Virus record (IMG/VR): IMGVR_UViG_3300032309_001546
Location: 1-64,000 of that record
From: a virus
Reading direction: 5' to 3' (one strand)
DNA: 64,000 nucleotides
In this document: in pieces, positions 1 to 64,000 of the stretch
How positions within the stretch are numbered: the stretch's first letter is position 1
How the letters are laid out: each line of letters starts with the position of its first letter
The notes under the pieces: model-generated
What the model was told of the DNA's origin: nothing
Databases searched by the model: none
The model's input: the letters and a program-made list of their open reading frames with translations, nothing else
Translations under genes and position numbers: made by a program

Positions 1-195
1 AGTGGAGGTGCAAGTAGCGTGAATTGGCAAGTCAGCCCAGACCAAATGACATACCATGGATTTTTAACACATATTGATCCTGTATCAGGTTTTATTCCTT
101 TTGCCCCTAAGTATTCATTCACTGCTACTCCCATCCTTGGCATGGTTAATCTTGCAATAACAAGTGCTTTAATAGCTGGAGCAGTAGGATTTTAA
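1..195 (+). CDS. C-terminal fragment of an unidentified structural protein
   Basis: The reading frame is open from the first base of the window to a TAA, giving the last 64 residues of a protein whose start lies outside. The end of the fragment is hydrophobic (GMVNLAITSALIAGAVGF), so it could sit in a membrane or in a tightly packed oligomer. The next gene begins with the ATG directly after the stop, so the two are co-transcribed and probably translationally coupled. Its place just before a gp25-like gene suggests a baseplate hub, spike or late tail protein, but no family is recognised. Confidence 0.7.
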   Translation, partial: SGGASSVNWQVSPDQMTYHGFLTHIDPVSGFIPFAPKYSFTATPILGMVNLAITSALIAGAVGF

Positions 196-657
196 ATGGC
201 ACAAATTCATAATCCATTAGGTAAAAGAGACTATAAGGTTAGCGCTGGATGGGATCTTGTTATAAAGAAGAATGACGGAAAGAATGATCTTTTTCTTCTT
301 GGAGAAAACTCAATGGACGTGTTTGAGCAAACTATTAGGCTAGCTTTATCTACACAAAAAGGATCCTATAAACAGAATCCAACATTTGGTGCATCTCCAA
401 AGAATACGACAACCTACATGACAGCTGACGGGCTTGAAAGTATCAAATCCTTTATAATAGAAAACTTAAGGAATAGTTATATAAACCCTAATGAATATCC
501 AATGGAAGTCAAAGTTGTTCCATTGGCAAAAACACTTATTGCTATTCAAGTTATTGTATTTATTGTAACGCCAGGAGACAGCCGTTTTCTGTCTATTAAT
601 AGTATCTTTAATGAGAGTACCCAGGAATTATCTACCGTTCAGACATTTGGAGAATAG
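196..657 (+). CDS. Baseplate wedge protein, gpW/gp25-like
   Basis: This 153-aa protein has the size and layout of the phage gpW/gp25 family, the small baseplate wedge protein of contractile tails. Visible family features are the amphipathic helix DVFEQTIRLALST followed by a KGSYKQNPTFG stretch, like the T-x-x-G-E-R-x-x-x-P-x-F-G pattern of the family. A helix and a terminal beta segment come next. In T4, gp25 joins the wedge to the sheath. The next gene is gpJ-like, the order usual in myoviruses. The start follows the preceding stop without a gap. The family call comes from pattern and context; it is divergent from T4 gp25. Confidence 0.75.
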   Translation: MAQIHNPLGKRDYKVSAGWDLVIKKNDGKNDLFLLGENSMDVFEQTIRLALSTQKGSYKQNPTFGASPKNTTTYMTADGLESIKSFIIENLRNSYINPNEYPMEVKVVPLAKTLIAIQVIVFIVTPGDSRFLSINSIFNESTQELSTVQTFGE

Positions 658-659
658 AT

Positions 660-1817
660 ATGGCTAGACGTATTACAGAAATAAAAGAGCAACTATACAA
701 TGGAGCTTTGCGACGTCAAGAAGCAAATTACTTTGGTCCAGGATCTATATTAGATGGACTAGCTAGTGATGTATCTTCTCTTATATTTGAAGCAGAGATG
801 AATCAAGAAAATATTATTGGCGCTGTCCATGTTGACTCTGCTAATGATATTCAAATTGATAGGTTTGCTAGAGACTTTAATTTGTCTCGGAGACCTGCAG
901 AAAGAGCGTACTCTTATGATTCCGATAGAAATGTAGTTGTTAGCACAACAACAGGAGAATCTATTTCTTCTGTGCTAGCCATGAATAACATAGTTTTATC
1001 TGGATTAAGAATCTCAGACAATACTGGAACAAAGGTTTATGTGATAGAAGCTGCAGATGGAAGTCTAGGTAATCCTTCTGCTTATGTTACAGTTAAAGCT
1101 ATTCTTCCTGGAGAAGGATACAATGTTACTAAAAATGAACTAAGAAGGTTCGAAAAAGACTATTCTAAATTAAGAATTACAAATAACTTTTCCATTACTA
1201 ATGGGCGAGACGGGGAAGGGGTAGGAGAGTTAAAAGATAGAATCTTTGGAAAGATGGAGTCAAATACTCGTAATGCAAATGCTCTTAATTCTTTAATTGG
1301 ACAACTCTCAACTTATGGCAAGTATTCTGTTGTAAGAAACTATGATGGTCCAAATTCTTTATTGATTTGTCTTCAACCATCTTCTGGTCTTTTTTATCAA
1401 GAAAGTACGCTAAGAGATATAGAATCAAAAATTAGCATGTTCATGGGCACAGGAGTTAAACTAAGAGTTTCAAATTTTACTCCTGTTCTTTTTAATTTTA
1501 AAACAAAGATTGTATGTGAAACAAATACAATACCAATGCAAGTTGCTGCAGCGGTCAAGGATTCTATAATCGAATACTTTAATAGGCTTGTTGGATCTGA
1601 GTCAGTTTCTATGGCAGATCTAAATGACTATGTAAAATTATCAGTGCCTGGTCTTAGAATGCTTTCAAGGACAGGTAATGGTTTTCAAGAAGTAACTTAT
1701 ACGATCCTTGAGGGAAGCAGTTCTTTTACCCATCAAGCAGATAAAGCAACCGGGGTAAAAATTGAAACAACGCAAGTTGCAACAATTGGCTCTATTATTA
1801 TCAACGTAGAAGCCTAA
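660..1817 (+). CDS. Baseplate J-like wedge protein
   Basis: This 385-aa protein matches the Baseplate_J family (P2 gpJ, T4 gp6, Mu gp47), which forms the ring of baseplate wedges around the hub. It has an N-terminal helical region with an ANDIQIDRFARDFNLSRRPA segment, a beta-rich middle with PGEGYNVTKNEL, and the family hallmark SITNGRDGEGVGELKDRI near residues 178-195. The C-terminal part has alternating alpha/beta segments. Length is normal for the family. It starts 2 nt after the gp25-like gene and ends 1 nt before the next, so it is part of a baseplate operon. Confidence 0.85.
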   Translation: MARRITEIKEQLYNGALRRQEANYFGPGSILDGLASDVSSLIFEAEMNQENIIGAVHVDSANDIQIDRFARDFNLSRRPAERAYSYDSDRNVVVSTTTGESISSVLAMNNIVLSGLRISDNTGTKVYVIEAADGSLGNPSAYVTVKAILPGEGYNVTKNELRRFEKDYSKLRITNNFSITNGRDGEGVGELKDRIFGKMESNTRNANALNSLIGQLSTYGKYSVVRNYDGPNSLLICLQPSSGLFYQESTLRDIESKISMFMGTGVKLRVSNFTPVLFNFKTKIVCETNTIPMQVAAAVKDSIIEYFNRLVGSESVSMADLNDYVKLSVPGLRMLSRTGNGFQEVTYTILEGSSSFTHQADKATGVKIETTQVATIGSIIINVEA

Positions 1818-1818
1818 C

Positions 1819-3441
1819 ATGAACAAGTACTCTGAAGTAAAAACTCGACCATCATACTCTTATAAAGTACAAAAGTTAGCAAACGCCTTGCCAAGCTGGA
1901 CAACTGCACGAAAAGATAAGCACAGTAATTACCAGTCTATATTATCTGATCTTATAGATCCGATAACTGATCTTATTGGATTCACAAGAAATTACACTTT
2001 CAAGATGTTAGCTACAGAGACGGATAGCTTCGACTCGGCTAAGGTTTACACGTATATCATAGAAAATGCGCCCAAGGAACAGAAGGAAAGTTTTACTTTT
2101 TTCAAAGCTCCTATTGCTGTTATTGTAAATGACAATACTCTTTCCTGTGACGGATATCCTTTAGTGGAATGTCCTAATGATAATGTAGAGGATTTAAATA
2201 ATAGACTACCATTAGAAATTAAAAGTCTAATAGATAGGAATCCAGCAGTTGATGTAATTTCATACGATCCTATAAAAAAAGAAACTTGTATATTTGTAAA
2301 AGAAATATGCTACTTGGGAATTCATCTATCATCAATGGAAGATATTGTTCCTGAAAATTTTTATATGAAGCAAGGGAATACTTATTCCTATAGTTTAGTC
2401 TATCTTAAAAACTTATTTAATATCCCAGTTCAAGGATTTAATCTTTTTCCTTTTAGAAGTCATAATTTTATAGATCCAGTTCATCCAGGTATCTATTACA
2501 TTTCTTTTGATCTAATCCAAGATACACAGTTAGATGATTTTACAATTGGAATATATCCTAATTTTTCTTTCCCGACAGCTGACAAGAATTTTTTCTATGA
2601 TACTTACATTGATGCTAATAGCTCAAAGATTGTTTATACGAATATAAATGGAGAATATCTAGAGTTAATAGAAAAGAATTCAAGAGCTCACTCTGAACTT
2701 AATGACTCACTGGGAGCGATTGATAGCTTTACAATGCTAGATGAAAATGACTCTGCTCTTTCAATATCTTCTTACGTTAAGCGAGATATGCTTATGTATG
2801 CTCTCTCAGACGAAGATGGCAGTAAAATCTATTGCTATGATTTGTTCTTAAATGGCAATTCATATGTTTATGAGAATAATGAAAACTACCTATATGAGAT
2901 AGTTTTGAATGAATTGGATTACAAGATTGGTGATCAAATTGTCCTGGAGTCTAGACAGACTAAATTATTTTCAACAAAAAGAGTTAGGTCCATTAGACTG
3001 AAAGTTGAGAACTATGAAAGCTCAGGTGACCCTGAGTACTCTCCTTACTATATAAATGAAAGTGGAGATGTCTTTGCTAATCCAGATAAAGCTTGGAGAG
3101 ATGTAGATAGCTATGAAAAGAAATGGAAATTCACTATCGACACTATTGGTAGCTACCGTTTTACAATTGAAGCTCTATATGTTGACACAACGACAGCAGT
3201 TGTTGGAGTTAAGCTAATGCTGGTCAATTATAAGGTACCTTATAAAGTCTTTAATCTGCCAAATGATTATGCTGGATGGAATCTAGGAATATCTCCTGAC
3301 AATAAAATTGAATTGATTAATCCAGATGATGGTGCTAGGAAGATAATAGAGTTTTATAAAGATGGATATTACTTTGATGAAGTTACTGGAAATATCTGGA
3401 CAAACTATCCTTTTACTTCAATTAGTGTAGAGTACGAATAA
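1819..3441 (+). CDS. Large baseplate or tail protein, unrecognised
   Basis: A 540-aa protein with no family I recognise. It begins with a basic helical segment (residues 1-60) and continues as a long, aromatic-rich, probably beta-sheet protein without membrane segments or signal peptide. Its position directly after the gpJ-like gene is where myoviruses encode tail protein I or T4 gp7/gp8-like wedge proteins, so a role in the baseplate periphery is inferred from context only. The stop overlaps the next start by one base (TAATG), showing translational coupling. Confidence 0.7.
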   Translation: MNKYSEVKTRPSYSYKVQKLANALPSWTTARKDKHSNYQSILSDLIDPITDLIGFTRNYTFKMLATETDSFDSAKVYTYIIENAPKEQKESFTFFKAPIAVIVNDNTLSCDGYPLVECPNDNVEDLNNRLPLEIKSLIDRNPAVDVISYDPIKKETCIFVKEICYLGIHLSSMEDIVPENFYMKQGNTYSYSLVYLKNLFNIPVQGFNLFPFRSHNFIDPVHPGIYYISFDLIQDTQLDDFTIGIYPNFSFPTADKNFFYDTYIDANSSKIVYTNINGEYLELIEKNSRAHSELNDSLGAIDSFTMLDENDSALSISSYVKRDMLMYALSDEDGSKIYCYDLFLNGNSYVYENNENYLYEIVLNELDYKIGDQIVLESRQTKLFSTKRVRSIRLKVENYESSGDPEYSPYYINESGDVFANPDKAWRDVDSYEKKWKFTIDTIGSYRFTIEALYVDTTTAVVGVKLMLVNYKVPYKVFNLPNDYAGWNLGISPDNKIELINPDDGARKIIEFYKDGYYFDEVTGNIWTNYPFTSISVEYE

Positions 3442-4367
3442 TGGCTATACTTACAGGGAATAAAGCTGCTGATGTCCAAACTTCAGTAGAACTAGATTAT
3501 ATGGGTCTTAGATTTGGTCTTATTAGAGATGATAATGAATCTCTTTCTGACTTTAGAGAAAGACTAATATCATCTTTAATTTGGCCAAATAATATATCTG
3601 ATATTGGCTATAGTATGAGTATTGCAAGAGCTGCTAATTGTTTCCCTAGGATAATTGGATATATAGAATTATCAGAGTCTCTTTTTATTAAGAATGTGAA
3701 CAACCGACTTATCCTTATGACAGACCTAAGCACTGAAATAAAAACGTATGAAGCCGGAGAAGATTCTTGTTTGGATGACTTGGACACCTACCTAGTAGAT
3801 AATGACTATGGTTCTATAACATATACAGATAAAAACAAGTATAAATACAAAAACTTATCTTTTATCTTGCCATTTGCCAATTACGAATCTCGAAGAGTTG
3901 CGAACTTACAAGAAGGTGCTACTGTATTAACAGATAGATATATTGTTGATGGGTCTATTAGAAGTGACTCTGAATATATAAAGACAAGGGTGCTAAATCC
4001 AAGCCTTATCACTAAGATAGGGGAGTACTACTATGATGGTGTTGGCACAGTAATAACGTATGATTCTGCTCAAAATATAAGCATCTCTATATCCTACTCT
4101 ATGAAGTGGAATATTATTCCTATTGTTTATAATCCAATTAGAGTTATTTCTTTAGCTGCTGTGTCTAGAACGTCTGATATCAATAATTATGAAAACAAAA
4201 TGAACAAAGTAATTGACGGCACTGAAGACAATATCTTTGTTGACTTTGATCCTTTGTATAAAGATTTGTTTTGGAATGCTATTGTAAAAAATAATGCCCT
4301 TTGGAGAGCTAACGAAAACAATCCAGTCTCAGTAAACGGAACTTACTATGGCAAACAGAATAAATAA
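3441..4367 (+). CDS. Unrecognised baseplate-region structural protein
   Basis: A 308-aa protein of unknown family. The N-terminal 60 residues contain a helical stretch (SLSDFRERLISSLIWPNN) that could be an oligomerisation or docking segment. The rest is predicted beta-rich with many Tyr and Asn residues, as in tail adaptor proteins. The start overlaps the preceding stop by one base and the end overlaps the next gene by 20 nt. No signal peptide or membrane segment is visible. A baseplate or fibre-attachment role is inferred only from neighbours. Confidence 0.65.
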   Translation: MAILTGNKAADVQTSVELDYMGLRFGLIRDDNESLSDFRERLISSLIWPNNISDIGYSMSIARAANCFPRIIGYIELSESLFIKNVNNRLILMTDLSTEIKTYEAGEDSCLDDLDTYLVDNDYGSITYTDKNKYKYKNLSFILPFANYESRRVANLQEGATVLTDRYIVDGSIRSDSEYIKTRVLNPSLITKIGEYYYDGVGTVITYDSAQNISISISYSMKWNIIPIVYNPIRVISLAAVSRTSDINNYENKMNKVIDGTEDNIFVDFDPLYKDLFWNAIVKNNALWRANENNPVSVNGTYYGKQNK

Positions 4368-7056
4368 TATATACAACATATATATAGAATCTTACATTTC
4401 TGATGTGGAAAAAGAGAAAGAAGTTTTTCCAGAGAAAAGTGAGTTCCATACTTTTAGTAATTTTCAGTTATATGGCGATGTAAATATGCTTCCAGAGTTA
4501 TATTGGGGGCTAAATAAAAACAGAGCTGAGATTCCATTATCAATGTATCGTAATGGAATAGTAAGTAGCACTGCATTAAAGTCTGAGATTAAAGATAACA
4601 AGCTATACGTTATGCCAGGCGAATATATGCTTAGAGGTGACTTAAATTATCTAAGTTACCAGAACGTTCTTGATTACAGTACAGATACTGTTGATGATAC
4701 ATATCTATCTGCTGGGTTATATACTGCTGATGTTGCACGAGTTAACTATATTACTTCCGGAGTTTACAAAAGAGGGAATAAAGCTAGTAGACTTATTGCG
4801 TCTCCTAAAGACCAGGGAAGTGTAAGTGTACCAATAGCGCCAGAGGGCTACCTTGGCTACGACTTTGATGAAAGTATTGAAGAAATTATAGTAAATAACT
4901 ATATCCAAAAAAATTCAGTTGCAGAGATTCTTATAAATCCTAAGGGTGGGTCAGACAGTAGAAGTGACCAAGAGCTTAGTCTTATAGGAGAGTTTCTTGG
5001 CACAGCTGATGGTACTGGTTCTCAAGTATTCAATACTAAATACTTTCCAATCTCCTCTCCTGGTCCAAGTAATAATAATATTACAGACCAGCTAACTAGA
5101 GTTTATGTTAAGTCTCCAGCTGGAGCTGTCACATTTTATAAAGTTTTTGAGTCATACTATGACGCACTAGACCAAGGTGGGAATAGTTGCTATCTTGATA
5201 GGTACAAAGGGAAGATCTTTTTTGCAAAAGAAACTCTGAAGTCTCAGTTTCAATTATCGAATGTGACCATTGATGCTGGAGATGCTAATACTATATTGGA
5301 TATTCCAAAAGAATATGGAGTCTTATTTGATGACTATGGTGTAATAGAGATTAGTAACGAAGCTGAGACAGTTAGTGACTTTGTTCTGTTCAACAAGATC
5401 GACAATAAAAGAATACAGATTGCACAGATTGGCCATTCTTATGATGATGACATAGTAATTATCAAGCCAGATCTATACTTAACACCCCCTAGTGGTATGG
5501 TGTATGCTTTCTATACAACTGTAATCGGTTTCCAGTCAGAAATAGGATCTGCTCCAAGGCAGCACCTATCAGAAGATATTACGCCTTGGTTCTGGTCGAA
5601 TCAGAAGACTATTGCTGTATTAAACAAAGACAGAATCTATCCTTATAGCATTACATTAAAAGCTGTAGATGTTCCGTTTATAAAACGCAATGGAACAAGT
5701 TTATTCTATGGGCCATTACATTCTGGATCTGAAGTTGTATTTCTTCAAGGAGAAGTACTAAGTGACCAAGGCGAGCCAGTAACTAATCAAGAAGTAACTA
5801 TTTTTGTCAAAGAAGGTATGGGGCTTTTGAATGGGGAAAACGAGGCTACTCTTACAACCAATGATGAAGGTAAGTTCTATATATCATTTAACCCAATAAG
5901 CAGTAGAACAAACTTCTTACACTTTACTGATAATGATGTTAGAGTTTCAAATGGCAAAACTTATCTAACTGTAAATCCAGCTTATAATGATCTATCAAAG
6001 AATCCACTTGGAAAATCAGAACCAGAATCAGCTATTGTCTATGCTATATTCAAAGATGATGGCGCACTAGGAACAGTTGGTAAGAAATATACTTATAACC
6101 CTAATGAGGTTATTGGTAATGTTGCTGCTGACTTTGTTGGCAAAGTATTTCCTTTATCTGAAAGACTAGAAAAAGTTGGTAATTATGGAATTCTATTTTA
6201 TGACTTCCTAAAGGAAAATGAAATCTTACAGTATGTAAAAGGTAGAGCAGTTATAAAGGCAACTGTAGATGGAGAGGCTGACCCTGTTTATATTACTTTT
6301 AATATAAAAGATATTGTTAATTATCCTGAAGCTTTTTGGAATTCTGGAGATGAAGAGTACGAGTTCTTAGCTTCAAGACAAAGACATTCTACTTATGCTA
6401 TTGTTGTAGCAGAAGAGGATGAGAGTTTGCTACCTGAGGTTACGGAGATTCATAGTTTCTGGATCTTATCAGAGTCTGATATCGACTACTCTTCTGAGTT
6501 ATTTAATGGCAGGAAAGTGATATTTGCAGAAGAGAAGGGAGCAGGATGGAGGCATCCAAATGTCGAATCCCATACTCCTATCTATGGCCCAATAATGACT
6601 AACTATTATAATAGTGCTGGTAGGCATTATGTTGTACCAAGTGTTTTACCTATTCCAAGTAATACAAATCGAGATGTTATACTTGCTGGATATGCTTTGA
6701 TTCCAGACAAGGAAGCAGCAATTCAGGCAAGAACAGCATCAGAAGATGAAGTCATATATAGCAATGTTGTAAGCTTCGAGATAGAGCTAAATGTTAGAGA
6801 TAAGGGTGTAGTAGAGAATACTCTAAAGACTATTAAAGTTCCGTATGGATTTAGATTCAGAGACGAGAACAGTGATGCAAGCTCTACTATAGGAACAGAA
6901 ACATTTTTGACTGTTAATGCGTTACCCGGCACATCTCTTACTAATCCTAAATATCCTGTGATTTCTTATCTAACTAGCAATGGTATTATTTACATGGACG
7001 ATGTTGCATATCAGCATAGCTCCACATCTGTTAACTTCACTATAGAAAGTGTCTAA
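4348..7056 (+). CDS. Large tail protein with an Ig-like insert domain
   Basis: A 902-aa protein. Around residues 464-520 there is a stretch typical of bacterial Ig-like or carboxypeptidase-regulatory-like beta sandwiches: GEVLSDQGEPVTNQEVTIFV followed by LTTNDEGKFYISF. Such domains are frequent in phage tail and fibre proteins, where they help bind cell-surface glycans or space out the fibre. The rest is beta-rich and unrecognised. The chosen ATG overlaps the preceding gene by 20 nt and has GGAAC about 7 nt upstream. An internal start further downstream cannot be excluded, but the N-terminus has no obvious better candidate. Confidence 0.7.
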   Translation: MANRINNIYNIYIESYISDVEKEKEVFPEKSEFHTFSNFQLYGDVNMLPELYWGLNKNRAEIPLSMYRNGIVSSTALKSEIKDNKLYVMPGEYMLRGDLNYLSYQNVLDYSTDTVDDTYLSAGLYTADVARVNYITSGVYKRGNKASRLIASPKDQGSVSVPIAPEGYLGYDFDESIEEIIVNNYIQKNSVAEILINPKGGSDSRSDQELSLIGEFLGTADGTGSQVFNTKYFPISSPGPSNNNITDQLTRVYVKSPAGAVTFYKVFESYYDALDQGGNSCYLDRYKGKIFFAKETLKSQFQLSNVTIDAGDANTILDIPKEYGVLFDDYGVIEISNEAETVSDFVLFNKIDNKRIQIAQIGHSYDDDIVIIKPDLYLTPPSGMVYAFYTTVIGFQSEIGSAPRQHLSEDITPWFWSNQKTIAVLNKDRIYPYSITLKAVDVPFIKRNGTSLFYGPLHSGSEVVFLQGEVLSDQGEPVTNQEVTIFVKEGMGLLNGENEATLTTNDEGKFYISFNPISSRTNFLHFTDNDVRVSNGKTYLTVNPAYNDLSKNPLGKSEPESAIVYAIFKDDGALGTVGKKYTYNPNEVIGNVAADFVGKVFPLSERLEKVGNYGILFYDFLKENEILQYVKGRAVIKATVDGEADPVYITFNIKDIVNYPEAFWNSGDEEYEFLASRQRHSTYAIVVAEEDESLLPEVTEIHSFWILSESDIDYSSELFNGRKVIFAEEKGAGWRHPNVESHTPIYGPIMTNYYNSAGRHYVVPSVLPIPSNTNRDVILAGYALIPDKEAAIQARTASEDEVIYSNVVSFEIELNVRDKGVVENTLKTIKVPYGFRFRDENSDASSTIGTETFLTVNALPGTSLTNPKYPVISYLTSNGIIYMDDVAYQHSSTSVNFTIESV

Positions 7057-7065
7057 GGAAATTGC

Positions 7066-10000
7066 ATGAGCGACGCTCTTAAAACTGCGGTTAATCTCGT
7101 TCAAAGCTTTACTTTTTCTGATGGCATGCAGCCGTCAGCAAAACAGTTTGAAAACATATTTAGTGGCCTAACACAAGGATTGAATATCTTTTCTAATGTG
7201 ATTGGGCCTGCTCTAAATAGTAGTGTTTCTGTTCTTACAAAGAACAAAATTGTAAGTAGCCATAAGTACAACTCTATGATGATTGATACTGAGCGCTCTA
7301 ACTTTGAGAGTGATGCTCAGGAAAGTATTTTAAATACTTTTAACCTAACTAGAATTCTAGGCAGCCATAGCTCTCTTAATCCTTTATACCTACCTGGGAG
7401 TGTGCATCTTGTTGCATCCCAATCATCAGGGTATCCATTAGCTACTGATGTCAAAGTTCAACAGCTACCATTCCCTCCTACTGATGGCTATGACTTCGAA
7501 ATAGATGATGATGGGCGTACTTGGGTACAAGCTGCAAATGCAGCTGCAGCTAGCATTGTGACTGGTGCATATTCTTTTTATATAGATGGCTCAGGAACGA
7601 TTTATACAAATCGTCTTTTTAAAGCTGGCGCTAGCATTAAGTATGATCTCAGAATCCCTAACACTTATGGTGCTCTAGGCTCAAGTTATAACATGATCCC
7701 TGATCCGTCGATTGAGACATTACTTGATGCAGATATCCTTAGCCGCACAGGCGATGGAACATATGGTAGAGTAAAACTAAGCTTGAGAAGCACAGGATCA
7801 GACTATAGTGAATGGACTCTTGTACTTCCTCCTGTTATCTCTCTTAAGGATCCTTTACTAACTAGCTCAACCCAAGGTGTTGCTAATCAAGGCTTTGAGC
7901 CTTTTGGTGTTTTTGAATCTAGCGATAGTAAGAAGTATTATGGTTTAAACAGTGAGCTCTACTTAGAGTCTGGCGGCGGGCTTATTGATAATAATACTTT
8001 AGTTCTTTTTAACGCAGAGTCGGGTAAGAGTTATTTTTTAGATTGGACTTCTGCTAATTTACCCGGCGAAGAAGCGAAACGTACGTTCTATGCCTCAGGC
8101 AGCACTGCTCTTCTCACTCTGTTTAAGAATGATGCTGGAAACTTAATCTCCTCTAATGGGGGATTCAATACGAAGAGTTTTTATATTTTTGCTTTTGGCA
8201 CCAATATTTCAGATACGCTTGCTCAGGTAAATCTAAACTTTGCCAAGCACAAACATGATGGATCTGATAGTTATAGAATTCATCATAATGACTTGCTTGG
8301 TACTCAAAATGGTGTTCAAGGATTTAGTTCTCAAACTGGAACATGGGGTGGACTTGACTTTGTAACTTACAATCGTCAGTTTGCGTTTAGCGATATAGAG
8401 GACAATGTTCATCCTCAATATTTTCACAGATTAGGATTCTTGCATGGAGGAACATCTGGCAAATACAGCGATACTCATTACAACGGGACAGCTTTTGCCA
8501 AAAAAGCTGATTGGAATTTCTTGCATGGAGATCTAGTATTTTCTCCAATTGAAAAAGTTTCTCGTCCTATGCTATACGAAAACTTAGGCGATTCATCTGC
8601 TGATCCAGACAGGAATAAGATAGACTGGGATCTTACATTCGATTCTAATGAATATAAAGGTACGAAGTATCTTGGCAACCTAAGAAGTCATAGCCTTATG
8701 TTTGGTGTGCCGCTTATTATGAATCAAACTGCAGGATCAAATCCTGACGGAGATCTAGATCTTGAGCCTTCTTACAATGGTGCAGTTAGAGTAAGTTATG
8801 AGAATGGCATATTCTATAACGACACATTATATGATGTTGCTAACCAGAAATATAGACTATCAAAACATGGTTTCATCCCAGGAGATGAGACAGGAATAGA
8901 TGGAAATCTTTCTCCTGCATTTAGAGGTCTTAATATTGGATGGGGTAACCTTTTCTTTGGACATAGAGAAGATATCTTCGGAGGAAGAATGTCTGGCATA
9001 TGGATTGGTAAGACAGAGGCGAGTGCTTTTTGGCGCACTGCTGAGTTTAATGTTGTAACAACAGCAAATAGTCAGGCTGGCAAAAATACAAACTCCAAGA
9101 TTAAAGAAGGTTATAACTACCGAGATGGTTTCACAGTTAGAGCGCTTAAAGGTTCTAGCATCTGGTTAAGCACCGGCGCAGAGTCTCCAAGTGTTAATGA
9201 CATTTCTACAGGTAAGAATAGTCTTGGAATTCCAGGAACAATTGCACTAGAAGCTAGCTATCCTAGCTCTAGAGGAACTACTACCTCAGGTACTGATAGT
9301 GGTATTTTTTCGTTAAATACAAAAAATATCTATGATACATATGGAGATGCAATGAGTTCAGGCTCAGGCATTTTTCTTGCTCCAGGGCCGTTTATTGACA
9401 CTGCTGGCGCAGACTCATATCGCAATCCTTGGGTTGCTGCGACAATGGATGATTATAAGTTTGCTTCATTGTGGGACAGTTCTTCATTAGGACCAGTCGT
9501 TACAGGAAATATATTTGATGGTGCAACTTATGCTGGACCAGGGCCAATGCTTGATATATTTGCATTGGCCCCTGATAGACAAAAAACAAATGCTACTTCA
9601 AATGGAAATATTCCAGTTGGCACAGATAGCGATCTTCTTGGTTGGGTTTTCGGTAGGCCTTTTATCCGTGGTACTTATGGTATTAACTTTTGTGTAAATG
9701 GTGGCTTTGTAAATATAGATACTGAATTTAAAAGTGGCTATAATAAAAAAGTTATAAGTTCCCCTTGGGGCCCCACAAGTGCAATTCTTAAAACTTCTAC
9801 CAACGAATACATTCATAGAGAATTTAAATTTTGGGGAAAAAATTACAATGAGGGCCCTAGCGCAAGCGCAGATAGCCATGAAAATACTATGGGTGGGAAT
9901 ATAAATCTTCTATATAACTTTGGAAGAAATTATACTCGTTTTGGGAGAAGCGAAACTTGGAGTAACTCTACAAGTCTATCTGGCGCAACAGGCTCTTCAC

Positions 10001-11082
10001 AATGGACAAACTCAAGAAGAATTGCTCTTGGCTCTTCAAAGCCAGAAGATTATGGTTCTGCTATTCGTCAAGCTTCATTTGTTGACGCTTTTGCTGGAGT
10101 AAGAAATGATCCGTACCAGCCATTTATTGCTGAGTATGTAGTTCCATTTGTTGCTGACTATCAGATTGCGGAAAGCGGAGCTGCTTATTATGGCCAAACA
10201 ACTTCAGTAGCTGATCTGCTATCAGACGGTACATTTGTAATTGGTGATGCAATACAAAATGCTTTATCTATCTCTACAGCACAGCCTTTTCTTGGATGGA
10301 AAGCAAGTTCGCAAAAATATTATTTAGCTTTGTTTAACTCACAAGATAATAGCTATACAACAAGATTAGACTCAATGGTTAGAGGGTCAGAAGAAATTTA
10401 CATTGAGAAATCTGGTGAGAGAGTTCCATTCTCATATGCGGGAACTGAATATCCTGAATATGACACTCATTTTCCTCAGTCGCTAATAGATTTTAAAGTA
10501 AATCTTCATTACTATATTGGTCAAAAAAATACTGGATCAATTGGAACAGGAGATACAGACAGCCCAAGTGAAGCATCAGACTATAATGGATTAGATTATT
10601 TAAATGTAATCTATCGCAATACTCATAAAATGGTCCCTGCAATAAAAGGAAATATTATTGCTGGAAGTAGTCTTAGCACAGACAATAATGTAATCCCTGT
10701 TGTGTTTAGCTCAAATAATGGGCAATCTAGGTTTCCATTAAATACAGTCCAAGTCAATGTATCAGCCGGACCTACGTATGCGACTGCAGCTTCATCTTTT
10801 ATTCCTCCATATCTAAGTGGATATGATGCAGCACTGGGTGTTGTTCCATCTACAAACTTAATGACTACGTATAGAAACAAGTTTCCTTTGTTTGAAAGTA
10901 GTTATGGAACTTTTATGTCTAATAAACAATTTTGTATACTATTAAATATACAGGCAAAGCCAGTAATAACTGCACAAAACTTACCAGTGCCTTATCAAAT
11001 CTACAAGGGTTTTGGCGGTGAAGTTTATATTAGATTCTCTGGTTGGGTTACCATCAAAGTCAAGACTGCTGACGCGTTCTAA
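7066..11082 (+). CDS. Giant tail/fibre structural protein (1338 aa)
   Basis: The largest protein in the window. It is rich in Gly, Ser, Asn, Thr and aromatic residues, has no cysteine clusters, signal peptide or membrane segments, and reads as a long beta-structured virion protein. A short polar motif with histidines (KHKHDGSD followed by YRIHHNDLL) lies near residues 392-408; similar His-rich turns occur in trimeric phage fibre shafts that bind metal, but this link is an inference. The start follows a GGAAATTGC leader. It is followed by the longest gap in the structural block, 35 nt. No family is recognised; a large baseplate or side-fibre role is assumed from context. Confidence 0.65.
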   Translation: MSDALKTAVNLVQSFTFSDGMQPSAKQFENIFSGLTQGLNIFSNVIGPALNSSVSVLTKNKIVSSHKYNSMMIDTERSNFESDAQESILNTFNLTRILGSHSSLNPLYLPGSVHLVASQSSGYPLATDVKVQQLPFPPTDGYDFEIDDDGRTWVQAANAAAASIVTGAYSFYIDGSGTIYTNRLFKAGASIKYDLRIPNTYGALGSSYNMIPDPSIETLLDADILSRTGDGTYGRVKLSLRSTGSDYSEWTLVLPPVISLKDPLLTSSTQGVANQGFEPFGVFESSDSKKYYGLNSELYLESGGGLIDNNTLVLFNAESGKSYFLDWTSANLPGEEAKRTFYASGSTALLTLFKNDAGNLISSNGGFNTKSFYIFAFGTNISDTLAQVNLNFAKHKHDGSDSYRIHHNDLLGTQNGVQGFSSQTGTWGGLDFVTYNRQFAFSDIEDNVHPQYFHRLGFLHGGTSGKYSDTHYNGTAFAKKADWNFLHGDLVFSPIEKVSRPMLYENLGDSSADPDRNKIDWDLTFDSNEYKGTKYLGNLRSHSLMFGVPLIMNQTAGSNPDGDLDLEPSYNGAVRVSYENGIFYNDTLYDVANQKYRLSKHGFIPGDETGIDGNLSPAFRGLNIGWGNLFFGHREDIFGGRMSGIWIGKTEASAFWRTAEFNVVTTANSQAGKNTNSKIKEGYNYRDGFTVRALKGSSIWLSTGAESPSVNDISTGKNSLGIPGTIALEASYPSSRGTTTSGTDSGIFSLNTKNIYDTYGDAMSSGSGIFLAPGPFIDTAGADSYRNPWVAATMDDYKFASLWDSSSLGPVVTGNIFDGATYAGPGPMLDIFALAPDRQKTNATSNGNIPVGTDSDLLGWVFGRPFIRGTYGINFCVNGGFVNIDTEFKSGYNKKVISSPWGPTSAILKTSTNEYIHREFKFWGKNYNEGPSASADSHENTMGGNINLLYNFGRNYTRFGRSETWSNSTSLSGATGSSQWTNSRRIALGSSKPEDYGSAIRQASFVDAFAGVRNDPYQPFIAEYVVPFVADYQIAESGAAYYGQTTSVADLLSDGTFVIGDAIQNALSISTAQPFLGWKASSQKYYLALFNSQDNSYTTRLDSMVRGSEEIYIEKSGERVPFSYAGTEYPEYDTHFPQSLIDFKVNLHYYIGQKNTGSIGTGDTDSPSEASDYNGLDYLNVIYRNTHKMVPAIKGNIIAGSSLSTDNNVIPVVFSSNNGQSRFPLNTVQVNVSAGPTYATAASSFIPPYLSGYDAALGVVPSTNLMTTYRNKFPLFESSYGTFMSNKQFCILLNIQAKPVITAQNLPVPYQIYKGFGGEVYIRFSGWVTIKVKTADAF

Positions 11083-11117
11083 AAATATACAAGCTGTTAT
11101 ATAAATAGGATTTTTAT

Positions 11118-13262
11118 ATGGGTATAAGTTTTACAATATCAGTCTCTGGGAAACCCATTGAGAATGAATATCCTATTGACGTTTTTGTTAGAGCAAAGCG
11201 TGATTTTATTACATGGCGTCAGAAAGTAAAAGATAGTGATGTGCAACTTGCATATTTAGAAACAGAACCAATGGTCTCTCATCTTGCTGTTGAAGTAGCT
11301 GATCATTTACAAGAATTAAGAAATTCAAATACAGAAACAATCCGTAGTACAACTGCAACTACATTGGTCTCTGAGTCTCCTAATCTTATCTTTACAACTG
11401 TTGTAAGAGATACAAACTTTGGCAGTACACCAGCATTCTATTCACATAGAGTACCTGTTAACGCAACAAAGGTAACTTTTTCTCCTTGGAATAAAGCAAT
11501 AGATTCAAGTGTTGCAATGTTTGATACGTATTACAGTGCTGTGTTTTCTGATTTAGAGAACTACATTGATCTGGATACGGGAGCTTACAATGCTTCCTAT
11601 GTCAAATATACAAGTGTTAATTCTGAAGGGGATGTAGAAGTAAAGACAGAAGTCTATAATAGACAACCTTTCTTTCGGCAAATGACTTCATTTGATTTAG
11701 AGTTTGATAGCAGCCTTGGTGATTTCTTTGTTGCTCCTAATAAAGGTCTCTACCAAAAAACTTTGCAGCCAAATGGTAAATGGCTTTATCAGATATATAA
11801 AGATCCAGACGTTGTTCTTTATTATAAAGAAGATATGGAGTCGACCGGCAAAGTAACAGTTTCTGAAAATATCAAGAGTGAATATTTCTGGCCACTAGAA
11901 ATAAAAGGCTCAGGAGTTATCTATTCAGTCGATATTGGTGACGACGCAGAAAAACAAAAGTACACTTATGATTGGGCTGATGAAAGAGTTGACTACTTCC
12001 CATATGCTCCTTATGTAACTATAAAGAAAGAAGCTTACATTATAAATAATCAAACTCTTCTTGTAGCTGATAAGAACATTGTCTTAGATCCAACCTTAAA
12101 TATCCACTTAACATTAAGAGTAATGAGAGATGGAAAGATTCTATTTGCTCAGACCACTAGGCCTGAGATCCTTGATCTTAGAATTTCAGGTTCTTACTCC
12201 AATGAAGATATTGTTAAGTATGAAGCTTTTACTGGTAACGTAGATTATTCTCTTGGTGTAATCTCGCTAGTTTCAAGCTACCCTCTAATGATGACCGATA
12301 AGGTCTTGATAGAGTATGTTGTAGAGCAGGCGCGTTCTGAGAAAGTTATTGCTAATGTTAACCCGGGGCAAAACAAGAAACTACTAACAAGCAATCTATT
12401 GTATTACGCTACACCAGTGGTAGGTGAAGTTAAGTCGAAGATTTTTTGGGTATCTTATCAGAAAGCTTTCAACACAATAACTAACGACTTTGATTTCTTT
12501 GTGGTAGATACAAATGACTCAGTTGTTAATCCTTACAAAGGAAAGCTATTAAAAGTTCTTATTGAAGAATGCTTTGCAAGAGATCCCTACTATGACTTTC
12601 ATAGTACAAACATTTATAATTACTTGCCAGTTGCAACTGTTTCTTTTGATAAGCATAGATATTTAAAGAAAGTGCAGCATAAAGATCTTAGAGTTTTCTC
12701 AGGATTAAAAGATGATCTTACTCTTGAGCGTAAAGGCAAAGATTTTGCTTTTTCAAATATCTTGAATCCAGCTGGAACTTATGAATTAGATCTAGCTGCT
12801 CAGGCTGTTGTCTTTGTAGATAAGACTGAAATAGCAGAAAGAACAATTAAAGATATAGAAACTATTATTAAGGACAATATTAAGATAGGAATTATTCCTC
12901 ATGTTGTTTATCTTAACCGTCCTAAAGTTATGTTTGCTAAGTGTCAGAATATCTCTAATAATCTAGACTTCTCAGTAAAAGTAAAAGATGCTCCAGTATG
13001 GAAAACATTAAAGGTCTATCTCGCAGTTAATAAGGAAAAGATATCAACAAATGATATTGAACTTTTAGCTTTAGACACAGCAGATAATTTAATTACTGAG
13101 GGCGAAGATGGATGGTCAATTCTTGGTAATGGTATTGACCCAGATGTTTTATCAGGAAGTGCAGTTAGAGATAGTAAATTATATTTTTATACAAAATGGG
13201 TAAACTCAGATAGTACTGTTGAAAGCGATACAAGCAGTATCTCTTGCGTTCATGTTAAGTAA
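11118..13262 (+). CDS. Large structural protein, unrecognised
   Basis: A 714-aa protein with no recognised domain. The N-terminal 100 residues look like a short beta segment followed by a helix (HLAVEVADHLQELRNSNTE), which could dock to the baseplate. The remainder is beta-rich with repeated FxxxY patterns. The start is supported by AGGA about 8 nt upstream in the 35-nt gap after the giant tail gene. The gene sits in the middle of the tail block and is assumed to be a virion protein. Confidence 0.65.
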   Translation: MGISFTISVSGKPIENEYPIDVFVRAKRDFITWRQKVKDSDVQLAYLETEPMVSHLAVEVADHLQELRNSNTETIRSTTATTLVSESPNLIFTTVVRDTNFGSTPAFYSHRVPVNATKVTFSPWNKAIDSSVAMFDTYYSAVFSDLENYIDLDTGAYNASYVKYTSVNSEGDVEVKTEVYNRQPFFRQMTSFDLEFDSSLGDFFVAPNKGLYQKTLQPNGKWLYQIYKDPDVVLYYKEDMESTGKVTVSENIKSEYFWPLEIKGSGVIYSVDIGDDAEKQKYTYDWADERVDYFPYAPYVTIKKEAYIINNQTLLVADKNIVLDPTLNIHLTLRVMRDGKILFAQTTRPEILDLRISGSYSNEDIVKYEAFTGNVDYSLGVISLVSSYPLMMTDKVLIEYVVEQARSEKVIANVNPGQNKKLLTSNLLYYATPVVGEVKSKIFWVSYQKAFNTITNDFDFFVVDTNDSVVNPYKGKLLKVLIEECFARDPYYDFHSTNIYNYLPVATVSFDKHRYLKKVQHKDLRVFSGLKDDLTLERKGKDFAFSNILNPAGTYELDLAAQAVVFVDKTEIAERTIKDIETIIKDNIKIGIIPHVVYLNRPKVMFAKCQNISNNLDFSVKVKDAPVWKTLKVYLAVNKEKISTNDIELLALDTADNLITEGEDGWSILGNGIDPDVLSGSAVRDSKLYFYTKWVNSDSTVESDTSSISCVHVK

Positions 13263-13270
13263 GGTAAGTA

Positions 13271-14416
13271 ATGAATCTCTCTTGGTTTAGTACAAATTCT
13301 TTTGCGAGCGCAAGTGATCTGCTGAACACTAACACTACACTTTCAACTGACTATACTGGCAATCTAATCGACTACCAGGATATGTGGGTGTCAAATAATG
13401 GCTATGAAGATAGCACTGGGAATCTTATTGACTTTGGGTTCTATGTGTCTGGGCTTGATATTAATGCCTATAACGAACTGCTTAAATTAGGTAGTGTAGC
13501 TGATGCATCTGATGTGTACTGCGGACTATATGTTATATTTGGATATACAACATCTACAGGATCACAGTCTTGGATTGATAAGTTTGAAACTTCAATAGCA
13601 AATGAAGAATATACTTTTCTTAATATTCCTAGTTCAGTTATGTATAGTGCACCTGCTTCAGGTGCTACTTTTAACTTTACTTTACCTCTTGGCTCTACAG
13701 GAAGTTATACTGTTCCTATGGTTGATATTGCTTCAGGCGGGACTGGCTATGCAGTAGGAGACAGTTGCTATGTTAGTGGTAGTGCACTAGGTGGAGTTGA
13801 TTCTATTAATGATGCTTATGTAACTGCAAGTACAGTAACAGGAGCAAGTAGAACTTATACCAATATCTTTATACCGGGCGGATTGGGCGGATATTGCAGC
13901 GTCACAGTCTCTGCAGGGGGGGTATACTCAGTAAGTCTTACCTCAGGAGGAGCAGGCTATACAGCAAGCTCACAGACTATAAGTGGAGAGGTCCTGGGAG
14001 GAACAAGTCCAGCTAATAATTTAACTGTATCAATTGGAGTAACTGGCGGCGGTGTAATTAATAGTATCTCAACGACAAGCACAAACGGAAAGATAAGAGG
14101 TGCTATTGCTAGTGTCACTGTTACTGGAACCCATGAAAATCCATCTTATATATTTAACTCAAATTATGCTAAGTTTAGAGTGAACTGGGACGCCGGCACT
14201 AATATTTTAAATAAGATTAACATTAGCTCAGCGTATACATATAATGGCTCTACTTATGTATTAAGAAATACTTTTCCAGTAAATGAAGGTAGTTCTAATG
14301 CTAATGATGAGACAAAAGGAAGACTTAAAGTTAGATTTATAATAAAGTCTCCGCCTGCTGGTAGTTCTATACTGAGTAAGATAACACTGAATGCGGCAGC
14401 ACTTGGGGAGCTATAA
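13271..14416 (+). CDS. Glycine-rich tail fibre protein with GGxGY repeats
   Basis: A 381-aa protein. Residues about 155-260 hold two copies of a glycine-rich unit: the first contains ASGGTGYAVGD and ends in SGSALGG; the second contains TSGGAGYTASS and ends in SGEVLGG. Such GGxGY units are common in phage tail-fibre and adhesin proteins, where they form beta-helical or polyglycine-sandwich structures for surface binding. The N-terminal 110 residues and the C-terminal 100 residues look like separate beta domains. The start is preceded by GTAAGGTAAGTA. Function as fibre or receptor-binding protein is inferred from these repeats and from position. Confidence 0.65.
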   Translation: MNLSWFSTNSFASASDLLNTNTTLSTDYTGNLIDYQDMWVSNNGYEDSTGNLIDFGFYVSGLDINAYNELLKLGSVADASDVYCGLYVIFGYTTSTGSQSWIDKFETSIANEEYTFLNIPSSVMYSAPASGATFNFTLPLGSTGSYTVPMVDIASGGTGYAVGDSCYVSGSALGGVDSINDAYVTASTVTGASRTYTNIFIPGGLGGYCSVTVSAGGVYSVSLTSGGAGYTASSQTISGEVLGGTSPANNLTVSIGVTGGGVINSISTTSTNGKIRGAIASVTVTGTHENPSYIFNSNYAKFRVNWDAGTNILNKINISSAYTYNGSTYVLRNTFPVNEGSSNANDETKGRLKVRFIIKSPPAGSSILSKITLNAAALGEL

Positions 14417-14419
14417 ACA

Positions 14420-14797
14420 ATGCAATGGCGAGAAAACTCTACTGATTCTTTTGTTAGTATAACATCTGTACCGCTTTATCAAAAAAGATTAAGCAGACTA
14501 GAGTTAAAGATAAATAATAAGATTATTCAGATTTTATTGTGTGGAAATTTTTCTGTAAAAAAAAGAAAAGTTGTACTACATGGTATAGTTAGAAACACTT
14601 ATAAAATCTCAATCAATGAGATGTCTAATGACATTACATTTTTAGAAGTATCTGGGGATCCTTTCTTTGTTGAGATATATGCGCTCACAAAAGCTCCCAA
14701 GTTATTTTCTGGAAATATTACTAAGAAGTTACTAGTTAACAAAAAGCATCTAAGAGTAGATATAGTATTGGATAATAATGGAAAGATAGTTAACTAA
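14420..14797 (+). CDS. Small unrecognised structural-block protein
   Basis: A 125-aa basic protein with no recognised family. It has a central beta-strand pattern (RLELKINNKIIQILLCGNF) and a lysine-rich composition unlike its acidic, Gly/Ser-rich neighbours. It could be a small adaptor between the fibre protein upstream and the large proteins downstream. It starts 3 nt after the fibre gene's stop. Confidence 0.6.
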   Translation: MQWRENSTDSFVSITSVPLYQKRLSRLELKINNKIIQILLCGNFSVKKRKVVLHGIVRNTYKISINEMSNDITFLEVSGDPFFVEIYALTKAPKLFSGNITKKLLVNKKHLRVDIVLDNNGKIVN

Positions 14798-14806
14798 AAG
14801 GTTGCA

Positions 14807-16123
14807 ATGAAAATCAATTTTGAAAATCAATTAGTCTTTCTTTCTGTGCCCACTACTGATCTTAGTGGGGCCACTTTAGATGGCAAAGGTAAGATGCAAA
14901 TGTTTGAAAAAGCATTAATGGACTTAGAGCAGAAGTATCTAGCAGTGAGCAATGAGTCTGCACGCCTAGGAACAAGACAAAAAGAAGATGTATCTAACTT
15001 CTTAGACTTTACAAATAAAGAATTAATGGAAAGCTTATTAGTAAATTTTCCTAGTATACAATCAGGAATGATTGATACAGTTCCTTTATTCTTAAATGGA
15101 AAACCTCTTAATGGTAGTACTACAATAACATTGTCAGGTGCGACTGAAGACTTTGAAATTTCTCCTGTAAAGAAAATGTTTAAAGAGACAGCTAATATTT
15201 ATCTGGGTGATCTTGGTGAGGATTTACCATACACTTTTGTAAGTGTAAAAATTGATCAACCTAAGCTTGTCTCTTCCTTTTCTGTGCATAGAAATCTAGC
15301 AGATTTAAAATTAATAAAGTGGAAGAATAGTGATCAGGTCTGGGAAGATTATGATGCTCTTCCTGGATTTATACAGTATCAAAATGTTACGTTCCTAGAC
15401 ATTGAGACGAATGAGATTTCTTTTTATGTAAGAAATAATAAGATTAATAATCGCTACTACTGTGATTTGAAAGTTATTCCTTTTTATAAAACATATGATT
15501 TTACTGGAACAAGTTTTTTCTGGGATAAAGACTTACCAATCAATGGAGTATATGCAATAGCCTTTGATTCAGAGATGCCGTTCTATATTGAATTGAAAAT
15601 TATAATTGACAAAAGAGAATACAACGTACAGTTACCAGCAACAAACAATGCACTATCAAGAATGGAAGTAGAGGCATATACATCCAGTGGTAGTAATACA
15701 GAGACTATTTTTAAATGCCCATATCCAGTGGATCTAAGTCAAAGCTTATCTCTCTTGAAAGACATATCAAACTCAAATGAATCGACTGCGCTAACTGGAT
15801 GGTCTGTGAGTCTAGACAAGATAACTTGGCTCTCAGAAAGCCAAGCTGACCAATTAATATATGGAACTGATTATAGTAAAAAATCAAAGTTTACTTATTT
15901 TAAAGTTCCAGGATATTATGAAAATGCTTATCTTTTATATAGACTAAATAAGAACGTTAATTCAAATTGGTTTATAACAAATAATGAAGTCTTGTTCTTC
16001 AACGGGAGCGGAATAAGTATTAATAACAAACTAGGAAGTTCTGTCAAGATAAGCGGTAAAGCATATTGCTTTGGCTCTAATTCGAGTGATGTGTTTCCTC
16101 TTGGCGTTTTAGGAATTGACTAA
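14807..16123 (+). CDS. Unrecognised tail protein
   Basis: A 438-aa protein. The first 90 residues contain a likely helical segment (MQMFEKALMDLEQKYLAVSN); the rest is beta-rich. No catalytic motif, signal peptide or membrane segment is visible. The start has AAGGTTGCA upstream, and the stop overlaps the next start by one base (TAATG). It forms a coupled set with the next two genes; all three share the layout of an N-terminal helical region followed by long beta domains, which suits fibre or collar proteins. Confidence 0.65.
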   Translation: MKINFENQLVFLSVPTTDLSGATLDGKGKMQMFEKALMDLEQKYLAVSNESARLGTRQKEDVSNFLDFTNKELMESLLVNFPSIQSGMIDTVPLFLNGKPLNGSTTITLSGATEDFEISPVKKMFKETANIYLGDLGEDLPYTFVSVKIDQPKLVSSFSVHRNLADLKLIKWKNSDQVWEDYDALPGFIQYQNVTFLDIETNEISFYVRNNKINNRYYCDLKVIPFYKTYDFTGTSFFWDKDLPINGVYAIAFDSEMPFYIELKIIIDKREYNVQLPATNNALSRMEVEAYTSSGSNTETIFKCPYPVDLSQSLSLLKDISNSNESTALTGWSVSLDKITWLSESQADQLIYGTDYSKKSKFTYFKVPGYYENAYLLYRLNKNVNSNWFITNNEVLFFNGSGISINNKLGSSVKISGKAYCFGSNSSDVFPLGVLGID

Positions 16124-18708
16124 TGCTAGAAAAACTAAATTTAAAGCTCAAAGATATTGATGCTAAACTAAGTAGTCCTGATGTGTTTCAAGAAAGTTTT
16201 ACTACTTTCTTAGATGACACTGATACAAAGACAATTCATCGTCATACTAAGTTAGACTTTGAGAATACAGCTATCCCTATAATCAGACTTCTTGATATTA
16301 TGGCAAATCTCCAAGGCATGATGACTGACTTGAATAAGTTACAAGTTAAATTCTACAATAACAGAGAAGTACAAATGGGTCTTATGAAGGATAGAGTAGA
16401 AGTTCTCCATTTAAGGAGAAAACTTTTATCTTCCCTTGAGACAGGAATTCGAACTGGTTTACTTTGCCTGAATGATAAAAAAATGTTAAAGATTGGAAGC
16501 AGTTATGAGATTGACTCTAATGGTATTTCCTTTCCACTTATAGAACAGAAAAGAATTGTTCCAGTGTCGGTAACTTTTTCAAGAGACAGCAATGTCAGAA
16601 TGGGTATGCTTGGTAATGAATTTTTAAATTCTAGAGTTCAAGCAATACATACAGAGAGCCAGAACGATACATTCTCAGCACATAGAACAGACTTAGAAGA
16701 CATTTATATATCATTCAGCTCAAAGCTAGGAAGAATGGAAATTATAAATGAAGTAGACTTTGCTTGGATTGAGAAGCCTGGACAAACAATATCTTTAAGA
16801 ATTAAAGATTCTTTAACAGGTAGAATCCTACATGATAAACCTGTAGCAGAATCTATTATTAAATTAGACTATCCAGTTGAGACTAATGAGATTGCAGTAG
16901 AAATTAAAGCAACTGGGATTGAGGTAAACCAGTTAGATATAAAAGAGTTGTCTCTTCATCAAAGAAAATACAAAGATACTCTTAAAATAGAAACAGTTGC
17001 ATTGCCAAGCTTTTCCAATAAATACTTAACTTTCGAAAATGTAAAGTACAAGGTTGACTATCATAAAGATTTCTTAGATACAACTGTAAGAGTAAAAGAT
17101 TTTAAGCTAAACAACCTAGCATCTGAAGAGCAGATTGGCGGACCATATAAAGATCCAGTCTTTATTATTGAGTCGAAGCTAAAGAATAAAGCAAACATAC
17201 TTAATTACTTACAGAAGCCTAGTTATACTTCTACTAAGCTAGTTCCATCAGAGCCAAACTATAAGACTTTCCTAGAGCTAGCAACCGCCAAAGCATTCTC
17301 TTTAACACAAGAGAAGCAAGGAAGCAATTCAATCTATATGATATTGCCTATTCCGGGTATGGAATGCTTTATAGATGTTAGTGTTGATGGTGTAAGCTTT
17401 GTGCGTCGCTTGTCAAGTGAAGTACTATGGGATAAGGAATACTTTATACAGTACACTGGAACTGGATATCTATTGACGTTTAATAACCTACCTTGGAAGA
17501 GTGTGGTGACTTGCAAAGTCACATCAATGCCTTCTTATATTGATAAAGATAAAATCTACTTTCCCTATGCCGGTCTTGGTACCCAGATAGCAGTATCTTA
17601 CGCAAAGGATATAAGAAAGAAAAAAATTGCAATTGTTACTTCTGATGGCAATATACTAGATCTAAAGGTAAAGAACATACAGAGAGTAGCTTTCATTGAT
17701 AGAAATGGAGTTGAGAACACTAGCTATTCTGAAAGAAGAATAAGTGATACTCTTACTGCTAATAACTATGCAATAGATTATAAATCTGGTTTACTTTATT
17801 TTGGTTCTGGGATCTCTGGATTTGCTGAAGTAACATATTTACTTCCTGCTAATACTAGTTCAATTGTTTTATATGAAGAAAAAGACATACCTTGTCCTGC
17901 TGATATTGAAGTATTTGAATATAGCGGCCTATTAAGCAGCTTTGATATTTCATCAACAGAGATAAACAATAGTCATATTTTTGGCTATCAAAAGTACAAT
18001 AGAATTCTAGGGAAGGTGAATACTGCGCTGGGTATGATTCAGCTTCCTAATTTTATATCTTTGCATAAAGGTTCTGTTTCTCTTGGTAATTCGACTTTAA
18101 AGAAAAAAGAAGTTGAATATATTGATGGTACAAGTGAATTGTACAACAGAGAAATTGAATCAAACTATTATGATTATGAGAAGACAGAATTTGGATGGCA
18201 TATTTATAAATTCAGAAGCGCAACCTTGCCAGTAGCTTATGAGAAGTGTAATCTTGTCTTTGAAAGTCCATTTCTAATACAAAGAAAAGAAATTGGAAGT
18301 GGATTGAGTAGTTCCATCGTCAATGATGGAGATTACTATATAGCTCCTGCTACTCCTGCGCATCCAGAAGCTGTATTGTTATATGTAAAAAATGCAGGAT
18401 TCCCTACAGTTCCGGCTGCGAGTATTAAAGTTAGAATTGAGAAAGATATATCTGATGACGTGTTCAGCGTAGATTACACAAGCAATGTAATATATACAAA
18501 AAATCTAGAAGATTTTGCTGGAGATATTAAATTTAAGTATAGTACATTCAGACTTTATCAGTTTAGTCTTGCTCTTGAGGTTGACAGAGAAGACGTAGCA
18601 TCAGGTAATGTTTATTACTCCTATGTTAATAATATTAAAACTGGAGAAAGATTACTATCATATTTCAGTCCAACATTTGAATCTATTTCAATAGGGATAA
18701 TTGGCTAA
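16123..18708 (+). CDS. Large tail/fibre protein with helical N-terminus
   Basis: An 861-aa protein of unknown family. Residues about 50-110 form a probable coiled coil (RLLDIMANLQGMMTDLNKL, then REVQMGLMKDRVEVL). The following part (about 125-290) is beta-rich and ends with a short strand motif typical of discoidin-like or carbohydrate-binding beta sandwiches; this domain idea is only an impression. The stop overlaps the next start (TAATG). Its size and order match the peripheral tail proteins of large myoviruses. Confidence 0.65.
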   Translation: MLEKLNLKLKDIDAKLSSPDVFQESFTTFLDDTDTKTIHRHTKLDFENTAIPIIRLLDIMANLQGMMTDLNKLQVKFYNNREVQMGLMKDRVEVLHLRRKLLSSLETGIRTGLLCLNDKKMLKIGSSYEIDSNGISFPLIEQKRIVPVSVTFSRDSNVRMGMLGNEFLNSRVQAIHTESQNDTFSAHRTDLEDIYISFSSKLGRMEIINEVDFAWIEKPGQTISLRIKDSLTGRILHDKPVAESIIKLDYPVETNEIAVEIKATGIEVNQLDIKELSLHQRKYKDTLKIETVALPSFSNKYLTFENVKYKVDYHKDFLDTTVRVKDFKLNNLASEEQIGGPYKDPVFIIESKLKNKANILNYLQKPSYTSTKLVPSEPNYKTFLELATAKAFSLTQEKQGSNSIYMILPIPGMECFIDVSVDGVSFVRRLSSEVLWDKEYFIQYTGTGYLLTFNNLPWKSVVTCKVTSMPSYIDKDKIYFPYAGLGTQIAVSYAKDIRKKKIAIVTSDGNILDLKVKNIQRVAFIDRNGVENTSYSERRISDTLTANNYAIDYKSGLLYFGSGISGFAEVTYLLPANTSSIVLYEEKDIPCPADIEVFEYSGLLSSFDISSTEINNSHIFGYQKYNRILGKVNTALGMIQLPNFISLHKGSVSLGNSTLKKKEVEYIDGTSELYNREIESNYYDYEKTEFGWHIYKFRSATLPVAYEKCNLVFESPFLIQRKEIGSGLSSSIVNDGDYYIAPATPAHPEAVLLYVKNAGFPTVPAASIKVRIEKDISDDVFSVDYTSNVIYTKNLEDFAGDIKFKYSTFRLYQFSLALEVDREDVASGNVYYSYVNNIKTGERLLSYFSPTFESISIGIIG

Positions 18709-20588
18709 TGAATATAAATTATGAAAATAAATTATTCCATGGAGAAATTGATAATAACATCAAGGATGAATCCTTTCTTCATATCACAGATGTTTATACT
18801 AGCCCAGGTTTGTTTTCTGGAAAGCTAAATGAATTTAGGCAAAGAGTTCTTGCCTTGAGAGATAAGATTTACTCACAGGCTGTAGAGCTCGAAGAGGAAA
18901 TTATAAAATGGAATTCAGACTTTACAAAGATTCAACTAGGAGTTGAAGAGCTAGAAAGTAAAGTAAATGATGATTTGTTTTTGCGCAGTGACTCTGATGG
19001 GTACTATAAAACTCTTAATGAGAATTTCACAAAAGACCAAGGCGTATCTTATACTGACAGTAATAATGTTCTTGTAGATTTAACTTCTAACCTAGTTAGA
19101 CTAGAGACAGCAAGTGCCGAAAAGATAGCTTTAAAAAGTGAAAAGTATTCAATTGGAATAGTTAAGCCAACAAGTTCTGTTCAAGAAAGAGTTATTCCTG
19201 TTGCTGGAAGTGACTTAGCTAGCCTTAGCCAAGACAACTCTGCTGGGTGGACTGGCTCTATAACAAGTGCTAATCGAGCTCCTGTTTCTATTATGTTTGA
19301 AGTAACAATGAATACAACGGACTTTGTTTCTAATGTTGTCTTCTCAATGATGAATGGAGCGGGTAGTGCATCTCTGTCTGCTGTTACTATTGACTTAGAG
19401 AATAAAGCAAAAGTCATAATGGAGAATGCAGATGTTTCAAATACGAATATCATCGCAGTAAATGCTTCTGTTAAGAAGATTCAAATAATTATCTTTAAGA
19501 ACTCTTACGACCAAAGACTAGATAGCGGAGAGTATAGATATATTTTTCATATAAAGAAATTGCTTGTTGAAGGTGATAGTGTTTACAAGCAGAATGGAAC
19601 ATTCTCAAGTTCAGACTATACGGTCTCAAACGCAAGTAAAGTTGCAGTTGAAGTCTGTGACTTTGTAAACGATGCAACAAACATTCAATACTATTTGAAT
19701 GTTACAAATATGATAGATGGCTCAGTTTTTACAACACCAATCAATCCATTAAATAAGCCTCCGGGTTCGAGTCCCTATGCACTAAAGCTTACTGATTTAC
19801 AAGTATCTTCAAATTTGAATTCAGTTATAAGACCAGTTTCTGAAAGATCTAGCACTGAGATTATTGACATTCCTAACAATTTAAAGTTACTAAACTTTAC
19901 TAATGAATACAAAATCTTAAACTATACTGCTGCTCTTAATAAGAGCAATATTGGATCAGTAAACTTCTTTGCAAACTATATAGATGGATTATCCAATCCT
20001 TTAGATATCATTGAAAGAGTAGGAAGTTTTTACTATAGCTGGGTCTATATTAGTGGTGAAAGTAAACAGTCCATTGATGTAGGCAATTCCGGTATTACAA
20101 TTCAGGGACTTACAACATCAAATGGAATTATTAATCTAGATAAGACAGGCTGGTTCAAGATGAAGATTCCAGTATCTTCATACTATGACTCTGGTAAGAC
20201 TTTCGAATCAGTTGAAGAGTTGCAGGCTCTTGATCCATTGTATCCATATAATGGTAAATATATACTTGAAGGAACAAACTTACAGGTTGCACCTTATTTT
20301 GGATTCAAAAAGCGAGCAAAGAAAAAGTTGAACATGGTTGCAAATCTTCAGCAAATAGATGTAAATAGTTTTTATTTAATGAGAGACCAACCATTGGCAG
20401 GTGATTACGATATAAAAAATAAGTTTTATATTATCTTAGATAAGAGCACTGATATAAAGAATGGGTATTTTGAATACCAAAATCAAAATGATTTAATGTA
20501 TCTTCTAAAGTTCATTGCTAAGTTCACAACAAGTGACAAGACACAAACACCCATTTTGTCAAGCTATAAAATTAAACTAGGAGACTAG
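18708..20588 (+). CDS. Tail/fibre protein with N-terminal coiled coil
   Basis: A 626-aa protein. Residues about 40-95 show heptad-like spacing of hydrophobic residues (FRQRVLALRDKIYSQAVELE and onward), indicating a trimeric or dimeric coiled-coil stalk. The rest is beta-rich, Ser/Asn-rich and resembles virion fibre proteins. It is translationally coupled to the preceding gene and followed after 1 nt by the next fibre gene. No specific family is recognised. Confidence 0.65.
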   Translation: MNINYENKLFHGEIDNNIKDESFLHITDVYTSPGLFSGKLNEFRQRVLALRDKIYSQAVELEEEIIKWNSDFTKIQLGVEELESKVNDDLFLRSDSDGYYKTLNENFTKDQGVSYTDSNNVLVDLTSNLVRLETASAEKIALKSEKYSIGIVKPTSSVQERVIPVAGSDLASLSQDNSAGWTGSITSANRAPVSIMFEVTMNTTDFVSNVVFSMMNGAGSASLSAVTIDLENKAKVIMENADVSNTNIIAVNASVKKIQIIIFKNSYDQRLDSGEYRYIFHIKKLLVEGDSVYKQNGTFSSSDYTVSNASKVAVEVCDFVNDATNIQYYLNVTNMIDGSVFTTPINPLNKPPGSSPYALKLTDLQVSSNLNSVIRPVSERSSTEIIDIPNNLKLLNFTNEYKILNYTAALNKSNIGSVNFFANYIDGLSNPLDIIERVGSFYYSWVYISGESKQSIDVGNSGITIQGLTTSNGIINLDKTGWFKMKIPVSSYYDSGKTFESVEELQALDPLYPYNGKYILEGTNLQVAPYFGFKKRAKKKLNMVANLQQIDVNSFYLMRDQPLAGDYDIKNKFYIILDKSTDIKNGYFEYQNQNDLMYLLKFIAKFTTSDKTQTPILSSYKIKLGD

Positions 20589-20589
20589 A

Positions 20590-21681
20590 ATGTCTGTCAA
20601 TAAAGTATCAATTGTTAATGCTGGAATTTATACAAATCCTAATACCTTTAGTAGATCACTTACTAAGGCATATGAGGATCTGGGAACACAGGTAAATCAG
20701 CTAGCTGATATCTTTACCTTTGGAGAAAGAGCTGTAGTTAATTCTGCGGATCTCACATCAAGATGGGAATGGACTACTAATACTAGTTTATCCGGTCAGA
20801 CGTCAATTACTGCTATTGAAAGTGGTCTTGATGGGACATCAGTTTATACCTATGCAGCAATGGATTACTTTAGTATTGATCCTATCTTTGTTGTTTATAA
20901 TTCTGATCCAAGCAATAACGATGAAAGTAGGCCGGCAACTATCTATGAGAGTTTTATCAAGCTAAAGACATACACTGATACTGCTATTGCACAAAGAACA
21001 TCTGCACTTGTTAATCTTGTCTCTACGTTAGATATAGATCTATCAGGCGTTGAAGACGGAACTATTATAAATAGCGTTGGTGAAGAGATCGCTGCAAGTG
21101 GTTGGCAGTTTATAACTGACTATGGGACTAATGATGATTATGGCTTAGTCGCGCCGGGCGGCAATAAATTACTTGCTAATGATGGATACTTAATTCTTGA
21201 AGCTCCAGTCGTTGAGCTTGAGACAGAGTATGTAAGAATAGGAACAGCTACTACGGCTCCTACTGGCCCAGATGCTGATGCCGGCAGAGTCTATTACTCT
21301 GGATACGATAAGAATCTTCACCTTGTAAATGAAGATGGAGATGATTATCCTCTAGGTGTCTCTTACTATGAAGAGGATATTGCCCTGTTAGAGTATTCAT
21401 TGACTGCAGATGCCGGTACAAATTTATTTACATGCGATACGGAAAACGATGGGCCTTGGATCTTAACCTTACCAGCATTGAATGGTGTTGCTACTGGTCG
21501 TCAAATTATAGTCGCCGATAATTCAAGCGCAGCTGGTGGTCCTCATTATATTGAAGTCTACCCAGCTGTAGGTGATTTATTTATTGGATATGGATCTGGC
21601 CCTGTTACTATAGATACAAATAATGGTGTACTTGGATTAATGTCAACCGTAAATGGTTGGTTAGTATTGTACGGGAGATAA
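20590..21681 (+). CDS. Tail fibre protein with a terminal module shared with the next gene
   Basis: A 363-aa fibre-like protein. The last roughly 65 residues (from RQIIVAD to WLVLYGR) resemble the last part of the next protein (EEIIIADHNG to WAILYGR), so the two genes share a terminal beta module by duplication. The codons for the final Y-G-R (TACGGGAGA) contain the GGGAG Shine-Dalgarno sequence of the next gene. The N-terminal 40 residues (NAGIYTNPNTFSRSLTKAYEDL) probably attach to the tail. Fibre role is inferred from composition and context. Confidence 0.65.
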   Translation: MSVNKVSIVNAGIYTNPNTFSRSLTKAYEDLGTQVNQLADIFTFGERAVVNSADLTSRWEWTTNTSLSGQTSITAIESGLDGTSVYTYAAMDYFSIDPIFVVYNSDPSNNDESRPATIYESFIKLKTYTDTAIAQRTSALVNLVSTLDIDLSGVEDGTIINSVGEEIAASGWQFITDYGTNDDYGLVAPGGNKLLANDGYLILEAPVVELETEYVRIGTATTAPTGPDADAGRVYYSGYDKNLHLVNEDGDDYPLGVSYYEEDIALLEYSLTADAGTNLFTCDTENDGPWILTLPALNGVATGRQIIVADNSSAAGGPHYIEVYPAVGDLFIGYGSGPVTIDTNNGVLGLMSTVNGWLVLYGR

Positions 21682-21682
21682 C

Positions 21683-22045
21683 ATGGCAACAGCATATACA
21701 AGTCAATTTGCACCTGGCGTACAGGTAGATAAAAAATTAACCATAGTAGAATTCAATGCGAGTAATGGAGATGACTACCAAGCTTCATTGCCATTTTTGT
21801 ATTTGCAAATAACAGACTTAGGAGGAGGTCAAGTTCTTCTTCACACTGCTCCAACTGATGGTGAAGAAATAATTATTGCTGATCATAATGGCAATGCATC
21901 TGCAACTCCTATACAAATAAGAGTAGGCACTGTTGGTCACAGTATAATTTCTGCACCAGATGGTATAGGCATAAACACAGACTATGGTCTTGTTTGCCTG
22001 AAATATGTTGCTACCAATTCTTGGGCAATTCTCTACGGGAGATAA
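21683..22045 (+). CDS. Short fibre-tip-like protein, paralogue of the preceding C-terminus
   Basis: This 120-aa protein consists almost entirely of a beta module related to the end of the preceding fibre protein: both contain an II(V/I)AD strand, a Gly-rich middle and end in LYGR. A separate copy of a fibre tip suggests either a distinct short fibre or an exchangeable adhesin head. It starts 1 nt after the preceding stop, with GGGAG of the preceding YGR codons as ribosome site, and its own YGR codons again supply GGGAG for the following gene. Confidence 0.65.
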   Translation: MATAYTSQFAPGVQVDKKLTIVEFNASNGDDYQASLPFLYLQITDLGGGQVLLHTAPTDGEEIIIADHNGNASATPIQIRVGTVGHSIISAPDGIGINTDYGLVCLKYVATNSWAILYGR

Positions 22046-22047
22046 TC

Positions 22048-23046
22048 ATGGCTGTAAAATATACTGATCAAATCTTTGGAGGAAGTGCAGTTCTATCAGT
22101 TGCTACGTTTGGGAATCTACCCGTGACTGGAGCTACTGACCAACGCATTAGTATCACAGGGGAGTCGTCACTATTTGATACGACAAGTTATCCTGCAATT
22201 GTTGCATGGAGTGGGTCAGCTTGGGAATTAGAAAGTTGCGCTGCTACATATCTTAATGTAGGTGCTGTAGAATTTGCCTCTGGAACTTGGACAGGAACAG
22301 GGGGCACTGTAAGTACTAAGAGTGGCGCAAGAATTGTAGACACTACATATAAAGAGTCTTGGATCTGGAACTCTACTAGTAATATCTTTGTTCCTAGTTA
22401 TCTTGGACTTACTACTGTAAATTTTCAACAAAAGATTAAAGGAGATAGTACAACACTTGAATCTGGATGGACATCGCAAGTTGATACAGCTTGTACTCTT
22501 GTGGTAGACGGAGGAAATAAATTACTAGCTACTGCGGCAAGCGCATCTAGTGCTAGTAGATACGTCAAATTCTATTGTACTGACACTGCAGGAACAGGAA
22601 CTGCAAATAACTTTTATATGAAATGTTTAGTACAAAGAACAAACTTTACTATGGGTACAACGGGAGGTATTAATTTCTATCTTAGACACGATACAGGTAA
22701 TGGCGGTCGTATAGTAGAGTTTGGCGATGGAAGCAATACTCAAGGAAGTATTGATGTTGGTGGCAAATTTATGAATAGAGCAAGTACTTTTAACGTAACA
22801 TATACAGCAACAGCAAATAGAGGGGATACAGCTTGGACATCAGAAACTCTTGTTCAGTTCAGAGTACTTGCTGGAGCTGCTGCTCAAGTTAAAATAGGAA
22901 CAGGAGCGTGGCATGATATTGCTGTTAGCACATGCAGAACTGGCCCTGCTACTTTAAGATTTGAAATGGGGGTTGCTTCAAATAACAGTAGTCTCAATAT
23001 AGCAGCTTGTAAATTAAGATACTTACAAGCTATTAGATATACTTAA
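22048..23046 (+). CDS. Fibre or adhesin protein with jelly-roll-like C-terminus
   Basis: A 332-aa protein. I chose the ATG 2 nt after the preceding stop (MAVKYTDQ) rather than an in-frame upstream start 18 codons earlier, because it has GGGAG 7-8 nt upstream and avoids a 52-nt overlap. Residues 1-130 resemble fibre attachment domains with Trp/Gly turns. Residues about 150-325 read as a jelly-roll/lectin-like sandwich with repeated strands ending in NIAACKLRYLQAIRY. A receptor-binding role is inferred from position among fibre genes; no specific family is certain. Confidence 0.65.
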   Translation: MAVKYTDQIFGGSAVLSVATFGNLPVTGATDQRISITGESSLFDTTSYPAIVAWSGSAWELESCAATYLNVGAVEFASGTWTGTGGTVSTKSGARIVDTTYKESWIWNSTSNIFVPSYLGLTTVNFQQKIKGDSTTLESGWTSQVDTACTLVVDGGNKLLATAASASSASRYVKFYCTDTAGTGTANNFYMKCLVQRTNFTMGTTGGINFYLRHDTGNGGRIVEFGDGSNTQGSIDVGGKFMNRASTFNVTYTATANRGDTAWTSETLVQFRVLAGAAAQVKIGTGAWHDIAVSTCRTGPATLRFEMGVASNNSSLNIAACKLRYLQAIRYT

Positions 23047-23068
23047 AGAATAGAAATTCTGGGGGCAT

Positions 23069-23602
23069 ATGAAATATACAAGTGAAATAAACAAGTATGA
23101 CACGGTTGATTACTGTGTCTATAGCGACATGTCTACTCAAGAAGCAACAGTAAATAATGCAAAGTATGTTATGCAATTCGATACGTTTGAGGAAGGTCAT
23201 AACATTACTGTTGAGCCTGATAGCCAAAGTCCTACGCCTAAGCCTACTAAGATTACAGTTAATAGAACTGGAGTATATAACATTGCATTCTCTGCTCAGT
23301 TAGATAGAGTTGCAAGTTCTGGCCATGCTGAAGTGAATATTTGGCTTAGAAAGAATGGGGAAACATCTGTATACGACGTACCAAGAACTGGTACTAAAGT
23401 TACATTAACTGGAAATATAAGGGCAGCTAAAGTCGTAGCAGCATGGAATTTCGTAGTTAGTGCGGAGGCGGGTGATTACTTTCAGTTAATGTGGAGCCCG
23501 ACTGATCATAATATTCATATTGTCAAAGGAGATGCAGTGACAACCCCAGGAAGCGAAAGACCGGCTATACCAAGTGTTATATTAACTGTATGGAGACTTT
23601 AA
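23069..23602 (+). CDS. Virion protein with C1q-like jelly-roll domain
   Basis: A 177-aa protein whose residues about 35-177 match the C1q/TNF-like jelly-roll seen in many phage adhesins. It shows TGVYNIAFSAQL, then NIWLRKNGE, then a GDYFQLMW strand, and the closing IPSVILTVWRL. In phages this fold caps tail fibres and binds the cell surface. The start has GGGGGC 4-8 nt upstream. It is the last structural gene before the lysis genes. Confidence 0.75.
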   Translation: MKYTSEINKYDTVDYCVYSDMSTQEATVNNAKYVMQFDTFEEGHNITVEPDSQSPTPKPTKITVNRTGVYNIAFSAQLDRVASSGHAEVNIWLRKNGETSVYDVPRTGTKVTLTGNIRAAKVVAAWNFVVSAEAGDYFQLMWSPTDHNIHIVKGDAVTTPGSERPAIPSVILTVWRL

Positions 23603-23617
23603 TTTTTAGGAGTTATT

Positions 23618-24166
23618 ATGTCAAATCAAAATCTTGTAGATATTGCGCTAAAAGAAGTTGGCGTCCGTGAAGTTCCTATCAATAGCAATAGAGGTCCTCG
23701 TGTTGAGGACTTCCAGAAGTACGTCGGTGCTTGGCTTGTAGGTGCCGCCTGGTGCGCTGCCTTTGTGGCTTGGGTCTTCGGGCAGGCCTATCCTGGTGCT
23801 AACCCTGCTGGAAAGCAAAGCTCAGCCGTAATGGGCTTCTGGACGCGTAATGCAGGCCGTGCAGACTTTGTTCGCTTCTTACCTGCTGATGTAAAGTCTG
23901 GCAAGTATAAGATTGAGCCAGGTGATCTATTTGTATTATGTAGTGATCCTGTTAAGGTACCTCTAGTTCAGGTTGGCAGAGTCAAAGCACATACTGGTCA
24001 CATTGGTATCTGTGATGGTGCTATGCTTAGTGCTACTAAGTTCGGCACCGTAGAAGGTAATACGAATGAAGCTGGTAGCCGTGAAGGTGGTGGCGTCTAT
24101 CATCGCTCACGTAGCCTTGATGAAGCTAAGCTTGTAGGATTTGTACGTTATCTAGGTAAGAAGTAA
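23618..24166 (+). CDS. Endolysin, CHAP-type amidase/endopeptidase
   Basis: A 182-aa peptidoglycan hydrolase. The cysteine-histidine catalytic set is visible: Cys46 in GAAWCAAFVAW, His128 in TGHIGI and a polar third residue in VEGNTN (Asn148). This arrangement is that of CHAP/NlpC-like endolysins, which cut peptide bonds in the cell wall. There is no signal peptide, so release would need a holin; the next gene is a holin candidate, overlapping by one base (TAATG). The gene is visibly GC-richer than its neighbours (for example around 23730-23810), suggesting acquisition from a different source. A strong AGGAG lies upstream of the ATG. Confidence 0.88.
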   Translation: MSNQNLVDIALKEVGVREVPINSNRGPRVEDFQKYVGAWLVGAAWCAAFVAWVFGQAYPGANPAGKQSSAVMGFWTRNAGRADFVRFLPADVKSGKYKIEPGDLFVLCSDPVKVPLVQVGRVKAHTGHIGICDGAMLSATKFGTVEGNTNEAGSREGGGVYHRSRSLDEAKLVGFVRYLGKK

Positions 24167-24465
24167 TGTTCAACCTCTCTGCTATACTTTTTAAAAGATT
24201 TAGTGGAGCTTTTCTTGGGGACAAAAGCAACTACATTAGTCGTAAGCTTGGTTTGGTATACTGGGCCTTGCATACATTAACGTTCTTATATCTTATGAGT
24301 CCTATTGGACAAGCTACTGGTCTCTACATTATTCCTCAGCTAATGGGTGATGATGTATTTACTGCAGCTTTTGTAGGGCTTGTAGGATTATATATGGGTG
24401 CTAATGTTATAGATAGAACACGAGGCACAGATACAAATCTTAAAGAAAATAAAGTGGAGGACTAA
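24166..24465 (+). CDS. Holin candidate (small membrane protein)
   Basis: A 99-aa protein with two likely membrane helices: about residues 28-48 (LVYWALHTLTFLYLM) and 60-80 (VFTAAFVGLVGLYMGANVI). A charged C-terminal tail follows (DRTRGTDTNLKENKVED). Size, two-helix topology and direct coupling to the endolysin gene fit a class II-type holin that opens the inner membrane for the endolysin. No sequence family is recognised, so the call rests on topology and context. Confidence 0.6.
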   Translation: MFNLSAILFKRFSGAFLGDKSNYISRKLGLVYWALHTLTFLYLMSPIGQATGLYIIPQLMGDDVFTAAFVGLVGLYMGANVIDRTRGTDTNLKENKVED

Positions 24466-24666
24466 ATGGCCATTGAGAATAATTATGTTCTAGAAAGAAT
24501 TGCAGCTATTGAGAAGCGTATTAATGATCTTCAAAAGATTATTGAGAATATTCCTAAGCTACGCCAGGTTGGCGCGCTAAAAGCAACGATAGAGCAAGAG
24601 CAGAAAGACTTGACTGCTAAAGTATTTGATTTAACTGCTAGAGTTGAAAAACTTGAAAATAAGTAA
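24466..24666 (+). CDS. Small coiled-coil protein after holin
   Basis: A 66-aa protein that is nearly all heptad repeat (ERIAAIEKRINDLQKIIENI, later FDLTARVEKLENK), so it should form a coiled coil. It lacks a signal peptide, lipobox or membrane segment, so it is not an ordinary spanin. It may act as an antiholin partner or lysis accessory because it is the last gene of the lysis set and directly follows the holin candidate. It is followed by the terminator of the + strand block. Confidence 0.6.
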   Translation: MAIENNYVLERIAAIEKRINDLQKIIENIPKLRQVGALKATIEQEQKDLTAKVFDLTARVEKLENK

Positions 24667-24686
24667 GTTAAATTAGATAGGAATAA

Positions 24687-24718
24687 AAAACCCCAGCCAA
24701 ACCAATGACTGGGGTTTT
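24687..24718. terminator. Bidirectional Rho-independent terminator between convergent blocks
   Basis: The arms AAAACCCCAG and CTGGGGTTTT pair perfectly over 10 bp around a 12-nt loop. The T-run follows on the + strand and, because the stem begins with A residues, also on the - strand. It lies between the last + gene and the last - gene, so it can end both converging transcripts. Confidence 0.9.
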
Positions 24719-24735
24719 CTTTTGTCTATTCTAAG

Positions 24736-25149
24736 TTAGACGATTGTGATTGTCATTTTTAATGACGAAGTGTCTAGCGATCCGCTTAAAGCATTATCAT
24801 AGTCAATAGCAAAATACTCTGTCGTAATTGGAAATGTTACATCAACAGTCTCGTAAGAAAGTACTTGAGCAGGAGTACCAGTAAGTATTGCTTGCTCAAC
24901 TTCAACCAAAGTAGAGCCAAACCAAAGGTTAAAAACAATACTTTGACTATCGCTATCATAGGCTTGGATTCTTATACTCTTTGAGCGGCCTTGAGATGCA
25001 CTAAGACTACTGCAATTAATTATAGTAGCTTGACTACCATCTCCCGCACCATTTGTAATAAATGGAAGCTCAGCAAGTGAGAAATACTCGCTGTGATGGT
25101 AAGTCAGCATTTCCTTATTAACTTTCTCACCATAAGTTAAGCCAGGCAT
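24736..25149 (-). CDS. Unrecognised protein, possibly structural
   Basis: A 137-aa protein, the last gene of the - strand block. It is beta-rich with Ser/Thr/Asp-rich turns and reads like a small virion or decoration protein, but no family is recognised. Its start overlaps the stop of the upstream gene by one base (TAATG). It has no signal peptide or membrane segment. Confidence 0.6.
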   Translation of the reverse strand: MPGLTYGEKVNKEMLTYHHSEYFSLAELPFITNGAGDGSQATIINCSSLSASQGRSKSIRIQAYDSDSQSIVFNLWFGSTLVEVEQAILTGTPAQVLSYETVDVTFPITTEYFAIDYDNALSGSLDTSSLKMTITIV

Positions 25150-25649
25150 TATTCAGACTCCTCAGCTGAAACGTCTTGGCTCTTCTTTGACTTACGCTTC
25201 TTTGGAGCTTCGTCTGCTTCCTTCTCTGTAGCTAACACGTCTTCTTGAGGTTCCTCTAAGACAGTATCAGAAACTTCTTCTTCCGCAGCTATAACCTGAG
25301 CAGCGACAACTGAAGCTTCCTCTGCTTCCTTCTCTGCATGAACCACTGGCTCGTATCTCTCTTCAACTTCAACTTCTCCTGTCTCTCCTAGAATGCTCTT
25401 AGCAAAGTCAAGAGTCTTCTTAAGATTCTTTAGACCCATGAAGTTTAAAAGCATCTGACTCTTCGGAGGTGGCTCTGTAATAAGAGGAACAATCTTTGTG
25501 ATGACAAGACCATTCTTGACGAAACTTGGATTGACATAGAAGCGAAAATCAGTAGCTCCCAGTGCAGAGCCAATGCGAATTGCCTCTTTAACTGTGTTTA
25601 GATTTTCTTTAGAAAGGTCAACTAATTTAATATCCTTATCAGCGCTCAT
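25149..25649 (-). CDS. Acidic protein with charged low-complexity tail
   Basis: A 166-aa protein of unknown function. I start it at the ATG giving MSADKDIKLVD, preceded by AAGGA 5 nt away, not at an upstream TTG. Residues 1-90 form an alpha/beta domain; residues about 90-166 are Glu/Ala/Val-rich and end in a basic patch (KKRKSKKS) with an acidic tip, so this part is probably disordered. The upstream intergenic region carries the palindrome cluster described separately, so this gene and the last gene may be regulated there. Confidence 0.6.
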   Translation of the reverse strand: MSADKDIKLVDLSKENLNTVKEAIRIGSALGATDFRFYVNPSFVKNGLVITKIVPLITEPPPKSQMLLNFMGLKNLKKTLDFAKSILGETGEVEVEERYEPVVHAEKEAEEASVVAAQVIAAEEEVSDTVLEEPQEDVLATEKEADEAPKKRKSKKSQDVSAEESE

Positions 25650-25689
25650 AGTATTCCTTACAATATTAACAAAATATTTGTGTAATTGC

Positions 25690-25721
25690 AGCAATAAATA
25701 TTGCTAGTATTGCATGCAATA
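25690..25721. promoter_or_regulatory. Two adjacent palindromes built from TATTGC/GCAATA
   Basis: A 16-nt inverted repeat (AGCAATA-AA-TATTGCT) is followed after 2 nt by a perfect 14-nt palindrome (TATTGCATGCAATA). The hexamer TATTGC or its complement occurs four times in 32 bp. The site lies in the 93-nt gap between two - strand genes, 40-70 nt upstream of the start of the acidic-protein gene. It looks like an operator for a dimeric regulator; as a terminator it would lack a clear T-run. Confidence 0.5.
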
Positions 25722-25742
25722 TATTATCTTTATCGCCGTTCA

Positions 25743-26288
25743 TTACTTGGTGATGGTATTGCGTCTACGTAGAAATAGAAAAGTACCAACTATAGCAAAA
25801 AAAGCGAAGACACTAGCAGTATTAGAAACAACTGAACACCCAGCTTCGTCCTTGCTTTTATCGGCAGCGACGGCCGCTCCTGAGCCGCTACCGTCTGTCT
25901 CGGGGAGAGCGGTGTCAGCGCCAGCATCAGCGCCAGAGCCGCTACCATCTACGGAAACAACTTCACCTGAACCAGAACCGCCACCTGTAGGTTCGCCAGA
26001 TCCACAATCAGGATCAACGGTAGCTGAACCCTCGGCACCTGAGCCTGAACCTGAAGTAGCGGTATCGCAAGGAGCAGGAACTGCCTCGGGGACGCAAGCA
26101 AGTAGCTCTGTAGCACAGGAGTCACATGCTGAACCTTCAGCACAGGGAGGGCACTCAGCGCTACCCACAGCAGCACAGACTTCACCAATAGCGCAGTCAG
26201 CAGTTGTGACGCACTCAGTGGCATAGGCAGTTGAAGCTACAAGTAGAGTAGCAAGAAACGAAACTAGGGAAAACTTAATCTTATTCAT
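25743..26288 (-). CDS. Secreted Cys-rich surface protein with MYXO-CTERM-like sorting signal
   Basis: A 181-aa protein started at MNKIKFS, which has GGAG 6 nt upstream; in-frame starts 4 and 6 codons earlier lack this. Residues 1-23 are a Sec signal peptide ending in AYA. Next comes a Cys-rich region (CVTTADCAIGEVC, then PPC, SAC, DSC) like those of delta-proteobacterial surface proteins. A long SGSG/Gly-rich spacer follows. The C-terminus is a tripartite signal: GCS, a hydrophobic helix (ASVFAFFAIVGTFLFL) and RRR. This layout matches MYXO-CTERM-type signals, where a sortase-like protease cuts near the Cys. The gene is much GC-richer than its surroundings, so it was probably taken from a host. 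It may alter the cell surface during infection. Confidence 0.75.
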   Translation of the reverse strand: MNKIKFSLVSFLATLLVASTAYATECVTTADCAIGEVCAAVGSAECPPCAEGSACDSCATELLACVPEAVPAPCDTATSGSGSGAEGSATVDPDCGSGEPTGGGSGSGEVVSVDGSGSGADAGADTALPETDGSGSGAAVAADKSKDEAGCSVVSNTASVFAFFAIVGTFLFLRRRNTITK

Positions 26289-26310
26289 TTTAATCTCCAT
26301 TATCAATTAA

Positions 26311-27030
26311 CTAGTTAGTAGGAAGAACAACTGCATAATAAGCAGGGTTCCATGAGAGATGCTTATATATATCTTTCTTTAATGCGTTGTATACTTTTTC
26401 GGGGTTACCGAATGTTGCAAGTTCTGCTTTACGAGCAATCCATTCCTTATCAAGACGAGCCTTAAGCTCAGGCTCTTTTGAAGTATGGTCTGCAAGTAGC
26501 TCAGCACGAGTCTTATCTTTGCTTACAAATATATCAAGAGTCCAGAACCAACGAGTATTGCCATCTACAACCTTTGAGTCCTGGCGATAACTAAAACCAA
26601 TTGCCTTGCTATTGTTATAGACAAGCTTACTAATTAGTTCCGCAGCCTCTAACTTACTAATCTTAGTAGGATTAGCAACTTCATGCTTCACAGGAATATA
26701 ATCATAGCTAGGTCCACAAACAAGACGAAGTTCAGTGAGGTTACCATACGAGCTAATAGCAGTATGGATACTAGTTGTTAAGAGCTCTTGCTTAGTAAAA
26801 GCTTCGCCACCCGGCACCATCAAAGCAGGATTAGTAAAAACATGAATGTTAGAACTAACAGGAGCAAACTCCTTCATCTTGTTTACAATGTCAGTCTGCG
26901 AAGTTGCATTGACAATAATGTTTTTAATCTCGGGTTGGTCTTGTAGCTCACGTCTTAGATCTTCAGTTAGAAGCTCTTCACCTGAAGGTCTTCCACTTAC
27001 AACTGCGGTCATCCCTTTTGCTTTTGCCAT
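26311..27030 (-). CDS. Unrecognised protein
   Basis: A 239-aa soluble protein with no family I recognise. It has an alpha/beta N-terminal half and a basic, Trp/Tyr-containing C-terminal half (KDIYKHLSWNPAYYAVVLP). A GGAGAC ribosome site precedes the ATG. No catalytic motif is evident. It lies between the GC-rich surface-protein gene and a small gene next to the RusA-like resolvase gene. Confidence 0.65.
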   Translation of the reverse strand: MAKAKGMTAVVSGRPSGEELLTEDLRRELQDQPEIKNIIVNATSQTDIVNKMKEFAPVSSNIHVFTNPALMVPGGEAFTKQELLTTSIHTAISSYGNLTELRLVCGPSYDYIPVKHEVANPTKISKLEAAELISKLVYNNSKAIGFSYRQDSKVVDGNTRWFWTLDIFVSKDKTRAELLADHTSKEPELKARLDKEWIARKAELATFGNPEKVYNALKKDIYKHLSWNPAYYAVVLPTN

Positions 27031-27039
27031 CTTGTCTCC

Positions 27040-27264
27040 TTAATCACTTAATGTGTTTATCATTTGTTGTTTTAACTCTTTATACTCATTTACTGTGAGA
27101 ATCATAGTATTTTGTATCTCAGTTTGAGTCATTCCTAAAAAGTAAGATCTCACAAATGACTGAAGAGTGGCTGGCATTTTATCATATTTTTTTATAATAT
27201 CTAACTTATTTATTAGATTTTTTTCTAGGTTTACGAGTATTTTTACTTTTGGTAGGTTTTGCAT
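27040..27264 (-). CDS. Small hypothetical protein overlapping the RusA-like gene
   Basis: A 74-aa frame whose first 59 nt overlap the end of the resolvase gene in another frame. It fills most of the 175-nt gap between neighbours. The sequence is basic and helical (YDKMPATLQSFVRSYFLGMTQTE). The long start has little ribosome-site support; an internal ATG (MPATLQ, at 27177) would avoid the overlap and give 45 aa. Treated as a weak call. Confidence 0.4.
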   Translation of the reverse strand: MQNLPKVKILVNLEKNLINKLDIIKKYDKMPATLQSFVRSYFLGMTQTEIQNTMILTVNEYKELKQQMINTLSD

Positions 27265-27748
27265 CTGTAGTCTTTTTCTTTGGCTTGGTTTTCTTCTGGT
27301 CCTCAGTAGCTAGGAGAGTATTAGGAATGGGGTACTCTATTTCATCTAGGATAGGCAGTACTTCTATTACTACTCTAGGGTTAAGAGCGTCATAGTACTT
27401 AAACAAAGTCATAGAAACAATCTGGCAATCATCACCATAGACTTGACCAGTCAAAGCATCGCATGTTGTCTTTGGGAGATTGGGTAAATCTTTGCGACGC
27501 TTAGTACCTAAGAAGTAATGTATGTTCATTTGAACTGGACCAACTGGGAAAAGTGGACGCTCAACTCCTGGGAACTGACTTAAGTATTCATCTATCTGAT
27601 GAGTAATAAGCTTTTCGTATTCCAGGAACTTCTCAGGTACATAGACTTCGCTCTTCTTAGTCTTCCAATTAAACCTACTCATAGTAGCATTGCTTTTGCT
27701 AATAGGTTCGCCATCAATAACAATTCTAAATAGGCTAACTTGACTCAA
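27206..27748 (-). CDS. rusA: RusA-like Holliday junction resolvase with basic tail
   Basis: A 180-aa protein with the RusA pattern: KRRKDLPNLPKTTCDAL (Asp87, Lys93, Asp97) followed by GQVYGDDCQIVSMTLFKYY (Asp106, Asp107). In RusA such Asp residues bind metal and cut four-way DNA junctions. The last 35 residues are Lys/Thr/Pro-rich and probably disordered, an extension not usual in RusA that could add DNA affinity. The start is TTG with AAGGA upstream. The neighbouring PD-(D/E)XK nuclease and the RecA, primase-helicase and Cas4-like genes place it in phage recombination and genome processing. Confidence 0.8.
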   Translation of the reverse strand: MSQVSLFRIVIDGEPISKSNATMSRFNWKTKKSEVYVPEKFLEYEKLITHQIDEYLSQFPGVERPLFPVGPVQMNIHYFLGTKRRKDLPNLPKTTCDALTGQVYGDDCQIVSMTLFKYYDALNPRVVIEVLPILDEIEYPIPNTLLATEDQKKTKPKKKTTDAKPTKSKNTRKPRKKSNK

Positions 27749-27756
27749 GCAATTCC

Positions 27757-28317
27757 TTATTTCTTTTTAAAGAATCCTGTGTTCGATTTGAACCCGGTAT
27801 TCCCATTCTCTTTTTGTTCTTGATATACACGTTTTGTATATTCTTTATTCATAGAAGATACACGTTTTCTATGATCTAGAATATCTTGATTAGGCGGTTC
27901 AATTGTCTTTGTAAAGCCATGATTAGCAAGCTCTAGTATAGCTTCTTTGTGTTTGTTGTCAAACACTTCTTGTGTAAAGCTATCCTTGTAACTGAATGCT
28001 ATGTATACAAGACCTGTTTGCTTAGCAGACAAAGCCTTATCTGTATCTCTAAGGGATCCTTTGGCAAAGTTGAAGTCAGCTTTCTGCTGGGAGATCCCAC
28101 CGAACGTAGCTGCTTTATAATGTTGTTCGCCATGAACTTCTATTACTAGATTTAAACTAGGAATGTAAAAGTCAAAGCGATCAAGAGGACTCGGATGGTC
28201 TGGGCATATATCTTTTACAATATGCTCTTGGTATATACCCAAACCACCAAAGTTCATTTCTTCAAGAAGCTCTCCCATCTTGCGATGATAGGAGCTCGCA
28301 TTCTTTGCATAGATCAT
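27757..28317 (-). CDS. PD-(D/E)XK-type endonuclease
   Basis: A 186-aa protein with a restriction-endonuclease-like core. The motif RFDFYIPSLNLVIEVHGEQH (Asp49, Glu60, Glu64, His66) is the pattern of DUF559/very-short-patch-type nucleases, and a Gln/Asp/Lys-rich helix follows (residues 77-100). The third catalytic position is His rather than Lys in E-V-H, as in several free-standing phage nucleases. The C-terminus is basic. It overlaps the preceding gene by 4 nt. It could be a homing-type or host-DNA-degrading enzyme; its target is unknown. Confidence 0.7.
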   Translation of the reverse strand: MIYAKNASSYHRKMGELLEEMNFGGLGIYQEHIVKDICPDHPSPLDRFDFYIPSLNLVIEVHGEQHYKAATFGGISQQKADFNFAKGSLRDTDKALSAKQTGLVYIAFSYKDSFTQEVFDNKHKEAILELANHGFTKTIEPPNQDILDHRKRVSSMNKEYTKRVYQEQKENGNTGFKSNTGFFKKK

Positions 28318-28619
28318 TGTTGTCCAAATTTAACGCCGCTAATTCCATTTAACCAGTCGTCAATGAACTTCGCAATTTCACGGTACTCTTCATCGTCATC
28401 AATCATCTCAGGTTGCCCTGAGGTTGTTTCATTCAAGTACCATTTTTCTTCTAGCCCTTTAGCTATTCTAAGCATGATAAAGGTTCGGAAACCTTTACTT
28501 ACAGTACAGATATGGCGCACACTTGTTTTACCAGTAGGATCTGGTATGGCATTTTTTAACTCATATTGGTTACCATCAGTAACTTGAAGACTGCCAAAGT
28601 ATTTATTAAAGGTTGCCAT
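28314..28619 (-). CDS. Small unrecognised protein
   Basis: A 101-aa protein. The first 65 residues look like a small beta-barrel or OB-like domain (FGSLQVTDGNQYELKN to RTFIMLRIAKG), ending in an acidic helix (DDDEEYREIAKFIDDWLNG). It overlaps the nuclease gene by 4 nt. A nucleic-acid accessory role is possible from context but not shown. Confidence 0.6.
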   Translation of the reverse strand: MATFNKYFGSLQVTDGNQYELKNAIPDPTGKTSVRHICTVSKGFRTFIMLRIAKGLEEKWYLNETTSGQPEMIDDDEEYREIAKFIDDWLNGISGVKFGQQ

Positions 28620-28627
28620 ATTAATCC

Positions 28628-29188
28628 TTAGTTAGAACTACCAAATCCTTTCTCGCCTCTCTCAGTATTAAGATACTCCTGAGGTATTTGACTAATGTCA
28701 TCTACTATCTTGAAAGTATACTTTGTCGGCTCAAGAGGAATTGCCTGAAGATAAGCTCTATCACTATCAAGAGTAATGTCGCGTACACTTCTTACAAGTG
28801 CCTTCCATTCATTTCTGTAGTCCCAATCAATGTAGCCTACAGTATTAGCTAGGGATATAGCATCTGTGTCGTAAACTTCAACATTTGCTGCCTTAAGTCT
28901 TTCAATATAAGGAGGATCCATAATGGTAGGATTCAACTTGCGAAGATTGCCAGAACTACTGCGAGGAAGTAGGAACATATCTGCACCAGGAGGAGCATAT
29001 GTCTTAAAACCCAAAGGAATCATGTAAGTCAAAGCATCTTCGGAGCTATGAGAACCTACTAGAAATAGATCCTTAGGAACGTCAAAGAACAAGTCAAGAG
29101 TTCGTGCCTCGTAATTCTTTTTTGTCTTACTAGCTAGTAGACCAGCAATTCTAGAGTTATTGGGTAAAACATAAATAAAGTTGTTCAT
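28628..29188 (-). CDS. dut: dUTPase (dUTP diphosphatase)
   Basis: A 186-aa protein with trimeric dUTPase motifs: LPRSSSGN (motif 2, residues 75-81), LANTVGYIDWDYRNEW (motif 3, Asp121 is the expected catalytic base), a Gln-containing strand (motif 4, YLQAIPLEP) and the closing ERGEKGFGSSN (motif 5). It converts dUTP to dUMP, keeping uracil out of DNA and feeding ThyX. Motif 1 is weak (LDLFFDVPKDL), and about 30 residues are inserted between motifs 2 and 3, making it longer than the usual roughly 150 aa. Works with the ThyX and uracil-DNA glycosylase encoded elsewhere in the window. Confidence 0.85.
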   Translation of the reverse strand: MNNFIYVLPNNSRIAGLLASKTKKNYEARTLDLFFDVPKDLFLVGSHSSEDALTYMIPLGFKTYAPPGADMFLLPRSSSGNLRKLNPTIMDPPYIERLKAANVEVYDTDAISLANTVGYIDWDYRNEWKALVRSVRDITLDSDRAYLQAIPLEPTKYTFKIVDDISQIPQEYLNTERGEKGFGSSN

Positions 29189-29203
29189 ATATTTTCTCCA
29201 GCT

Positions 29204-29581
29204 CTACTTCTTTCCATAGGATGTTAGGATAGTCTTGCATTGCTTAGGTAAGCTATTTAGTGCACGTTCATATATAGTCTCTAGCACTTCCGGCTTCTCT
29301 TCAAAGTGAGCTTGGTATTCCAAAGCTGTAAGAGAGTTTTCTTTGCAGTACTTTTCATGCTCTCTCTGCATTGCAGTTTGAAGCTGTCTATACTCGTACT
29401 CTCCACGCTTACGTCTTATCTTATTTAGGTCGTATTTGCCTCCAACATTTGGGCGGTAAGCATTATGTAGTCTTAGCATTTCAGCTGTGTCTCCATAAAT
29501 TCTTCCCACTCTCTGACCTGATGCATCAAGTGTTGAATCGTTCATTTCAATGGATGGTGTTTCAATATCAATAGACTTCAT
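29204..29581 (-). CDS. Unrecognised helical protein
   Basis: A 125-aa, mostly helical and basic protein (NKIRRKRGEYEYRQLQTAMQ). No family is recognised. Its start overlaps the upstream gene by 4 nt, so it is coupled to the degenerate Cas4-like gene. A small DNA-processing accessory role would fit the context but is not shown. Confidence 0.6.
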   Translation of the reverse strand: MKSIDIETPSIEMNDSTLDASGQRVGRIYGDTAEMLRLHNAYRPNVGGKYDLNKIRRKRGEYEYRQLQTAMQREHEKYCKENSLTALEYQAHFEEKPEVLETIYERALNSLPKQCKTILTSYGKK

Positions 29582-30336
29582 TCATTTTCCTTTTTGTCTG
29601 AATACATACTATTGCACTTAGAGTACAGTGGGCATGTTTGTAGTTTACAATTAAAAATTGGTAAGTAGATATTCTTTTTATAAGCAAAAAGAACACTAGC
29701 ATATACGCTATTTAACTTTCTAAGATCTATATCTTTGTCTGTGAAATTCTCTATATTATAATTAGATCCACTTAGATATACAATATATATTTTCTTATTC
29801 CAATGCTTTAGTAGCGGCAAATGAAAGTATGCTGTTTTAATAAACTCTTTTCTTGGTAAGAAACTAAATAGAATGATTGCTTTATCAGTAACTATAGGGA
29901 TAGCAAAATTAACTGTTACTCCTAGACTACTGAATAACTCAACATAATTGATATGTTTTATACTTAGCTCTTGTAGATATGACCGCCATTTGAATATAGA
30001 AAATATAATGTCATTGTTTTTATTATGAAAAATAAAACTATGTCCTGCTTTTCTAAGTAAGTTCTGTGCTATGGAAAATCTTAAAACAATTTCCTCATCA
30101 GATGGGAATAATTGTTTTCTTCCATAGTAGTTTGTTACATACACCATTAAATGATGCAGTAACAGACTATATGGATCTTTGGAAAAATCCCAAGATGGCA
30201 CTCGATCTAGTATTTCATTCCTAAAGTATTCACCACACCGCATAAAGCTTATTAATTGATTAATACTAAGCTCACGAAGCTTAACATTAGTATCAACTAA
30301 TTCATCGATGGGTGCAGAGATCCTAGGCATCGTCAT
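29578..30336 (-). CDS. Cas4/AddB-like Fe-S protein without catalytic residues
   Basis: A 252-aa protein. It starts with the layout of RecB-family nucleases carrying an iron-sulfur cluster: SINQLISFMRCGEYFRNE near the N-terminus and CKLQTCPLYSKC near the C-terminus, giving the one-plus-three cysteines of Cas4/AddB. Between them, where an Asp and an ExK pair are expected, no acidic ExK is seen; the region VNFAIPIVTDKAIILFSFLP is hydrophobic. It therefore looks like an inactive paralogue that may keep DNA binding or a structural role. The ATG at 30330 may be the real start (GAGG 6 nt upstream). It overlaps the primase-helicase gene slightly. Confidence 0.55.
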   Translation of the reverse strand: MTMPRISAPIDELVDTNVKLRELSINQLISFMRCGEYFRNEILDRVPSWDFSKDPYSLLLHHLMVYVTNYYGRKQLFPSDEEIVLRFSIAQNLLRKAGHSFIFHNKNNDIIFSIFKWRSYLQELSIKHINYVELFSSLGVTVNFAIPIVTDKAIILFSFLPRKEFIKTAYFHLPLLKHWNKKIYIVYLSGSNYNIENFTDKDIDLRKLNSVYASVLFAYKKNIYLPIFNCKLQTCPLYSKCNSMYSDKKENE

Positions 30337-32872
30337 CCTCTAATGCCCAGACATCAACGTCTTCTTTCTTGGCATAGTCTTTATTGTTCTTATCATCAGC
30401 CTGGTCTCTGGCATTGACAACCTGAGCAATCTCATAGGTATCAACTTCTTCAAACCAAGAACTCGTAGGATGAAATAGGAAACAGTGAGTGTCCTTATCA
30501 CCTGAGATCTTGTTCTTGCCAATGATTGCCTCAATGACTGGGAACTTCTGGACTACACCAGGACGGCTAACGCTCTTAGTCTCATGGTACCAGTTACTCT
30601 TATCGCCAAATACATGCTTATGATTATAAACGTGTACAATGGCGCTAGCATCGTATCTAAACGCACGAGACTCTGCTAGGCTAGAGTTGGTAGGACGTTG
30701 GTCCTTCTGCCTCTTATTCGAGTCACTGTTATATTCTAGAGTACCACCAATAGCAATGTTGTGACGGACTGAAGCCATCTTAACACGATTAGAGATATCC
30801 TTGAATGCAAGACGCGCATCAGCATTACCAAGTGGAAGCTTATGGATATTATCCAAGTAAGCAAAGATATTATCGCTAGGATACTTCTTACGGAAGCTAG
30901 CAATAGCACGCTCAAAGTCTTCTAGGTTCTGGGCATGTGGAATGCCGAAGAGGACTAGACGTTCTTCGCGGGCCATCTTCATAATCTCTTGATAGCCAAC
31001 CTTGTAAGCATAAAGCATATCTTGCTCTAGCTGAGGATCAATATCCCGAAGGATCTTGCCCCAGTACTTAGGACGAACGATATGATTAATCTCTAGAGGA
31101 AAGCCATCCTCATATCCGCGATAACCACGAGTACGATGACGACCAGCCATGGCTACAAACTTAGGGAACAACTCAGGAACGCTATCGTCAATAGTCATGT
31201 AAAGAACATGAAGATTGTTGTCAGCTTCTGGCAGTGCTAGGTTGTAGCATGTAAAGCTACTGAATGAGCTCTTACCTGCATTCTCTTCGCCGCCAATGCA
31301 AATCATGCGACCTCTTGACCAGTCATTATTAAATGCGCTGGCAAATCCGGGCATGAGTGGCATTTGGAAACCAGGGAACACAGCTTCGAAGGCTTCTGCT
31401 TCATCTTGAAAACGAAGCATTTCCTGAAGATAGAAGTCACCACTGCTAACACTAGTATTAGTATCAGCCTGAATGCTTTCGATCCTGGTCCTGAGACCAT
31501 CAAGAACTGAGATAGCACTGGTAGGATTCTTACGGATATCAAGCATAGCCTGATCAGTAAGGTCCTTTACCTTCTGCTTTTGAGTAAGCTCCTTCTCATT
31601 GACGATATTATCAATCTCTTCAGTAATAGTATTGAAGCTGTAACCAGTCTTCATACTAAGACTACGAGCTAGATCTTCTCGCTCTAGAGGACTATGGAAG
31701 CTAGAGATAAGCTTAATAAGATCAAGCATAACCTCGCGGGATCCATTCTCTCTAGTCAACTCACCAAAGAGCCAGTCAAATGCAGGAACATTTTCAAGAG
31801 TCTTAAATACTTCAATGTCATTAGCCCGGATAAACTCATCCGGATCTAGATCACCGTTTACACGAAGATCTTTTACATAAAGCTTATGGCCGCCTAGCGT
31901 ACTGGCATGTTCTCTGATTGCGTTGATGGTGCATTTAATACCTGCATCATCAGGGTCAAAGCAAAGTACATACTTGCTAGGATTAAGGTTCTTGAGGAGT
32001 CTAGCTTGACCAGGAGTCAGACTTGAGCCACCTGCTGCCACAGTAGCCTTGAGACCATTATGGTAACAGGTAATCGTGCTGCTCTGACCCTCGAAAACAT
32101 AGAGGGTATCAGCTCCTGACTTAATAGCTTGTTTTGCAATCTTATGATTGTAAAGCAAGTTGCTCTTATCAAAGATTGGAACAATGCCACTGGTATTTAC
32201 CCACTTATCCTTGTCACCTTTTTGCCAGGTAATCTTACGAGCTGCAAAGCCAACAGTCCTACCTTTCTCGTCATAGAATGTAGTTACTAGCTTGTTCTGA
32301 GGATCAGCAAACATACTTGTGTCATAGATGCCAAAGCCTTGGTCAGGCCGCTCTTCTCTTAGGTTATCTAGTACGGTAAGACCGTCACTAATCTCAACAT
32401 AGCCAACACCCATCTCAAGCAGCTTATCTGCGTTCCATGAACGTTCTGCAATGTACTTATACAAATCTGGGTGAGCAGTATCAGTAATCTTTGCAAGAGA
32501 TGAGGAGACCTCATGATATACTTGGAAATACTTTTGACGCTCAATTTCTTCTGGGCTTGGCTTACCAAAGTTATAGTCAATGCTGAATAAGTCCGCTACT
32601 TCTTTGGCAATATCAACAAATTCATCACCAGCGAGTTGCCGGCCTGTTCTAATAGCATGGATGTTTAAGGAACTACCATAAAACCCACAGCTAAAACACT
32701 TTACATAGCCACGGTCATCGTAGACATGCATACTAGGATTATGGTCGTCATGATCTGGGTTGACACAAACGACTTTCTTATTCTTTGTAACTTCAACACC
32801 AATCTTCTCAAGGTATTGAGAAACTGGGATTCTATCAACTGTCTCTACTAACTCACTCAGATTTGTAATCAT
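30323..32872 (-). CDS. Fused DNA primase-helicase
   Basis: An 849-aa bifunctional protein like T7 gp4. A CHC2 zinc finger lies at residues 36-62 (Cys36, His41 or His44, Cys59, Cys62). A TOPRIM domain spans about 245-330, with VFEG (Glu261) and CFDPDDAG (Asp306 and following). The RecA-like helicase domain starts near 515, with Walker A GGEENAGKSS at 527-536 and LYMTIDDS, FAYLDN as further helicase motifs. The primase makes RNA primers and the helicase unwinds the fork. It is next to the sigma factor and Cas4-like genes and pairs functionally with the split DnaE polymerase. Confidence 0.93.
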   Translation of the reverse strand: MITNLSELVETVDRIPVSQYLEKIGVEVTKNKKVVCVNPDHDDHNPSMHVYDDRGYVKCFSCGFYGSSLNIHAIRTGRQLAGDEFVDIAKEVADLFSIDYNFGKPSPEEIERQKYFQVYHEVSSSLAKITDTAHPDLYKYIAERSWNADKLLEMGVGYVEISDGLTVLDNLREERPDQGFGIYDTSMFADPQNKLVTTFYDEKGRTVGFAARKITWQKGDKDKWVNTSGIVPIFDKSNLLYNHKIAKQAIKSGADTLYVFEGQSSTITCYHNGLKATVAAGGSSLTPGQARLLKNLNPSKYVLCFDPDDAGIKCTINAIREHASTLGGHKLYVKDLRVNGDLDPDEFIRANDIEVFKTLENVPAFDWLFGELTRENGSREVMLDLIKLISSFHSPLEREDLARSLSMKTGYSFNTITEEIDNIVNEKELTQKQKVKDLTDQAMLDIRKNPTSAISVLDGLRTRIESIQADTNTSVSSGDFYLQEMLRFQDEAEAFEAVFPGFQMPLMPGFASAFNNDWSRGRMICIGGEENAGKSSFSSFTCYNLALPEADNNLHVLYMTIDDSVPELFPKFVAMAGRHRTRGYRGYEDGFPLEINHIVRPKYWGKILRDIDPQLEQDMLYAYKVGYQEIMKMAREERLVLFGIPHAQNLEDFERAIASFRKKYPSDNIFAYLDNIHKLPLGNADARLAFKDISNRVKMASVRHNIAIGGTLEYNSDSNKRQKDQRPTNSSLAESRAFRYDASAIVHVYNHKHVFGDKSNWYHETKSVSRPGVVQKFPVIEAIIGKNKISGDKDTHCFLFHPTSSWFEEVDTYEIAQVVNARDQADDKNNKDYAKKEDVDVWALEDDDA

Positions 32873-32880
32873 ACACTCCT

Positions 32881-33987
32881 CTATTTTAGTATTTCATTAG
32901 CGATTTTAGCTAACGCAGTTTTTCTAAATAAAACTGGCTGTTTAATCCCCATGGACTTTAGCCATTCTTTTAATTCAATAGGATTTTGCTCTTTATGATT
33001 GAGCAATCCATATCTCTTACAGATATACTCTTTTTCTAAAGGTAAAAGATTATCTAGTACCGAAAGAAAACTCAAGCAAAACGTAACATGATCCATGTTC
33101 ATATCTATTGCTTGGAGATGTTCATCTTTCTTCTCACGATCTACGATGTCAGTCATAGGATCTTCAATCAACGCATGTTCATTATTGTACATTGCTATTT
33201 GATTGTATGGAGTATAGCTATAGATAAAACTAAAAGCATGAGAGACGTTGCTTTCTTTCATCTTAGTTAATTTAGCTAGTTCACTAACTGTCTTATGAGA
33301 GTAGGGAACATTGTGTCTTCTAATTGCTCCTAGGACTTTAGTTATATCAATTGTCAGGTGGACTGGCAAGCGAATTAATCTAGCCTTGTTACTTAAGGCG
33401 CGGGTAATCTTTTGCTTCACCCACCAAGTAGCGTAGGTTCCTAGCTTAACATTCTTGTTAGGATCATAACGGTCGATGGCATATAGAAATCCAAATACTC
33501 CCTCTTGGATAAGGTCATCCACAGACAGGCCTTTACCAGCATAACTGTTAGCAATCTTAAGGATAAGGCGAAGGTTATGAGCAATAAGAGTTTCTTGTAG
33601 TTCTTTGAATATGTCGTCATAGGGCATAATTCCTATAAGGTAATTAAGTTCTTCTTTCTCCGCGACAAGAAGACCATGAGTAATGTCATCATTATCTTTT
33701 GCTAATTTTTCATCAACAATAGACAATCGATCTTTCATGTTTGAGAATTGTTGCTTCAGATAGAAGTACTTGCAAGCAAGACGATGCATTTCTGCATCTT
33801 TCATTCTGGGATGGTTTTTGATATATTCGCTAAGATAAGCAATGCTATCTTTTTCCATGCCATATATAACTGAAGTGGATTCATTCTTAACATGATGATC
33901 GTATGTTAGACTTGTTTTCTTTCTTCGATCAGGAATTATAATATCTATCTTAACTTTGGGAGTTACGCTATTCGGATTCTTGTTCAT
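32881..33987 (-). CDS. Phage-encoded sigma-70-family factor
   Basis: A 368-aa protein with sigma-70 region 2: AHNLRLILKIANSYAGKG, DDLIQEGVFGFLYAIDRYDP and GTYATWWVKQKITRAL, the core-binding and -10-recognising parts. Region 3 (LPVHL..., SELAKLTKMKESNV) and a region 4-like helix-turn-helix near the C-terminus (EYICKRYGLLNHKE...) follow. The first 100 residues are helical and unlike region 1. It probably redirects host RNA polymerase to phage promoters, most likely the late/structural set. The start, ATG with GGAG upstream, overlaps the upstream gene by 20 nt. Confidence 0.9.
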   Translation of the reverse strand: MNKNPNSVTPKVKIDIIIPDRRKKTSLTYDHHVKNESTSVIYGMEKDSIAYLSEYIKNHPRMKDAEMHRLACKYFYLKQQFSNMKDRLSIVDEKLAKDNDDITHGLLVAEKEELNYLIGIMPYDDIFKELQETLIAHNLRLILKIANSYAGKGLSVDDLIQEGVFGFLYAIDRYDPNKNVKLGTYATWWVKQKITRALSNKARLIRLPVHLTIDITKVLGAIRRHNVPYSHKTVSELAKLTKMKESNVSHAFSFIYSYTPYNQIAMYNNEHALIEDPMTDIVDREKKDEHLQAIDMNMDHVTFCLSFLSVLDNLLPLEKEYICKRYGLLNHKEQNPIELKEWLKSMGIKQPVLFRKTALAKIANEILK

Positions 33988-35155
33988 CGCTTGATTCTCC
34001 TACAAGTGAAATTCGCTCAATGTCAGTGACATCTAATTTTGTTAAGTCTCTGGGAGTACCATTTGTCTCATAGCATATATTCTTGAATGGACAATAGCTA
34101 CAATTCCAATCGCCTTTCTTAACTTTCTTGCCTTTACTGAAAAGCTCCATGTCAACTTTTGATAGCTCTTTGCGACCAGCTAGTAAAGCAATCTTAGTCT
34201 GGTCATAGAATAATTCAAAGTCTCTTACTGGCAATGTTTCATTCTCTAAGTGAGTATGAAGTTCTTGATAGCGTTGGAGTATATGCTCAGCATATAAATC
34301 ATACTTGTAAGGTTGTCTATCTACATAGACTCTATGTAAGTACTTGCCACTGGCAATCTTTTCTTTAACAAGATCAATGTCGAACTCTTTACGTTCTCCA
34401 TTTTCACGATTGATATAGGCAAGCTTCCAGTAACGATATTCTTTTTTCAATATACAGAAGTACATATGATAAAGAATAGACTGAAGTAAATGCTCTGGCT
34501 TTGGCTCAGGAATGCTTAACCAATGGCCTTTCTTGCTCTTTACTCCAAAGACTTGTCTTGGTCCTTTGTATCCTGAGATACTCTTAATCTCAATGCCTAC
34601 AATGTTATCTGTTTTAATTTCTTTTGGATCTATAGATGGATTGCCGTCTCTATCAAATGTAGGAAGAGTGTAGTCTTCTTTGTTTGGTATTGCAACTGCA
34701 AGATCTAATTCACCACTGATAACAGGCTTTAATGCTTTATATGGGAAAGGAAGTTCCCATTTAAATCTAAGGCTATTTGTTTCATATACACAAGCTCTTT
34801 TGCTTTCATCCGTAATAGCTATTTCTGCATACTTACTTAATGAAAACTTCCAAAGCTCTTTAGGTGTGAAAGGCTCAGCCGCAAGAACATGATCAAGATT
34901 AGGCTTGACATTGGTTGCCTCCATTCTTTGAATCATAGCTCTAAACCATGACTTGCGAAGGCATCCTCCAATAATAAGATCCTCATCGTGTTCGTTTTTA
35001 ATCTTTGCGCTAGCTTCACTGGGATATAAATTTATATCTGGTCGAAGACGGCTTGGTTGATTACCAATACTTCGATCTAAAGTTTGCCAAAAAGAAAAAG
35101 GGTACTGCTCACTAGCCAGCACCACTTCTTTCTTCTTGCTAGTTTTCTTTGCCAT
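33968..35155 (-). CDS. Cas4-like PD-(D/E)XK exonuclease
   Basis: A 395-aa nuclease when started at MAKKTSKKKE, which has AGAGG upstream; the longer TTG-initiated frame would run almost into the tRNA. It has the Cas4/RecB core: an early Cys in GGCLRKSWFRAM, GELDLAVAIP with the catalytic Asp, then IVGIEIKSISGYKG with the Glu-x-Lys pair. Near the C-terminus DWNCSYCPFKNICYE supplies the other three iron-sulfur cysteines. Such enzymes trim DNA ends during recombination and replication. It overlaps the sigma-factor gene by 20 nt and is the first coding gene after the tRNA and the consensus promoter. Confidence 0.85.
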   Translation of the reverse strand: MAKKTSKKKEVVLASEQYPFSFWQTLDRSIGNQPSRLRPDINLYPSEASAKIKNEHDEDLIIGGCLRKSWFRAMIQRMEATNVKPNLDHVLAAEPFTPKELWKFSLSKYAEIAITDESKRACVYETNSLRFKWELPFPYKALKPVISGELDLAVAIPNKEDYTLPTFDRDGNPSIDPKEIKTDNIVGIEIKSISGYKGPRQVFGVKSKKGHWLSIPEPKPEHLLQSILYHMYFCILKKEYRYWKLAYINRENGERKEFDIDLVKEKIASGKYLHRVYVDRQPYKYDLYAEHILQRYQELHTHLENETLPVRDFELFYDQTKIALLAGRKELSKVDMELFSKGKKVKKGDWNCSYCPFKNICYETNGTPRDLTKLDVTDIERISLVGESSDEQESE

Positions 35156-35195
35156 ACTAGCCTCTGTACGAATATAAGAGAATATTTTAATCAAG

Positions 35196-35268
35196 CTCTG
35201 GCTATAGGATTTGAACCTATGACCTAGAAATTAACAGTTTCCCGCTTCTACCACTGAGCTAAGCCAGA
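35196..35268 (-). tRNA. tRNA-Asn (anticodon GTT)
   Basis: The reverse strand folds as a cloverleaf of 73 nt. The 7-bp acceptor TCTGGCT/AGCCAGA is perfect. The D arm is GCTC-AGTGGTAG-AAGC with one mismatch, the anticodon stem GGAAA/TTTCT holds the loop CTGTTAA (anticodon GTT, Asn), and the T arm ATAGG-TTCAAAT-CCTAT is perfect. The discriminator base is G, as in bacterial tRNA-Asn. The CCA end is not encoded. It sits just downstream of a consensus-like promoter and may supply Asn codons used often by the phage. Confidence 0.93.
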
Positions 35269-35282
35269 TCATGATTAATATT

Positions 35283-35313
35283 TTTATATTAACTTCTTTA
35301 ATACTTTTGTCAA
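35283..35313 (-). promoter_or_regulatory. Sigma-70-like promoter for tRNA-Asn and downstream genes
   Basis: On the - strand a perfect -35 TTGACA (35308-35313) is followed by AT-rich -10 candidates: AATATA at 17 nt, ATATAA at 18 nt or TATAAA at 19 nt. The site lies in the 49-nt gap directly before the tRNA, reading into the Cas4-like, sigma and primase-helicase genes. It suits the host's major sigma factor and therefore early expression. Confidence 0.6.
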
Positions 35314-35317
35314 GGGA

Positions 35318-35683
35318 TTAAAGAACAGAGATATCTACTTCCTTGCTAGCAACAGGCTGAGCTCCAGCGGCTGGGGCAGCAGCCTTATCAGCATGAGCTT
35401 GCATTTCCTTCATCTTCTCTTCAGCGTCTTTGATAATCTTTGTATTATGTTCCGCAAAGCGCTTAGTGAACTCTTCAATGCCAATAGAGCTTCCCATTTC
35501 TTTTAGGAAGTCAACAATTGTTGCAGACAGTGCCGCAACAGTGTAGCCTTGGAAGACGCCAAAGTTATTATTGATCATCATGAATAGATTATTCATGTAC
35601 TTGTTTACTTCATCTCGGGTAGGATTACCGGCCATGAAATCTTCGTTTACGCTATCTGGCTCAGTCTTAATCTCTTCGTTCAT
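35318..35683 (-). CDS. Unrecognised helical protein
   Basis: A 121-aa protein with an acidic N-terminus, a central helical part (EVNKYMNNLFMMINNNFGVF) and a coiled-coil-like segment (IIKDAEEKMKEMQAHADKAA) before an Ala/Pro-rich linker. No family is recognised. It lies just upstream of the tRNA promoter and after the metallophosphoesterase gene. Confidence 0.6.
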   Translation of the reverse strand: MNEEIKTEPDSVNEDFMAGNPTRDEVNKYMNNLFMMINNNFGVFQGYTVAALSATIVDFLKEMGSSIGIEEFTKRFAEHNTKIIKDAEEKMKEMQAHADKAAAPAAGAQPVASKEVDISVL

Positions 35684-35693
35684 TCTGTACCTC

Positions 35694-36854
35694 TTACTTT
35701 AAGTAATTTAATGTTCCGCAATACTTAACGTCAGTCTCGTTAAATAATGTATTGCCATCTTCGTCTTGGTAAATGACTGCATATCCTAATGTAACTGCTT
35801 CCTTTGTAAACTTAGCACTGCGCTGATAGTCCATCAACTTAACCAAACAACCTTGTTCCATTACAAGTTTACCCTTGTAGACAAGCTTACCTAGCTTATG
35901 TGTATGTCCCATGACAACGCAATCGTAACTATCCCATTCTAGGAAGTTTTGTAAATAATCGCAAGCTTTAACTACAGTGCCTAGAGGAGCGCTGAGATAG
36001 GTGCTTGGGTGCAAGAATACGGTTTTATTTAGTTGGAGAATCCAAGGGTTACCCTGTGGATTGTATATTACGTTTGGTAGTTCTACAGTGCCAACATGTG
36101 CACCATCTTCATCTAAGATATAACCCTTTGCTAGATAGTATAGAGTGTCTTTACATGCAAACATTTGCATGGTGGGATCAATCTTATTAGCAAAGTATTT
36201 TTCAAGTCTATGCTCGTGGTTGCCACGCACGATATAAACTTGAGGAAAGATTCCAGCAACTTTACGAACAAACTCTAAAGCCATTGTATACTCTAGATGC
36301 ATTGGAATATTCTTATCCTTGGCAAAGCTACTAGCGGCATAGCCATCGAGTAGGTCGCCATTAAGAACAAGAATGTCTGCATCCTTATGTAGCTCAATAA
36401 CTTCGTCAATTAGTTCTTGGTTTTGGAATGGAAAATGAATATCACTTAAACTAAGAATCTTAATTGCTGCTTCTGCAGTGCTAGCCTTCTTAGTCAGATA
36501 AACCTTATCCTTGGCGTCTTTAACAGCTTCAAGATAGGCTTGTATACTACCTGCCTTCTCAACATCCTTAGTAACGTCCTTGGGGTCTTCTGCGCTTGCT
36601 AAAGCCTGGATAACAGTTGGCTTAGTCGGGCCAATCTTCTTAGTCTTGATATTCTTACTACTAGGAATCTTATAGTAATTAATAATCTTATTCAGGGTAG
36701 AAGTGGCTTTAGGATTCTCACCCTTCTGTACTTCTATTGCGCCTCTCTTGGCAAGGCGCTCTAGCGTGTGTCTAGATATATTGTACTTAATACATAGTAA
36801 AGTACCAGGAATCCAAGTATCAAGATCTTCTTTCTGCCAAATAACTGTATTCAT
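35694..36854 (-). CDS. Metallophosphoesterase with N-terminal helix-turn-helix-like domain
   Basis: A 386-aa protein. The calcineurin-like core shows the metal motifs in order: SDIHFPF, LNGDLLDG, VRGNHEHRLE and VVMGHTHKLG. This set hydrolyses phosphoesters using two metals. Residues 1-65 precede the core and look like a helix-turn-helix (WIPGTLLCIKYNISRHTLER, then KRGAIEV), which would bring the enzyme to DNA. Comparable fused proteins are found in phages, but the substrate (DNA, RNA or nucleotide) is unknown. It is encoded just downstream of the polymerase gene. Confidence 0.85.
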   Translation of the reverse strand: MNTVIWQKEDLDTWIPGTLLCIKYNISRHTLERLAKRGAIEVQKGENPKATSTLNKIINYYKIPSSKNIKTKKIGPTKPTVIQALASAEDPKDVTKDVEKAGSIQAYLEAVKDAKDKVYLTKKASTAEAAIKILSLSDIHFPFQNQELIDEVIELHKDADILVLNGDLLDGYAASSFAKDKNIPMHLEYTMALEFVRKVAGIFPQVYIVRGNHEHRLEKYFANKIDPTMQMFACKDTLYYLAKGYILDEDGAHVGTVELPNVIYNPQGNPWILQLNKTVFLHPSTYLSAPLGTVVKACDYLQNFLEWDSYDCVVMGHTHKLGKLVYKGKLVMEQGCLVKLMDYQRSAKFTKEAVTLGYAVIYQDEDGNTLFNETDVKYCGTLNYLK

Positions 36855-36863
36855 ATATGGACC

Positions 36864-39278
36864 TTACTTTATTAAGGTAATTTTTCCGACTGGGCGAATC
36901 CTTAAGAAATCATCTTTCTTAGTTGCTTTGTAGGAGAAAAATAATAGGGAACAATAGTCAAGCTTTTCTTTCAGTTCTTCGTATTGATCTGAGAACAGCG
37001 TGACTTCTGATATAGAAGATAAATCTTCGATTGTCAATGTTGCCATTAATTTTCCTTTTGATTTACCGCTTTTGATTTGCTGTTCTTTAATATGAGATAC
37101 CGCGACGAGCAGATTGCCTTCGTTGCTATTTGTCTCATCAATATCTTCTATCTGATTAATTAAGATTCCGGGTGGAGTCTTAGTAATATAAGATAGTGGA
37201 TGGCGACTAATAAAGAACTTACAATACTCTGATTCCCACTTAACAATTTGCAGTGGGACTTTATAGTCAGACGTTTTCTTGATAGATTCTAGGTCAGGGA
37301 AAGTAGGCTGATCAGGAACTTTAAGAACTAATGGCTTCTTAGGTCTTGGTTCTGAATACACTTTCTTACCATCTGAGTCTATACTTAAACTAATTACGCC
37401 TGCCTTTAATCTTGCAGACCAATCGTCGAGCAAGGCGGGATAAGCATCTACTTCCTTGTTACGCTCAAAGGCTTGAACTATTCTTGTTTGATAGTTTTCA
37501 ACCTTTGTATAGTAATCAAAGATATCAGAAAGCTTATCTACAAGCTTGACTCTGTCGTAGCCAAAGCTATCGAATGCGCCGACCTTTGCAAGTATACTAA
37601 CAACACCAGAATTAATCTTTGTGCGATTGATTCTAGTAAAGAAGTCAGCCATGCTTGTAAAAGACTTGCGACCGCGTGCCTTAAGTATAAGGTCACTAGC
37701 TTTGTTACCGATGCCATTGATCATGCCAAGGCCAAACAAGATAGTATTGTCATCCAACTTAGTAAAACCAATATCACTATTGTTAATACTAGGTGGAAGA
37801 ATGTTGTAACCCATCTGGCGATACTCGTTGATATATCTGACTAGCTTCTCAGGCTTACCACTTCTGACAGTCATTAGCGTAAGCATAAAGTCTGTAGGAT
37901 AGTAAGTCTTAAGATAAGCATTGAAGTAAGTAATGAAGGCATAAGCAAGAGCATGACTCTTATTAAAACCATACTCAGCAAATGCTGCAATGACATTCCA
38001 AATACGAGTTGCCTCTCCCATATCAATCTTATGAAGACGAGCACAGCCATCTACAAAAAGTGTGCGATATTCTGCCATCAATGTAGCATCTTTCTTGCCC
38101 ATTGCTTTTCTAATCTTATCAGCCTCTTGGAGTGTTACTCCTGCAAGTATCTGACAAGCGGCCATAATCTGTTCCTGATAAATAAGAACACCGCCGGTCT
38201 CAGCAAGTACATCATCAAGTAATGGATGTAACTTATTCTGAGTCTGACGAGTCTTCTTATAGTCAATGTAGTCCTGAAGCAGACCTGAGTCACGAGGACC
38301 AGGACGATTAAGAGCTGAGAAAACTGCAAGATCCTGGACACTCTGTGGCTTGAGATCGGCTACAAGTTTTAGTAGATAAGTCTCTTCCATCTGGAATAAG
38401 CCAGCTGTGAATCCTTTATTGATTAATTCAAACACATTGGGATCATCAGTAGGAACTTCTTCCTCTAGCCACTTGAGTGACTTACCAATACGCTTACAAG
38501 TAAGATCGTTAATTGTAAGGCAATCGATTCTAAGAATGTCGAACTTAATAAAGTTCATTTTCTCTAGAGTTGGACCTTCCCATTGGGTAAGATTGAACCA
38601 GTCTGCGCCTTCAGTCTTGCTCTTCCGGATTGGAATCATCTGATCTACTGGACTTGTGCCAATAAGAACTGCACTAGCATGAACGCTAACTTCCTTTGCT
38701 TGTCCATCTACTGGTCCGCAAAGGCTAAAGATATCTTGATTAGCTTCTACAATCTTTTTGATGTGTTCGCTATTGTCTTCGATTAGTTCTTTATAAGTTA
38801 CATACTTGCCACGGTGACTTTCAGGCAAGCTGTCAGCTAACCGTTCCGCATCGGCAATAGTTCTATATGTGCCATCTGCATGCTTAAGTAACTTAGTGAA
38901 AGCTTTAACGCTTGTCTTAAGAGACCAAGGCTTATAGGTAGATACACGAAGAACACGATCATGACCATACTTAGTTTGCAGTGCCTTGATTAGATCATCA
39001 GCACGAACATTACAAAAGTCAGTATCGATATCCGGGCCTTCGCCATCAACATGATAAGTAACACGCTCATCCGGATTATAAGTGTCAGACAAGCCAAGCG
39101 CATATAGTAATGCAGAGTTACTTTTATTAGCAAGTTTTGCTTTAGACTCAAAGGCCTTGTTGATAAAAGCTAGAGTTTCATCGGTAAGATACCTGACCTC
39201 AAAGTCCAAGTAGTCTTTGCTTATTACATTTAATCTATCATCTGAATAGAATTTATTAAGGTTTTTCTTGTTGATCAT
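36864..39278 (-). CDS. dnaE: DNA polymerase III alpha subunit, C-terminal half (split DnaE)
   Basis: An 804-aa protein containing the catalytic half of a bacterial-type DnaE. The active-site motif GPDIDTDF lies at residues 81-88. The thumb/fingers region follows (FSALNRPGPRDSG, GGVLIYQEQIM, AFAEYGFNKSHALAYAFITY), then a helix-hairpin-helix-like part (FGLGMINGIGNKASDLIL) and a C-terminal OB domain (GKLMATLTIEDL). It lacks the PHP and first palm parts, which are encoded by a separate upstream gene, so the enzyme must be assembled from two chains. The first 75 residues have no counterpart in one-chain DnaE. The start overlaps the small intervening gene by 23 nt. Confidence 0.93.
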   Translation of the reverse strand: MINKKNLNKFYSDDRLNVISKDYLDFEVRYLTDETLAFINKAFESKAKLANKSNSALLYALGLSDTYNPDERVTYHVDGEGPDIDTDFCNVRADDLIKALQTKYGHDRVLRVSTYKPWSLKTSVKAFTKLLKHADGTYRTIADAERLADSLPESHRGKYVTYKELIEDNSEHIKKIVEANQDIFSLCGPVDGQAKEVSVHASAVLIGTSPVDQMIPIRKSKTEGADWFNLTQWEGPTLEKMNFIKFDILRIDCLTINDLTCKRIGKSLKWLEEEVPTDDPNVFELINKGFTAGLFQMEETYLLKLVADLKPQSVQDLAVFSALNRPGPRDSGLLQDYIDYKKTRQTQNKLHPLLDDVLAETGGVLIYQEQIMAACQILAGVTLQEADKIRKAMGKKDATLMAEYRTLFVDGCARLHKIDMGEATRIWNVIAAFAEYGFNKSHALAYAFITYFNAYLKTYYPTDFMLTLMTVRSGKPEKLVRYINEYRQMGYNILPPSINNSDIGFTKLDDNTILFGLGMINGIGNKASDLILKARGRKSFTSMADFFTRINRTKINSGVVSILAKVGAFDSFGYDRVKLVDKLSDIFDYYTKVENYQTRIVQAFERNKEVDAYPALLDDWSARLKAGVISLSIDSDGKKVYSEPRPKKPLVLKVPDQPTFPDLESIKKTSDYKVPLQIVKWESEYCKFFISRHPLSYITKTPPGILINQIEDIDETNSNEGNLLVAVSHIKEQQIKSGKSKGKLMATLTIEDLSSISEVTLFSDQYEELKEKLDYCSLLFFSYKATKKDDFLRIRPVGKITLIK

Positions 39279-39570
39279 AATCGTCCAATAAACAATGTTT
39301 AAGAAATACTTGTCTGAAAAGATTTAAAGTTTCCTTTTTCTTCTCAGAGTCACTTGTCCAGTAATGACGAAAAAATAAATACAAAAAAGTAAAGAATGGA
39401 ACTTTATAGATCCAACCTAATTTTTCATGCCAAGTTTGAGTATGGTCTAGCGTAAAACTTTTTACTGGAGAAAAAGTCTCAGTTTCTTTGTTCCAAGTAT
39501 ACTTCTCTTTAAAAACTTTTCTGTAAGATAACTTCTCAGGTGTATATACTATAGACTTTTCATTAGACAT
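39256..39570 (-). CDS. Small protein encoded between the DnaE halves
   Basis: A 104-aa protein of unknown family, started at the ATG in AAAATGTCTAATG, which overlaps the stop of the N-terminal DnaE gene by 8 nt; a TTG two codons earlier is less likely. It overlaps the C-terminal DnaE gene by 23 nt. It is basic and aromatic (KLGWIYKVPFFTFLYLFFRH), and has no intein, homing-nuclease or membrane signal that I can name. Tight overlaps on both sides suggest the three proteins are made together and that this one may be a subunit or assembly factor of the split polymerase. Confidence 0.65.
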   Translation of the reverse strand: MSNEKSIVYTPEKLSYRKVFKEKYTWNKETETFSPVKSFTLDHTQTWHEKLGWIYKVPFFTFLYLFFRHYWTSDSEKKKETLNLFRQVFLKHCLLDDYDQQEKP

Positions 39571-40846
39571 TTTCAAGCTCTTTAATATCTTCTGAGTAGT
39601 CTAAAGTAATTCGGACTCGACCAGGATTGAGAAAGCGCTCGAACAGCAGACCATGTTTAACAGGATCAAGATGCTTAGCTGTGATTCCTAGTGACCATGA
39701 GATCAAAGATCCACCACCAGAACCACGCGCTGGGCCAACAGGTATACCCATATCCTTAGCTAGGCTAACATAGTCTTGAACGACAAGGAAATAGGAACTA
39801 TACCGTGCCTCGTCAATGACTTGGAACTCATATCTAATTCTATCCTTGTAGGCTTTAGGGACATCAGCCCAGCTCTTTACGCCAAGCCGAGATATAAGAC
39901 CAGCCTTAGCCTTCTTAAGAAGCATTAGGCTTGTCCCCTCAGGCGTCATTCCTTCAAGCTGAAGATTCGGTGCCTTAGTTACTCGCTCAAAGTATGAGCC
40001 ATCTACAAGATCTGCTACATGCTGAGTATTAGTGATTGCTTCATGTGGTAACTGCCAGTCATCACAAAGAGTCTTTGCGAACTCTGCATCATACATCCAA
40101 GCATTATGATCTTGAACTTCATATGGCATTGTGTCTGGAGTCTTATGCATGCTCACACACATAACATAGCTACGCAACTTGTACTGATCTTGGTTCTGAT
40201 GATGAGCATCAGCTGTAAGTACAAGAGGAATATTCTTGCGTTTGCTTAGATCAATTAGATATTGATTGTAACCATACTGCTTTTCAACATTATTATGCTG
40301 AAGCTCTAAGAAGAAGCTGTCGTCGCCGACCGCCTCCTTAACTTCATCACACCATCTATCTATCTTTGCATGTTCACCCCAGTGCCAATACTTAAAGCAC
40401 TGACTACTGATACAAGTACTAGTAGCAATTAAGCCTTTAGCGTGTTGCTTAAAAGTATCTAGATCGATACGAGGATAGCGATAAAAGCCATCTTCATATG
40501 AATACTTAGTAAGCTTCATTAAGTTCTTATAACCTTCTTCGTTCTTAGCAAGTAATAGGAAGTGGCCATTGTTAACTGCTTTCTCGGCTACGCCATTCTC
40601 TGGCATAAAATCAGACTTAGTCTTGGCATCGCCAAAAGCAAGATATGTTTCATTACCAATGATAGGCTTTACGTTAGCAGCACGACAGCCCTTTACAAAT
40701 TCTGGGATGCCACCCATATATCCATGATCTGTCAATGCAACTGCATTCATTCCTCTGGCAGCAACAGTCTTACCCATTTCATCGGCTGGCTGTAAGCCAT
40801 CAAGCAATGAGTAGTAGCTATGCGCATGGAGATGTACCATTCCCAT
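39563..40846 (-). CDS. dnaE: DNA polymerase III alpha subunit, N-terminal half (PHP domain)
   Basis: A 427-aa protein started at MGMVHLHAHSYYSLLDG, which has GAGAG upstream; a TTG 17 codons earlier gives only a non-conserved extension. It contains the PHP domain (HLHAHS, ALTDHGYM, KPIIGNETYL) and the first polymerase segment ending in ARGSGGGSLISWSLGIT and LLFERFLNPGRVRI. In one-chain DnaE this last motif runs directly into the PDIDxDF active site, here in a separate gene. The break is therefore exactly at the palm. PHP histidines are retained, so a metal-dependent proofreading activity is possible. Confidence 0.92.
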   Translation of the reverse strand: MGMVHLHAHSYYSLLDGLQPADEMGKTVAARGMNAVALTDHGYMGGIPEFVKGCRAANVKPIIGNETYLAFGDAKTKSDFMPENGVAEKAVNNGHFLLLAKNEEGYKNLMKLTKYSYEDGFYRYPRIDLDTFKQHAKGLIATSTCISSQCFKYWHWGEHAKIDRWCDEVKEAVGDDSFFLELQHNNVEKQYGYNQYLIDLSKRKNIPLVLTADAHHQNQDQYKLRSYVMCVSMHKTPDTMPYEVQDHNAWMYDAEFAKTLCDDWQLPHEAITNTQHVADLVDGSYFERVTKAPNLQLEGMTPEGTSLMLLKKAKAGLISRLGVKSWADVPKAYKDRIRYEFQVIDEARYSSYFLVVQDYVSLAKDMGIPVGPARGSGGGSLISWSLGITAKHLDPVKHGLLFERFLNPGRVRITLDYSEDIKELENV

Positions 40847-40889
40847 ATTATTCTCTCGTTTAAGTTTAAAGATTAATAAAACACCAATA

Positions 40890-40918
40890 GGCGACAAGGC
40901 TAAATATAGCCCGCCGCC
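40890..40918 (-). terminator. GC-rich hairpin after phoH, possible terminator
   Basis: The inner stem GGCTA/TAGCC closes a 4-nt loop and is extended after a bulge by GGCG/CGCC. On the - strand it is followed within about 10 nt by a U-rich stretch (TGTTTTATT), so it can end transcription after phoH or attenuate the split polymerase genes. It lies in a 97-nt gap that holds no gene. The U-run is not immediate, so this is a moderate call. Confidence 0.45.
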
Positions 40919-40943
40919 ACATGGTTTGCAATAGCAAAAAGTA

Positions 40944-41846
40944 CTAGTCTACTAGTTTCTTGCAGATTTGTATTCCGAGCTCAGCTAATGGGCTGCGCTC
41001 AATCTCGATAAGCTCAATAAAGCTAGTAAGAGGACTTTGCTGATAGATGTCAAGTCCAATTGTCTGAAGCACTGGGCAAGGTTTGCCCTTGCGATTTTCC
41101 TTTTCATCAATCTGATCTGTGTCAGCCATAAGTATTAACTTACTCTTCTCACCTAGGCGAGTGATTAGAGTCTTGAACTGATGGATTTCAACGTTCTGTG
41201 CTTCATCGCAAATGACTAATGCATTTGTAAAGTCTTCACCGCGCATGTATTCCAAAGGAATGCACTCAATCTTTCCTTCCTCAAGCTTCTGCTCAAAGAT
41301 CTTTAGGTAGGTTTTACCCCAGATCTTAGCAAGAGCACGCTCATAGGAGCTGAAGACCGGTCTCATCTTGTCTATAATCGTACCTGGAACATCGCCAATT
41401 CTACCGCCACTGCTGGTGGTAGCCTGGGCTCTGCTCTTTGTCAAGATAATCTTGTCATATTTCTTTTCGTCAAGCATATTAATCGCCGCAACCATTGTCA
41501 CATAAGTCTTGCCAGAGCCAGCTCCACCAAAGACTGTAAGCATTGGAATGCTTTGATCATACAAAGATGAAAGTAAATATTTTTGCTCTAGATTCTTAGG
41601 AGCAAACTTCTTAACTGTAGGTAAATTAATATTGACTAATGCTTCGCCGTTCCATCTCTTAAGAGCGCTATAGCTACCATGTCTAAAGCACCAATAGCTA
41701 TTAACTGGTGGTGCAGACATCTCGAACCAAGGATCAAAATCAAGTTCATCAATAGTAACAGGGTCATCCGTGAACAGTGGACCTAGATCTGCAGAATATT
41801 CTACATCAATTATGGTCGGATGAAATACTTCCTTTGGTTCTTGCAT
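40944..41846 (-). CDS. phoH: PhoH-like ATPase
   Basis: A 300-aa P-loop protein. Walker A FGGAGSGKT spans residues 106-114, followed by KIILTKSRA, the conserved PhoH segment with GDVPGTIIDKMRP, and LVICDEAQNVE (Walker B). PhoH proteins are RNA-helicase-like ATPases common in large phages; their function in infection is not firmly known. Residues 1-75 are an extra N-terminal part. It lies between the DnaE genes and the VWA/MoxR pair. Confidence 0.9.
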   Translation of the reverse strand: MQEPKEVFHPTIIDVEYSADLGPLFTDDPVTIDELDFDPWFEMSAPPVNSYWCFRHGSYSALKRWNGEALVNINLPTVKKFAPKNLEQKYLLSSLYDQSIPMLTVFGGAGSGKTYVTMVAAINMLDEKKYDKIILTKSRAQATTSSGGRIGDVPGTIIDKMRPVFSSYERALAKIWGKTYLKIFEQKLEEGKIECIPLEYMRGEDFTNALVICDEAQNVEIHQFKTLITRLGEKSKLILMADTDQIDEKENRKGKPCPVLQTIGLDIYQQSPLTSFIELIEIERSPLAELGIQICKKLVD

Positions 41847-41854
41847 TGGCTTCC

Positions 41855-43291
41855 TTACAAAAGTAGTTTGTTGTACCTCTCAAGAAACTCAGATTTAGCA
41901 AATTTTTTGTAATCACTAGGCAGTATTAGATAGAAGTTTTCAGGAATAAGTTCTTTTTGTATTTCAGGAATTATGCCGTCCGTAAAGCAAAGCACTGCAT
42001 CATATTTATATCTTCCGTTGTATTGGCCAATTATTTTTAACGCCGGATTCAAATCTGTGCAGCCACCGCCTTTCCATTCAATCGTCTCTGCAAAGTTCTT
42101 ATTTCTTGCCTTCTCTATGTCTCCTCTCACCTCGCTATCATTCATAACATAATGAACACTAGCATAACTTGCTAGCTTCCTTAAATAAGATACAAACTTT
42201 TCAGCAAGCTGAGTATCAATACTTCCAGAAGTGTCGAAAATACAAGCAATTAGAGGCTTGTCTGATTTCTTAGGACCAGGTAGGATTCCAGGCAAAACTA
42301 CGTTATAGCTTGCCCATGAGACACCTGTCTTGTATCTTTTGCCAGGTCGGTTTAGAGTCTTTAGAAAAAGAACAGCATCTCCTTCGTAAGGTTTTACCTC
42401 AATATTTTTACTGTCAAATTTATCTAATTTCTCGAATGAAAGAAACGGAGTAGTATTAATTTCAACAATTTTTGCAATTTGTTTTTCAATTGAACTAATT
42501 CTTTCATTTTGTTCTTCCTCGGAGATATCACTATCATCAAGGACCATGTCCATACTTAACTGATTTATTTCTTTTTGTTCTTGCTTTTCTATAAAGTCTT
42601 GATAATCGGGACTATTTTTTAGCCAGTTAAAGATTTCTTTAGCTGTAACATTATAGATTCCTTTTCTTAATCCATATTCTGCATGGAACAACTTACTGTT
42701 AGGATGTAAATAGTAAGCAGATAAATCAGGATGAGCAAAAGCAGCTTGCTCATCAATGCGGAAAGCATTGAAGAAAAACTTACCTTGTGCATTCTGCAAA
42801 GGATAATTTACAAAATCACTTGGATCATCTAGTTGAGTAAAAGATTCTACATATTCATAAAGTAACTCAGTATTAATTTTCATGTCCTGAGCAACATTCA
42901 TAAGATAGCGATCTTCAGCTGGGACCTTAAACATAGAAACAGGATGAGCATAAACAAAATGCTTTAGCTCATGTAGCAAGATAAAATAGAAAGTCTTATC
43001 ACTTAATCTGCTAATGTTATCTATGTTAAAGTATAAAGCATATTCTTTAGTACTAGGAGTCCAGGCGATACAAGCTATAAACTCAGGATTAAAACCTTGA
43101 CCTGTAGCTTCTTCTTTGGTTAAGAAGTATCTGTCTAGACAAATCAAGTACTCAGATAGATTAATAAATGTATAAGCAATTGCATATGGGATGTAATCAG
43201 TAATAGGACTGTCTTTGCCCTCCTTGATAGCAATCAAAGAGCGACAAAGATCAGTAATCTTATTAGCGTAAATCTTTTTTAAAGCATCCAT
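41855..43291 (-). CDS. VWA-domain protein with HExxH-like metallopeptidase region
   Basis: A 478-aa protein of the DUF2201/CoxE-like kind. The N-terminal part has LLHELKHFVYAH (His107, Glu108, His111, His116), a zinc-peptidase-like motif. The C-terminal VWA domain has a MIDAS pattern: IFDTSGSIDTQ, then GGGCTDL and CFTDGI. Between them is a charged coiled coil (about residues 225-285). VWA proteins of this type work with MoxR ATPases as chaperones that insert metals or remodel complexes. The MoxR gene lies directly upstream with a one-base overlap (TAATG). Target in the phage is unknown. Confidence 0.85.
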   Translation of the reverse strand: MDALKKIYANKITDLCRSLIAIKEGKDSPITDYIPYAIAYTFINLSEYLICLDRYFLTKEEATGQGFNPEFIACIAWTPSTKEYALYFNIDNISRLSDKTFYFILLHELKHFVYAHPVSMFKVPAEDRYLMNVAQDMKINTELLYEYVESFTQLDDPSDFVNYPLQNAQGKFFFNAFRIDEQAAFAHPDLSAYYLHPNSKLFHAEYGLRKGIYNVTAKEIFNWLKNSPDYQDFIEKQEQKEINQLSMDMVLDDSDISEEEQNERISSIEKQIAKIVEINTTPFLSFEKLDKFDSKNIEVKPYEGDAVLFLKTLNRPGKRYKTGVSWASYNVVLPGILPGPKKSDKPLIACIFDTSGSIDTQLAEKFVSYLRKLASYASVHYVMNDSEVRGDIEKARNKNFAETIEWKGGGCTDLNPALKIIGQYNGRYKYDAVLCFTDGIIPEIQKELIPENFYLILPSDYKKFAKSEFLERYNKLLL

Positions 43292-44379
43292 TATTTCTTT
43301 ATATGAAGGCTAATCATTTCATAGAACTCGGGCACAAACTTCTTAGCATAATCTCTTAGATACTTAGTCTGATCAAGTTGTTCCTGTGACATATTAGGAA
43401 TTAGATTTCTATATGTAAAGTAGATGCCAACTAGCTCTGATCTAGAAACATCTGGAGTCTTTAGCCAAGCTTCAAGTTTACCATTATAGAAACTTGCATC
43501 TGCTAGCCAGTCTCTTCCATTTAGAATCTGGAACCATTTAAAGGCAAGATTTGCTTTAACTAATCCGGTAGCTAAGGCAATAATTGCTTCTCTTAGGTCG
43601 CCTGTGATGTTCTGATTATTATTATTAATCTTCCACCACATACACCAAGCAGCAAGCCTAGCAAGTATCTCTATGGTACGAGGACATGGGCTAACTTCCT
43701 TATCAACAGACCAGGTTCCGGTTAGTTGATTATTCTGAAATCCCTCTATTAGATCAGTACTATTATTAAGTATAAAGCTAAAAGCAGGATCTATATGACC
43801 TAACCTTGACTCAAGGAAGGAGTTGGTATCTAGTGCGTAGTGCACATGACTCCATCTAGCTTTCATTGCTTTATCAAGCGTGTCTGTATTGAATTCTCCA
43901 GTAGGTGGGTTACAAGCAGATAGTAAACGACTGACAGGAGGTAGTTTATACTCTCCAAGGCGACGTTCTGCGGTAATACTCATCATTGCATTTATACCTT
44001 CTTGCGTGCCGCGATTTAACTCGTCAGCAAACAGGACATATATACCACTGAGGCTAGCAGGAATCCAAGATGGCCTGGTCTTAGTATGAGTCATATACTG
44101 ATGATCAACAACTGGGATACCCCAGTCAGCTGTGTCAGTATGCGCAAGACGAAGATCATAAAAGGTCTGAGGACCTAACTTATTAATCTTAACACTAGCA
44201 AACTCACTATTACAGAACATAGGAACATCTGCTTTTATATCAGCAAAAAAGCTCCTAGTAGTCTGTTCAATGATTGTACTTTTACCAATACCACTGGCTC
44301 CCCAGACGCAGACAGGAATATCTGCGTCCAGGGAGATTCTAATAGCAAGCTCCAATTGCTTGTTATTAATTGTAGACAT
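43291..44379 (-). CDS. MoxR-family AAA+ ATPase
   Basis: A 362-aa AAA+ protein. Walker A is WGASGIGKST (residues 26-35), Walker B is YVLFADELNRGT, and the sensor region SRLLSACNPPTGEFN follows. It is the partner of the VWA protein encoded by the next gene, with which it shares a one-base overlap. MoxR proteins use ATP to drive remodelling of a target through the VWA protein. Start has a normal ribosome site and lies 2 nt after the RecA stop. Confidence 0.88.
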   Translation of the reverse strand: MSTINNKQLELAIRISLDADIPVCVWGASGIGKSTIIEQTTRSFFADIKADVPMFCNSEFASVKINKLGPQTFYDLRLAHTDTADWGIPVVDHQYMTHTKTRPSWIPASLSGIYVLFADELNRGTQEGINAMMSITAERRLGEYKLPPVSRLLSACNPPTGEFNTDTLDKAMKARWSHVHYALDTNSFLESRLGHIDPAFSFILNNSTDLIEGFQNNQLTGTWSVDKEVSPCPRTIEILARLAAWCMWWKINNNNQNITGDLREAIIALATGLVKANLAFKWFQILNGRDWLADASFYNGKLEAWLKTPDVSRSELVGIYFTYRNLIPNMSQEQLDQTKYLRDYAKKFVPEFYEMISLHIKK

Positions 44380-44381
44380 TT

Positions 44382-45518
44382 TTACTCCTTGTCCGGTGCT
44401 TCCTCAGCGAAAGAAATCTTGCGCTTACGAGACAACGGATATCTGGCATCAAAATGCGCCACACCTAATAGATCACAAAGAGAAGCTCTTGCTCCTGCAT
44501 CGCTTCTAAGGTTTTCAGAAAGATTATTTCTACCTTGAACCTTAAGGCCAATTGCAGGAATCTGTAGCCATGCACCAGCAGCAACGATATGCTTCTGAGC
44601 TAGACCCATAGTAATAAGCGAGTCAACTCGGTCAAGGCCGATACCCCACTTAATGCTAATCTCTACCTCATCCTCAGCACGAGCTGCGCCCTGAGCCTTA
44701 ACAATCTGGACCTTTCTAAGATTCTCTTTGCCATCACCAGGGATAGGAAGAATCTTAAGACGAAGTCTAGCATAATAGCGAATAGCACGACCACCTGTAG
44801 TGATAGTACCACGCGCACCCATTGGAGTAATATTAACTCTCATCTGGTTACTCGTAATAAACGTACAGTCATAGGCCTTATAAGCAGTAGCAAGACGGCC
44901 TAGGACCTTCGAGCTAAGCAAAGCATGCCAACCGATTGCACCATCACCAGCTTCTGCATTAGTATCAGCACTAGCAGGAGGACTAATAGCAGCCCAGCTA
45001 TCTAGAGCAACACATGAAAACATGCCACTGCGAACAAGCTGATCTAGTAACGTAAGAGCTTGCTTGCCATTTTGAGGAAGACTATAAACAAAGCGCTCTT
45101 CGTCTACAGGAACACCAAGGTGTCTTGCATACTCTGAGTCAAAGTTACCTTCCATATCAATGAAAGCAATGCCACGGTCAGGAAAAGTTCTAGCAAAACT
45201 AGCTAGAGCTTCGTACATTAACGTAGTCTTACCAGATGATTCCTCACCAGCAATCTCAATAAAAGTACCACGTGGCCAGCCGGCATTATCACCAAAGCCA
45301 CCAAGTAGACTGTCTAAACAGGGATCACCTGTTGCAACAAAGCTAAATACAGGAAGACTATCTTTGCCAGTGACAAGGATAAGATCTTCGCCGTATTGCT
45401 TTAGCTTACTCATCTTGAATGCATTAAATGTCTTTGCATTCCATGTGCTGGCTCCAGGAGTACTAAAGTTATCTTCATGCTCCCAGTCGCCGTTCACTCC
45501 ATTCATTTCTTCTGACAT
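44382..45518 (-). CDS. recA: RecA/UvsX-like recombinase
   Basis: A 378-aa recombinase. Walker A GEESSGKTT is at residues 91-99, and Walker B CVALDSWAAI includes Asp173. The DNA-binding/L2 region is around TITTGGRAIRYYARLRLKI and the RecA-typical EVEISIKWGIGLDRVDSLI appears later. It forms filaments on ssDNA and drives strand exchange, needed for recombination-dependent replication. Residues 1-40 precede the core and differ from E. coli RecA. It pairs with the Whirly-like ssDNA binder, the Cas4-like nuclease and RusA-like resolvase. The gene is less AT-rich than most. Confidence 0.92.
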   Translation of the reverse strand: MSEEMNGVNGDWEHEDNFSTPGASTWNAKTFNAFKMSKLKQYGEDLILVTGKDSLPVFSFVATGDPCLDSLLGGFGDNAGWPRGTFIEIAGEESSGKTTLMYEALASFARTFPDRGIAFIDMEGNFDSEYARHLGVPVDEERFVYSLPQNGKQALTLLDQLVRSGMFSCVALDSWAAISPPASADTNAEAGDGAIGWHALLSSKVLGRLATAYKAYDCTFITSNQMRVNITPMGARGTITTGGRAIRYYARLRLKILPIPGDGKENLRKVQIVKAQGAARAEDEVEISIKWGIGLDRVDSLITMGLAQKHIVAAGAWLQIPAIGLKVQGRNNLSENLRSDAGARASLCDLLGVAHFDARYPLSRKRKISFAEEAPDKE

Positions 45519-45544
45519 ATAAACCTCATAGTTGTATTGTTTAA

Positions 45545-45742
45545 TTAGCCCTGCGAATAGAACAAGTCCTTCAGGTCTTCTTTGGTATACTTACGACCGT
45601 TCAAGGAAAGACTTCCTTTCCCGGCCATAAATAGTTTAAGCTTTTCTTCTTGAGGAGCAGTAAGTTCTAGTGCAAAGATATCTTTAAGAAGTCTTAAGAG
45701 ATCTTGCGAATCTGTCTTAACTTTAGGATCTGAATTTTCCAT
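45545..45742 (-). CDS. Small unrecognised protein
   Basis: A 65-aa acidic helical protein started at MENSDPKVKT, with AAGGA 6 nt upstream, rather than at an upstream start inside the ribonucleotide reductase gene. It has a helix (DSQDLLRLLKDIFALEL) and a LNGRKYTKEDLKDLF ending. No family is recognised. It sits between the RNR and RecA genes. Confidence 0.65.
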   Translation of the reverse strand: MENSDPKVKTDSQDLLRLLKDIFALELTAPQEEKLKLFMAGKGSLSLNGRKYTKEDLKDLFYSQG

Positions 45743-45749
45743 AGGTTCC

Positions 45750-47681
45750 TTATTTAACAGGACAGAATCCGCCTTCACAATCACTAGAGTCAACACTCGC
45801 ATCAAATGAAATACCATTGATTAGCTTAGTTGTTCTAACCAGTTCATTATAGACATCTTCTGTGATTTCTTCAAGAGGAGCTTGCTTGAAACCATGTTCA
45901 GAATGCAATAAGAATGAAAGGCTTTTGTGGTTTAAGGTATAGTTCTCACGAAGGTATTCCTTAACCTGCTCAAGCTCTTCCTTTCTATAATAAATAGTGC
46001 AAGATACACTATTGTCAGACCAGTCTTCCTGAAGTCTCTTGACTACAGCAAGCTGATCAAGGGCTGTCATATCCTTAGCTAGAAGTGTTCCTTCAGGATA
46101 GGCAAATGGAAACTCAGCTACCATAGTTGAATAGTCAAGGCTACCATCAAAGTTTTCTTGATACTCAATCTTATAGTTGTGTGAACGTACCACTTCAATC
46201 AGTGGATGATTAGCAGCAATACGAATACGACGAATAAGATGTCTAGCATATGCAGGATGTGCACCCGGTGTAACACCAGGAAGCAAACTAAGTGTACCGC
46301 TAGGCTTTACGGTAGTAAGTTTAACGCTAACAGGGAATCCCTTTGCAGCGCTATACTCAACATCGTAAGCACGAAGCTCACCATAGACATCTTTAAGCCA
46401 AGACTTTTGTTCATCTGTGGCTTGCAGATAACCAGTTATACCAATACCCATACGCATATGCTTATTGACAATCTCTTCGGTCTCCGAATGATGGCAATGT
46501 AAAGCCAAGCTATGCTTATTAATACGGTAAAGTAGTTTACATACATCAGCCAATTCGGCCGCACTTGTTATATTGGGAAGGAATACTTCTGCAAGACAGC
46601 AAGTCTCAAAGTTAGCAAGGCTCTGTTCTGCACAAGGGTTGTAACCCATGACAGCAGGATCAGGATACTCTGTCTCGCCAAGGCGACCCATAGCACGTGA
46701 AAGCTTAAGGTTGATTAGACCATAAGGCTCTCCTTTGCCTTCGTAACCATCCCAGAACATATCAGGAAGATCATTGATATCGTCACAAGCTACACTATTA
46801 TTGGACATTGCACGCCAGCTGGGAATTGTCCCAAGGTCCCAACGCTTAGCAAGTAGGAACTCAATATCGTCACAGTCTCCAATGGCGATCTGTGCGCTAC
46901 GTCGTACGTTACCAGCTACTACGATGCTGCCAATAATGTTCATGATATCTAGACAATCAACACTGCGTAATTGCTTACCAGCGCGCTTCTCTAGGACCTT
47001 ACCAATATTAGCTATACCTTCACATAGAATCTCAGGACCGCTAGCTACGCCACCAAAGCCTTTGATTGGCGCGCCCTTACCACGGATTAGCTGAGTGCTA
47101 AATGTAAATGTATTCTTCTTGTCTGCAAGGAATGCAGCCTTAAGAGTCTTAGCTAATAGTGCAACCCAACCTTCTCTTGTATCGGACACAATAAAGTCAG
47201 AGTCCCCCTGGTCTCTGCGGGTTGGGCTCTTAAAGTTCTTACGAACCTTAGGAATCTTGTTAATATGCTCACGCTGAATATTGTAGCCAACGCCACAACC
47301 AAGCATAAGCATATCCATTGTCCAAGTAAATGGACGAACGGGATTATCAACAACGGTAAAAGCACAGTTCTGAAGACTTGGAAGACCCAAGTCCTTAACA
47401 GTCCTAGTGCCTAGCTGCCACAGAAAGCGGCCAGCAACGGTACCCTTAAGCTCAAGCATATACTGCCTAAGTCGGGCACGCTCATCAGGCGTAAAGCCTA
47501 CCTTAAGCTGCTTATCACTGGCATTAAGAACACGTTCTACAGTGTCAGTCCATTCCTCGGTCGGACCATTAAGATCAGACTCACTAAGTCGTCTTGCATA
47601 GGTTCTCTTATAGGTAAGATAGCCTACAGTACTCCAGGGCGTTACTACATCTTGTAGCGAAAAATTATTAATATCTGTCAT
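45750..47681 (-). CDS. nrdJ: Class II (B12-dependent) ribonucleotide reductase
   Basis: A 643-aa single-chain reductase of the adenosylcobalamin-dependent ribonucleoside-triphosphate type. It shows LQNCAFTVVDNP (first active-site Cys), MDMLMLGCGVGYN, VAGNVRRSAQI, the catalytic YNPCAEQSL (Cys-x-Glu) and LTTVKPSGTLSLLPGVTPG. The C-terminal redox pair is in DCEGGFCPVK (Cys635, Cys640). It makes deoxynucleotides without oxygen or an iron subunit and depends on host B12. No small subunit gene is present, consistent with class II. It works with ThyX, dUTPase and the deaminase. Confidence 0.93.
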   Translation of the reverse strand: MTDINNFSLQDVVTPWSTVGYLTYKRTYARRLSESDLNGPTEEWTDTVERVLNASDKQLKVGFTPDERARLRQYMLELKGTVAGRFLWQLGTRTVKDLGLPSLQNCAFTVVDNPVRPFTWTMDMLMLGCGVGYNIQREHINKIPKVRKNFKSPTRRDQGDSDFIVSDTREGWVALLAKTLKAAFLADKKNTFTFSTQLIRGKGAPIKGFGGVASGPEILCEGIANIGKVLEKRAGKQLRSVDCLDIMNIIGSIVVAGNVRRSAQIAIGDCDDIEFLLAKRWDLGTIPSWRAMSNNSVACDDINDLPDMFWDGYEGKGEPYGLINLKLSRAMGRLGETEYPDPAVMGYNPCAEQSLANFETCCLAEVFLPNITSAAELADVCKLLYRINKHSLALHCHHSETEEIVNKHMRMGIGITGYLQATDEQKSWLKDVYGELRAYDVEYSAAKGFPVSVKLTTVKPSGTLSLLPGVTPGAHPAYARHLIRRIRIAANHPLIEVVRSHNYKIEYQENFDGSLDYSTMVAEFPFAYPEGTLLAKDMTALDQLAVVKRLQEDWSDNSVSCTIYYRKEELEQVKEYLRENYTLNHKSLSFLLHSEHGFKQAPLEEITEDVYNELVRTTKLINGISFDASVDSSDCEGGFCPVK

Positions 47682-47732
47682 TTTAAACTCTCTTAAAATA
47701 ATAAGAAATAGAAAGGGGTAAGGAATATCTTA

Positions 47733-48248
47733 TCACTGAGTTTCAAAACCCTCAGAACCTTTTCCAAATGCTTTTAACTCGCTATTAACAGAGTAAGCAA
47801 CACTTTCTAGAACTCGTCTCATACCTATAAGTTGACCCTGAATTCTTTCAAAAAAATCTACTAGGAATGTATGTAATACTTCCTTTGTATTATCATCATC
47901 GAACTCTACATCAAGACTCGCCTGTAGTTGATCTACAGTAAACTTAGGATTGTCTTTCTTAAGTTCTAAAAGCTTTGCAGCTTTACGAGACTTGATTGCA
48001 GAGTGATGAAGATCTCTGGCCAGAACGGCTTGACTGTGCTTGTGATTTACATCACTAAGTAAGTCTGCAATACGTCTAAATTGCTTATAGACGTCCTTAA
48101 CAGTCATATCATCGGGCAAACTTACCCGATAATACTCAGCCCATTCTGTCAGAGTCTTCTTGTTGAAAGAAATAGTATTGACTAGGTTGATATCAGTTAC
48201 GCAGCTTTTCTTTGCAGACTCAACTTTATCTTTATCTATTTCCATCAT
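47733..48248 (-). CDS. Helical protein, possible UvsY-like mediator
   Basis: A 171-aa, mainly helical and basic protein. The order of helices and the final stretch (FLVDFFERIQGQLIGMRRVL then ...KAFGKG) recall T4 UvsY, which loads UvsX/RecA on ssDNA, but similarity is weak and no diagnostic motif is visible. Context supports it: it is one gene from the class II RNR and near recA and the SpoVG-like gene. Two ATG codons occur at the start; the first is used here. Treated as a hypothesis. Confidence 0.6.
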   Translation of the reverse strand: MMEIDKDKVESAKKSCVTDINLVNTISFNKKTLTEWAEYYRVSLPDDMTVKDVYKQFRRIADLLSDVNHKHSQAVLARDLHHSAIKSRKAAKLLELKKDNPKFTVDQLQASLDVEFDDDNTKEVLHTFLVDFFERIQGQLIGMRRVLESVAYSVNSELKAFGKGSEGFETQ

Positions 48249-48255
48249 CTACTCC

Positions 48256-48675
48256 TTAGTCAGTTTCCCACTCGTCTGAGGTGCTAGCCTTGGGCGCAAC
48301 CTTACCAGGTGCGGGCTTCTTCGCAAGATATGCGTCAGGAACACTGCTCTTCGTAGCTGGCTTACCTGCAGCAGGCTTAGCAGCTGACGATGGCGAGCGA
48401 GTCGAACCGCCCGTCTGGCTCTCATACTCATCGACAAGCGCCTGCTTGATGTCAGCAAGGAATTGACCGCTCTCCTTAGGAGCAATAATCGTATCTTCAT
48501 ATGCCTCACCGCGCTTAGCGCTTGGAGCACCAGCAAATAAGCCGTTCTTTCCGTTGACTACCTTCCATCCCTTAAGGATAAGTTCGCCATCATCAGTTAC
48601 AAGGGTTACGTCACCCATAGCGACAACAGGACCAGTAGGATTACTAAGGGGGTTTACACGAACTCTAATTTCCAT
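48256..48675 (-). CDS. spoVG: SpoVG-family nucleic-acid-binding protein with acidic tail
   Basis: A 139-aa protein whose first 85 residues match SpoVG: MEIRVRVNP, GPVVAMGDVTLV, LKGWKVVNGKNGLF (the family's I-x-GxNGLF core) and IKQALVDEYES. SpoVG proteins bind DNA or RNA in several bacteria. Residues 90-130 are an Ala/Pro/Lys-rich linker and the last six residues (DEWETD) are acidic, a layout like the tail of single-strand DNA-binding proteins. A 10-codon mini-ORF and a hairpin lie in its leader. The gene is visibly GC-richer than neighbours. Confidence 0.8.
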   Translation of the reverse strand: MEIRVRVNPLSNPTGPVVAMGDVTLVTDDGELILKGWKVVNGKNGLFAGAPSAKRGEAYEDTIIAPKESGQFLADIKQALVDEYESQTGGSTRSPSSAAKPAAGKPATKSSVPDAYLAKKPAPGKVAPKASTSDEWETD

Positions 48676-48678
48676 AAT

Positions 48679-48711
48679 TTACCTCTTTGGTTTTGCCAAG
48701 CTTTCGTTCAT
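48679..48711 (-). CDS. Ten-codon leader ORF before the SpoVG-like gene
   Basis: A frame MNESLAKPKR ending in TAA three bases before the SpoVG-like ATG. The ribosome site of the SpoVG-like gene (AGAGG) lies in its last codons, so translation of the leader could couple to or control the gene. An AGG lies about 5 nt before its ATG. Such a short frame can arise by chance, hence the low confidence. Confidence 0.3.
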   Translation of the reverse strand: MNESLAKPKR

Positions 48712-48733
48712 TGTGCCTGGCGAGCAAGTTAAG

Positions 48734-48755
48734 GCCAATCTCAAAAATGATTGGC
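48734..48755 (-). promoter_or_regulatory. Stem-loop in the leader of the SpoVG-like gene
   Basis: A 7-bp perfect stem, GCCAATC and GATTGGC, around an 8-nt loop lies about 60-80 nt upstream of the SpoVG-like ATG in a 142-nt gap. On the - strand no U-run follows, so it is more likely a regulatory mRNA structure or operator than a terminator. Confidence 0.4.
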
Positions 48756-48792
48756 GCTACAATTGAAATAGTTTTTTTAATAGTGTATTGAT

Positions 48793-48809
48793 TTCTTATT
48801 AAATAAGAA
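48793..48809. promoter_or_regulatory. 17-nt AT-rich inverted repeat in the same gap
   Basis: TTCTTATT and AATAAGAA are perfect inverted repeats separated by one base, just after the stop of the upstream gene. It may be an operator or a weak hairpin. The rest of the 142-nt gap holds only the hairpin and the leader ORF noted here; no other gene is visible. Confidence 0.35.
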
Positions 48810-48817
48810 TACATGTG

Positions 48818-49195
48818 TTACTGTACAGGCTCTTCAGCACTTGTGTTTTTGAACGGCATAGTAATTTCGACTGTGTCGTCCGGACCTGGCTCTGCAAATG
48901 CAAGATCCTTAGCTCCAAAATTATAACCAAGCTGAAATGTAACAAAAAGTAGAATGCCTAATGCATTGACTGACTTCTCATTGCCTAGCGTTGCGAGAGC
49001 TGTAATGAAAGGATCTTCCTTGTCCATTAGAATATCTAAGAACTCTGATATGACAAGTTTGCCTTTTGAATTCTCAATCATATTCTCTTCAGTGATAAGC
49101 TTAAGAAGCTTGTCTATTACATTCTGAAGATTTGTTTCATCTCCGGCTTTATCGAGTAGTTTGAGGCCAGGATTCTTTTCGGGTTGTTGCTGCAT
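48818..49195 (-). CDS. Unrecognised protein
   Basis: A 125-aa protein of unknown family. It is helical in the middle (NLQNVIDKLLKLITEENMIE) with a hydrophobic stretch (VNALGILLFVTFQLGYNFGA) that could be a membrane or buried segment. The C-terminus is acidic and Pro-rich. The start is close behind the preceding gene (2 nt gap). No function assigned. Confidence 0.6.
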   Translation of the reverse strand: MQQQPEKNPGLKLLDKAGDETNLQNVIDKLLKLITEENMIENSKGKLVISEFLDILMDKEDPFITALATLGNEKSVNALGILLFVTFQLGYNFGAKDLAFAEPGPDDTVEITMPFKNTSAEEPVQ

Positions 49196-49197
49196 TG

Positions 49198-49746
49198 CTA
49201 TCCTTCGGGTAAATAAGTTATAAATAAGTTGCCATTAGAATGGTTAAAATTATAAGGAATGCCATGTTGGTCCACAGGTTTCATCCCCATTGCTTGAAAG
49301 AAATAGGGATTGTAACCATATGGATCTTTGAATCTACTTAAGTGGTTGCGAAGCTCTCCAGCTACATATGGACTGTTAGTATAGATCCTAAGTTTTGTTC
49401 CTGTCATTAAGCTATTGAATCCTAAGCCCCTAGTATACTGTTTAAGTGCAAGACTTGCAAGTAAAAAAGTAGTCTTAGTGTAAATGTCATAGCCCTCAGG
49501 AAGCAACTCTTCATATTTATAGACAAAGAAATCTGTTTTGTCCATATCTATATTTGGACCTTCGGTGGATCCATATCTATAAATAACCATCTTCTCTGTG
49601 TCATCAAAGAATAGGCCAATATGAGTCCACAAGCCAGATCTATATGGGAAGCCAGGTATCGGATTGAAGCCATATCCAAAAGAAAAGGCTATAGTCCAGA
49701 TATAAGTTCGAATTTTATCTAATACTTTATAATAAAAATTCTTCAT
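49198..49746 (-). CDS. Unrecognised protein
   Basis: A 182-aa protein, Tyr/Phe/Gly-rich, with many turn-like Gly/Pro/Asn residues (FSFGYGFNPIPGFPYRSG). It has no signal peptide. No family is recognised. It lies directly downstream of the Whirly-like gene with an 8-nt gap, so a link to ssDNA handling is possible but not shown. Confidence 0.6.
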   Translation of the reverse strand: MKNFYYKVLDKIRTYIWTIAFSFGYGFNPIPGFPYRSGLWTHIGLFFDDTEKMVIYRYGSTEGPNIDMDKTDFFVYKYEELLPEGYDIYTKTTFLLASLALKQYTRGLGFNSLMTGTKLRIYTNSPYVAGELRNHLSRFKDPYGYNPYFFQAMGMKPVDQHGIPYNFNHSNGNLFITYLPEG

Positions 49747-49754
49747 AGTAGATC

Positions 49755-50282
49755 TTACTTCTTAGGATCTCTTTCGCGCTGTAGATCAAGATGTAGGCCA
49801 GTCATATAGATGCTAGCAGTCCGGCATAGATTGATAAAGATATCCATCTCTCCTGATGTCATTGACGTAGAGATACTATCACCAGCCTCATTGCGCATCG
49901 TAAGCATGTAAGTACCTAGATACTTATCTACGCCACTCTGGAATGTAAGCTTCTTGACATTATCCTCGCTTGCGCCAGGCGGAACGTGAATAAGGTTTAG
50001 AGTTTGACGTTGTGATGTGTCAACCCAGCCATTCATTACACCGTTGTAAAAGCTAAGGATCTGGTAGATATCGTTAATGCCTACGGCAAAAACAATCTTA
50101 TTACCCCAATCAAAGGTGTTATGGCCACCTTCGTTCTTGCCACCAGTTGCACGGGCAAACTGGAGATACACTGCGCCTTCCTTTTCTACTTGCTTACCGT
50201 AGTCACTATCTTTAGTGGTTACTGGAATGTAAGAGATCTGGAGTGCGCTACTTTTCTTGACAATCTGAAATTGCTTTGACAT
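49755..50282 (-). CDS. Whirly-like ssDNA-binding protein candidate
   Basis: A 175-aa protein whose pattern resembles the plant Whirly fold: a Lys-rich opening KKSSALQISYIP (compare the KGKAAL DNA-binding element), then EGAVYLQFARATGG, DWGNKIVFAVGINDIYQIL, a polar His-containing loop, a strand with KKLTF, MLTMRNEAGDSISTSMTSGEM and a final helix ending in MTGLHL. Whirly proteins form tetramers that coat ssDNA. No other standard SSB is seen in the window, and recA, polymerase and primase-helicase are near, so it may be the phage's ssDNA-coating protein. Identity rests on remembered family patterns. Confidence 0.6.
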   Translation of the reverse strand: MSKQFQIVKKSSALQISYIPVTTKDSDYGKQVEKEGAVYLQFARATGGKNEGGHNTFDWGNKIVFAVGINDIYQILSFYNGVMNGWVDTSQRQTLNLIHVPPGASEDNVKKLTFQSGVDKYLGTYMLTMRNEAGDSISTSMTSGEMDIFINLCRTASIYMTGLHLDLQRERDPKK

Positions 50283-50316
50283 TTTTCCTCTTTTGTTCTA
50301 ATTATTTCCTACAATA

Positions 50317-50784
50317 TTAAATAATAAAATCTTCCCAGATATCAAAACCTGGTTCTTGGACTTGCAACTTCCAATTAAATTTCTCGACCAAACGACTAAG
50401 ATAAAAACAAACAGTATTTTCATCTTCAAACAGATCTACTGATCTAAGAGTGATTTGCTCAGTATAAACTAGATCTTTGTCTTTTGCAAGAGGATCGCTT
50501 TTATAAGTCACACTAAACAACTCCTTATTCAAAGTAGTATTGAATATAGAGTACGGTTGTAGATCAATCAAAGTTTTAAAATCTTCAGACAGAACATTAA
50601 AAACTCCTTTGTTGTAACAAGAAAGTTTGAATGTATCTTTATCTAATCGATCCCAAACAAGACTAAATCCAACGCCCTTATAATCGTCTTCTTCTTTGAT
50701 GACGAAGGGCTTTGGATGGTCTTGCATTACTCTTATGCTATTTAATTCAAAAGACTCTTTTGAAGCGGCAAATCTTTGAGGCAT
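50317..50784 (-). CDS. Unrecognised protein
   Basis: A 155-aa protein with a beta-rich middle (VGFSLVWDRLDKDTFKLSCY) and acidic C-terminus. An internal ATG at 50727 (MQDHPKP) would remove the 43-nt overlap with the preceding gene, but its ribosome site is too close, so the upstream start with GGAAAATTAA is kept. No family is recognised. It is followed by a 34-nt gap to the Whirly-like gene. Confidence 0.55.
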   Translation of the reverse strand: MPQRFAASKESFELNSIRVMQDHPKPFVIKEEDDYKGVGFSLVWDRLDKDTFKLSCYNKGVFNVLSEDFKTLIDLQPYSIFNTTLNKELFSVTYKSDPLAKDKDLVYTEQITLRSVDLFEDENTVCFYLSRLVEKFNWKLQVQEPGFDIWEDFII

Positions 50785-51212
50785 TTAATTTTCCGGGGTT
50801 TAGGTGGTAATCTTTTGCTCTTTGGGACAAGAGCTTCAGGGTTAAGCAAGTTAATATTTTTACCAGAAATTAATGTATAAAAATTATTAATATTCTCTTT
50901 ATAAACAACATGGGCAAGCCATAGTCTCATCATGTCTGGTTCTTCTGCTATTACTTGCAAAGCATCTTCTTCACTATTTAGTTCATTGATCATGTCAGTT
51001 ATGAATACAAGTTTAGGATCAAGTTGTCTAATCATGTATTTGTTTTCTTCAATTTGCTCTTCGACGGAAAGTTTCTCGCCTTGGGGCATAGTAAATTCAG
51101 GAATCTTAGTCTGAGACTCAGGATTTACAATTGCAAGTTCCCGGGTCTCAGGTTGTATAAGCTCTTCAGTCTTATTAAAGAATTTATTAAAAGTTCTACT
51201 AATGATCCCCAT
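50742..51212 (-). CDS. Unrecognised helical protein
   Basis: A 156-aa protein started at MGIISRTFNKFF, with AGGA about 7 nt upstream; a TTG nine codons earlier would overlap thyX further. It has helical, charged segments (LSVEEQIEENKYMIRQLDPK) and a basic Pro/Lys C-terminus. It overlaps thyX by 14 nt and the next gene by 43 nt. No family is recognised. Confidence 0.55.
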   Translation of the reverse strand: MGIISRTFNKFFNKTEELIQPETRELAIVNPESQTKIPEFTMPQGEKLSVEEQIEENKYMIRQLDPKLVFITDMINELNSEEDALQVIAEEPDMMRLWLAHVVYKENINNFYTLISGKNINLLNPEALVPKSKRLPPKPRKIKCLKDLPLQKSLLN

Positions 51213-52086
51213 TAGCAATCCTATTAAATTTTTCTTCAAACTCTAGCAACTCGCCTTTGCTAAAGTTAGTCCCTTGAATAGCTGCATTGAAAGCTTCTTT
51301 GCCAGTAAAGGGAATGAGATAGCGTAAAGCGTCTAGCTCTACCTTACTGAAAGTAACTCCACCTTGCCAGTAGTCTTCGAATGCTTCCCAGGTCCAAGGA
51401 CAATGTAGTTTTACAAACTCTGCAATTGCTTCTGCAAATACGCGGATCTCATACTGAGCATGAGGATCTAGACGAAGTCTAAGCATCTTGAGAAGATTAA
51501 GCAAGTCGCACTTCCATACAACACGTGTATATAGATTGACAGGAAGTACCATGCGGGCCTGTTCACGACTAACACCAACCTGAATCAACTGTTGATAAAG
51601 CTTATAGGCTTCATCAGTCTGATGATTCATAACTGCTGTTGCTGTTTCCTTGGGACCAATAAAGGGATTAAAGTCACCTTCAGCGCTTCCTTGCTTATTG
51701 GTAGTGCTTTGAGCTCTAAGAGTATCAGGTTCATAGAATACATCTTCCATTACACTGTAACGTGCGCTCTCCTCGTTAAGACTAGCAGTTCTGTGACGAA
51801 CTAGCTGGCGCATAACAAAGATAGGTAAACGCATCTCAAACTTAAACTCTACCATTTCAAGAGGACTAGTATGCCAGTGACGCATAAGATAACGTAGCAA
51901 TTGCTTATCTGACTGCTTGCGCGTCGTACCCGACTGGTAACTAACTCTAGCAGCATCAATAATTGCATAGTCAGCAATGTTAGTATTAAATGAAAGATCC
52001 TCTGCATCAGCATGAGGCATAACATCAATTAACTTAACATAACCATGATCAAGACATGGAATTAAATCATTAGTTCTTTCCAGCAT
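51199..52086 (-). CDS. thyX: ThyX, FAD-dependent thymidylate synthase
   Basis: A 295-aa protein started at MLERTNDLIP, with GGAG 7 nt upstream; an upstream ATG nine codons earlier lacks this. It has the signature RHRTASLNEESARY (residues 97-110) in which Arg and Ser contact substrate and FAD, and the flanking MRLPIFVMRQLV and YEIRVFAEAI stretches. It makes dTMP from dUMP using FAD and methylene-folate, independent of ThyA. Works downstream of the dUTPase. The N-terminal 40 residues extend beyond the core. It overlaps the neighbouring genes by 14-17 nt. Confidence 0.93.
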   Translation of the reverse strand: MLERTNDLIPCLDHGYVKLIDVMPHADAEDLSFNTNIADYAIIDAARVSYQSGTTRKQSDKQLLRYLMRHWHTSPLEMVEFKFEMRLPIFVMRQLVRHRTASLNEESARYSVMEDVFYEPDTLRAQSTTNKQGSAEGDFNPFIGPKETATAVMNHQTDEAYKLYQQLIQVGVSREQARMVLPVNLYTRVVWKCDLLNLLKMLRLRLDPHAQYEIRVFAEAIAEFVKLHCPWTWEAFEDYWQGGVTFSKVELDALRYLIPFTGKEAFNAAIQGTNFSKGELLEFEEKFNRIANGDH

Positions 52087-52801
52087 CCTTCTTCTCCGAC
52101 AAATGTGTAACATTCATTACTGGGACTCTATTTGATAAATCATTATAAGCTTGTCCAATATTAAAAGCAGTAGTCAGCTCACTTATGAGTTGTCCATTCT
52201 CTTTATTGGCGACCTTCTTATAAACCATATAATGTGTTCTATAAGAAAGATTAGACTTGTTGTCAATCACTCGCTTAACAAAAGCAGAGTAATTATCAGC
52301 AGATGAAATAAAGATTTCCTTATCTTCGTCCAAGTCCCATAGGCTATACTTTGTATATATGTTATAGGTATCAACACCATTCATTACGCTAGGAAAATCA
52401 AATTTCTTAGGACCCTTGAATAGTTCTAGCTCGTCTGGATCGTCATTGTACTCTTCTTCAGCATTCTGAAGAGCACCAATAACATTTCTATAACCTAAAA
52501 AGATGTCAACAATTCCTGCTAGCAGGCTTGCATAGGGAACATAAGCAGTCTCATTCTCGCTAGCGGCGAATTGAAATCTTTCATGTAGATCGTCAACTTC
52601 AATATCTTTTGAGAGAGTCTCGCTAGTTAATGCTTCATTAGGAAATTGAATATGAATTTCCTTAGGATTGATATGATCAACAAAGGTAATCTCACGTTCC
52701 CAATAGTAAATTGTTTTGATTATTCTATTGAGACTAGATAGAAGAGTATATGTTAGTCCAGCAACACCTAGTAATGCAATTATTAGTGTTAAGGAAGCCA
52801 T
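52070..52801 (-). CDS. Membrane-anchored protein, unrecognised
   Basis: A 243-aa protein with one N-terminal membrane helix (LTLIIALLGVAGLTYTLLSS, residues 4-23), followed by a basic step and an acidic soluble domain. No catalytic motif is seen. It is coupled to the preceding zinc-motif gene by a one-base overlap (TAATG), so the two may form a membrane-associated pair. Function unknown. Confidence 0.65.
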   Translation of the reverse strand: MASLTLIIALLGVAGLTYTLLSSLNRIIKTIYYWEREITFVDHINPKEIHIQFPNEALTSETLSKDIEVDDLHERFQFAASENETAYVPYASLLAGIVDIFLGYRNVIGALQNAEEEYNDDPDELELFKGPKKFDFPSVMNGVDTYNIYTKYSLWDLDEDKEIFISSADNYSAFVKRVIDNKSNLSYRTHYMVYKKVANKENGQLISELTTAFNIGQAYNDLSNRVPVMNVTHLSEKKDAGKN

Positions 52802-53337
52802 TACTTCTTCACATGCTCAAAGTACCCAGAGCCATTACAGATGTAACAAACAACAGAAGCTTCAGGAGGAGCATTAGGATCAATGCCATCTCCATAGCAA
52901 GCATGGCATACATTGTTATACTTACGGTATAAGAAGGCACATTCTGCAGCAGCAGGAGTCTTCTTTACAGTATTGTAAACAAACTGCCAAAGCTGAAGAC
53001 CCCATTCCCATGCCATATAAGCATGATCAGATTCTTCTCTGGTTTCATATGTTCCCTTCTCAAAGACTTTGCTAGAGAATGGAATAACTGCGACTACGAT
53101 ACGATCAGGATCATTAGGGTTAGCTAATGACATGCGCATTGTAAAGTCAGGAAAAGAAAGAAGACGGTCTTCTTCCCACTCTGCTACAACTGGCATAGAG
53201 ACTAGATGTGGTTCCTCTGCTGTTACAATCGTTTCGTTCTGATAATGCCAATGGTTAGTTTCTGCCTCGACAAAAACAGACTTGGCATCCAGCTTTAGTT
53301 CAAAATTTTCAAATAATTCTTCTAACGTATACTTCAT
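52801..53337 (-). CDS. Protein with DnaJ-type C-terminal zinc motif
   Basis: A 178-aa protein. The C-terminal 35 residues carry CHACYGDGIDP and CYICNGSGYF, a CxxCxGxG pair like the zinc centre of DnaJ-type cysteine-rich domains, which bind unfolded or partner proteins. The first 130 residues are unrecognised and acidic. It is directly downstream of a transcription terminator, so its expression may start from an unseen promoter or by readthrough. It overlaps the membrane-protein gene by one base. Confidence 0.7.
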   Translation of the reverse strand: MKYTLEELFENFELKLDAKSVFVEAETNHWHYQNETIVTAEEPHLVSMPVVAEWEEDRLLSFPDFTMRMSLANPNDPDRIVVAVIPFSSKVFEKGTYETREESDHAYMAWEWGLQLWQFVYNTVKKTPAAAECAFLYRKYNNVCHACYGDGIDPNAPPEASVVCYICNGSGYFEHVKK

Positions 53338-53360
53338 ATAACACCGTGGTTATAGGTTAA

Positions 53361-53385
53361 TAAAATAAAACCCCAGATTGGGGTT
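53361..53385 (-). terminator. Rho-independent terminator after the 657-aa gene
   Basis: On the - strand AACCCC, a 5-nt loop AATCT and GGGGTT form a 6-bp stem, followed by TTATTTTATT. It lies between the 657-aa gene and the zinc-motif gene and should end the upstream transcript. Confidence 0.85.
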
Positions 53386-53400
53386 CTAATAATAATCATA

Positions 53401-55374
53401 TTAGCAATTTAATTTTTCAATTGCAAGTTTAATTGCTGTTGGACTAGCTGCAAACTTATTTACAAATCGAAAAACATCACTAGGCTCTGTAAAGTCATAT
53501 TCATAATGTAGCTTAATAGCAAGATAGCTTTGTGATCTTAATTCTTCCGGGCTAATTAGCCCAGCATTATAAAGAGCATTCTTGCTTTTCTCATTACTAG
53601 GTACAGGAAGACTTTCTACTTTATAGACGAAACTAGTTGTGCCCGAGTTTGTAAGTTGCTCTAGCGCTACAACTGGAACACGATCAGCCAAAATGTCTTG
53701 CTCTAGAACAGTTCTTAGTCTAGAGAAAATTTGACGAATAACAGGGACCTGTTGTTGAGCAGATACAATTGCTCTACCGTAAGCCTCAAGACAGTCGCTT
53801 AGGATATCTAACTGCTTGCGAGTAAAAGGTAGCTCATTAAGAAGCCAACCATATTGTCTCATAGTCCGGCTACTGACAGTTTTAACCCGGCGATTACTAT
53901 TGTAAAGCTTGATTATGTTCTGAATTGAATCTCTGTTACGTCTAGATTTTGGGCTATTCAAGTACTTAAATGCTGTTTCTTTCCATGCAATATACTCTGC
54001 ACTTTCATAACCATACATCTCGACTGTCTTGGTAAGGTAGCCAAGCTTATCTTGTAGCTTCTTAGGCAGCATAAAGTAGATGGCATCCTCTGCATTACCA
54101 GTCTTGAATATATCCGCGGCTTCCTTGCTTGATGTAACTGCTAGGGTTGTATTCTTACCAACAGTAAGAACATAGTAATTAGTATTAATTCTTTCTAGGA
54201 TACTAGACTTAAGAGTTAAGTAGTTGTCAATTAGCTCACTTAATCCCTCATGTCCAATGGCTTGCAAGCAAGGAGCAGGCTTTTTATTATTATAAAGATC
54301 TGCGCTCCAATCCATCACATCTCTATAGGACCTATCAGAGATAAGATGTTGTTTTAACTTATCCCAGTATAGATCTTCTGTAAGCTCTCGGATATGGCCT
54401 ACAATAAAAGCAGTAATGGCGTTGTCTTCATTGATTGCATTAGCAAGATAAGAGTAATTTTTCTTAGCTTCTGCTAGATTGTCCGGAGTAACTGGAAGAT
54501 GATCAATTGAGTCAAGCTCTCCATCTTGATTATAGATGGGAAGAATTCCACTAGCAGAGAGAAGCTTGTGCATTTCTTCAATTCTAAATGCTGTTGAGCT
54601 TGGTTGGAAAGAGTTAGGGCTCTTATATAATTTCAGAGCACTAATCCCTGGACCATAAGGTCCAAAGACTTTCTTGCCATTTCTTAAAGCAAATCCGAAC
54701 TGACGAGTGCCTTCGGCCAATTTAATTTCATACTCATCATGAATGTCATGAATAACTTTGACAGACTGAACATCTGCATAAGGTACGCTTGAGATTACAC
54801 GACCAGCATTAGCTCCACTGGCAGTGAACTCTTCAACTAGTCGAGTAGCATCAGCATCATAAGCATGTTCCTGTGCGTAGATGATGGCATCCATTGCCCA
54901 CGAGGGAGCATGAATAAAGCCTTCCTCTTCGACTTGGCGAGCTTCATAGCCACGGATCTCTGCTACCATACTAGCAAGGCTGTTGTAACGATCTGAGTCT
55001 ACTTCACCTTTGGCTTCAAGCTTACTCATCTCAGCCAAGGTCCACTCAAGAGCAGGATCACTTTCAATCATACGATTGACTGGTCCGAGGTCTGACTGGT
55101 CTGCGTCTGGATGCTCCCAAGGATACTGGATAAAACTTAAAGTTCTACTACCAGGATAAAGAGCTTCAAGAGCTTCGTCTCCAAAAGGCAACCGTCTGGC
55201 CTCACGCCAGTCTGGATCGCCAACATCTCCGATACTTAGGAAATTAGCAGTAGCGTATTGAGCCTCTGCATTTCCATATGCACCAGTATAACCTAAAGCA
55301 GCTGGAGTCCAGTGCTGTAAGCTATATTCATTCTCATCGAAAATACTGAAATCAATATTCATTCTCTTGCTCAT
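53401..55374 (-). CDS. Large unrecognised protein bracketed by terminators
   Basis: A 657-aa protein of unknown family. It is soluble, with helical segments (about 340-420 and 480-560) and a beta-rich middle (residues 210-260, EYEIKLAEGTRQFGFAL). A GGAG ribosome site is 6 nt before the ATG. Terminators lie on both sides, so it may be expressed separately from the neighbouring operon, but no promoter can be recognised in the short gap before it. A virion or host-takeover protein is possible. There is no membrane segment and no obvious enzyme motif. Confidence 0.65.
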   Translation of the reverse strand: MSKRMNIDFSIFDENEYSLQHWTPAALGYTGAYGNAEAQYATANFLSIGDVGDPDWREARRLPFGDEALEALYPGSRTLSFIQYPWEHPDADQSDLGPVNRMIESDPALEWTLAEMSKLEAKGEVDSDRYNSLASMVAEIRGYEARQVEEEGFIHAPSWAMDAIIYAQEHAYDADATRLVEEFTASGANAGRVISSVPYADVQSVKVIHDIHDEYEIKLAEGTRQFGFALRNGKKVFGPYGPGISALKLYKSPNSFQPSSTAFRIEEMHKLLSASGILPIYNQDGELDSIDHLPVTPDNLAEAKKNYSYLANAINEDNAITAFIVGHIRELTEDLYWDKLKQHLISDRSYRDVMDWSADLYNNKKPAPCLQAIGHEGLSELIDNYLTLKSSILERINTNYYVLTVGKNTTLAVTSSKEAADIFKTGNAEDAIYFMLPKKLQDKLGYLTKTVEMYGYESAEYIAWKETAFKYLNSPKSRRNRDSIQNIIKLYNSNRRVKTVSSRTMRQYGWLLNELPFTRKQLDILSDCLEAYGRAIVSAQQQVPVIRQIFSRLRTVLEQDILADRVPVVALEQLTNSGTTSFVYKVESLPVPSNEKSKNALYNAGLISPEELRSQSYLAIKLHYEYDFTEPSDVFRFVNKFAASPTAIKLAIEKLNC

Positions 55375-55404
55375 ATTTTCTCCATTGCTTAGTGCAAATA
55401 CAAA

Positions 55405-55432
55405 CTACAAAACAAGGCCGGCGCAGCCGGCC
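55405..55432 (-). terminator. GC-rich terminator after uracil-DNA glycosylase
   Basis: GGCCGGC and GCCGGCC form a perfect 7-bp stem around GCA; on the - strand it is followed by TTGTTTTGT. It lies between the glycosylase gene and the 657-aa gene and ends the upstream operon. Confidence 0.85.
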
Positions 55433-55447
55433 CATTCTAAGTCTATT

Positions 55448-56104
55448 TTAAATATTAGCAGTATCGATATAAGATTTAGCTTTCAAGAATTTCTCATTGT
55501 AATTAGATTCAAAAACTTGCCATTCTCCTTCATCTAGAAAATTCTTCTGACGAAGATAGTAGCTAGGATGATAAATAGGAACGACTGGATAAACCTTAGA
55601 GCCAAGGCCAAAAGTATAAGTACGAGAAGCGTTGTTATACTCAATGTACTTAGAACTAAAAGTTCCTGTTAACTGTAGTCCGGAGATTGCACTCTTACCC
55701 AAGGTTATAATTACACTTGGATTTAATTCTTCAATCTGTCTTACAAGATAATGAGAGCAATTCTTAATCTCATCTTCAGTTGGCGTCCTGTTCTTGTCTG
55801 GTCTACATTTAACTATGTTTGTAACATAACTATAATGTTGAAGCTCATGTAGGTTTAGATACTTGTCTAGGACTTTACCACTAACGCCCATGAAAGGCAT
55901 TCCTACTTGATCTTCAGTTTCGCCAGGGGCCTCACCAATAATCATAATAGGTAGAGCTTTGTCTTGCCAAGGAGCAGCAGTTGTCTTGGTATACTTATCA
56001 ATTACAACTTGTGTTCGTGAAGCACATAGAGCAGTACATTTCTTACATTTCTTAATTTCTTCTTTGCGAATTGCTAAATTAAAAAGTTCTTTATTAAAGA
56101 TCAT
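55448..56104 (-). CDS. Uracil-DNA glycosylase, family 4 (Fe-S type)
   Basis: A 218-aa protein with the iron-sulfur UDG pattern. The four cluster cysteines are Cys20 and Cys23 (KKCKKC), Cys100 (TNIVKCRP) and Cys116 (IKNCSHYL). The catalytic loop GEAPGETED is at 57-65, and PIYHPSYYL near the C-terminus supplies the second active-site motif. It removes uracil from DNA. Together with the dUTPase it lowers uracil in phage DNA. The start overlaps the previous stop by 4 nt (ATGA). Confidence 0.88.
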   Translation of the reverse strand: MIFNKELFNLAIRKEEIKKCKKCTALCASRTQVVIDKYTKTTAAPWQDKALPIMIIGEAPGETEDQVGMPFMGVSGKVLDKYLNLHELQHYSYVTNIVKCRPDKNRTPTEDEIKNCSHYLVRQIEELNPSVIITLGKSAISGLQLTGTFSSKYIEYNNASRTYTFGLGSKVYPVVPIYHPSYYLRQKNFLDEGEWQVFESNYNEKFLKAKSYIDTANI

Positions 56105-56637
56105 TCGATACCCGAAAGTAAAAGGTTTCCTTCTTTAATAATGCCTAATGCATTATCAGTTTGATAAGCAACAGCAGTTTTAATATCTTTTTTAAGCGTA
56201 TCTAAAGATAAGATTTGAAAACTAGGATTAACTCTAGCCTTTTTATTAGAAAATGAAAGCCAAAAGAAAATAAAATGCTGAGACTCTTTATCAAAAAGAA
56301 CAAGAAATCTTTGCTTTTTATTTTTATCTCTTAGCTCTGCAAGTTTATCTCTCCATACATAGTGGCAAACCATAGGCAAATAACAAAGTTCATAAATGCC
56401 CAAGACACCAAAGTCATTCATTGTTTTATGAACAGACTTAATATCATTTTGAGTAACTGCAAAAGACCCAGTAGGAAAACTAGTACCTACTGTAGATATT
56501 AGACTATGAAGATAAGCAAAACAATAATAGCCGACTAAGCTCATAGGCTTGTCAGCTAAAATATTGTATTTGATTTTCTCTTCTATATCAGTGCCAAACT
56601 TATCTTTAAACTTAAATAAGCTAAAGATATTGGTCAT
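56101..56637 (-). CDS. Unrecognised protein
   Basis: A 178-aa protein, aromatic-rich and basic, with no recognised domain. It is coupled to the gene before (one-base overlap) and after (4-nt overlap). The region QRFLVLFDKESQHFIFFWL suggests a hydrophobic core rather than a membrane segment. No function assigned. Confidence 0.6.
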   Translation of the reverse strand: MTNIFSLFKFKDKFGTDIEEKIKYNILADKPMSLVGYYCFAYLHSLISTVGTSFPTGSFAVTQNDIKSVHKTMNDFGVLGIYELCYLPMVCHYVWRDKLAELRDKNKKQRFLVLFDKESQHFIFFWLSFSNKKARVNPSFQILSLDTLKKDIKTAVAYQTDNALGIIKEGNLLLSGIE

Positions 56638-57095
56638 TACAAGACTCGATTAATTAGACTTGAGTAGATCTTACGATCATTTCTTTCCCTTGAATTCTTA
56701 AGCGAATCAAACTGCACAATCTTTGTCTGGTTATAAGACCATTCAGATAGATCAGCAATTTCTAAGTACAAATTAACCTTATTGCAATGCTTCTTGCCAC
56801 CATCAGTATAGTAATCAAACCAAGTACTAACGTAAGATAAGGTCTCTTTGTCAGTGCTATTAGTAGGATAGATGGCAATTGCGGCATCTCTAGTGACAGA
56901 GTCTTCTGTTAGATGAACAGCAGCTACAAGATCTAGAGTAGCATTATGTAGTTCTTCATGCTCATACTTACCAAGATCCTCATTCTCTTCGTCGCTTTCC
57001 ACCTTGAGCTCATCTGGGATAAAGATAGTTAAAGTATCAAGATCCTCATCAGAATGGTCGTCAATAAAAGCATTGATATCGAAATCTTCTTCCAT
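56637..57095 (-). CDS. Acidic unrecognised protein
   Basis: A 152-aa protein with a strongly acidic first 45 residues (EEDFDINAFIDDHSDEDLDT) and a more regular alpha/beta rest. No motif is recognised. Such acidic leaders occur in DNA-mimic or inhibitor proteins, but that is only a possibility here. It is coupled to the next gene by a one-base overlap. Confidence 0.6.
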   Translation of the reverse strand: MEEDFDINAFIDDHSDEDLDTLTIFIPDELKVESDEENEDLGKYEHEELHNATLDLVAAVHLTEDSVTRDAAIAIYPTNSTDKETLSYVSTWFDYYTDGGKKHCNKVNLYLEIADLSEWSYNQTKIVQFDSLKNSRERNDRKIYSSLINRVL

Positions 57096-57097
57096 GT

Positions 57098-58171
57098 TTA
57101 TCTCACTAGTGAAGTGTTATTTTCAGATGTAATACTAGGTGAACAAATAAGCTTTGTTGCACTTTGAAATTCAGCAAGTGTATGGCTATTAGTATAGCTC
57201 ATAGCACTACGTAGGTTACCTTCAATGCCCTTGAGCAAGTCAACAACAGGTTCGGTCATAGGTATAAGGCCAGCTTGCCCTTCAATACTACTCTTATTGT
57301 TATAAGAGCTGCTTGCAAGACCTGCATATTCCTTGTACCAGACTCCAGTGCTTTCATTAAGTACGGCAGTAGCTGCACTTTCTGGAGTAGCGGCCAACAT
57401 CTTACCCAACATAACAAGATCTGCACCAGATGCAAGAGCTTTGCAAATGTCACCATTGGTACGAATACCACCATCAGCAACAATATAAGCAGGAGCTGCT
57501 ACGTCTTTTGGATAGGTATAAAGCAAACGCTTACGCTCTGCGCTGCAGCGAGCAAGGGTTGTGATATTACCTGCACCTACTCCAGTATTAATGCGAGTAG
57601 TGCATGCGCTGCCACCGCCAATGCCAACACGAACATAATCGCATAGACTAGCAATACGGCTATAAGCAAGTTCGTTTGTTACATTGCCTGCCCAGATGAA
57701 GACACCTTCGTCAAAGCGAAGATCTTGTAGCTTGATTAGATAGTCATAAAGGCTATCAAGATTACCATTAGCAATGTCAACTAGGACATGTGCAATTTCA
57801 TACTCGCTTACTTTATGAAGCAACTTATCAAGTGGATAGTCAAGGCCAATGCTAATGCCACAGCCTCGCATATACATCTCATCTAGCTCATGCTCAGGCC
57901 TGAATCTATCAGCAAAGATAGCAAATGGCCTATAAGTGGAGTCAGTGATTGCATCCATAAAGGCGTGACTAGCAATGCTTGGCATAGGACTAGCAACAAT
58001 TGGCAAAGCATCAAAAGGTTTCTGATAGTAACCATTCTCATTCCTATGATATGGATTAATATTAGCTCCATATCGGCTATTAATATCGGATACTGGCGCT
58101 TGATTAAGCAAAACGTCATCATAGGTAAGCTGATAATTAGCAGCTACCGCATCCTCAAACTTAAAAAACAT
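57098..58171 (-). CDS. IMP dehydrogenase/GMP reductase family enzyme
   Basis: A 357-aa TIM-barrel protein with LTYDDVLL at the N-terminus, the catalytic loop VGIGGGSACTTRINTGVGAG (Cys190, Thr191) and a phosphate-binding strand (DGGIRTNGDICKAL, then GADLVMLGKMLA). It lacks the CBS pair of typical IMPDH and is close to GMP reductase in length, so either reaction on purine monophosphates is possible. It would change guanine nucleotide supply during infection. It is in one operon with SpeD and the Ntn hydrolase. A GGAG ribosome site is present. Confidence 0.85.
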   Translation of the reverse strand: MFFKFEDAVAANYQLTYDDVLLNQAPVSDINSRYGANINPYHRNENGYYQKPFDALPIVASPMPSIASHAFMDAITDSTYRPFAIFADRFRPEHELDEMYMRGCGISIGLDYPLDKLLHKVSEYEIAHVLVDIANGNLDSLYDYLIKLQDLRFDEGVFIWAGNVTNELAYSRIASLCDYVRVGIGGGSACTTRINTGVGAGNITTLARCSAERKRLLYTYPKDVAAPAYIVADGGIRTNGDICKALASGADLVMLGKMLAATPESAATAVLNESTGVWYKEYAGLASSSYNNKSSIEGQAGLIPMTEPVVDLLKGIEGNLRSAMSYTNSHTLAEFQSATKLICSPSITSENNTSLVR

Positions 58172-58173
58172 TT

Positions 58174-58689
58174 TTACTCCGCGAAACGAGACAGGTCCAA
58201 AGTTCTACGGACCATATGAACACTCTTCTCAATATCTTTTACACCAGGAAAGAACATCCTGTCAAATATTTCTTCAACAAGCTTTGCATCAAAGTCTTTG
58301 CATGAATAAACATCAGCCGTAACAAATCCTTGCTCGGGAAATGTATGAAAAGCAATGTGAGATTCTGCAATCATAGCAATAGTGCTATAGCCATAAGTTT
58401 GTTCAGCACGCTCCTTGAGAGCATTCGAAATAAACTGAGCAGTAGCAGAGTCAGCAAGACCCTCAGCGCCTAAACGCTGAAGGACTCGCTCAAGTTCGCA
58501 CTTGTTATGTGGGAATTCTATAGTAAGTGGAGGAACAATTAATGTCATATCAATTGCATCTACAAGGGCTGAAACAACTTTATGACCCATACTAGGATCA
58601 TTAAGAGGATTTAATCTATCAGTTGATGGGACTGACTTAGCGCCAGCATCATAAATTAAATGTAAACCATTGTATTTGTAGTTAGACAT
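58174..58689 (-). CDS. speD: S-adenosylmethionine decarboxylase (SpeD)
   Basis: A 171-aa protein with the prokaryotic AdoMet decarboxylase core: AESHIAFHTFPEQG (self-cleavage between Glu109 and Ser110, which becomes the pyruvoyl group; catalytic His115) and ADVYSC (Cys130). It makes decarboxylated SAM for spermidine synthesis. It is longer than the usual roughly 120-130 aa because of an insertion around residues 15-95. Polyamines neutralise DNA charge in packaged phage heads, so supply of spermidine is a likely role. It lies 2 nt from the IMPDH/GMPR gene. Confidence 0.92.
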   Translation of the reverse strand: MSNYKYNGLHLIYDAGAKSVPSTDRLNPLNDPSMGHKVVSALVDAIDMTLIVPPLTIEFPHNKCELERVLQRLGAEGLADSATAQFISNALKERAEQTYGYSTIAMIAESHIAFHTFPEQGFVTADVYSCKDFDAKLVEEIFDRMFFPGVKDIEKSVHMVRRTLDLSRFAE

Positions 58690-58691
58690 AA

Positions 58692-59585
58692 TTAATCGGA
58701 TCCTTTCTTTTTCTTATCGGTTGTAGAATTCTTCTTTGACTTGCCCTTAGACTTCTTAGACGAAGCTAGCTTTGGAGTTGATTTTGTTTTAGGACTATGG
58801 ACTTTGCCATACTGGACAAATTGATCATCAGTGTCATATATGATTGACAGCTTGTGAGGGAAAGGCTTAGTGAAAATAGTGTCTACTTCACTATAGGTTT
58901 CCTTGACAACATAGATTGTCTCTTTCGTTTCAGTATTATATACTTGTTCAACCATACAGAATGGACCAGCTACTCCCATATGAATATCACAAACTGAATC
59001 CATAACGGTATCTAGTAGTTGCTCACCATCAAGATGGACTGAATCATCATCTGTAGGGTCAAGAAGACCAAGACGACGAGCTAGCGCGTAAGCACCAAGA
59101 GCTGTAGGCTGACCACTGCCTGTGGCCTGGAAAGGCTCAGCCAGTAGGGTAACACAAAGGAATGCGTCTACATGATAAAGATTACCACGATAGCCAACAA
59201 GTAGATTAAGATTGCTAGCTGGTAGTGGATCCATATCATCGGTGCCCCGACCCTTGCTAACCATCTTACTCTGCATACTGGCAGGAATAATCTCGTTAAG
59301 TACGTTGTGGATATAAGCAATATCGCTTACATCATCAGGGCGAACAAGCTCGTAATAAGTATGCTGGAAAAGCTGAGCGTCCTTAAGAACACCAGCGTAA
59401 CCAAACATAATATCATCACGAATAAAAATCTTAGGCTGCTTAAGCATAAAGCCGTAGTCTGCATAACTTACACGGCTATCTGCCTTAAGTAGAACTGACT
59501 TAAGCAATGGATCAAGATCCATATTAGTAGGCATACCAGTTGTTGTATCAATGCCCGTATTTGAATATCCTAGAATGCAAGTCAT
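58692..59585 (-). CDS. Proteasome/HslV-like Ntn hydrolase
   Basis: A 297-aa protein with proteasome-subunit features: the start MTC places Thr2 as a potential N-terminal nucleophile after Met removal. LLKADSR gives an Asp like Asp17 of proteasome subunits, and the strand with KIFIRDDIMFGYAGVLKDA gives a Lys like Lys33. TGSGQPTALGAYALA matches the GSG...A strand/helix of the fold. The roughly 17-residue longer distance between Thr and Asp than in HslV is unusual. The C-terminal 45 residues are Lys/Ser-rich and disordered. It may process a phage or host protein. Confidence 0.75.
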   Translation of the reverse strand: MTCILGYSNTGIDTTTGMPTNMDLDPLLKSVLLKADSRVSYADYGFMLKQPKIFIRDDIMFGYAGVLKDAQLFQHTYYELVRPDDVSDIAYIHNVLNEIIPASMQSKMVSKGRGTDDMDPLPASNLNLLVGYRGNLYHVDAFLCVTLLAEPFQATGSGQPTALGAYALARRLGLLDPTDDDSVHLDGEQLLDTVMDSVCDIHMGVAGPFCMVEQVYNTETKETIYVVKETYSEVDTIFTKPFPHKLSIIYDTDDQFVQYGKVHSPKTKSTPKLASSKKSKGKSKKNSTTDKKKKGSD

Positions 59586-59594
59586 TGGACCTCC

Positions 59595-59855
59595 TTATCG
59601 TTTAAAACACACAATAACTTGTCCTGAATCCTTATCATAAAGATATTCGGTAACAGAACACTCTAATAAATCTGCAAGTGATCTTAAAGTAAGATCAAGA
59701 TCCTTAGACCAGATAGAGCGACGGAAATAAAGAGTTGCCTCATTTACTCCATCGTCTATCCGGCTAAGAATAGGCCCATGTGCAATACAGATAGTTTGCA
59801 TCTCTACCACTGCACGCTGGGCTTTGGAATTACTAGCAATTAGTAATTTAGTCAT
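59595..59855 (-). CDS. Small unrecognised protein
   Basis: An 86-aa protein, alpha/beta in pattern, with a final strand (DSGQVIVCFKR). No family is recognised. It overlaps the preceding zinc-ribbon gene by 8 nt and precedes the Ntn-hydrolase gene. Confidence 0.6.
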   Translation of the reverse strand: MTKLLIASNSKAQRAVVEMQTICIAHGPILSRIDDGVNEATLYFRRSIWSKDLDLTLRSLADLLECSVTEYLYDKDSGQVIVCFKR

Positions 59856-60060
59856 TTACTTCAATTTCTGTACTGCAGCTATAACATTTACTATTACGAG
59901 CTAAGTAAATATAAGTCAAAAACTTCTTACACCTAGGACAGGTTACTCCATCTTCTTCTGACAAAGTTATAAAGGTCTTAGAGTCTCTTGTGTTATTCCT
60001 CTGAGCATTAAAGGCACGGACCTCATGTTCAGTGTAATCATCTCTATAGCTTCTTCCCAT
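59848..60060 (-). CDS. Small zinc-ribbon protein
   Basis: A 70-aa protein with CPRCKKF and CYSCSTEIE, two CxxC pairs that make a zinc ribbon, in the last 30 residues. The first half is basic and polar. Small zinc ribbons often bind nucleic acids or RNA polymerase. It overlaps the next gene by 8 nt. Confidence 0.7.
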   Translation of the reverse strand: MGRSYRDDYTEHEVRAFNAQRNNTRDSKTFITLSEEDGVTCPRCKKFLTYIYLARNSKCYSCSTEIEVND

Positions 60061-60081
60061 AACTGCTAGTAATCCTATATT

Positions 60082-60162
60082 CTATTGGTAATTAACAACA
60101 AAGAAATAAGTTTTCTTTGCAATAGTTTTCATCAATGCTCTTGCAAGCTCAATATCATTCAT
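60082..60162 (-). CDS. Small ORF (26 aa) with ribosome site
   Basis: A frame encoding MNDIELARALMKTIAKKTYF and six more residues, preceded by AGGA with a 6-nt spacer. It fills most of the 127-nt gap between the DUF1599-like gene and the zinc-ribbon gene, where nothing else is visible. A basic amphipathic helix is possible. Too short to be certain. Confidence 0.4.
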   Translation of the reverse strand: MNDIELARALMKTIAKKTYFFVVNYQ

Positions 60163-60187
60163 AATAATCCTAAAATAAGATAACAGG

Positions 60188-60490
60188 TTATTCTTGTTTA
60201 GCGCTGCTATAAGCAGTCATCAGTAAACCATAGCCAGCAATATCTTGCCATGGACTTTCGCCAAACGCATCTTTGCTATTTGCTATACGAAACAACTTAT
60301 CAACAATACGAACAGTCACCAAAAGGTCAACATATTGCTCTGGCCGGACGCCATCCGGGTACAAGACCCGAATGACATCACCAGCCTGAGAGAATGCATC
60401 ACCATATGCAGCATTCTTTTGTGAAACGAGGGTTCCTAAAGTCTGCGCTATTGTAAGGATAGTTTCTGAATTCAAGGAGTCGGCGCTCAT
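60188..60490 (-). CDS. DUF1599/MazG-like nucleotide-associated protein
   Basis: A 100-aa protein started at MSADSLNSE, with GGAG 6 nt upstream. It has the pattern KNAAYGDAFSQAG, then RIVDKLFRIAN and WQDIAGYGLLM, typical of the small helical DUF1599/nucleotide-modification-associated family related to MazG. Members bind nucleotides and are common in phages with altered or controlled nucleotide pools. Its first 92 nt overlap the end of the upstream gene in another frame; no later ATG is present, so the overlap looks real. Confidence 0.7.
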   Translation of the reverse strand: MSADSLNSETILTIAQTLGTLVSQKNAAYGDAFSQAGDVIRVLYPDGVRPEQYVDLLVTVRIVDKLFRIANSKDAFGESPWQDIAGYGLLMTAYSSAKQE

Positions 60491-61142
60491 AATCTCTCCA
60501 ACTAAAAAGGGAATGACTCCAAGGAACATCTCTAAGAGTACTAAGTGTCTGATAGATGATCTTGGTAATTGATCTTATATTGGGACACTCAGCTGTTCCA
60601 TAGGTAAGATCTGAAATCGGAAGAATGATTTCATCTAAATATCGAAGATTGTTTTCTGCACGTGAGTAGACCTTAACTGATCTATCAGTGTCAGTTTCCT
60701 TAATATCAACATGCCAACAAAACGACGAAAAAGGATCTCCTAGTCTAATTGCAGCAAGGTTTCTACCAAGATACTTATTGTATTGATCCTCAGGAGACGT
60801 AATAGCAATACCAAAGTCATAGGAATAAAGTCCTACTTCCTTATAGGCAATACTAATACATCTAGCGTCATAAGCCTCACTGGTAGAGAAACGCATATAG
60901 TTACCAAGAAGAGTGTCGATTAGCTCCAAGTCAGAGTCACTAAGATCTCTGTCGTAAAGGTCTTCGTTGGCAATTTTAAGCAAAGATAGAGCTCTCTGCT
61001 TATCACGTGCAAAAGCCGCCAGAGCCTTAATATGCTTCTCAACAGGCATATCAGCAAAGTCCTTGGGTTCAAGGACTGTAATGTTACGCTCTCTATCAAA
61101 CTCTCTAATAGCTAGCAAGCTAGCAAACTTAACGTCACTCAC
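60399..61142 (-). CDS. Unrecognised protein with overlapping C-terminus
   Basis: A 247-aa protein started at GTG with GGAG about 7 nt upstream. No family is recognised; it is alpha/beta with helical parts (EKHIKALAAFARDKQRALSL) and an acidic middle. The last about 30 codons overlap the DUF1599-like gene in a different frame. No signal peptide or membrane segment. Confidence 0.6.
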   Translation of the reverse strand: MSDVKFASLLAIREFDRERNITVLEPKDFADMPVEKHIKALAAFARDKQRALSLLKIANEDLYDRDLSDSDLELIDTLLGNYMRFSTSEAYDARCISIAYKEVGLYSYDFGIAITSPEDQYNKYLGRNLAAIRLGDPFSSFCWHVDIKETDTDRSVKVYSRAENNLRYLDEIILPISDLTYGTAECPNIRSITKIIYQTLSTLRDVPWSHSLFSWRDYERRLLEFRNYPYNSADFRNPRFTKECCIW

Positions 61143-61184
61143 AGTAACTCTCCAAATTTAAGGTAATTATAATAGTTCGCTATT

Positions 61185-61457
61185 TTAGATTCCAATTGTC
61201 TTAGATTCTAACTGTCGCTTACGACGACCAAAGAGGCCTAAGCAAGTAAACTCGCTAATTACACCAGCTGCTACTGCCATAAACGACATAGATATATTAG
61301 TTATAAATAGTATGTTAAGAATAGTAACTGCCCCATCAAAGAACAATTCATGTTTAAAACAAAAAGCTTGAATCTTTGCTGGTAACTTAGTAAAAGTATG
61401 GTACGTTGAATAGCCTAATAGGCCTCCAAAAAATAAAGCGCCTAGAATAAGTCCCAT
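61185..61457 (-). CDS. Small membrane protein
   Basis: A 90-aa protein with two membrane helices (residues 3-20, LILGALFFGGLLGYSTY; residues 44-66, VTILNILFITNISMSFMAV) and a basic C-terminal part (GRRKRQLESK). It resembles a small holin or membrane-modifying protein but sits far from the lysis genes. Function unknown. Confidence 0.55.
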   Translation of the reverse strand: MGLILGALFFGGLLGYSTYHTFTKLPAKIQAFCFKHELFFDGAVTILNILFITNISMSFMAVAAGVISEFTCLGLFGRRKRQLESKTIGI

Positions 61458-61473
61458 AAATTAAACCTTTAGT

Positions 61474-61989
61474 TTACTTTCCAGTAGTTGTAAATCGGAA
61501 AGTGGAAGAATTAATGCTAGAAAGATCAGTGAGAAAGGACTCGGCGTAACGACGAGAAATCTCCTTACGCTCATTCTGAGTCCAGACACTAGCAGTGCTA
61601 GGTGAGATACCAGCGAGTGCAGCAGCCACACGGGTTGAATACTTAGTAGACACAGCATGGACTAGTGAACGATGCATAGGATGCACCTTGCCAGTGCGAG
61701 TACGGTACTCACGGGCCTGTACAAGCGTCGTAATGATATTGTCAAAACGACCATCAGTCTTGTTGCGATTGCGAACTAGATTGGTAAGCGCGGTAGTTGA
61801 GATCTTGAGATCTCGGCTAACCTGAGTAGTTGAAATGCCACAGGAACGACCAATGTCTCTTGCACGAATTGCAAAAGTGCTGTTGTTAGTCGTATTGTAA
61901 GTGTCGATATTGCGCCAGTAAGCCGTAATATTGTACTCAGAAGTGGGACGAATATTAGACTGAGTATCTGAATTATTTGTATTTGACAT
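61474..61989 (-). CDS. Helix-turn-helix DNA-binding protein
   Basis: A 171-aa protein with two HTH-like stretches: residues about 45-75 (DIGRSCGISTTQVSRDLKIS then TTALTNLVRN) and about 115-140 (VAAALAGISPSTASVWTQNE). The flanks are Ser/Thr/Asn/Arg-rich. It probably acts as a transcription regulator or DNA-recognition protein. It is a plausible candidate to bind one of the palindromic sites in the window, though this is only a guess. It has GGATG-type ribosome spacing. Confidence 0.65.
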   Translation of the reverse strand: MSNTNNSDTQSNIRPTSEYNITAYWRNIDTYNTTNNSTFAIRARDIGRSCGISTTQVSRDLKISTTALTNLVRNRNKTDGRFDNIITTLVQAREYRTRTGKVHPMHRSLVHAVSTKYSTRVAAALAGISPSTASVWTQNERKEISRRYAESFLTDLSSINSSTFRFTTTGK

Positions 61990-62003
61990 TTAACATCCTT
62001 GTG

Positions 62004-62639
62004 TTAAGTAGGTAAAGTAGCAATATTAGACAATAATTGCAATGATTCAAAATTTGTTTGCAAGTCAAACTTCTCAGCAGACTTCTTAAAACTAACCAAA
62101 ACGTCTTCGATATTCTCTTCAGCAAAGAATTCTGCGTTCCTTTTCCTATAAATGTAAGGAGTCAGAGGACTGTATTCGCTGAATACAAAAGAATAGTTGA
62201 ACATATTTTGATTAATAATGGTTTGATAATTGATAAATCTACCGTCAAGATAAAAAAGTTTACTATACCCAGTAGACTCAACTAAAAGTTTATTATCTGT
62301 AATAGCTTGTATCGTTATAAGATAGGTATAAAGATCTAAATCAACCAATTGATATTGCACTCTTGTGGAGAAAGTATCATCAGGTAACTGACAGTAACTT
62401 TCAGGACAAGCAAGAATTGCAAAATCTTTAGAGATAGATTGGCGAAAACGTTTATATGTCTGATTGACAACAGGAGTAAGCCCTATATCTTCTAGAGTAC
62501 CTGTCTCAAGGAACACAGTATCCGGAGGTCTAGGCTTTAAGCCAAATACGCCTAAAAAATTACCTGCTGGCCGCGCCTTATACATAACTTTGCCAATGTC
62601 AGACTTGCGAATAGCAGCAACAATCTTTTCAATTTGCAT
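62004..62639 (-). CDS. Unrecognised protein
   Basis: A 211-aa protein of unknown family; beta-rich middle (RVQYQLVDLDLYTYLITIQA) and a helical end (VLVSFKKSAEKFDLQTNFE). It has AGGAAT upstream of the ATG. No membrane segment. Confidence 0.6.
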   Translation of the reverse strand: MQIEKIVAAIRKSDIGKVMYKARPAGNFLGVFGLKPRPPDTVFLETGTLEDIGLTPVVNQTYKRFRQSISKDFAILACPESYCQLPDDTFSTRVQYQLVDLDLYTYLITIQAITDNKLLVESTGYSKLFYLDGRFINYQTIINQNMFNYSFVFSEYSPLTPYIYRKRNAEFFAEENIEDVLVSFKKSAEKFDLQTNFESLQLLSNIATLPT

Positions 62640-62640
62640 T

Positions 62641-63225
62641 TTATTCCTCTAAGTGTTTAGTCGCCTTATTCAATTCGTCTAAACTAGACAAATCAAAAAC
62701 AAAACGTTTAAACATTTTAGTCTTTTTAAAGTTTTTATCTAAAGTTAATATTTTATATTTGCATATGCTATGCTTTTTACTAAGATCAAGAACAATATTC
62801 CTTATAGAATCATAAGTTGCATCGTCTCCATATTTAATATAGTAGACGGTGTTTTCCTCCTCTATAAGGAATACGTTCTTTTTTCTAAAACTCTCGCTTG
62901 GATAAAAGACTATATTATGACCTAATTTAGCATGCAAATAAAAGAATATAGCTAATGTCATTATGGACCCCTCGCTTATGTGGGGACGCTCTGAGGGATT
63001 TTTTGTATATTCTTCTATAGCTGCATAACTATTTAAATCATAATAGTATTTATCTAAGTCTAAAGTATTTAGAGTTTCTGGAAAAGTAATATCTCTAGGA
63101 TCAACTAAAAGTGTATCACTGAAATAATCAGTAATATCTAATACTTGAGTATAGAACCATATTACTATTTGCCAGATAATCTGATCATTAGTCAAGCTGG
63201 GCGTATCTATCTTGCTGACGCTCAA
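62641..63225 (-). CDS. Unrecognised protein, TTG start
   Basis: A 194-aa protein. No suitable ATG exists near the N-terminus; a TTG with AGGAG 6 nt upstream gives MSVSKIDTP and a 38-nt overlap with the transglycosylase gene. It has a hydrophobic stretch (SIMTLAIFFYLHAKLGHN) that may be a helix in a soluble fold, and a basic C-terminal part. No family is recognised. Confidence 0.55.
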   Translation of the reverse strand: MSVSKIDTPSLTNDQIIWQIVIWFYTQVLDITDYFSDTLLVDPRDITFPETLNTLDLDKYYYDLNSYAAIEEYTKNPSERPHISEGSIMTLAIFFYLHAKLGHNIVFYPSESFRKKNVFLIEEENTVYYIKYGDDATYDSIRNIVLDLSKKHSICKYKILTLDKNFKKTKMFKRFVFDLSSLDELNKATKHLEE

Positions 63226-63733
63226 ACTGTCTCCTAAGTCTATAATGATTCTTCATATAAGCATATCCACGCTTACCACAATTAATGCCTTGATTATAAT
63301 GGCAAGGCCAGTCTTTATGATAACGCTTCTCTAGATGTCTATATGTATTTATAAACTCTTTAGTTCCACTATATGGATTCTTAAGAAGTTTACAAGTCTC
63401 ATCATATTCCATTTCACGCAATTCTTTATTAGGTAGCCATTTAGGTATCTGTTGATACAGACCGCATTCCCCAGAGTAGCCTATTGCCTCTTTAGTAAAT
63501 CTGCTTTCTTGGTATGCGACGGCTAGAACAATTGCTTTTTCTTCCTTGGATAATTCTTTCTCAATTGAAGTTTTTTCAATTGCATCCGAGATTAAGTATT
63601 TATCTGAATCAGAGATGTATTCATATTTATCCAAGATCCGATATGTGTCTGTTGCCTTTATTGCATCATACTCAATGAAATTTTTCATTGGTGTGATCCA
63701 AAATGACAGCAACATTAGTATTTTCGTAAGCAT
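63188..63733 (-). CDS. Lytic transglycosylase-like, exported
   Basis: A 181-aa protein with the SLT-type pattern VLAVAYQESRFTKEA (catalytic Glu76), GECGLYQQIP and a later PCHYNQG, as in lytic transglycosylases that cleave the glycan strand of peptidoglycan. The first 16 residues (LTKILMLLSFWITP) resemble a signal or anchor sequence, so it acts in the periplasm. It is far from the CHAP endolysin and on the other strand, so it may aid DNA entry or surface remodelling rather than final lysis. A strong AAGGAG precedes the ATG. Confidence 0.8.
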   Translation of the reverse strand: MLTKILMLLSFWITPMKNFIEYDAIKATDTYRILDKYEYISDSDKYLISDAIEKTSIEKELSKEEKAIVLAVAYQESRFTKEAIGYSGECGLYQQIPKWLPNKELREMEYDETCKLLKNPYSGTKEFINTYRHLEKRYHKDWPCHYNQGINCGKRGYAYMKNHYRLRRQFERQQDRYAQLD

Positions 63734-63745
63734 TTTCTCCTTGTA

Positions 63746-64000
63746 TTACAATGCGCTAAACAATCCTCCTCCGTTAGAATAGATTACCTTTTTCAAAGGG
63801 TACCAGCTAATGAGCTCTTCGCAGAGCGCACAAGGCTTACTATTCTTAAGTTCAAGAGTGTTAGGTTGAACCCTAACTACATACAGGCTAGCGCCACTAA
63901 GGTCGCTAGTAGGGAATCCATGTAAACATGTCATCTCAGCGTGCATTGTATCTCTTAAACTATTCGGGAAGTTATGCTTTAGGAAGGGTGAACCTTTGAC
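63746..64000 (-). CDS. dCMP/cytidine-deaminase-like protein, 5' end outside window
   Basis: The frame stays open to the window edge, giving the last 84 residues. Visible motifs are MHAEMTCL (His-Ala-Glu, zinc ligand and proton shuttle) and KPCALCEEL (Pro-Cys-x-x-Cys zinc ligands), with PNSLRDT before them as in dCMP deaminases. The protein would deaminate dCMP to dUMP for ThyX. The internal ATG is not the real start because the sequence before it is conserved-looking. Confidence 0.75.
   Translation of the reverse strand, partial: VKGSPFLKHNFPNSLRDTMHAEMTCLHGFPTSDLSGASLYVVRVQPNTLELKNSKPCALCEELISWYPLKKVIYSNGGGLFSAL

Follow-up and report, generated by a model that had tools for sequence, protein, structure and literature searches.

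The gene, its neighbours and the carrier phage

On the minus strand of the window (the whole stretch of 64,000 nucleotides analysed here), at 25743..26288, lies a gene for a predicted exported, Cys-rich protein of 181 amino acids with a Gly-Cys/transmembrane/RRR end. The ORF, conserved in four relatives (L001-L004), runs from an ATG at 26288 to a stop codon at 25743-25745 (181 codons), with a GGAG ribosome-binding site (26295..26298) 6-7 bases 5′ of the ATG; this site and the protein features that follow are likewise on the minus strand. The product begins with a Sec signal peptide, MNKIKFSLVSFLATLLVASTAYA (residues 1-23; 26220..26288), delimited by eye and near-invariant in relatives, with an MNKIK n-region, a 14-residue hydrophobic core and, by inspection, an A-Y-A cleavage site of the A-X-A type. 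A Cys-rich domain (residues 24-78; 26055..26219) has nine invariant Cys and the lowest dN/dS of the gene. It is followed by a spacer rich in Gly, Ser, Asp and Ala (residues 79-149; 25842..26054), with indels and faster change among relatives, and by a MYXO-CTERM-like end (residues 150-181; 25746..25841) composed of GCS, a hydrophobic helix and RRRNTITK, compared as isolated tails with the TIGR03901 model. The ectodomain has ten Cys, at residues 26, 32, 38, 46, 49, 55, 58, 65, 74 and 95; the lone Cys outside this set, Cys 151, sits exactly at the C-terminal tag. Residues 26-38 form a C-x5-C-x5-C pattern (C-x4-DC-x2-G-x2-C), part of a single Myxo_Cys_RPT-like repeat, ECVTTADCAIGEVCA (26172..26216), that is matched by TIGR04201 over the stretch ECVTTADCAIGEVC.

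The initial annotation of this DNA had described the gene, its signal peptide, Cys pattern, Gly/Ser spacer and GCS/helix/RRR end, all of which are present in the sequence. It is the sole ORF among those surveyed to combine a signal peptide, a long ectodomain and a C-terminus of this type, and we consider it very probable that the product is exported and membrane-anchored. Structure prediction gave a pLDDT of 45 and nothing but two helices, so that a fold for the head was not obtained, and a search of solved structures with the protein returned no credible match. An LPETD in the spacer was considered as a sortase motif and rejected: it reads LTETD in L002 and lies about 30 residues from the helix.

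The gene sits between probable lysis genes and the replication block, convergent to the former. The lysis genes (23618..24666, plus strand) encode a CHAP-like endolysin, a small membrane protein that may be a holin and a coiled coil, on the basis of weak TIGR02594 and CHAP matches and of membrane segments. The upstream neighbour (26311..27030, minus strand) is conserved at 88-92% identity in comparison with relatives. Both downstream neighbours, which separate the gene from the lysis genes, are on the minus strand and highly diverged: one (25149..25655; 44-48% identity) has no family match, and the other (24736..25149; 34-79% identity) is a predicted beta-sandwich (pLDDT 79) with generic jelly-roll-like matches, duplicated in L001 (11129-11566 and 11686-12114). 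Values of dS are mostly 0.2-0.9 in the lysis genes and the gene of interest (23069-26306) versus 1.6-1.9 in 26311-27030, and these lower values amid diverged genes suggest modular exchange in the region 23069-26306.

The source is a lake phage of a contractile-tailed lineage without a close isolate. Genes for TerL, portal, major head protein and tail sheath are present in its record, together with genes of replication and nucleotide metabolism: a DnaE-type polymerase, a primase with a partial DnaB-like region, a RecA/UvsX-like recombinase, ThyX, a class II ribonucleotide reductase, UDG, an IMP dehydrogenase/GMP reductase-like protein and an adenylosuccinate synthetase. TerL relatives at 83-100% identity were found in 19 contigs. 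G199, another genome of this phage group, terminates in a direct repeat some 120 bases long, indicating a genome of ~174 kb. Judged by TerL, portal and tail sheath, the isolates closest to the phage are Acinetobacter phage ME3 (Metrivirus), Moorella phage MTATph1 and Bacillus phage KLEB27-3, with identities of only about 26-32% in partial alignments of the proteins; all three are without a relative of the gene of interest. L014 and L015 were rejected as distant phage relatives, since they have only two short primase stretches and one ThyX-like gene in common with the phage. The DnaE-type polymerase is in two ORFs on the minus strand (36864-40852), with PHP and the start of the polymerase in 39563-40852 and the rest in 36864-39278; a small ORF (39256-39576) lies between them. 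The IMP dehydrogenase/GMP reductase-like gene (57098-58171, minus strand) and, in the same phage, the adenylosuccinate synthetase gene (L005:1289-2350, minus strand) form a pair reminiscent of purine-altering phages, e.g. those with 2-aminoadenine DNA.

Conservation and base composition

Relatives of the gene were found in four IMG/VR contigs of 112-176 kb, at 81-88% identity. The L001 and L004 proteins are identical, which leaves four distinct homologous sequences including that of the window. The gene is single copy in all five phage records covering the locus, among them the window's own record of 145,919 bases, and searches using two neighbouring genes return the same four contigs; the gene thus accompanies the locus in every case in which the locus was detected. 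Phage isolates gave no homologue.

Overall dN/dS is 0.16-0.20 in five of six pairs and 0.38 in the closest. The most constrained part is the Cys-rich domain (0.04-0.14 for the five pairs that are more diverged; the near-identical pair L002/L003 gives 0.51), and the fastest-changing part is the tail helix, which nevertheless stays hydrophobic. GCS and the R-R-R/K cluster are invariant across the four distinct sequences, in which every architectural element is kept. A fast-changing helix between a kept GCS and kept R/K residues is what one would expect to see in a targeting signal, and shows that the architecture is no chance reading. On these comparisons of sequence, the gene is real and under selection.

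With a GC content of 0.523, the gene is GC-richer than the phage mean (0.394; z 2.65), as had been noticed before, but the acquisition from a host that this seemed to imply is not borne out by codon usage, which is the phage's own. Third-position GC is ordinary (0.337, versus 0.315 ± 0.064 for the phage) and the same protein recoded with phage codons still reaches a GC of 0.496; the excess therefore reflects amino-acid composition rather than recent transfer. The codon log-likelihood likewise favours the phage (-204.7) by a wide margin over its GC-rich island (-255.2).

That island is an observation in its own right. Every examined genome of the phage group has a GC-rich (0.5-0.6), fast-changing island beside the start of the late genes, with third-position GC of 0.6-0.8 versus 0.3 elsewhere. 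It was located at about 89000-109700 of G000:C1 (L006:5000 to L007:5700), 1-20000 of G197 and 115000-135000 of G199, and contains a giant ORF of 2265, 1471 and 3763 aa, respectively. The G000 version of this ORF starts with a membrane helix and has DUF4326 and YpsA/SLOG domains inside. The island may reflect a GC-rich host.

Resemblance to Myxococcota surface modules and the host lineage

TIGR04201 matches the Cys repeat in all five phage records, as the sole match in each (E 0.005-0.03; 13-16 bits). Across all searches, scores are 13.2-18.2 bits, below the cut-off of 25; one TraA repeat taken alone scores 23.6 bits. None of 40 shuffles of the Cys-rich domain matched the model, so that by the shuffles and by its uniqueness in the five records the repeat core exceeds chance.

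The tail is a weaker case. TIGR03901 has a curated cut-off of 20 bits, and isolated tails of the phage proteins score 15.5 (13.3 for a shorter piece), 18.2 and 16.7 bits, with no match for the L001 tail; matches were thus obtained for three of four tails, with E of 0.0024-0.017, all under the cut-off. As a control, the tail of Myxococcus xanthus TraA scores 20.6 bits, and about half of the TIGR03901 matches of M. xanthus itself fall below the cut-off, at 11-20 bits. TIGR03901 is not listed for the full-length phage protein, nor for full-length TraA. The full-length phage protein weakly matches two families that are MYXO-CTERM-anchored, NF045523 (E 0.0016) and NF045638 (E 0.045). Among 40 random tails with a helix and RRRN and without Cys, five match TIGR03901 (best E 0.028). 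Since random tails come near the phage score and one phage tail has no match, we regard the tail score as mostly generic; with HMM evidence only slightly better than that, we describe the tail as MYXO-CTERM-like without assigning it to the family. In alignment to the profile, the phage tail Cys falls in the column holding the Cys of TraA. The single-Cys form also occurs in several genuine Myxococcota tails, e.g. GGCSSTGAGAPAGMLALALLSLLHRRRR in L103, and the Cys-to-Arg distance is 23 residues in the phage versus 22 in the single-Cys GCS tails L103, L104 and L111. The MYXO-CTERM match proposed in the initial annotation accordingly stands as far as motif, helix and Arg end go, and falls short in the TIGR03901 score. 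The result named there as refuting it, an absence of Cys-anchor HMM matches with homologues confined to ordinary phages lacking a signal peptide, was not obtained: such matches do exist below cut-off, and a signal peptide is present in every phage homologue.

TraA of M. xanthus is the prototype MYXO-CTERM protein and a receptor of outer-membrane exchange. It combines both modules, a Cys-repeat stalk and then a MYXO-CTERM anchor, and the likeness to Myxococcota surface proteins that had been pointed out is therefore two-fold, in Cys repeat and tail. There is no significant pairwise alignment between the phage protein and TraA (best E 0.066), and neither the TraA N-terminal domain (TIGR04566) nor the full-length model NF033759 is listed for the phage protein. 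By these comparisons the phage protein is not a TraA.

Of 195 Myxococcota genomes, 191 have a TIGR04201 match at E≤0.01 and 181 a TIGR03901 match, and neither model matches any of 14 control genomes at this threshold; at a lax E≤10 control genomes also match, never above cut-off. That a small protein unites two independent features of Myxococcota type is the best evidence, of an indirect kind, on host lineage, and leads us to favour somewhat a host from the Myxococcota or close kin.

The suggestion that the same protein might occur in candidate hosts found no support: no homologue was detected in genome_contigs or in the 195 Myxococcota genomes, the latter with a profile that recovers all five phages. 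Phage TerL was not found in these 195 genomes, nor was a credible DNA link to them (query, window 1-20000). A 28-base match in G177 was rejected as a CRISPR or DNA link: it lies at a start codon, is not accompanied by a repeat array, and is a chance match of AT-rich sequence. A composite query of phage core pieces against genome_contigs found relatives by its TraA part alone; a 25% match in L033 looks spurious and was rejected as a phage-core relative. One TraA-type MYXO-CTERM end, sharing 88% identity with the M. xanthus one, was seen in a record titled Comamonas sp. KCTC 72670 (L023; BNCN01000005.1), which is probably mislabelled or contaminated.

Proposed function and comparison with known systems

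Our preferred reading, with a probability of roughly 0.5, is that the gene encodes an envelope protein that the phage supplies to a Myxococcota-like host, perhaps for superinfection exclusion. The host Sec system would export the protein and the C-terminal helix would hold it in the inner membrane. A host myxosortase, if present, would then act at Cys 151, by lipidation and cleavage, and the processed protein would reach the outer-membrane surface in the manner of TraA. The use we consider likeliest is that the disulfide-type Cys-rich head, carried there on a flexible spacer of about 70 residues, would bind or mask a component of the infected cell's surface, thereby blocking adsorption of further phages. 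The even number of ectodomain Cys, together with the lone Cys at the tag, is counted in favour of this reading. The parts of the scheme differ in strength. Whether the tag is handled by a myxosortase we judge to be evenly balanced, and sortase-like processing of the Cys, as put forward in the initial annotation, is an interpretation of the tag and not an observation. No phage-borne CPBP protease (PF02517) was found in the five phage records, which are possibly incomplete, so that processing would rely on the host's enzyme. A role in superinfection exclusion is doubtful; its basis in the genome is location only, beside two very fast-changing genes.

The generic share of the tail score bears directly on the main alternative, an ordinary type I inner-membrane protein with a periplasmic head, in which helix and RRR are a stop-transfer anchor and the Cys is incidental; such a protein could, for example, keep the DNA of a second phage from crossing the inner membrane. 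Generic tails score nearly as high against TIGR03901, and other anchor families (LPXTG, PVV, PGF and GVDTG) also match the phage tails weakly. Set against this, Gly-Cys-Ser is invariant amid a freely changing helix, its Cys falls in the Cys column of the profile, and the same protein contains a Myxococcota-type Cys repeat. We rate the type I explanation as unlikely, though to be taken seriously.

Two other explanations start from location and from TraA. The gene lies beside the probable lysis genes, and the window offered no other recognisable spanin candidate, as would suit a lysis protein resembling a unimolecular spanin: anchored in the inner membrane, it could extend its head to the outer membrane on the long flexible spacer when the cell lyses. 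A u-spanin requires an N-terminal lipobox, however, and the phage protein has the C-terminal helix but lacks the lipobox (A-T-E precedes the first Cys). Being convergent to the lysis genes, the gene is also not in the lysis operon, and to our knowledge its Cys-rich, SG-linked layout is unlike that of known spanins; we hold this explanation to be very improbable. The shared modules of TraA would likewise fit a captured fragment of a host surface receptor, a TraA-like stalk and anchor competing in cell-cell contact or outer-membrane exchange, but the TraA alignment is not significant and the TraA N-terminal domain is missing. The codons bear no host signature, which makes any capture an old one, and capture too strikes us as improbable, at nearly the same low level as a spanin.

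Placement of proteins in the host envelope by phages is known for proteins with an N-terminal lipid. Should the envelope protein of our preferred reading be sorted through its C-terminal Cys tag, it would represent a new route. Among titles and abstracts mentioning myxosortase or MYXO-CTERM, we found no phage protein with a C-terminal Cys sorting tag. In its most ambitious form, which we consider speculative and unlikely to hold in full, the protein would be the first of a lytic phage to be displayed on the surface through myxosortase sorting, as a reduced TraA-like stalk that blocks other phages or disturbs contact-dependent outer-membrane exchange in a Myxococcota host. The gene would also supply sequence-based host evidence for an uncultured ~174 kb phage lineage, since nearly all Myxococcota genomes examined have both modules and none of the control genomes does.

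Compared with TraA, the phage protein has the same two modules in a quarter of the length, without the TraA N-terminal domain. Compared with Myxo_Cys_RPT (TIGR04201), it has one incomplete repeat (profile positions 4-18 of 22), whereas TraA has nine. With the MYXO-CTERM tag (TIGR03901 / TIGR03382), on whose Cys-containing motif myxosortase MrtX acts (Guo, Haft & Wall, PMC11980579), it has in common a Sec signal peptide, a motif with an invariant Cys, a transmembrane helix and an Arg-rich extreme C-terminus; it differs in scoring under the cut-off, in being phage-encoded with no homologue in Myxococcota genomes, and in that its processing is only predicted. T5 Llp (PMC9586334) and Ltp of a Streptococcus thermophilus phage (PMC3952083) are superinfection-exclusion lipoproteins. 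T5 Llp / Cor and Ltp are likewise small phage proteins placed in the host envelope, and the analogy is of function only: they are N-terminal lipoproteins, whereas the protein described here lacks a lipobox and has its anchor at the C-terminus.

Follow-up and report, generated by a model that had tools for sequence, protein, structure and literature searches.

The cyanobacterial dnaE gene is a split-intein ("fractured") gene pair. In the group 2.2 jumbo phages, a minimal Pol III alpha is split into an NTP-binding and a metal-binding protein and is found beside PolB (Iyer et al. 2021, PMC7824862). In Aeromonas phage 25, the two parts of the split gp43 (PolB; gp43A/B) co-purify and are active as a polymerase, the split NrdA of phage Aeh1 is active (PMC2988022), and the PolB of Methanothermobacter is also split (PMC7776575). 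Here we describe a phage dnaE in which the break separates FERFLNPGR, in the N-chain, from the C-chain's catalytic strand, PDIDTDF. We consider it very probable that the replicase of this phage is a permanently two-chain, unspliced and old DnaE, and that the small gene between the two halves, S, came later and is dispensable for the two-chain state.

The window, i.e., the whole stretch of 64,000 nucleotides that was analysed, covers positions 1 to 64,000 of the IMG/VR record IMGVR_UViG_3300032309_001546. The first-pass annotation placed three open reading frames here, overlapping by 8 nt (N/S) and 23 nt (S/C); we verified their places and overlaps, and all three are on the minus strand. The parts of the locus are:

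39563..40846, minus strand: DnaE N-chain, 427 aa, with the PHP domain and the palm start
39707-39736, minus strand: codons of the dNTP-binding motif GPARGSGGGS of the N-chain
39566..39607, minus strand: N-tail TLDYSEDIKELENV, the 14 aa after NPGRVRI
39256..39570, minus strand: S gene, 104 aa, between the N-chain and C-chain genes, with a hydrophobic TM-like segment
36864..39278, minus strand: DnaE C-chain, 804 aa, with leader, catalytic strand, thumb, fingers, HhH and OB fold
39039..39278, minus strand: C-leader, C-chain residues 1-80, found throughout the two-chain family
39015..39035, minus strand: PDIDTDF catalytic strand (D83, D85)
38538-38540, minus strand: D247, third catalytic Asp of the C-chain
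35694..36854, minus strand: metallophosphoesterase, downstream of the C-chain, syntenic across the two-chain family
33968..35194, minus strand: protein that we read as PD-(D/E)XK/Cas4-like from its PHROG match ("CRISPR/Cas system associated"), syntenic across the two-chain family

Taken over both chains, the Pfam, PDB and PHROG matches give the parts of a C-family DnaE with PHP in order, namely PHP, a palm with GS and DxD..D motifs, fingers, HhH and OB. Specifically, the N-chain matches PHP (2e-41) and positions 4-100 of the Pfam profile PF07733 (DNA_pol3_alpha), and the C-chain matches positions 101-259 of the same profile, the finger domain (4e-44) and HHH_6 (3e-23), such that the two chains tile PF07733 with no gap and no overlap. 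Against PDB alpha subunits, E values go down to 2.7e-58 for the N-chain and reach 3.6e-82 for the C-chain. The OB fold is weak by Pfam (0.06), yet it is aligned in the AF2 model of the C-chain (pLDDT 86.5, pTM 0.75; PDB match with Z 22.6). Among 63 aligned sequences, P82, D83, D85, D87, K245 and D247 of the C-chain are invariant, and we take D83, D85 and D247 to be the catalytic aspartates, a role that follows established knowledge of DnaE. From these conserved motifs, the two-chain DnaE is predicted to be catalytically active. No PolA or PolB was found in the 146-kb record, and the two-chain DnaE appears to be its only recognisable replicase.

The first-pass annotation located the split at the active-site boundary, which agrees with the 100/101 border in PF07733 and with the PDB alignments, which stop and begin at the same junction. 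The PDIDTDF motif does lie within the C-chain, but this chain does not begin at the active site, as an 80-aa leader precedes the motif. Both this C-leader and the 14-aa N-tail after NPGRVRI had been overlooked. In one-chain phage DnaE, the linker at the junction measures 1-8 residues in 82/84 enzymes (exactly 3 in 73/84), and the two outside this range are cases of full inteins nearby.

The N-S-C gene order recurs in six further IMG/VR contigs, which come from several metagenomes. Across the N-S-C contigs, the N core is 95-98% and the C core 91-96% identical. Between the nearest sequences, dN/dS (Nei-Gojobori) is 0.016-0.034 for the N core and about 0.02-0.03 for the C core, compared with 0.11-0.14 for S, 0.03-0.19 for the N-tail and 0.07-0.11 for the C-leader; the last three form one unbroken block that evolves faster than the cores. 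Because six more contigs retain the three genes, and because the cores, S, tail and leader are all under purifying selection, the split dnaE is not an error; a frame error in sequencing or assembly is ruled out by several independent contigs together with dN/dS. Relatives with an intact chain and no small gene do exist, but only at a distance, and the near relatives are all split. The split dnaE is a variant and not a broken gene.

In a survey of 80 loci, one C-half had a homologous leader, that of contig L040, which stops 0.9 kb upstream and in which no N-chain was found. Leader-only profiles gave 24 loci; not counting the window clade, these come from about 18 contigs, a few of which are near-duplicates. 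The C-chains of this wider two-chain family begin with a homologous leader of ~80 aa and are mostly 25-30% identical to the window C-chain, and the N-chains, wherever the contig extends far enough, measure 419-484 aa and end in FERFLNxGR plus a tail. The N and C genes lie 0.25-4 kb apart with unrelated genes between them, and seven of these intervals contain an antisense gene of about 120-180 aa. Synteny with the window runs from RecA upstream through N and C to the metallophosphoesterase (35-42%) and the PD-(D/E)XK-like protein (21-29%). The window itself has the leader motif NxxNSxxLY, an N-chain with FERFLNxGR and a tail, and the metallophosphoesterase/PD-DEXK synteny of the family.

In a tree of the C core, the leader family is one clade (SH-aLRT 99), and the window clade joins it with a support of 41 when four long branches are dropped. 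We therefore argue for one origin of the window clade and the leader family from the shared leader and synteny, and not from the tree alone. Because the break, the leader and the tail are common to ~18 distant contigs with synteny, the two-chain state is, on this comparative evidence, old and predates the divergence of the window clade from these other uncultured phage contigs. Members of the two-chain family were not found among phage isolates, where leader matches were only at chance level, and the leader was not found in bacterial genomes. Two leader matches were rejected: that in Caulobacter CcrColossus is antisense to a hypothetical gene, and that in QdP_Psa3 falls within a one-piece polymerase gene.

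In one-chain DnaE, a palm helix, GSLVAYALGITD, lies just ahead of the catalytic strand, and the best-conserved part of the leader, NPHNSILLYITGLTD, is similar to it. When leader and palm were compared by hhalign without the PDID anchor, the score was 20.86, a value that 3 of 400 column shuffles also attained (p of about 0.01), and the sequence homology amounts to one helix of 11 columns. In the AF2 model of the C-chain, to which one-chain relatives were supplied from PDID onward only, leader residues 1-70 have a pLDDT of 85-91. The overlap of this model with five E. coli PDB entries starts at model residues 16-26 against residues 283-289 of E. coli alpha; the structure-match (VIA) ranges give the first and last aligned residues only, which makes the overlap suggestive. 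Sequence and model together indicate that the palm start is probably present a second time, in degenerate form, as the C-leader.

At the other side of the break, the tail motif R-x3-P-x-[IL]-F occurs in 15/15 N-chains of the wider family (alignment A9, pattern listing), and one-chain enzymes mostly have R-x3-P-D-I-D at this position. In our reading, the N-tail would be the catalytic strand minus its aspartates, with R-x3-P kept. It thus appears that each chain has sequence from either side of the junction, the part that belongs to its partner having degenerated. We hold with moderate confidence that an overlapping duplication, followed by reciprocal loss, gave rise to them; the alternative origin is a clean fission, to which leader and tail were added later.

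In the working that we propose for the two-chain DnaE, the N-chain would contribute PHP and, from the palm, the dNTP-phosphate-binding GS motif, and the C-chain would contribute the metal-binding D83, D85 and D247 together with thumb, fingers, HhH and OB fold. The chains would associate without splicing, so that one palm and active site spans their interface, and the N-tail and the 80-aa C-leader, found only in the two-chain family, are probably part of this interface. Split gp43 and split NrdA, cited above, are precedents for such working in two chains. The arrangement probably arose through insertion or partial duplication at the active-site junction, which mobile elements have broken repeatedly. 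Reciprocal loss would have followed, in which the N-tail dropped the catalytic aspartates and the leader dropped the GS motif, and the window clade would have gained S, which overlaps the 3' end of the N-chain gene, at a later stage.

S itself is a real gene under selection that is restricted to the window clade. It is 80-82% identical in the nearest relatives and 34% identical in the next ones (L003-L005). Its relatives in IMG/VR all belong to the window's own clade, INPHARED gave no significant match, and S has no match at E ≤ 1 in Pfam and PHROGs and belongs to no known family. Against Pfam and PDB profiles, only weak matches to flavivirus M were obtained, which we read as similarity of TM segments. 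The best 19-mer of S scores -10 to -14 kcal/mol on the Wimley-White octanol scale, its AF2 model has a mean pLDDT of 56, and hhalign comparisons of S with the leader, the palm or the N-chain were not significant. S is possibly membrane-associated or accessory.

The first-pass annotation suggested a two-chain polymerase with S as a possible third subunit, encoded as a translationally coupled trio. Sequence evidence from far beyond this phage upholds the two-chain polymerase without an intein, but S fares poorly as a subunit, being restricted to one clade, absent from the wider family and badly modelled. Likewise, coupling fits the window clade, in which the N/S overlap is 8 nt in 7/7 contigs, but it is not general: S and C overlap by 23 or 29 nt depending on the contig (the C start in L003-L005 is uncertain), and the relatives separate N and C. 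Since relatives keep N and C apart, coupling is therefore not what makes the enzyme work, and since S is missing in the wider family, the two-chain state is independent of S.

Two readings would still give S a place in the enzyme. A tentative one, to which we lend some weight while thinking it the less likely course, holds that overlapping duplication and reciprocal loss have left the palm permanently shared, and that a small, lineage-specific protein later became an extra subunit. The other, which we find doubtful, makes S a stoichiometric third subunit that clamps the N-tail to the C-leader, with the coupled trio as the replicase. The presence of S in every contig spanning the locus, its constant overlap with N, and its purifying selection at a pace that, as in the N-tail and C-leader, exceeds that of the cores would suit such a clamp, but S is absent between N and C throughout the wider two-chain family, it has a TM-like segment and a low-confidence model, and gene position by itself is weak evidence.

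The break could instead be a trace of mobile elements, with S and the extra sequence as decaying remnants of a homing endonuclease and the split young and merely tolerated. Lactobacillus phage ATCC 8014-B2 has a homing-endonuclease gene inside a dnaE break at the same junction, and homing-endonuclease genes break other phage genes likewise (PMC2988022). We nevertheless judge this improbable for the window, in which neither Pfam nor PHROGs links S to an endonuclease family and S has a dN/dS of 0.11-0.14, and in which the split and the leader are far older than the clade.

That the halves are joined by a cryptic split intein or a trans-splicing RNA is more improbable again. The first-pass annotation saw no intein or intron motif where the gene is split, and Pfam and Rfam concur in being negative. 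Specifically, no Hint/Intein domain was matched at E ≤ 1 in the window proteins, and an Rfam scan of 35-42 kb gave no group I/II intron, although the scan was also negative in contig L026, which thus gives no positive control. The interval between N and C is protein-coding and under purifying selection. The leaders end DG before EGPDID or [DNG]G before SPPDID, with no Asn directly before the junction; the N-tails, 14-35 aa long, contain no intein block A; and leader and tail are conserved sequences in their own right.

A split intein does occur at the exact same junction elsewhere. It interrupts dnaE in phage contigs L017/L019, where the N half (L017) matches Hint (8e-9) and the C half starts with an IntC ending AILVHN just before SPPDIDIDF. 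Between the halves lies a gene of 353 aa that weakly resembles homing endonucleases. Contig L112 has a single in-frame TAA and a 52-aa tail. Several C-chains of the two-chain family carry split inteins at an FNKSH site, and many are broken again further on. Splicing is therefore detectable where present, given that split inteins are found in the same family's C-chains, and spliced and unspliced breaks evidently coexist within one polymerase. The splits in Rhodococcus phage Trina and Microbacterium phage Karate were set aside as they are located elsewhere, at about the PHP/palm border. Finally, two separate enzymes, i.e., a PHP enzyme on its own and a C-chain of another function, are hardly credible even with N and C up to 4 kb apart and other genes between, since each chain lacks half of the palm, their motifs are complementary and conserved, and both are present wherever the contig covers the region.

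A replicase that is split through its own active site over deep divergence offers a natural test of two-chain palm assembly. The same junction breaks repeatedly (split intein, homing endonuclease, minimal jumbo version, two-chain leader family), and why it does so can be tested here. In addition, the two-chain DnaE could supply a natural split polymerase for tools, and annotation pipelines are prone to call such halves fragments or pseudogenes.

Among known systems, the group 2.2 jumbo phages resemble the window in having a C-family palm as two proteins, broken between NTP-binding and metal-binding parts. We located both pieces in 121Q, RaK2 and Atu_ph07, at the same junction as in the window dnaE: the N units end NEFLK or SEFLE (E 1e-8 to 2e-6, PF07733 above cut-off), and the C units start just before DIDID and match weakly (0.003-0.01) with the DIDID motif present. 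Unlike the window chains, these ORFs are of ~180 and ~200 aa, have no PHP, HhH, OB or such leader, and lie far apart beside a family B replicase, whereas the window has full-size, PHP-bearing chains, no PolB in the 146-kb record and a sole recognisable replicase. The split-intein dnaE genes of cyanobacteria and of L017/L019 likewise consist of two genes, and in L017/L019 the break is at the same junction and further genes intervene, but they have Hint halves and a predicted ligation, neither found in the window. The dnaE of ATCC 8014-B2 (PHROGs 7513 and 12219) shares the order of N half, gene and C half at the same junction; its middle gene, however, matches homing endonucleases (NUMOD3, PHROG homing endonuclease), its C half has no such leader, and its halves are only ~25% identical to those of the window. 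Split gp43, NrdA and Methanothermobacter PolB are also replication enzymes in two chains, but they belong to another polymerase family or enzyme, and their breaks are tied to homing endonucleases or are of unexplained cause. Altogether, split Pol III is already known from jumbo phages, and what is new here is a full-size, PHP-bearing two-chain DnaE with a leader and a tail.

Beyond dnaE, the window carries a VWA-like and AAA+ ATPase gene pair and a tRNA gene:

41855-44379, two-gene block (VWA-like, AAA+ ATPase) next to PhoH
35196-35268, minus strand, tRNA gene

Between the window and L003, a contig of the same clade, identity is 45% for the VWA-like protein, 57% for the AAA+ ATPase and 91-95% for the adjoining PhoH and DnaE, and the pair forms another locally divergent block. 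The tRNA gene is flanked by a small gene after the metallophosphoesterase and by a PD-(D/E)XK-like gene. In L003, a tRNA gene occupies roughly the corresponding position (10008-10080).

In seven members of the two-chain family (uncultured phages with dnaE split at the active-site junction, between the palm start and the catalytic strand), polymerase N and C are separated by a gene in antisense orientation that encodes about 120-180 aa.

L131:7585-7956, minus strand, antisense gene between N and C; equivalents in L133 and L135-L139

These genes look related to one another, and the L131 copy had no PHROG match. C-chains of this family can also be broken a second time, at the downstream FNKSH site.

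L133:7953-14118, C-chain with second break at the FNKSH site

This break recurs in L136, L137, L141, L144, L147 and L149-L151, and comes with intervening genes and with split-intein halves, which are clear in L133. Interruptions lie at ..RRAMG in the C-chains of L135, L139, L145 and L146, and near NRPGPL in that of L152.

Further loci have interrupted dnaE genes or matches:

L017:1247-7307 (= L019:6329-12389), dnaE with a split intein, break at the window's junction
L112:4399-7977, dnaE containing one in-frame TAA
Enterocloster phage CB473P1 (OP172755.1) 53586-56665, DnaE C-part match

The N half in L017/L019 carries a fused exonuclease domain, and between the halves lies a 353-aa gene that resembles homing endonucleases. 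In L112 the palm start is followed by a 52-aa tail and then the stop, and 20 more residues lead up to PDIDTDF; this may be a sequencing error, a stop that is read through, or a polymerase made as two chains. The one-chain dnaE genes of L053 and L057 are interrupted in the palm GS motif (HN|SVGGS / HN|SAAGS) by full inteins whose middle part is long; this is a second intein site adjoining the active-site junction. In CB473P1, the match is spread over a DNA endonuclease along with two proteins annotated as hypothetical, and is likely another mobile-element break.
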